DNA from: Utricularia gibba
Lineage: Eukaryota; Streptophyta; Magnoliopsida; Lamiales; Lentibulariaceae
Reading direction: 5' to 3'
DNA length: 20,294 nucleotides
NCBI GenBank assembly: GCA_002189035.1
Contig: NEEC01000296.1
Span: 1-20,294, forward strand
Shown here: in pieces, positions 1 through 20,294 of the stretch
Numbering within the stretch: the stretch's first letter is position 1
Layout: each line of letters begins with the position of its first letter
Program-made: the position numbers and the translations under genes
The notes under the pieces: generated by a model
What the model was told of the DNA's origin: nothing
Seen by the model: only the letters and a program-made list of their open reading frames with translations
The model's database searches: none

Positions 1-4
1 TCAC

Positions 5-68
5 GTGCACCCCACATGATTTTTTCAACAACTTACTTTATACTTGAGCAGGCGGTCTTTGGGTGCAC
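5..68. repeat. Short inverted repeat GTGCACCC...GGGTGCAC
   Basis: GTGCACCC at 5-12 is the exact reverse complement of GGGTGCAC at 61-68, with 48 bases between. The arrangement recurs in most A monomers and in B monomers with the GGGTGCAC form; other B copies read GGGGGCAC and lose the pairing. GTGCAC is itself a palindrome. The dyad could form a cruciform or bind a dimeric protein at two sites, but eight base pairs around a 48-base loop is weak evidence of structure. Confidence 0.45.
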
Positions 69-170
69 CTGGAACGGGACAAAGGTAAGGTTTGGCTTGC
101 ACCGAGAGTTAGTTGTAGTCCGGCAAATAAAGTGATGTATTTATTATCGTTCGGTTTTCGGGGGCTGCCT
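14..170 (+). repeat. Half-unit alpha of the monomer (example in copy 1)
   Basis: Phased on ACATG, the first half of the monomer is 157 bases and resembles the second half. Matching blocks, alpha against beta, are ACATGATTTTTTCAACAAC (14) with ACATGGTTTTTCAAGGAAC (171); GGCGG (51) with GGCGG (205); TCTTTGGG (56) with TCTCGCTGGG (214); CCTGG (68) with CTTGG (226); GAC (78) with GAC (236); GCT (95) with GCT (252); and TGATGTATTTATT (133) with TGATGCATTTGTT (291). The steady offset and shared order suggest descent from one ~157-base ancestor. This half carries nearly all the differences that separate classes A, B and C. Confidence 0.7.
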
Positions 171-220
171 ACATGGTTTTTCAAGGAACCGCTTCTCGTT
201 TTGTGGCGGCCAGTCTCGCT
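169..220 (+). repeat. Hyperconserved core tract of the monomer (example in copy 1)
   Basis: The stretch from CTACATGG through GTGGCGGCCAGTCTCGCT is nearly unchanged in all 65 complete copies, whatever their class. The exceptions are the C/A switch after CAAGGAAC and occasional one-base losses. By contrast, the region at roughly 45-130 of the monomer differs strongly between classes. Nearly all left/right class switches in mosaic monomers fall inside or beside this tract. Strong constraint by a bound protein, or frequent gene conversion here, would both give this pattern. Confidence 0.7.
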
Positions 221-328
221 GGGAACTTGGTCCTTGACCCCGATTCTGTATGCTCATGAGGTCAACTGGATGCAAATCGATTAAAAAAAATGATGCATTT
301 GTTTAAATTATGATGTCACGTGCACCCC
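171..328 (+). repeat. Half-unit beta of the monomer (example in copy 1)
   Basis: This is the second, 158-base half of the ancestral dimer, running from ACATGG through the AT-rich end and the TCACGTG junction to the next ACATG. It holds the most conserved part of the satellite (171-220 in this copy), an ATGCAAAT octamer at 269-276 and an eight-base A run at 283-290. Its match to the alpha half is strongest at both ends and weak in between. An exact identity figure would need alignment of the consensus halves. Confidence 0.68.
314..323. promoter_or_regulatory. Monomer-junction CACGTG (E-box/G-box type) motif, example between copies 1 and 2
   Basis: A CACGTG palindrome sits at every monomer start except the copy at 15847, so about 65 times in the window. 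The preceding bases are GATGT or GATAT, so the context always reads (G/A)TCACGTG, with the purine kept in both variants. Known bHLH and bHLH-Zip factors, plant bZIP G-box factors and budding-yeast Cbf1 bind CACGTG sites, Cbf1 preferring RTCACRTG. The sequence shows only the motif; binding is not demonstrated, and a fixed satellite sequence repeats any motif it happens to contain. Confidence 0.35.
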
Positions 329-625
329 ACATGATTTTTTAACAACTTACTTTATACTTGAGGAGGCGGTCTTTGGGTGCACTGGAACGGGACAAAGGTA
401 ATTTTGGCTTGCACCGAGAGTAGTTGTAGTGGCAAATAAAAGTGATGTATTTATTATCGTTCGGTTTTCGGGGGCTGCCTACATGGTTTTTCAAGGAACA
501 GCTTCTCGTTTTGTGGCGGCCAGTCTCGCTGGGAACTTGGTCCTTGACCCGATTCTGTATGGCTCATGAGGTCAACTGGATGCAAATCGATTAAAAAAAA
601 TGATGCATTTGTTTAAATTATGATG
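316..625 (+). repeat. Monomer 2, class A with AACAGCTT patch
   Basis: A left and right halves, but GAGGAGGCGG and AACAGCTT are B-like single sites in an otherwise A copy, consistent with short conversion patches. Confidence 0.85.
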
Positions 626-941
626 TCACGTGCACCCCACATGATTTTTTCAACAACTTACTTTATACTTGAGCAGGCGGTCTTTGGGTGCACCTGGAAC
701 GGGACAAAGGTAAGTTTGGCTTGCACCGAGAGTTAGTTGTAGTCCGGCAAATAAAGTGATGTATTTATTATCGTTCGGTTTTCGGGGGCTGCCTACATGG
801 TTTTTCAAGGAACCGCTTCTCGTTTTGTGGCGGCCAGTCTCGCTGGGAACTTGGTCCTTGACCCCGATTCTGTATGGCTCATGAGGTCAACTGGATGCAA
901 ATCGATTAAAAAAAATGATGCATTTGTTTAAAATTATGATG
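626..941 (+). repeat. Monomer 3, class A
   Basis: Class A throughout; at 316 bases it is the longest copy, with one extra A in TTTAAAATTATG. Confidence 0.9.
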
Positions 942-1251
942 TCACGTGCACCCCACATGATTTTTTCAACAACTTACTTTATACTTGAGCAGGCGGTCTT
1001 GGGTGCACTGGAACGGGAAAAGGTAAGTTTGGCTTGCACCGAGAGTTAGTTGTAGTCCGGCAAATAAAGTGATGTATTTATTATCGTTCGGTTTTCGGGG
1101 GCTGCCTACATGGTTTTTCAAGGAACCGCTTCTCGTTTTGTGGCGGCCAGTCTCGCTGGGAACTTGGTCCTTGACCCCGATTCTGTATGCTCATGAGGTC
1201 AACTGGATGCAAATCGATTAAAAAAATGATGCATTTGTTTAAATTATGATG
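942..1251 (+). repeat. Monomer 4, class A
   Basis: Class A with small losses (GGTGCACTGG, GGGAAAAGG) and TATGCTC in the tail. Confidence 0.9.
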
Positions 1252-1559
1252 TCACGTGCACCCCACATGATTTTTTTCAAAACTTACTTTATACTTGAGA
1301 AGGCGGTCTTTGGGGGCACTTGGAACCGGAAAAGGTAGCTTAGGCTTGCCCAAGTAAGTTGTAGTCCGGCAAATAAAGTGATGTATTTATTATCGTTCGG
1401 TTTTCGGGGCTGCCTACATGGTTTTTCAAGGAACCGCTTCTCGTTTTGTGGCGGCCAGTCTCGCTGGGAACTTGGTCCTTGACCCGATTCTGTATGGCTC
1501 ATGAGGTCAACTGGATGCAAATCGATTAAAAAAATGATGCATTTGTTTAAATTATGATG
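1252..1559 (+). repeat. Monomer 5, class B/A mosaic
   Basis: B sequence through CCCAAGTAAG, then A from TCCGGCAAATAAAG (about 1365) onward. The switch point is shared with copies at 6214, 9640, 15847 and 17997. Confidence 0.85.
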
Positions 1560-1868
1560 TCACGTGCACCCCACATGATTTTTTCAACAACTTACTTTAT
1601 ACTTGAGCAGGCGGTCTTGGGTGCACTGGAACGGGACAAAGGTAAGGTTTGGCTTGCACCGAGAGTTAGTTGTAGTCCGGCAAATAAAGTGATGTATTTA
1701 TTATCGTTCGTTTTTCGGGGGCTGCCTACATGGTTTTTCAAGGAACGCTTCTCGTTTTGTGGCGGCCAGTCTCGCTGGGAACTTGGTCCTTGACCGATTC
1801 TGTATGGCTCATGAGGTCAACTGGATGCAAATCGATTAAAAAAAGATGCATTTGTTTAAATTACGATG
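1560..1868 (+). repeat. Monomer 6, class A' (precedes C)
   Basis: A copy with G to T in the TTCGG tract and AACGCTT. It is the first member of cassette 1. Confidence 0.85.
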
Positions 1869-2163
1869 TCACGTGCACCCACATGATTTTTCAAAACTTT
1901 ACTTTATACTTGAGGAGGCGGTCTTGGGGCGGACAAAGGCTTAGGCTTGGCCGAAAGTAAGTTGTAGCCCGGCAAATAAAGTGATGTATTTATTATCGTT
2001 CGGTTTTCGGGGCTGCCTACATGGTTTTTCAAGGAACCGCTTCTCGTTTTGTGGCGGCCAGTCTCGCTGGGAACTTGGTCCTTGACCCGATTCTGTATGG
2101 CTCATGAGGTCAACTGGATGCAAATCGATTAAAAAAAATGATGCATTTGTTTAAATTATGATG
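1869..2163 (+). repeat. Monomer 7, class C/A, short
   Basis: At 295 bases this C copy lacks about 14 bases around GGGGCGGACAAAGG relative to the C copy at 4034. It has the A right half, and TTATCG rather than the usual C TTAACG. Confidence 0.82.
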
Positions 2164-2475
2164 TCACGTGCACCCCACATGATTTTTTTAACAACTACTT
2201 TATACATGAGGAGGCGGTCTTGGGGGCACTTGGAACCGGAAAAAGGTCAGCTTAGGCTTGGCCCAAAGTAAGTTGTAGCCCGGCAAAGAAAGTGATGTAT
2301 TTATTAACGTTCGGTTTTCGGTGTTGCCTACATGGTTTTTCAAGGAACAGCTTCTCGTTTTTGTGCGGCCAGTCTCGCTAGGAACTTGGTCCGGGCCCGC
2401 GATTCTTTATGGCTCATGAGGTCAACTGGATGCAAATCGATTAAAAAAAATGATGCATTTGTTTAAATTACGATG
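2164..2475 (+). repeat. Monomer 8, class B>A
   Basis: Full B signature (TCAGCTTAGGC, CAAAGAAAG, GTGTTGCC, CCGGGCCCGCG) until CTCATGAG, then the A tail GTCAACTGG. TTTGTGCGGCC carries a local indel pair. Confidence 0.87.
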
Positions 2476-2788
2476 TCACGTGCACCCCACATGATTTTTT
2501 CAACAACTTACTTTATACTTGAGCAGGCGGTCTTTGGGTGCACCTGGAACGGGACAAAGGTAAGGTTTGGCTTGCAGAGAGTTAGTTGTAGTCCGGCAAA
2601 TAAAGTGATGTATTTATTATCGTTCGGTTTTCGGGGGCTGCCTACATGGTTTTTCAAGGAACCGCTTCTCGTTTTGTGGCGGCCAGTCTCGCTGGGAACT
2701 TGGTCCTTGACCCCGATTCTGTATGGCTCATGAGGTCAACTGGATGCAAATCGATTAAAAAAATGATGCATTTGTTTAAATTATGATG
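2476..2788 (+). repeat. Monomer 9, class A
   Basis: Class A with CTTGCAGAGAGTT, missing bases of the usual CACCGAGAG. Confidence 0.9.
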
Positions 2789-3096
2789 TCACGTGCACCC
2801 CACATGATTTTTTCAACAACTTACTTTATACTTGAGCAGGCGGTCTTTGGGTGCACTGGAACGGGAAAAAGGTAAGGTTTGGCTTGCCCGAGAGTTAGTT
2901 GTAGTCCGGCAAATAAAGTGATGTATTTATTATCGTTCGGTTTTCGGGGTGCCTACATGGTTTTTCAAGGAACAGCTTCTCGTTTTGTGGCGGCCAGTCT
3001 CGCTGGAACTTGGTGGGCCCGCGATTCTTTATGGCTCATGAGGACAAAAGGATGCAAATCGATGAATACAATGTTGCATTTGTTTAAATTGCGATA
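2789..3096 (+). repeat. Monomer 10, class A/B mosaic
   Basis: A through GGGGTGCC, then B from AACAGCTT to the GATGAATACAATGTTGC tail. It shows the A/B switch inside the TACATGG core tract. Confidence 0.87.
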
Positions 3097-3410
3097 TCAC
3101 GTGCACCCCACATGATTTTTTCAACAACTTACTTTATACTTGAGCAGGCGGTCTTTGGTGCACCTGGAACGGGACAAAGGTAAGGTTTGGCTTGCACCGA
3201 GAGTTAGTTGTAGTCCGGCAAATAAAGTGATGTATTTATTATCGTTCGGTTTTCGGGGGCTGCCTACATGGTTTTTCAAGGAACCGCTTCTCGTTTTGTG
3301 GCGGCCAGTCTCGCTGGGAACTTGGTCCTTGACCCCGATTCTGTATGGCTCATGAGGTCAACTGGATGCAAATCGATTAAAAAAATGATGCATTTGTTTA
3401 AATTATGATG
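3097..3410 (+). repeat. Monomer 11, class A
   Basis: Class A, entered through a GCGATATCACG junction left by the preceding B tail; one G is lost in TTTGGTGCACC. Confidence 0.9.
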
Positions 3411-3720
3411 TCACGTGCACCCCACATGATTTTTTTCAACAACTTACTTTATACTTGAGCAGGCGGTCTTTGGGTGCACCTGGAACGGGACAAAGGTAAG
3501 GTTTGGCTTGCCGAGAGTTAGTTGTAGCCGGCAAATAAAGTGATGTATTTATTAACGTTCGGTTTTCGGGGGCTGCCTACATGGTTTTTCAAGGAACAGC
3601 TTCTCGTTTTGTGGCGGCCAGTCTCGCTGGGAACTTGGTCCTTGGCCCGATTCTGTATGGCTCATGAGGTCAAGGATGCAAATCGATGAAAAAAATGATG
3701 CATTTGTTTAAATTATGATG
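3411..3720 (+). repeat. Monomer 12, class A with B-like patches
   Basis: Mostly A, but TTAACG, AACAGCTT, CTTGGCCCG and CGATGAAAAAAATG are B-like sites mixed with A sites, more patchy than a single crossover would give. Confidence 0.8.
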
Positions 3721-4033
3721 TCACGTGCACCCCACATGATTTTTTCAACAACTTACTTTATACTTGAGCAGGCGGTCTTTGGGTGCACTTGGAACGGGAC
3801 AAAGGTAAGGTTTGGCTTGCACCGAGAGTTAGTTGTAGTCCGGCAAATAAAGTGATGTATTTATTATCGTTCGTTTTCGGGGGCTGCCTACATGGTTTTT
3901 CAAGGAACAGCTTCTCGTTTTGTGGCGGCCAGTCTCGCTGGGAACTTGGTCCTTGACCCGATTCTGTATGCTCATGAGGTCAACTGGATGCAAATCGATT
4001 AAAAAAAATGATGCATTTGTTTAAATTACGATG
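3721..4033 (+). repeat. Monomer 13, class A'
   Basis: A copy with CGTTCGTTTTCGG, AACAGCTT and TATGCTC; first member of cassette 2. Confidence 0.85.
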
Positions 4034-4337
4034 TCACGTGCACCCCACATGATTTTTCAAACACTTACTTTATACTTGAGGAGGCGGTCTTGGGGGCACG
4101 GAACGGACAAAAGTTAGGCTTGCCCGAAAGTTAAGTTGTAGCCCGGCAAATAAAGTGATGTATTTATTAACGTTCGGTTTTCGGGGCTGCCTACATGGTT
4201 TTTCAAGGAACCGCTTCTCGTTTTGTGGCGGCCAGTCTCGCTGGGAACTTGGTCCTTGACCCGATTCTGTATGGCTCATGAGGTCAACTGGATGCAAATC
4301 GATTAAAAAAAATGATGCATTTGTTTAAATTATGATG
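4034..4337 (+). repeat. Monomer 14, class C/A
   Basis: C left half (GGCACGGAACGGACAAAAG, TTAACG) joined to an A right half with AACCGCTT; 304 bases. Confidence 0.83.
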
Positions 4338-4648
4338 TCACGTGCACCCCACATGATTTTTTTAACAACTTACTTTATACTTGAGGAGGCGGTCTTGGGG
4401 GGCACTTGGAACCGGAAAAAGGTCAGCTTAGGCTTGGCCCAAAGTAAGTTGTAGCCCGGCAAAGAAAGTGATGTATTTATTAACGTTCGGTTTTCGGGCT
4501 GCCTACATGGTTTTTCAAGGAACAGCTTCTCGTTTTGTGGCGGCCAGTCTCGCTAGGAACTTGGTCCGGGCCCGATTCTTTATGGCTCATGAGGTCAACT
4601 GGATGCAAATCGATTAAAAAAAATGATGCATTTGTTTAAATTACGATG
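4338..4648 (+). repeat. Monomer 15, class B>A
   Basis: B through TTCTTTATGG, A tail after CTCATGAG. It corresponds to the copy at 2164 seven monomers earlier. Confidence 0.86.
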
Positions 4649-4963
4649 TCACGTGCACCCCACATGATTTTTTCAACAACTTACTTTATACTTGAGCAGG
4701 CGGTCTTTGGGTGCACCTGGAACGGGACAAAGGTAAGGTTTGGCTTGCACGAGAGTTAGTTGTAGTCCGGCAAAAAAAGTGATGTATTTATTATCGTTCG
4801 GTTTTCGGGGGCTGCCTACATGGTTTTTCAAGGAACCGCTTCTCGTTTTGTGGCGGCCAGTCTCGCTGGGAACTTGGTCCTTGACCCCGATTCTGTATGG
4901 CTCATGAGGTCAACTGGATGCAAATCGATTAAAAAAAATGATGCATTTGTTTAAATTATGATG
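4649..4963 (+). repeat. Monomer 16, class A
   Basis: Class A with CTTGCACGAGAG and CGGCAAAAAAAG in place of CGGCAAATAAAG. Confidence 0.89.
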
Positions 4964-5274
4964 TCACGTGCACCCCACATGATTTTTTCAACAACTTACT
5001 TTATACTTGAGCAGGCGGTCTTTGGGTGCACCTGGAACGGGACAAAGGTAAGGTTTGGCTTGCACCGAGAGTTAGTTGTAGTCCGGCAAATAAAGTGATG
5101 TATTTATTATCGTTCGGTTTTCGGGGCTGCCTACATGGTTTTTCAAGGAACGCTTCTCGTTTTGTGGCGGCCAGTCTCGCTGGAACTTGGTCCTTGGCCC
5201 CGATTCTTTATGGCTCATGAGGTCAACTGGATGCAAATCGATTAAAAAAATGATGCATTTGTTTAAATTAGATA
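4964..5274 (+). repeat. Monomer 17, class A with part-B right half
   Basis: A left half and AACGCTT, then CTTGGCCCCGATTCTTTATGG, which mixes A and B sites, then the A tail. It ends in TTAGATATCACG. Confidence 0.8.
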
Positions 5275-5589
5275 TCACGTGCACCCCACATGATTTTTTC
5301 AACAACTTACTTTATACTTGAGCAGGCGGTCTTTGGGTGCACTGGAACGGGACAAAGGTAAGGTTTGGCTTGCACCGAGAGTTAGTTGTAGTCCGGCAAA
5401 TAAAGTGATGTATTTATTATCGTTCGGTTTTCGGGGGCTGCCTACATGGTTTTTCAAGGAACCGCTTCTCGTTTTGTGGCGGCCAGTCTCGCTGGGAACT
5501 TGGTCCTTGACCCCGATTCTGTATGGCTCATGAGGTCAACTGGATGCAAATCGATTAAAAAAAATGATGCATTTGTTTAAATTATGATG
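5275..5589 (+). repeat. Monomer 18, class A
   Basis: Class A entered through a GATATCACG junction, as in the copy at 3097. Confidence 0.9.
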
Positions 5590-5901
5590 TCACGTGCACC
5601 CCACATGATTTTTTCAACAACTTACTTTATACTTGAGCAGGCGGTCTTTGGGTGCACTGGAACGGGACAAAGGTAAGGTTGGCTTGCCCGAGAGTTAGTT
5701 GTAGTCCGGCAAATAAAGTGATGTATTTATTATCGTTCGGTTTTCGGGGCTGCCTACATGGTTTTTCAAGGAACCGCTTCTCGTTTTGTGGCGGCCAGTC
5801 TCGCTGGGAACTTGGTCCTTGACCCCGATTCTGTATGGCTCATGAGGTCAACTGGATGCAAATCGATTAAAAAAAATGATGCATTTGTTTAAATTATGAT
5901 G
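5590..5901 (+). repeat. Monomer 19, class A
   Basis: Class A with GGTAAGGTTGGC and TTGCCCGAGAG small indels. Confidence 0.9.
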
Positions 5902-6213
5902 TCACGTGCACCCCACATGATTTTTTCAACAACTTACTTTATACTTGAGCAGGCGGTCTTTGGGTGCACCTGGAACGGGACAAAGGTAAGTTTGGCTTGC
6001 CCGAGAGTAAGTTGTAGTCCGGCAAATAAAGTGATGTATTTATTATCGTTCGGTTTTCGGGGGCTGCCTACATGGTTTTTCAAGGAACCGCTTCTCGTTT
6101 TGTGGCGGCCAGTCTCGCTGGAACTTGGTCCTTGACCCCGATTCTGTATGGCTCATGAGGTCAACTGGATGCAAATCGATTAAAAAAATGATGCATTTGT
6201 TTAAATTATGATG
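5902..6213 (+). repeat. Monomer 20, class A
   Basis: Class A; TTGCCCGAGAGTAAG has one B-like AGTAAG site. CTGGAACTTGG lacks a G. Confidence 0.89.
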
Positions 6214-6525
6214 TCACGTGCACCCCACATGATTTTTTCAACAACTTACTTTATACTTGAGAGGCGGTCTTGGGGGCACTTGGAACCGGAAAAAGGTCAG
6301 CTTAGGCTTGCCCAAAGTAAGTTGTAGTCCGGCAAATAAAGTGATGTATTTATTATCGTTCGGTTTTCGGGGGCTGCCTACATGGTTTTTCAAGGAACCG
6401 CTTCTCGTTTTGTGGCGGCCAGTCTCGCTGGGAACTTGGTCCTTGACCCCGATTCTGTATGGCTCATGAGGTCAACTGGATGCAAATCGATTAAAAAAAA
6501 TGATGCATTTGTTTAAATTATGATG
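6214..6525 (+). repeat. Monomer 21, class B/A mosaic
   Basis: B through CCCAAAGTAAGTTGTAG, then A from TCCGG (about 6328). Nearly the same mosaic as the copy at 9640, including GAGAGGCGG. Confidence 0.86.
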
Positions 6526-6837
6526 TCACGTGCACCCCACATGATTTTTTCAACAACTTACTTTATACTTGAGCAGGCGGTCTTTGGGTGCACCTGGAAC
6601 GGGACAAAGGTAAGGTTTGGCTTGCACGAGAGTTAGTTGTAGCCGGCAAATAAAGTGATGTATTTATTATCGTTCGGTTTTCGGGGGCTGCCTACATGGT
6701 TTTTCAAGGAACAGCTTCTCGTTTTGTGGCGGCCAGTCTCGCTAGGAACTTGGTCCTGGCCCCGATTCTTTATGGCTCATGAGGACAAAAGGATGCAAAT
6801 CGATGAATACAATGTTGCATTTGTTTAAATTGCGATA
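6526..6837 (+). repeat. Monomer 22, class A/B mosaic
   Basis: A until the core tract, B from AACAGCTT with GACAAAAGG and the GATGAATACAATGTTGC tail; the next junction is GCGATATC. Confidence 0.87.
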
Positions 6838-7152
6838 TCACGTGCACCCCACATGATTTTTTTCAACAACTTACTTTATACTTGAGCAGGCGGTCTTTGG
6901 GTGCACCTGGAACGGGACAAAGGTAAGGTTTGGCTTGCACCGAGAGTTAGTTGTAGTCCGGCAAATAAAGTGATGTATTTATTATCGTTCGTTTTCGGGG
7001 GCTGCCTACATGGTTTTTCAAGGAACAGCTTCTCGTTTTGTGGCGGCCAGTCTCGCTGGGAACTTGGTCCTTGACCCCGATTCTGTATGGCTCATGAGGT
7101 CAACGGATGCAAATCGATTAAAAAAAATGATGCATTTGTTTAAATTACGATG
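6838..7152 (+). repeat. Monomer 23, class A'
   Basis: A copy with CGTTCGTTTTCGG, AACAGCTT and GTCAACGGATG; first member of cassette 3. Confidence 0.85.
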
Positions 7153-7454
7153 TCACGTGCACCCCACATGATTTTTCAACTTTACTTTATACTTGAGGAG
7201 GCGGTCTTGGGGACTGGAACGGACAAAAGGTTAGGCTTGGGCCGAAAGTAAGTTGTAGCCCGGCAAATAAAGTGATGTATTTATTAACGTTCGGTTTTCG
7301 GGGCTGCCTACATGGTTTTTCAAGGAACCGCTTCTCGTTTTGTGGCGGCCAGTCTCGCTGGGAACTTGGTCCTTGACCCGATTCTGTATGGCTCATGAGG
7401 TCAACTGGATGCAAATCGATTAAAAAAAATGATGCATTTGTTTAAATTATGATG
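7153..7454 (+). repeat. Monomer 24, class C/A
   Basis: C left half with GGACTGGAACGGACAAAAGG and GGGCCGAAAG; A right half. 302 bases. Confidence 0.83.
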
Positions 7455-7764
7455 TCACGTGCACCCCACATGATTTTTTAACAACTTACTTTATACTTGA
7501 GGAGGCGGTCTTGGGGCACTTGGAACCGGAAAAAGGTCAGCTTAGGCTTGGCCCAAAGTAAGTTGTAGCCCGGCAAAAAAAGTGATGTATTTATTAACGT
7601 TCGGTTTTCGGTGTTGCCTACATGGTTTTTCAAGGAACCGCTTCTCGTTTTGTGGCGGCCAGTCTCGCTGGGAACTTGGTCCTTGACCCGATTCTGTATG
7701 GCTCATGAGGTCAACTGGATGCAAATCGATTAAAAAAAATGATGCATTTGTTTAAATTATGATG
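7455..7764 (+). repeat. Monomer 25, class B/A mosaic (switch in core tract)
   Basis: B through GTGTTGCC, then A from AACCGCTT. This is the reciprocal of the A/B mosaics, with the switch in the same TACATGG...GGAAC tract. Confidence 0.86.
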
Positions 7765-8074
7765 TCACGTGCACCCCACATGATTTTTTTAACAAATTAC
7801 TTTATACTGAGGAGGCGGTCTTTGGGGGCACTTGGAACCGGAAAAAGGTCAGCTTAGGCTTGGCCCAAAGTAAGTTGTAGCCCGGCAAAGAAAGTGATGT
7901 ATTTATTAACGTTCGGTTTTCGGGTTGCCTACATGGTTTTTCAAGGAACAGCTTCTCGTTTTGTGGCGGCCAGTCTCGCTGGAACTTGGTCCGGGCCCCG
8001 ATTCTTTATGGCTCATGAGGTCAACTGGATGCAAATCGATTAAAAAAAATGATGCATTTGTTTAAATTACGATG
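7765..8074 (+). repeat. Monomer 26, class B>A
   Basis: B through TTCTTTATGG with GGGTTGCC, then the A tail. It is a second consecutive B-left copy. Confidence 0.86.
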
Positions 8075-8387
8075 TCACGTGCACCCCACATGATTTTTTC
8101 AACAACTTACTTTATACTGAGCAGGCGGTCTTTGGGTGCACCTGGAACGGGACAAAGGTAAGGTTTGGCTTGCACGAGAGTTAGTTGTAGTCCGGCAAAT
8201 AAAGTGATGTATTTATTATCGTTCGGTTTTCGGGGCTGCCTACATGGTTTTTCAAGGAACCGCTTCTCGTTTTGTGGCGGCCAGTCTCGCTGGGAACTTG
8301 GTCCTTGACCCCGATTCTGTATGGCTCATGAGGTCAACTGGATGCAAATCGATTAAAAAAAATGATGCATTTGTTTAAATTATGATG
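8075..8387 (+). repeat. Monomer 27, class A
   Basis: Class A with TATACTGAGC and CTTGCACGAGAG one-base losses. Confidence 0.9.
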
Positions 8388-8701
8388 TCACGTGCACCCC
8401 ACATGATTTTTTCAACAACTTACTTTATACTTGAGAAGGCGGTCTTTGGGTGCACTTGGAACCGGAAAAAGATCAGCTTAGGCCTTGGCCCAAAGTAAGT
8501 TGTAGCCCGGCAAAGAAAGTGATGTATTTATTAACGTTCGGTTTTCGGTGTTGCCTACATGGTTTTTCAAGGAACAGCTTCTCGTTTTGTGGCGGCCAGT
8601 CTCGCTAGGAACTTGGTCCGGGCCCGCGATTCTTTATGGCTCATGAGGACAAAAGGATGCAAATCGATGAATACAATGTTGCATTTGTTTAAATTGCGAT
8701 A
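8388..8701 (+). repeat. Monomer 28, class B (complete B, AGATCAG subtype)
   Basis: B along its full length. The left half has the GGGTGCACTTGG and AAAAAGATCAGCTTAGGCC form, and the tail is GATGAATACAATGTTGC. It is one of the few copies with no A segment after the leader. Confidence 0.87.
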
Positions 8702-9015
8702 TCACGTGCACCCACATGATTTTTTCAACAACTTACTTTATACTTGAGCAGGCGGTCTTTGGGTGCACCTGGAACGGGACAAAGGTAAGGTTTGGCTTGC
8801 ACCGAGAGTTAGTTGTAGTCCGGCAAATAAAGTGATGTATTTATTATCGTTCGGTTTTCGGGGGCTGCCTACATGGTTTTTCAAGGAACCGCTTCTCGTT
8901 TTGTGGCGGCCAGTCTCGCTGGGAACTTGGTCCTTGACCCCGATTCTGTATGCTCATGAGGTCAACTGGATGCAAATCGATTAAAAAAAATGATGCATTT
9001 GTTTAAATTATGATG
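8702..9015 (+). repeat. Monomer 29, class A (near-copy of monomer 1)
   Basis: From 8761 the sequence repeats 61-340 almost exactly at an offset of 8,700 bases, including TATGCTC; the start lacks one C of GCACCCC. Confidence 0.9.
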
Positions 9016-9324
9016 TCACGTGCACCCCACATGATTTTTTCAACAACTTACTTTATACTTGAGAGGCGGTCTTTGGGTGCACTGGAACGGGACAAAGGTA
9101 AGTTTGGCTTGGCCGAAGTTAGTTGTAGTCCGGCAAATAAAGTGATGTATTTATTATCGTTCGGTTTTCGGGGCTGCCTACATGGTTTTTCAAGGAACCG
9201 CTTCTCGTTTTGTGGCGGCCAGTCTCGCTGGAACTTGGTCCTTGACCCCGATTCTGTATGGCTCATGAGGTCAACTGGATGCAAATCGATTAAAAAAAAT
9301 GATGCATTTGTTTAAATTATGATG
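9016..9324 (+). repeat. Monomer 30, class A
   Basis: Class A with GAGAGGCGG and a C-like GGCTTGGCCGAAG patch before GTTAG. Confidence 0.86.
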
Positions 9325-9639
9325 TCACGTGCACCCCACATGATTTTTTCAACAACTTACTTTATACTTGAGCAGGCGGTCTTTGGGTGCACCTGGAACG
9401 GGAAAAGGTAAGGTTTGGCTTGCACCGAGAGTTAGTTGTAGTCCGGCAAATAAAGTGATGTATTTATTATCGTTCGGTTTTCGGGGGCTGCCTACATGGT
9501 TTTTCAAGGAACCGCTTCTCGTTTTGTGGCGGCCAGTCTCGCTGGGAACTTGGTCCTTGACCCCGATTCTGTATGGCTCATGAGGTCAACTGGATGCAAA
9601 TCGATTAAAAAAAATGATGCATTTGTTTAAATTATGATG
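9325..9639 (+). repeat. Monomer 31, class A
   Basis: Near-consensus class A; GGGAAAAGG in place of GGGACAAAGG. Confidence 0.9.
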
Positions 9640-9950
9640 TCACGTGCACCCCACATGATTTTTTCAACAACTTACTTTATACTTGAGAGGCGGTCTTGGG
9701 GGGCACTTGGAACCGGAAAAAGGTCAGCTTAGGCTTGCCCAAAGTAAGTTGTAGTCCGGCAAATAAAGTGATGTATTTATTATCGTTCGGTTTTCGGGGC
9801 TGCCTACATGGTTTTTCAAGGAACCGCTTCTCGTTTTGTGGCGGCCAGTCTCGCTGGGAACTTGGTCCTTGACCCCGATTCTGTATGGCTCATGAGGTCA
9901 ACTGGATGCAAATCGATTAAAAAAATGATGCATTTGTTTAAATTATGATG
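9640..9950 (+). repeat. Monomer 32, class B/A mosaic
   Basis: B left, switching to A at TCCGG (about 9755), as in the copy at 6214. Confidence 0.86.
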
Positions 9951-10263
9951 TCACGTGCACCCCACATGATTTTTTCAACAACTTACTTTATACTTGAGCA
10001 GGCGGTCTTTGGGTGCACCTGGAACGGGACAAAGGTAAGGTTTGGCTTGCACGAGAGTTAGTTGTAGTCCGGCAAATAAAGTGATGTATTTATTATCGTT
10101 CGGTTTTCGGGGGCTGCCTACATGGTTTTTCAAGGAACCGCTTCTCGTTTTGTGGCGGCCAGTCTCGCTGGGAACTTGGTCCTTGACCCCGATTCTGTAT
10201 GGCTCATGAGGTCAACTGGATGCAAATCGATTAAAAAAATGATGCATTTGTTTAAATTAGATG
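9951..10263 (+). repeat. Monomer 33, class A
   Basis: Class A with CTTGCACGAGAG; ends TTAGATGTCACG, with a base lost before the junction. Confidence 0.9.
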
Positions 10264-10567
10264 TCACGTGCACCCCACATGATTTTTTAACAACTTACTT
10301 TATACTGAGGAGGCGGTCTTGGGGGCACTTGGAACCGGAAAAAGGTCAGCTTAGGCTTGCCCAAAGTAAGTTGTAGCCCGGCAAAGAAAGTGATGTATTT
10401 ATTAACGTTCGGTTTTCGGTGTTGCCTACATGGTTTTTCAAGGAACAGCTTCTCGTTTTGTGGCGGCCAGTCTCGCTAGGAACTTGGTCCCCCGATTCTT
10501 TATGGCTCATGAGGACAAAAGGATGCAAATCGATGAATACAATGTTGCATTTGTTTAAATTGCGATA
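10264..10567 (+). repeat. Monomer 34, class B
   Basis: B throughout, but GGTCCCCCGATTC lacks the GGGCCCG block (304 bases). The tail is GATGAATACAATGTTGC. Confidence 0.85.
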
Positions 10568-10879
10568 TCACGTGCACCCCACATGATTTTTTCAACAACT
10601 TACTTTATACTTGAGCAGGCGGTCTTTGGTGCACCTGGAACGGGACAAAGGTAAGGTTTGGCTTGCACCGAGAGTTAGTTGTAGTCCGGCAAATAAAGTG
10701 ATGTATTTATTATCGTTTTGTTTTCGGGGGCTGCCTACATGGTTTTCAAGGAACGCTTCTCGTTTTGTGGCGGCCAGTCTCGCTGGGAACTTGGTCCTTG
10801 ACCCCGATTCTGTATGCTCATGAGGTCAACTGGATGCAAATCGATTAAAAAAAATGATGCATTTGTTTAAATTACGATA
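10568..10879 (+). repeat. Monomer 35, class A'
   Basis: A copy with CGTTTTGTTTTCGG, GGTTTTCAAGG and AACGCTT; first member of cassette 4. Confidence 0.84.
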
Positions 10880-11174
10880 TCACGTGCACCCACATATTTT
10901 TTCAAACTCTTACTTTATACTTGAGGAGGGGTCTTGAACGGACAAAAGGCAACTTAGGCTTGGCCGAAAGTAAGTTGTAGCCCGGCAATAAAGTGATGTA
11001 TTTATTAACGTTCGGTTTTCGGGCTGCCTACATGGTTTTTCAAGGAACCGCTTCTCGTTTTGTGGCGGCCAGTCTCGCTGGGAACTTGGTCCTTGACCCC
11101 GATTCTGTATGGCTCATGAGGTCAACTGGATGCAAATCGATTAAAAAAATGATGCATTTGTTTAAATTATGATG
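10880..11174 (+). repeat. Monomer 36, class C/A, short
   Basis: C copy of 295 bases with CAAACTCTTAC and GGCAACTTAGG, lacking about ten bases (the GGGGGAAGAG of other C copies) before GAACGGAC. Its GATATC junction resembles the C copies at 17687 and 19868. Confidence 0.82.
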
Positions 11175-11486
11175 TCACGTGCACCCCACATGATTTTTTC
11201 AACAACTTACTTTATACTTGAGAGGCGGTCTTTGGGTGCACTTGGAACCGGAAAAAGATCAGCTTAGGCCTTGCCCAAAGTAAGTTGTAGCCCGGCAAAG
11301 AAAGTGATGTATTTATTAACGTTCGGTTTTCGGTGTTGCCTACATGGTTTTTCAAGGAACAGCTTCTCGTTTTGTGGCGGCCAGTCTCGCTAGGAACTTG
11401 GTCCGGGCCCGCGATTCTTTATGGCTCATGAGGTCAACTGGATGCAAATCGATTAAAAAAATGATGCATTTGTTTAAATTGCGATA
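11175..11486 (+). repeat. Monomer 37, class B>A (AGATCAG subtype)
   Basis: B left of the AGATCAG/AGGCC form with GTGTTGCC and CCGGGCCCGCG, then the A tail. It nonetheless ends with the B-type GCGATATC junction, so the A segment lies between B segments. Confidence 0.84.
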
Positions 11487-11799
11487 TCACGTGCACCCCA
11501 CATGATTTTTTCAACAACTTACTTTATACTTGAGCAGGCGGTCTTTGGGTGCACCTGGAACGGACAAAGGTAAGGTTTGGCTTGCCCGAAGTTAGTTGTA
11601 GTCCGGCAAATAAAGTGATGTATTTATTATCGTTCGGTTTTCGGGGGCTGCCTACATGGTTTTTCAAGGAACCGCTTCTCGTTTTGTGGCGGCCAGTCTC
11701 GCTGGGAACTTGGTCCTTGACCCCGATTCTGTATGGCTCATGAGGTCAACTGGATGCAAATCGATTAAAAAAAATGATGCATTTGTTTAAATTACGATG
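11487..11799 (+). repeat. Monomer 38, class A
   Basis: Class A with GAACGGACAAAGG and TTGCCCGAAGTTAG one-base changes. Confidence 0.89.
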
Positions 11800-12104
11800 T
11801 CACGTGCACCCCACATGATTTTTTAACAACTACTTTATACTGAGGAGGCGGTCTTGGGGGCACTTGGAACCGGAAAAAGGTCAGCTTAGGCTTGCCCAAA
11901 GTAAGTTGTAGCCCGGCAAATAAAGTGATGTATTTATTAACGTTCGGTTTTCGGGTTGCCTACATGGTTTTTCAAGGAACAGCTTCTCGTTTTGTGGCGC
12001 CAGTCTCGCTGGAACTTGGTCCGGGCCCCGATTCTTTATGGCTCATGAGGTCAACTGGATGCAAATCGATTAAAAAAAATGATGCATTTGTTTAAATTAC
12101 GATG
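11800..12104 (+). repeat. Monomer 39, class B>A
   Basis: B left with CAAATAAAG (A-like) inside and GGGTTGCC; GTGGCGCCAG loses a G. A tail. First member of the three-monomer duplication. Confidence 0.84.
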
Positions 12105-12409
12105 TCACGTGCACCCCACATGATTTTTTCAACAACTTACTTTATACTTGAGCAGCGGTCTTTGGGTGCACCTGGAACGGGACAAAGGTAAGTTTGGCTT
12201 GCAGAGTTAGTTGTAGTCCGGCAAAAAAGTGATGTATTTATTATCGTTCGGTTTTCGGGGGCTGCCTACATGGTTTTTCAAGGAACAGCTTCTCGTTTTG
12301 TGGCGGCCAGTCTCGCTAGGAACTTGGTCCGGGCCCGATTCTTTATGGCTCATGAGGTCAACTGGATGCAAATCGATTAAAAAATGTTGCATTTGTTTAA
12401 ATTATGATG
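12105..12409 (+). repeat. Monomer 40, class A/B>A mosaic
   Basis: A left with GAGCAGCGG and CGGCAAAAAAG, B from AACAGCTT to TTCTTTATGG, A-type GTCAACTGG, then a hybrid AAAAAATGTTGC tail. Confidence 0.83.
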
Positions 12410-12723
12410 TCACGTGCACCCCACATGATTTTTTCAACAACTTACTTTATACTTGAGCAGGCGGTCTTTGGGTGCACCTGGAACGGGACAAAGGTAAGTT
12501 TGGCTTGCACCGAGAGTTAGTTGTAGTCCGGCAAATAAAGTGATGTATTTATTATCGTTCGGTTTTCGGGGCTGCCTACATGGTTTTTCAAGGAACCGCT
12601 TCTCGTTTTGTGGCGGCCAGTCTCGCTGGGAACTTGGTCCTTGACCCCGATTCTGTATGGCTCATGAGGTCAACTGGATGCAAATCGATTAAAAAAAATG
12701 ATGCATTTGTTTAAATTACGATG
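12410..12723 (+). repeat. Monomer 41, class A
   Basis: Near-consensus class A with GGTAAGTTTGGC. Confidence 0.9.
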
Positions 12724-13034
12724 TCACGTGCACCCCACATGATTTTTTTAACAACATACTTTATACATGAGGAGGCGGTCTTGGGGGCACTTGGAACCGG
12801 AAAAAGGTCAGCTTAGGCTTGGCCCAAAGTAAGTTGTAGCCCGGCAAATAAAGTGATGTATTTATTAACGTTCGGTTTTCGGTGTTGCCTACATGGTTTT
12901 TCAAGGAACAGCTTCTCGTTTTGTGGCGGCCAGTCTCGCTAGGAACTTGGTCCGGGCCCGATTCTTTATGGCTCATGAGGTCAACTGGATGCAAATCGAT
13001 TAAAAAAAATGATCCATTTGTTTAAATTACGATG
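12724..13034 (+). repeat. Monomer 42, class B>A
   Basis: B left with CAAATAAAG and GTGTTGCC, as in the copy at 11800; A tail with TGATCCATTT. Confidence 0.85.
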
Positions 13035-13342
13035 TCACGTGCACCCCACATGATTTTTTCAACAACTTACTTTATACTTGAGCAGCGGTCTTTGGGTGCA
13101 CCTGGAACGGGACAAAGGTAAGTTTGGCTTGCATCGAGAGTTAGTTGTAGTCCGGCAAAAAAAGTGATGTATTTATTATCGTTCGGTTTTCGGGGCTGCC
13201 TACATGGTTTTTCAAGGAACAGCTTCTCGTTTTGTGGCGGCCAGTCTCGCTAGGAACTTGGTCCTGGGCCCGCGATTCTTTATGGCTCATGAGGACAAAA
13301 GGATGCAAATCGATGAATGATGCATTTGTTTAAATTATGATG
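13035..13342 (+). repeat. Monomer 43, class A/B mosaic
   Basis: A left with GAGCAGCGG and CTTGCATCGAGAG, B from AACAGCTT through GACAAAAGG, ending in a hybrid CGATGAATGATGC. Confidence 0.84.
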
Positions 13343-13655
13343 TCACGTGCACCCCACATGATTTTTTCAACAACTTACTTTATACTTGAGCAGGCGGTCT
13401 TTGGGTGCACCTGGAACGGGACAAAGGTAAGTTTGGCTTGCACCGAGAGTTAGTTGTAGTCCGGCAAATAAAGTGATGTATTTATTATCGTTCGGTTTTC
13501 GGGGCTGCCTACATGGTTTTTCAAGGAACCGCTTCTCGTTTTGTGGCGGCCAGTCTCGCTGGGAACTTGGTCCTTGACCCGATTCTGTATGGCTCATGAG
13601 GTCAACTGGATGCAAATCGATTAAAAAAAATGATGCATTTGTTTAAATTATGATG
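13343..13655 (+). repeat. Monomer 44, class A
   Basis: Near-consensus class A with GGTAAGTTTGGC. Confidence 0.9.
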
Positions 13656-13967
13656 TCACGTGCACCCCACATGATTTTTTAACAAAATACTTTATACTGA
13701 GGAGGCGGTCTTGGGGGGCACTTGGAACCGGAAAAAGGTCAGCTTAGGCCTTGGCCCAAAGTAAGTTGTAGCCCGGCAAAGAAAGTGATGTATTTATTAA
13801 CGTTCGGTTTTCGGTGTTGCCTACATGGTTTTTCAAGGAACAGCTTCTCGTTTTGTGGCGGCCAGTCTCGCTAGGAACTTGGTCCGGGCCCGCGATTCTT
13901 TATGGCTCATGAGGTCAACTGGATGCAAATCGATTAAAAAAAATGATCATTTGTTTAAATTACGATG
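13656..13967 (+). repeat. Monomer 45, class B>A
   Basis: B through CCGGGCCCGCG and TTCTTTATGG, A tail with TGATCATTT (one base lost). Confidence 0.86.
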
Positions 13968-14282
13968 TCACGTGCACCCCACATGATTTTTTCAACAACT
14001 TACTTTATACTTGAGCAGGCGGTCTTTGGGTGCACCTGGAACGGGACAAAGGTAAGGTTTGGCTTGCACCGAGAGTTAGTTGTAGTCCGGCAAAAAAGTG
14101 ATGTATTTATTATCGTTCGGTTTTCGGGGGCTGCCTACATGGTTTTTCAAGGAACCGCTTCTCGTTTTGTGGCGGCCAGTCTCGCTGGGAACTTGGTCCT
14201 TGACCCCGATTCTGTATGGCTCATGAGGTCAACTGGATGCAAATCGATTAAAAAAAATGATCCATTTGTTTAAATTATGATG
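13968..14282 (+). repeat. Monomer 46, class A
   Basis: Class A with CGGCAAAAAAG and TGATCCATTT. Confidence 0.9.
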
Positions 14283-14592
14283 TCACGTGCACCCCACATG
14301 ATTTTTTCAACAACTTACTTTATACTTGAGAAGGCGGTCTTTGGGTGCACTTGGAACCGGAAAAAGATCAGCTTAGGCCTTGCCCAAAGTAAGTTGTAGC
14401 CCGGCAAAGAAAGTGATGTATTTATTAACGTTCGGTTTTCGGGTTGCCTACATGGTTTTTCAAGGAACAGCTTCTCGTTTTGTGGCGGCCAGTCTCGCTA
14501 GGAACTTGGTCCGGCCCCGATTCTGTTATGGCTCATGAGGACAAAGGATGCAAATCGATGAATACAATGTTGCATTTGTTTAAATTGCGATA
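14283..14592 (+). repeat. Monomer 47, class B (AGATCAG subtype)
   Basis: B throughout; GGTCCGGCCCCG and CTGTTATGG depart slightly from the B right-half form. The tail is GATGAATACAATGTTGC. Confidence 0.85.
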
Positions 14593-14907
14593 TCACGTGC
14601 ACCCCACATGATTTTTTCAACAACTTACTTTATACTTGAGCAGGCGGTCTTTGGGTGCACCTGGAACGGGACAAAGGTAAGCTTTGGCTTGCACCGAGAG
14701 TTAGTTGTAGTCCGGCAAATAAAGTGATGTATTTATTATCGTTCGGTTTTCGGGGGCTGCCTACATGGTTTTTCAAGGAACAGCTTCTCGTTTTGTGGCG
14801 GCCAGTCTCGCTAGGAACTTGGTCCTGGGCCCGCGATTCTTTATGGCTCATGAGGACAAAAGGATGCAAATCGATGAATAAATGTTGCATTTGTTTAAAT
14901 TATGATG
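14593..14907 (+). repeat. Monomer 48, class A/B mosaic
   Basis: A left, B from AACAGCTT, tail GATGAATAAATGTTGC followed by an A-type TTATGATG junction. Confidence 0.86.
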
Positions 14908-15219
14908 TCACGTGCACCCCACATGATTTTTTCAACAACTTACTTTATACTTGAGCAGGCGGTCTTTGGGTGCACCTGGAACGGGACAAAGGTAAGTTTG
15001 GCTTGCACCGAGAGTTAGTTGTAGTCCGGCAAATAAAGTGATGTATTTATTATCGTTCGGTTTTCGGGGGCTGCCTACATGGTTTTTCAAGGAACCGCTT
15101 CTCGTTTTGTGGCGGCCAGTCTCGCTGGGAACTTGGTCCTTGACCCCGATTCTGTTCTCATGAGGTCAACTGGATGCAAATCGATTAAAAAAAATGATGC
15201 ATTTGTTTAAATTATGATG
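14908..15219 (+). repeat. Monomer 49, class A
   Basis: Class A with a three- to four-base loss, TTCTGTTCTCATG for TTCTGTATGGCTCATG. Confidence 0.89.
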
Positions 15220-15532
15220 TCACGTGCACCCCACATGATTTTTTCAACAACTTACTTTATACTTGAGCAGGCGGTCTTGGGTGCACCTGGAACGGGACAA
15301 AGGTAAGTTTGGCTTGCACCGAGAGTTAGTTGTAGTCCGGCAAATAAAGTGATGTATTTATTATCGTTCGGTTTTCGGGGCTGCCTACATGGTTTTTCAA
15401 GGAACCGCTTCTCGTTTTGTGGCGGCCAGTCTCGCTGGGAACTTGGTCCTTGACCCCGATTCTGTATGGCTCATGAGGTCAACTGGATGCAAATCGATTA
15501 AAAAAAATGATGCATTTGTTTAAATTATGATG
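15220..15532 (+). repeat. Monomer 50, class A
   Basis: Near-consensus class A with GGTAAGTTTGGC. Confidence 0.9.
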
Positions 15533-15846
15533 TCACGTGCACCCCACATGATTTTTTCAACAACTTACTTTATACTTGAGCAGGCGGTCTTTGGGTGCAC
15601 CTGGAACGGGACAAAGGTAAGGTTTGGCTTGCACCGAGAGTTAGTTGTAGTCCGGCAAATAAAGTGATGTATTTATTATCGTTCGGTTTTCGGGGGCTGC
15701 CTACATGGTTTTTCAAGGAACCGCTTCTCGTTTTGTGGCGGCCAGTCTCGCTGGGAACTTGGTCCTTGACCCCGATTCTGTATGCTCATGAGGTCAACTG
15801 GATGCAAATCGATTAAAAAAATGATGCATTTGTTTAAATTATGATG
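15533..15846 (+). repeat. Monomer 51, class A (near-copy of monomer 1)
   Basis: Matches copies 1 and 29 including TATGCTC; the A run is one base shorter. Confidence 0.9.
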
Positions 15847-16133
15847 TCACGTTGATTTTTTCAACAACTTACTTTATACTTGTCTTGGGGCACTTGGAAC
15901 CGGAAAAGGTCAGCTTAGGCCTTGGCCCAAAGTAAGTTGTAGTCCGGCAAATAAAGTGATGTATTTATTATCGTTCGGTTTTCGGGTGCCTACATGGTTT
16001 TTCAAGGAACCTTCTCGTTTTGTGGCGGCCAGTCTCGCTGGGAACTTGGTCCTTGACCCCGATTCTGTATGCTCATGAGGTCAACTGGATGCAAATCGAT
16101 TAAAAAAATGATGCATTTGTTTAAATTATGATG
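15847..16133 (+). repeat. Monomer 52, class B/A, double deletion
   Basis: The shortest copy (287 bases). TCACGTTGATTTTTT has lost ten bases, destroying CACGTG, and TACTTGTCTTGGGG has lost about nine bases at the GAGGAGGCGG site. It switches from B to A at TCCGG (about 15943); AACCTTCTCG lacks GC. Confidence 0.86.
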
Positions 16134-16443
16134 TCACGTGCACCCCACATGATTTTTTCAACAACTTACTTTATACTTGAGCAGGCGGTCTTGGGTGCAC
16201 TGGAACGGGACAAAGGTTTTGGCTTGCACCGAGAGTTAGTTGTAGTCCGGCAAATAAAGTGATGTATTTATTATCGTTCGGTTTTCGGGGGCTGCCTACA
16301 TGGTTTTTCAAGGAACCGCTTCTCGTTTTGTGGCGGCCAGTCTCGCTGGGAACTTGGTCCTTGACCCCGATTCTGTATGGCTCATGAGGTCAACTGGATG
16401 CAAATCGATTAAAAAAAATGATGCATTTGTTTAAATTATGATG
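16134..16443 (+). repeat. Monomer 53, class A
   Basis: Class A with ACAAAGGTTTTGGC, a four- to five-base loss that removes GTAAG. Confidence 0.89.
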
Positions 16444-16753
16444 TCACGTGCACCCCACATGATTTTTTTAACAACTTACTTTATACTTGAGGAGGCGGTC
16501 TTGGGGCACTGGAACCGGAAAAAGATCAGCTTAGGCCTTGGCCCAAAGTAAGTTGTAGCCCGGCAAAGAAAGTGATGTATTTATTAACGTTCGGTTTTCG
16601 TGTTGCCTACATGGTTTTTCAAGGAACAGCTTCTCGTTTTGTGGCGGCCAGTCTCGCTAGGAACTTGGTCCGGGCCCGCGATTCTTTATGGCTCATGAGG
16701 ACAAAAGGATGCAAATCGATGAATACAATGTTGCATTTGTTTAAATTGCGATA
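16444..16753 (+). repeat. Monomer 54, class B
   Basis: B throughout with TTTTAACAAC, AGATCAGCTTAGGCC and a shortened TTTTCGTGTTGCC. First member of the seven-monomer block, paired with the copy at 18621, which shares these features. Confidence 0.86.
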
Positions 16754-17067
16754 TCACGTGCACCCCACATGATTTTTTCAACAACTTACTTTATACTTGA
16801 GCAGGCGGTCTTTGGGTGCACCTGGAACGGGACAAAGGTAAGTTTGGCTTGCACCGAGAGTTAGTTGTAGTCCGGCAAATAAAGTGATGTATTTATTATC
16901 GTTCGGTTTTCGGGGGCTGCCTACATGGTTTTTCAAGGAACCGCTTCTCGTTTTGTGGCGGCCAGTCTCGCTGGGAACTTGGTCCTTGACCCCGATTCTG
17001 TATGCTCATGAGGTCAACTGGATGCAAATCGATTAAAAAAAATGATGCATTTGTTTAAATTATGATG
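16754..17067 (+). repeat. Monomer 55, class A
   Basis: Class A with TATGCTC; second member of the seven-monomer block, paired with 18929. Confidence 0.9.
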
Positions 17068-17378
17068 TCACGTGCACCCCACATGATTTTTTCAACAACT
17101 TACTTTATACTTGAGCAGGCGGTCTTTGGGTGCACCTGGAACGGGACAAAGGTAAGGTTTGGCTTGCATCGAGAGTTAGTTGTAGTCCGGCAAATAAAGT
17201 GATGTATTTATTATCGTTCGGTTTTCGGGGGCTGCCTACATGGTTTTTCAAAACAGCTTCTCGTTTTGTGGCGGCCAGTCTCGCTGAACTTGGTCTGGGC
17301 CCGCGATTCTTTATGGCTCATGAGGACAAAAGGATGCAAATCGATGAATACAATGTTGCATTTGTTTAAATTGCGATA
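17068..17378 (+). repeat. Monomer 56, class A/B mosaic
   Basis: A left with CTTGCATCGAGAG, B from AAAACAGCTT to the GATGAATACAATGTTGC tail. Paired with 19243. Confidence 0.86.
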
Positions 17379-17686
17379 TCACGTGCACCCCACATGATTT
17401 TTTCAACAACTTACTTTATACTTGAGCAGGCGGTCTTTGGGCACCTGGAACGGGACAAAGGTAAGGTTTGGCTTGCACCGAGAGTTAGTTGTAGTCCGCA
17501 AATAAAGTGATGTATTTATTATCGTTCGTTTTCGGGGGCTGCCTACATGGTTTTCAAGGAACGCTTCTCGTTTTGTGGCGGCCAGTCTCGCTGGGAACTT
17601 GGTCCTTGACCCCGATTCTGTATTGCTCATGAGGTCAACGGATGCAAATGATTAAAAAAAATGATGCATTTGTTTAAATTATGATA
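17379..17686 (+). repeat. Monomer 57, class A'
   Basis: A copy with CGTTCGTTTTCGG, GGTTTTCAAGG, AACGCTT, TATTGCTC and CAAATGATT; paired with 19557. Confidence 0.85.
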
Positions 17687-17996
17687 TCACGTGCACCCAC
17701 ATGATTTTTTCAAAACTTACTTTATACTTGAGGAGGTGGTCTTTGGGGGAAGAGGAACGGAAAAAAGGCAACTTAGGCTTGGCCGAAAGTAAGTTGTAGC
17801 CCGGCAATGAAAGTGATGTATTTATTAACGTTCGGTTTTCGGGGCTGCCTACATGGTTTTTCAAGGAACCGCTTCTCGTTTTGTGGCGGCCAGTCTCGCT
17901 GGGAACTTGGTCCTTGACCCCGATTCTGTATGGCTCATGAGGTCAACTGGATGCAAATCGATTAAAAAAAATGATCCATTTGTTTAAATTATGATG
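17687..17996 (+). repeat. Monomer 58, class C/A, full length
   Basis: The fullest C copy, with GAGGTGGTC, GGGGGAAGAGGAACGG, GGCAACTTAGG and CGGCAATGAAAG; A right half with TGATCCATTT. Paired with 19868. Confidence 0.85.
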
Positions 17997-18308
17997 TCAC
18001 GTGCACCCCACATGATTTTTTCAACAACTTACTTTATACTTGAGAAGGCGGTCTTTGGGTGCACTTGGAACGGAAAAAGGTCAGCTTAGGCTTGGCCCAA
18101 AGTAAGTTGTAGTCCGGCAAATAAAGTGATGTATTTATTATCGTTCGGTTTTCGGGGCTGCCTACATGGTTTTTCAAGGAACCGCTTCTCGTTTTGTGGC
18201 GGCCAGTCTCGCTGGGAACTTGGTCCTTGACCCCGATTCTGTATGCTCATGAGGTCAACTGGATGCAAATCGATTAAAAAAAATGATGCATTTGTTTAAA
18301 TTATGATG
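17997..18308 (+). repeat. Monomer 59, class B/A mosaic
   Basis: B left through CCCAAAGTAAG, A from TCCGG (about 18113); TATGCTC in the tail. Confidence 0.86.
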
Positions 18309-18620
18309 TCACGTGCACCCCACATGATTTTTTCAACAACTTACTTTATACTTGAGCAGGCGGTCTTTGGGTGCACCTGGAACGGACAAAGTAAGGTTTG
18401 GCTTGCACCGAGAGTTAGTTGTAGTCCGGCAAATAAAGTGATGTATTTATTATCGTTCGGTTTTCGGGGGCTGCCTACATGGTTTTTCAAGGAACCGCTT
18501 CTCGTTTGTGGGGCCAGTCTCGCTGGGAACTTGGTCCTTGACCCCGATTCTGTATTGCTCATGAGGTCAACTGGATGCAAATCGATTAAAAAAAATGATC
18601 CATTTGTTTAAATTACGATG
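18309..18620 (+). repeat. Monomer 60, class A
   Basis: Class A with several one-base losses (CGGACAAAGTAAGG, TCGTTTGTGGGGCC), TATTGCTC and TGATCCATTT. Confidence 0.88.
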
Positions 18621-18928
18621 TCACGTGCACCCCACATGATTTTTTTAACAACAACTTTATACTGAGGAGGCGGTCTTGGGGCACTGGGAACCGGAAAAAG
18701 ATCAGCTTAGGCCTTGCCCAAAGTAAGTTGTAGCCCGGCAAAGAAAGTGATGTATTTATTAACGTTCGGTTTTCGTGTTGCCTACATGGTTTTTCAAGGA
18801 ACAGCTTCTCGTTTTGTGGCGGCCAGTCTCGCTAGGAACTTGGTCCGGGCCCGCGATTCTTTATGGCTCATGAGGACAAAAGGATGCAAATCGATGAATA
18901 CAATGTTGCATTTGTTTAAATTGCGATA
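18621..18928 (+). repeat. Monomer 61, class B
   Basis: B throughout with AGATCAGCTTAGGCC and TTTTCGTGTTGCC, as at 16444. Confidence 0.86.
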
Positions 18929-19242
18929 TCACGTGCACCCCACATGATTTTTTTCAACAACTTACTTTATACTTGAGCAGGCGGTCTTTGGGTGCACCTG
19001 GAACGGGACAAAGGTAAGGTTTGGCTTGCACCGAGAGTTAGTTGTAGTCCGGCAAATAAAGTGATGTATTTATTATCGTTCGGTTTTCGGGGCTGCCTAC
19101 ATGGTTTTTCAAGGAACCGCTTCTCGTTTTTGGCGGCCAGTCTCGCTGGGAACTTGGTCCTTGACCCCGATTCTGTATGCTCATTAGGTCAACTGGATGC
19201 AAATCGATTAAAAAAAATGATGCATTTGTTTAAATTATGATG
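18929..19242 (+). repeat. Monomer 62, class A
   Basis: Class A with TATGCTC, as in its partner at 16754; private TCATTAGG substitution. Confidence 0.89.
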
Positions 19243-19556
19243 TCACGTGCACCCCACATGATTTTTTCAACAACTTACTTTATACTTGAGCAGGCGGTCT
19301 TTGGGTGCACCTGGAACGGGACAAAGGTAAGGTTTGGCTTGCATCGAGAAGTTAGTTGTAGTCCGGCAAATAAAGTGATGTATTTATTATCGTTCGGTTT
19401 TCGGGGGCTGCCTACATGGTTTTTCAAGGAACAGCTTCTCGTTTGTGGCGGCCAGTCTCGCTAGGAACTTGTCTGGGCCCGCGATTCTTTATGGCTCATG
19501 AGGACAAAAGGATGCAAATCGATGAATACAATGTTGCATTTGTTTAAATTGCGATA
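19243..19556 (+). repeat. Monomer 63, class A/B mosaic
   Basis: A left with CTTGCATCGAGAAG, B from AACAGCTT through the GATGAATACAATGTTGC tail. Confidence 0.86.
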
Positions 19557-19867
19557 TCACGTGCACCCCACATCATTTTTTCAACAACTTACTTTATACT
19601 TGAGCAGGCGGTCTTTCGGTGCACCTGGAACGGGCAAAGGTAAGGTTTGCTTGCACCGAGAGTTAGTTGTAGTCCGACAAATAAAGTGATGTATTTATTA
19701 TCGTTTTTTTCGGGGCTGCCTACATGGTTATTCAAGGAACAGCTTCTCGTTTTGTGGCGGCCAGTCTCGCTGGGAACTTGGTCCTTGACCCCGATTCTGT
19801 ATTGCTCATGAGGTCAACCGGATGCAAATGAATTAAAAAAAATGATGCATTTGTTTAAATTACGATA
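19557..19867 (+). repeat. Monomer 64, class A'
   Basis: A copy with the most altered TTCGG tract (seven T), GGTTATTCAAGG, AACAGCTT and TATTGCTC. Confidence 0.83.
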
Positions 19868-20176
19868 TCACGTGCACCCCTACATAATTTTCAAACTCTT
19901 ACTTTATACTTGAGGAGGTGGTCTTGGGGGAAGAGGAACTGGACAAAAGGCAACTTAGGCTTGGGCCGAAAGTAAGTTGTAGCCGGCAATGAATGTGATG
20001 TATTTATTAAGTTCGGTTTTCGCGGGCTGCCTACATGGTTTTTCAAGGAACCGCTTCTCGTTTTGTGCGGCCAGTCTCGCTGGGAACTTGGTCCTTGACC
20101 CCGATTCTGTATGGCTCATGAGGTCAACTGGATGCAAATCGATTAAAAAAAATGATCCATTTGTTTAAATTATGAG
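19868..20176 (+). repeat. Monomer 65, class C/A
   Basis: C left half with GAGGTGGTC and GGGGGAAGAGGAAC. It carries more private changes than usual (CCCCTACATAATTTTC, GAATGTGATG, TTTTCGCGGGC). A right half with TGATCCATTT. Confidence 0.83.
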
Positions 20177-20294
20177 TCACGTGCACCCCATGATTTTTCA
20201 ACAACTTACTTTATACTTGAGAAGGCGGTCTTTGGTGCACTTGGAACCGGAAAAAGATCAGCTTAGGCCTTGGCCCAAAGTAAGTTGTAGCCCG
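20177..20294 (+). repeat. Monomer 66, B left half, truncated by the window end
   Basis: First 118 bases of a B copy of the AGATCAG/AGGCC form; the window ends at TAGCCCG. One T is lost before the junction (GAGTCACGTG). The array clearly continues. Confidence 0.85.

What the first reader, a model, noticed from the sequence alone, without database searches (positions are those of the whole stretch)
14..328. The monomer is itself an ancient dimer of ~157-base half-units
Homologous blocks recur in the same order at a steady 157-158 base offset. ACATGATTTTTTCAACAAC matches ACATGGTTTTTCAAGGAAC, and GGCGG, TCT...TGGG, CTGG/CTTGG, GAC, GGCT and TGATGTATTTATT/TGATGCATTTGTT follow. The half-unit is close to nucleosomal size, a common starting size for satellites. 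The B left half, with CTTGG where A has CCTGG, is in places closer to the right half.
Basis: seen in the sequence. Interest (0 to 1): 0.72.

Follow-up and report, generated by a model that had tools for sequence, protein, structure and literature searches.

The report
Bladderwort satellite built from ancient dimer
The window is an array of a 314-base repeat whose two halves are old copies of one ~157-base unit; the repeat belongs to a large satellite family, possibly centromeric, in what is very probably a bladderwort whose centromeres were reported to lack satellites.

Summary
The window is one ~313-base tandem satellite. Each monomer splits at ACATG into halves of 157 and ~159 bases, 50–58% identical in all 11 subfamily consensuses, z 6.8–8.9 over dinucleotide shuffles of a fitted alignment; 10 of 11 need only one to four gap columns. 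The likeness survives removal of the 35 most conserved columns. Profiles of left halves find right halves and the reverse. On a tree of 22 halves, left and right separate with 100/100 support, so one duplication preceded the sampled subfamilies. In 17 stretches, 867 of 867 scored neighbouring halves alternate: the dimer is now the copied unit. No ~157-base array was seen in the stretches scanned.
The cox1 gene has the CC mutation of Utricularia; assembly and contig sizes suggest U. gibba. One satellite type exceeds 1.8 Mb, forms contig-specific higher-order repeats and ends 5 of 15 large contigs examined, one running from telomere to satellite. A paper speaks of absence of satellite repeats in putative U. 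gibba centromeres (PMC8333044). A centromeric role is likely but untested. The claim that the CTTGG class is closer to the right half is not supported.

The parts
1..20256 (+). Tandem array of a ~313-base satellite, about 65 copies, all in one orientation; half-unit hits continue to the window's end
   Evidence: 65.3 copies, 91% matches; 131 half-unit hits, all on the + strand
14..170 (+). Left half-unit of the first monomer, 157 bases, begins ACATGATTTTT
   Evidence: read; class alignment and profile
171..328 (+). Right half-unit of the first monomer, 158 bases, begins ACATGGTTTTT and ends TCACGTGCACCCC
   Evidence: read; class alignment and profile
14..328 (+). One dimer: the unit that is copied and homogenised today
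   Evidence: 129 of 129 scored neighbouring halves alternate in the window

Best explanation
The 314-base monomer descends from a ~157-base unit that was duplicated head to tail once, before the satellite spread into its present subfamilies. Shown: the halves are alike beyond chance along their length; their split is older than the 11 subfamilies sampled; near-complete halves alternate without exception where scored, so copying acts on the whole dimer; on some contigs dimers form higher-order repeats (2 dimers on C7, 7 on C8). Inferred: the spread was by unequal crossing-over and gene conversion, and the family is the centromere-associated satellite of many chromosomes of Utricularia gibba (one dimer is about two nucleosomes long), where it would offer long uniform arrays for centromeric nucleosomes. 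I put the dimer origin at about 0.97, the organism at about 0.93 and the centromere role at about 0.6.
For: Half homology. Without the 35 columns conserved on both sides the halves still match at 41-52%, z 3.9-6.6, at most 1 of 2000 column shuffles as good, above every slid register in all 11 subfamilies. One duplication before radiation: left|right split 100/100, branch 0.42; A-E plus I (99.7/100 left, 97.2/97 right), F+G (99.8/100, 98.8/99), F+G+J (89/93, 89/94) and F+G+J+Hh (88/86, 88/89) recur on both sides. The dimer as unit: 867 of 867. Higher-order repeats: lag-7 divergence 0.011 against a mean of 0.078 in L007 of C8; lag-2 0.020-0.026 in L009 and L003 of C7. Placement: of 15 contigs of 0.38 Mb or more with both ends read, 5 have satellite, at 7 of 30 ends; 11 of 30 ends are telomeric, none both; C213 runs from telomere to satellite. 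A copia-type gag fragment (PF14223) lies inside satellite on C477 and occurs on C15, C39 and C513, which begin with satellite; other copies cluster on C2, C3 and C4 (best 40 of 209 candidates only).
Against: No free ~157-base array was seen, so the ancestral unit is inferred. The nulls keep an alignment that MAFFT had fitted, so their z-values are somewhat generous. Inside A-E the left and right parts of the tree disagree (left: B with C, A with D and E; right: B with E, A with D), as exchange between classes would give, and the nodes placing K are weak (26.1/59 and 45.5/68). Partial-unit breaks exist outside the scored pairs: a 406-base period in L070, fragments in L075 and the irregular part of C7. 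No CENH3 ChIP or FISH; no CENP-B box beyond chance; no 10-base A/T periodicity. Ten of the 15 large contigs show no satellite at either end, and the 15 were not a random sample (they came from cox1 and copia hits). The copia fragment in the satellite looks like one insertion copied with the array, so it is weak evidence for place.
Confidence: 0.9

Rival explanations
1. The halves are not related by descent; both were shaped by selection towards the same motifs (for example for nucleosome placing or a binding protein), so they look alike at a fixed offset.
For: The left-right agreement is strongest in the most conserved columns (0.80 in 35 columns against 0.37 in the 77 variable ones), which selection could also produce; 314 is about two nucleosomes.
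Against: The alignment is collinear with one to four gap columns in 10 of 11 subfamilies (14 in K, which lost bases in its right half); the likeness remains without the 35 conserved columns; block shuffles fail; no 10-base periodicity.
Confidence: 0.03
2. The satellite is subtelomeric, knob-like or other non-centromeric heterochromatin, with the same dimer history.
For: No centromere assay exists here; 12 of the 30 large-contig ends read are neither satellite nor telomere, so place is known for few arrays.
Against: 0 of 30 ends carry both satellite and telomere repeats in the 300-600 bases read, and C213 has them at opposite ends 3.7 Mb apart; C460 (0.88 Mb) and C510 (0.38 Mb) have satellite at both ends.
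Confidence: 0.3
3. Small satellite contigs are contamination by another organism.
For: Apart from C477 (193 kb), the satellite contigs measured are 13-67 kb long, and the 14 of them sampled by a 300-base start begin with satellite.
Against: The satellite is joined to Mb-sized contigs, one with a plant-type telomere, and the copia fragment inside it is 96-98% identical to near-full copies on C1-C4.
Confidence: 0.02

Closest known systems
Human alpha satellite (higher-order repeats of diverged monomers, in layers)
   Same: Diverged units inside nearly identical higher-order repeats on some contigs, different subfamilies on different contigs; the layered organisation of human arrays is described in PMC12321929 (passages seen).
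   Different: Here the basic unit is already a fixed dimer with 50-58% identical halves, in a plant; no CENP-B box beyond chance; no sequence relation was tested.
161-bp satellite Gn7c161 of Genlisea nigrocaulis, the sister genus (PMC4542322, passages seen)
   Same: Most abundant tandem repeat, reported as centromere-associated there, nearly the length of the half-unit here.
Dimeric satellites in general (recalled, not from a call)
   Same: A monomer made of two related halves, with the dimer as unit of spread.
   Different: Nothing in kind.

Membership tests
Satellite whose monomer is an ancient dimer | Two halves alike beyond chance, in register | tested here: met
Satellite whose monomer is an ancient dimer | The split between halves is older than the spread of subfamilies | tested here: met
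   100/100 left|right split on the tree of 22 halves
Satellite whose monomer is an ancient dimer | A free monomeric form survives somewhere | tested here: inconclusive
   No period near 157 in the stretches given to the tandem-repeat finder; the genome could not be scanned whole and no relatives are held
Higher-order-repeat satellite | Periodic identity of blocks of several monomers | tested here: met
   C8 (L007) lag 7 divergence 0.011 against mean 0.078; C7 lag 2 at 0.020-0.026, with lag 13 lower still in L003 (0.009, 7 pairs); the window itself shows only a faint lag-7 signal, 0.044 against 0.051, and L002 none clear
Centromeric satellite | Binds the centromeric histone CENH3 | not testable with these tools
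   needs ChIP
Centromeric satellite | Lies at inner, non-telomeric contig ends | tested here: inconclusive
   7 of 30 ends satellite, 11 of 30 telomeric, 0 both, but not a random sample
CENP-B-box satellite | 17-base CENP-B box (motif recalled) | tested here: not met
   best 6-7 of 9 core positions, reached by 53-100 of 100 shuffles in the 11 subfamilies
Satellite derived from a known structured RNA such as 5S rRNA | Match to an Rfam family | tested here: not met
   no match up to E 1 in window 1-1300
Genlisea 161-bp centromere satellite | Sequence similarity | tested here: inconclusive
   primers only, no excess over shuffles

The most novel reading that the evidence does not exclude
Utricularia gibba has two kinds of centromere in one 100-Mb genome: a few chromosomes, the ones that assembled completely, have retrotransposon-rich centromeres without satellite, while the others have long layered higher-order arrays of this dimeric satellite, whose assembly failed. 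The published statement about absence of satellite repeats at putative centromeres would then be a result of which chromosomes could be assembled.
Probability: 0.4. Interest if true: 0.72.

Novelty: new member of a known kind. Interest (0 to 1): 0.5.

Why it matters
The dimer origin itself is a normal chapter of satellite evolution, here unusually well placed in time relative to the subfamilies: 157 to 314 to higher-order repeat. It matters more for the organism: a plant studied as a minimal genome, whose putative centromeres were described as without satellite repeats, holds at least about 1.8 Mb (about 2% of the assembly, one monomer per exact 20-mer) of one satellite type and an unmeasured amount of its sister types. 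That makes the centromeres of this species testable with one FISH probe per subfamily.

Tried and rejected
No relation was found to Rfam families (window 1-1300), to plasmid records, to ten primers of Genlisea repeats or to the CENP-B box. A yeast CDEI-like RTCACRTG is complete in classes B, C, D, E and I but not in A, F, G, Hh, J or K, so it is not a conserved part. A/T periodicity of 10 bases: none above shuffles. Half-register jumps: the irregular part of C7 (L008) looked like them at first (two pairs of right-half 20-mers there lie only 170-171 bases apart), but its scored near-complete neighbours all alternate (35 of 35); the stretch holds deletions and fragments and may be low-quality sequence. 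Three 10-kb samples from the copia-rich places of C2, C3 and C4 hold no satellite by profile search to E 1, like their shuffled controls. Ten paper searches: in the listings and passages I saw, no paper describes this satellite; the U. gibba long-read genome paper (DOI recalled) is not held, so a description there cannot be excluded.

The claim that C1-C6 hold no exact copy of the 20-mer rests on the listing starting at C7 and appearing to run in contig order; that 20-mer belongs to classes A-E, and not to all of their copies. Rows dropped: one search left out the one interval over 400 bases (63 of 64 kept); one search kept 230 monomers that were complete by its rules and found five classes of 10 or more plus one singleton, which I left aside; one search scored only neighbours that are each about 110 bases or longer and lie within 12 bases of each other (867 pairs; 918 such halves). 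The consensuses of J and K rest on 3 and 5 monomers. In one search class E was split at the wrong ACATGG, so its row there is void; and later use the corrected split.

Full report
What is there. The whole 20,294-base window is one tandem satellite with a period of ~313 bases, 65.3 copies at 91% matches, all in one orientation. It is G000:C59:1-20294 of a 100.09-Mb assembly in 516 contigs. The first dimer lies at 14-328: left half 14-170, right half 171-328 (read).

The observation. Splitting consensuses at ACATG and aligning left to right gives global scores of 98.5 and 103.5 for the two main classes, against shuffle means near 62; 0 of 2000 dinucleotide shuffles reach them; by local alignment the same halves give p 0.0075 and 0.0015. 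A third group, one monomer, gave p 0.011 globally and 0.49 locally. Shuffling only within blocks of 10-30 bases, which keeps any phased base composition, lets at most 1 of 2000 reach the score. The offset is specific: diagonals at 157 and 159 have 19 window matches each, the others at most 2. With five cleaner class consensuses the halves match at 79-84 of 155-157 positions with two to four gap columns (z 7.3-8.0; this null keeps an alignment that MAFFT had fitted, so it is somewhat generous), and without any gap rotation by one base gives 60-71 matches against 52-56 at best elsewhere.

Which organism. The mitochondrial cox1 (C515) is read in the standard code around a ~965-base insert and carries the residues CC at the site in question (LLLLCCSALVEV; that the usual letters there are LS is from the paper, their position in this stretch from recall). 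[quoted passage not shown] Telomere repeats are CCCTAAA. C451 is 6,822,880 bases long; PMC8333044 mentions a Unitig_8 of 6.8 Mb in U. gibba (passages seen). I conclude Utricularia gibba, long-read assembly, at about 0.93; no named sequence was compared.

A family of dimers. Exact copies of one 20-base stretch of the right half number 5,900 (2,752 + 3,148; reversed control 0), about 1.8 Mb of this type if each stands for one monomer. In 230 complete monomers from eight stretches there are five classes, A-E, and a singleton. The satellite-bearing ends of large contigs gave six further subfamilies F, G, Hh, I, J, K, whose near-complete halves are 64-87% identical to the nearest of the first five. 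First-look candidates for two of them were 1,559 (K) and 2,012 (J), of which only 40 and 37 were scored.

Left and right are old paralogues. In each of the 11 subfamilies left and right halves are 50-58% identical (77-91 of 143-157 positions; z 6.8-8.9, fitted alignment), with one to four gap columns in ten and 14 in K. Mean differences are 0.22 among left halves, 0.24 among right halves, 0.48 between left and right. The maximum-likelihood tree of 22 halves splits left from right with 100/100 support and a branch of 0.42. On both sides A-E group with I (99.7/100 left, 97.2/97 right) and F and G with J and then Hh (86-94 by bootstrap); K is nearest the split, but its nodes are weak (26.1/59 left, 45.5/68 right). 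Inside A-E the two sides disagree (B with C and A with D and E on the left; B with E and A with D on the right), as later exchange between classes would give. Columns nearly invariant on both sides agree between left and right at 0.80 (35 columns), middling ones 0.55 (44), variable ones 0.37 (77). Without those 35 columns the halves still match at 41-52%, z 3.9-6.6, above every slid register, with at most 1 of 2000 shuffles as good. A profile from left halves finds all 11 right halves (E 2e-7 to 0.0014) and one from right halves finds all 11 left halves (E 1.5e-13 to 4e-5); 15 of the 22 matches span 130 or more positions in register, the others 44-123 (E-values for a very small set, filters off). 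In 17 stretches, 867 of 867 scored neighbouring pairs of near-complete halves alternate left-right. Partial-unit breaks do occur: a 406-base period in L070, fragments in L075 and in the irregular part of C7. So a single head-to-tail duplication came before the spread, and the dimer has since been the unit of copying.

A third level. On some contigs the dimers form higher-order repeats: alternating C and D dimers (about 628 bases) on C7, though in L003 lag 13 is lower still (0.009, 7 pairs), and a 7-dimer repeat on C8 (L007: divergence 0.011 at lag 7, 0.012 at lags 14 and 21, mean 0.078); L006 of the same contig is less regular, L001 has its minimum at lag 5 (0.020 against 0.036), L002 shows no clear one and the window only a faint lag-7 signal. 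On C402 the K type sits in a ~2.33-kb repeat with 62-base repeats between. On C477 a 1,174-base piece of copia-type gag (PF14223) is carried inside the array; the copies listed there are 3.1-5.3 kb apart within their groups.

Where it lies. Of 15 contigs of at least 0.38 Mb whose two ends were read (300-600 bases each), satellite is at 7 of 30 ends (C213 end, C402 end, C414 start, both ends of C460 and C510), telomere repeats at 11 of 30, never both. C213 runs from telomere to satellite over 3.7 Mb. C414 has only about 130 bases of it. C3 and C4 have telomeres at both ends. The copia element's scored copies (40 of 209 candidates) include clusters at 2.83-2.92 Mb on C2, 4.63-4.71 Mb on C3 and 1.98-2.05 Mb on C4, which I take as probable centromere regions; a 10-kb sample of each holds no satellite. 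The contigs were chosen because cox1-like or copia hits lay on them, so the fractions are not estimates for the genome.

How it probably works. Shown: duplication, co-inheritance, dimer-level copying, higher-order repeats on some contigs. Inferred: unequal exchange and conversion as the means; a centromeric role, from inner position, abundance, layering and the two-nucleosome length. The review PMC12321929 (passages seen) gives 100-400 bases, about one or two nucleosomes, as the most frequent size of centromeric satellites. Against: no CENP-B box, no 10-base periodicity, no assay.

What is known. PMC8333044 (passages seen) says the low lncRNA density in putative centromeric regions of U. [quoted passage not shown] The present data show a major satellite in what is very probably the same assembly, in the cases seen mostly on small contigs. 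Whether the genome paper described it I could not see. In the sister genus, a 161-base repeat is reported as centromere-associated in Genlisea nigrocaulis (PMC4542322, passages seen); its primers show no likeness to this satellite.

Verdict. As a kind it is known; the organism and the record from half-unit to higher-order repeat give it moderate interest.

Noticed in passing
G000:C477 (L010:2844-4017 and 7232-8406): A 1,174-base copia-type gag fragment is embedded in the satellite and amplified with it; 99-100% identical pieces occur on C15, C39 and C513.
   Followed up: partly
G000:C2 2.83-2.92 Mb, C3 4.63-4.71 Mb, C4 1.98-2.05 Mb: Scored copies of the same copia element (4, 3 and 6) are clustered at one place on each of these large contigs, probable centromere regions, without satellite in the 10-kb samples read.
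   Followed up: partly
L075 (end of G000:C402): Diverged satellite type K lies in a ~2.33-kb higher-order repeat together with arrays of ~62-base repeats; blocks 98-99% identical occur on many small contigs.
   Followed up: partly
L008 (G000:C7:15501-25500): Several kb of broken, irregular half-units inside an otherwise regular array, perhaps low-quality consensus sequence.
   Followed up: partly
G000:C515 (L005): cox1 of this mitochondrion holds a ~965-base insert that lies in an open frame of 562 residues with the first exon; probably the group I intron known from other flowering plants (recalled).
   Followed up: no
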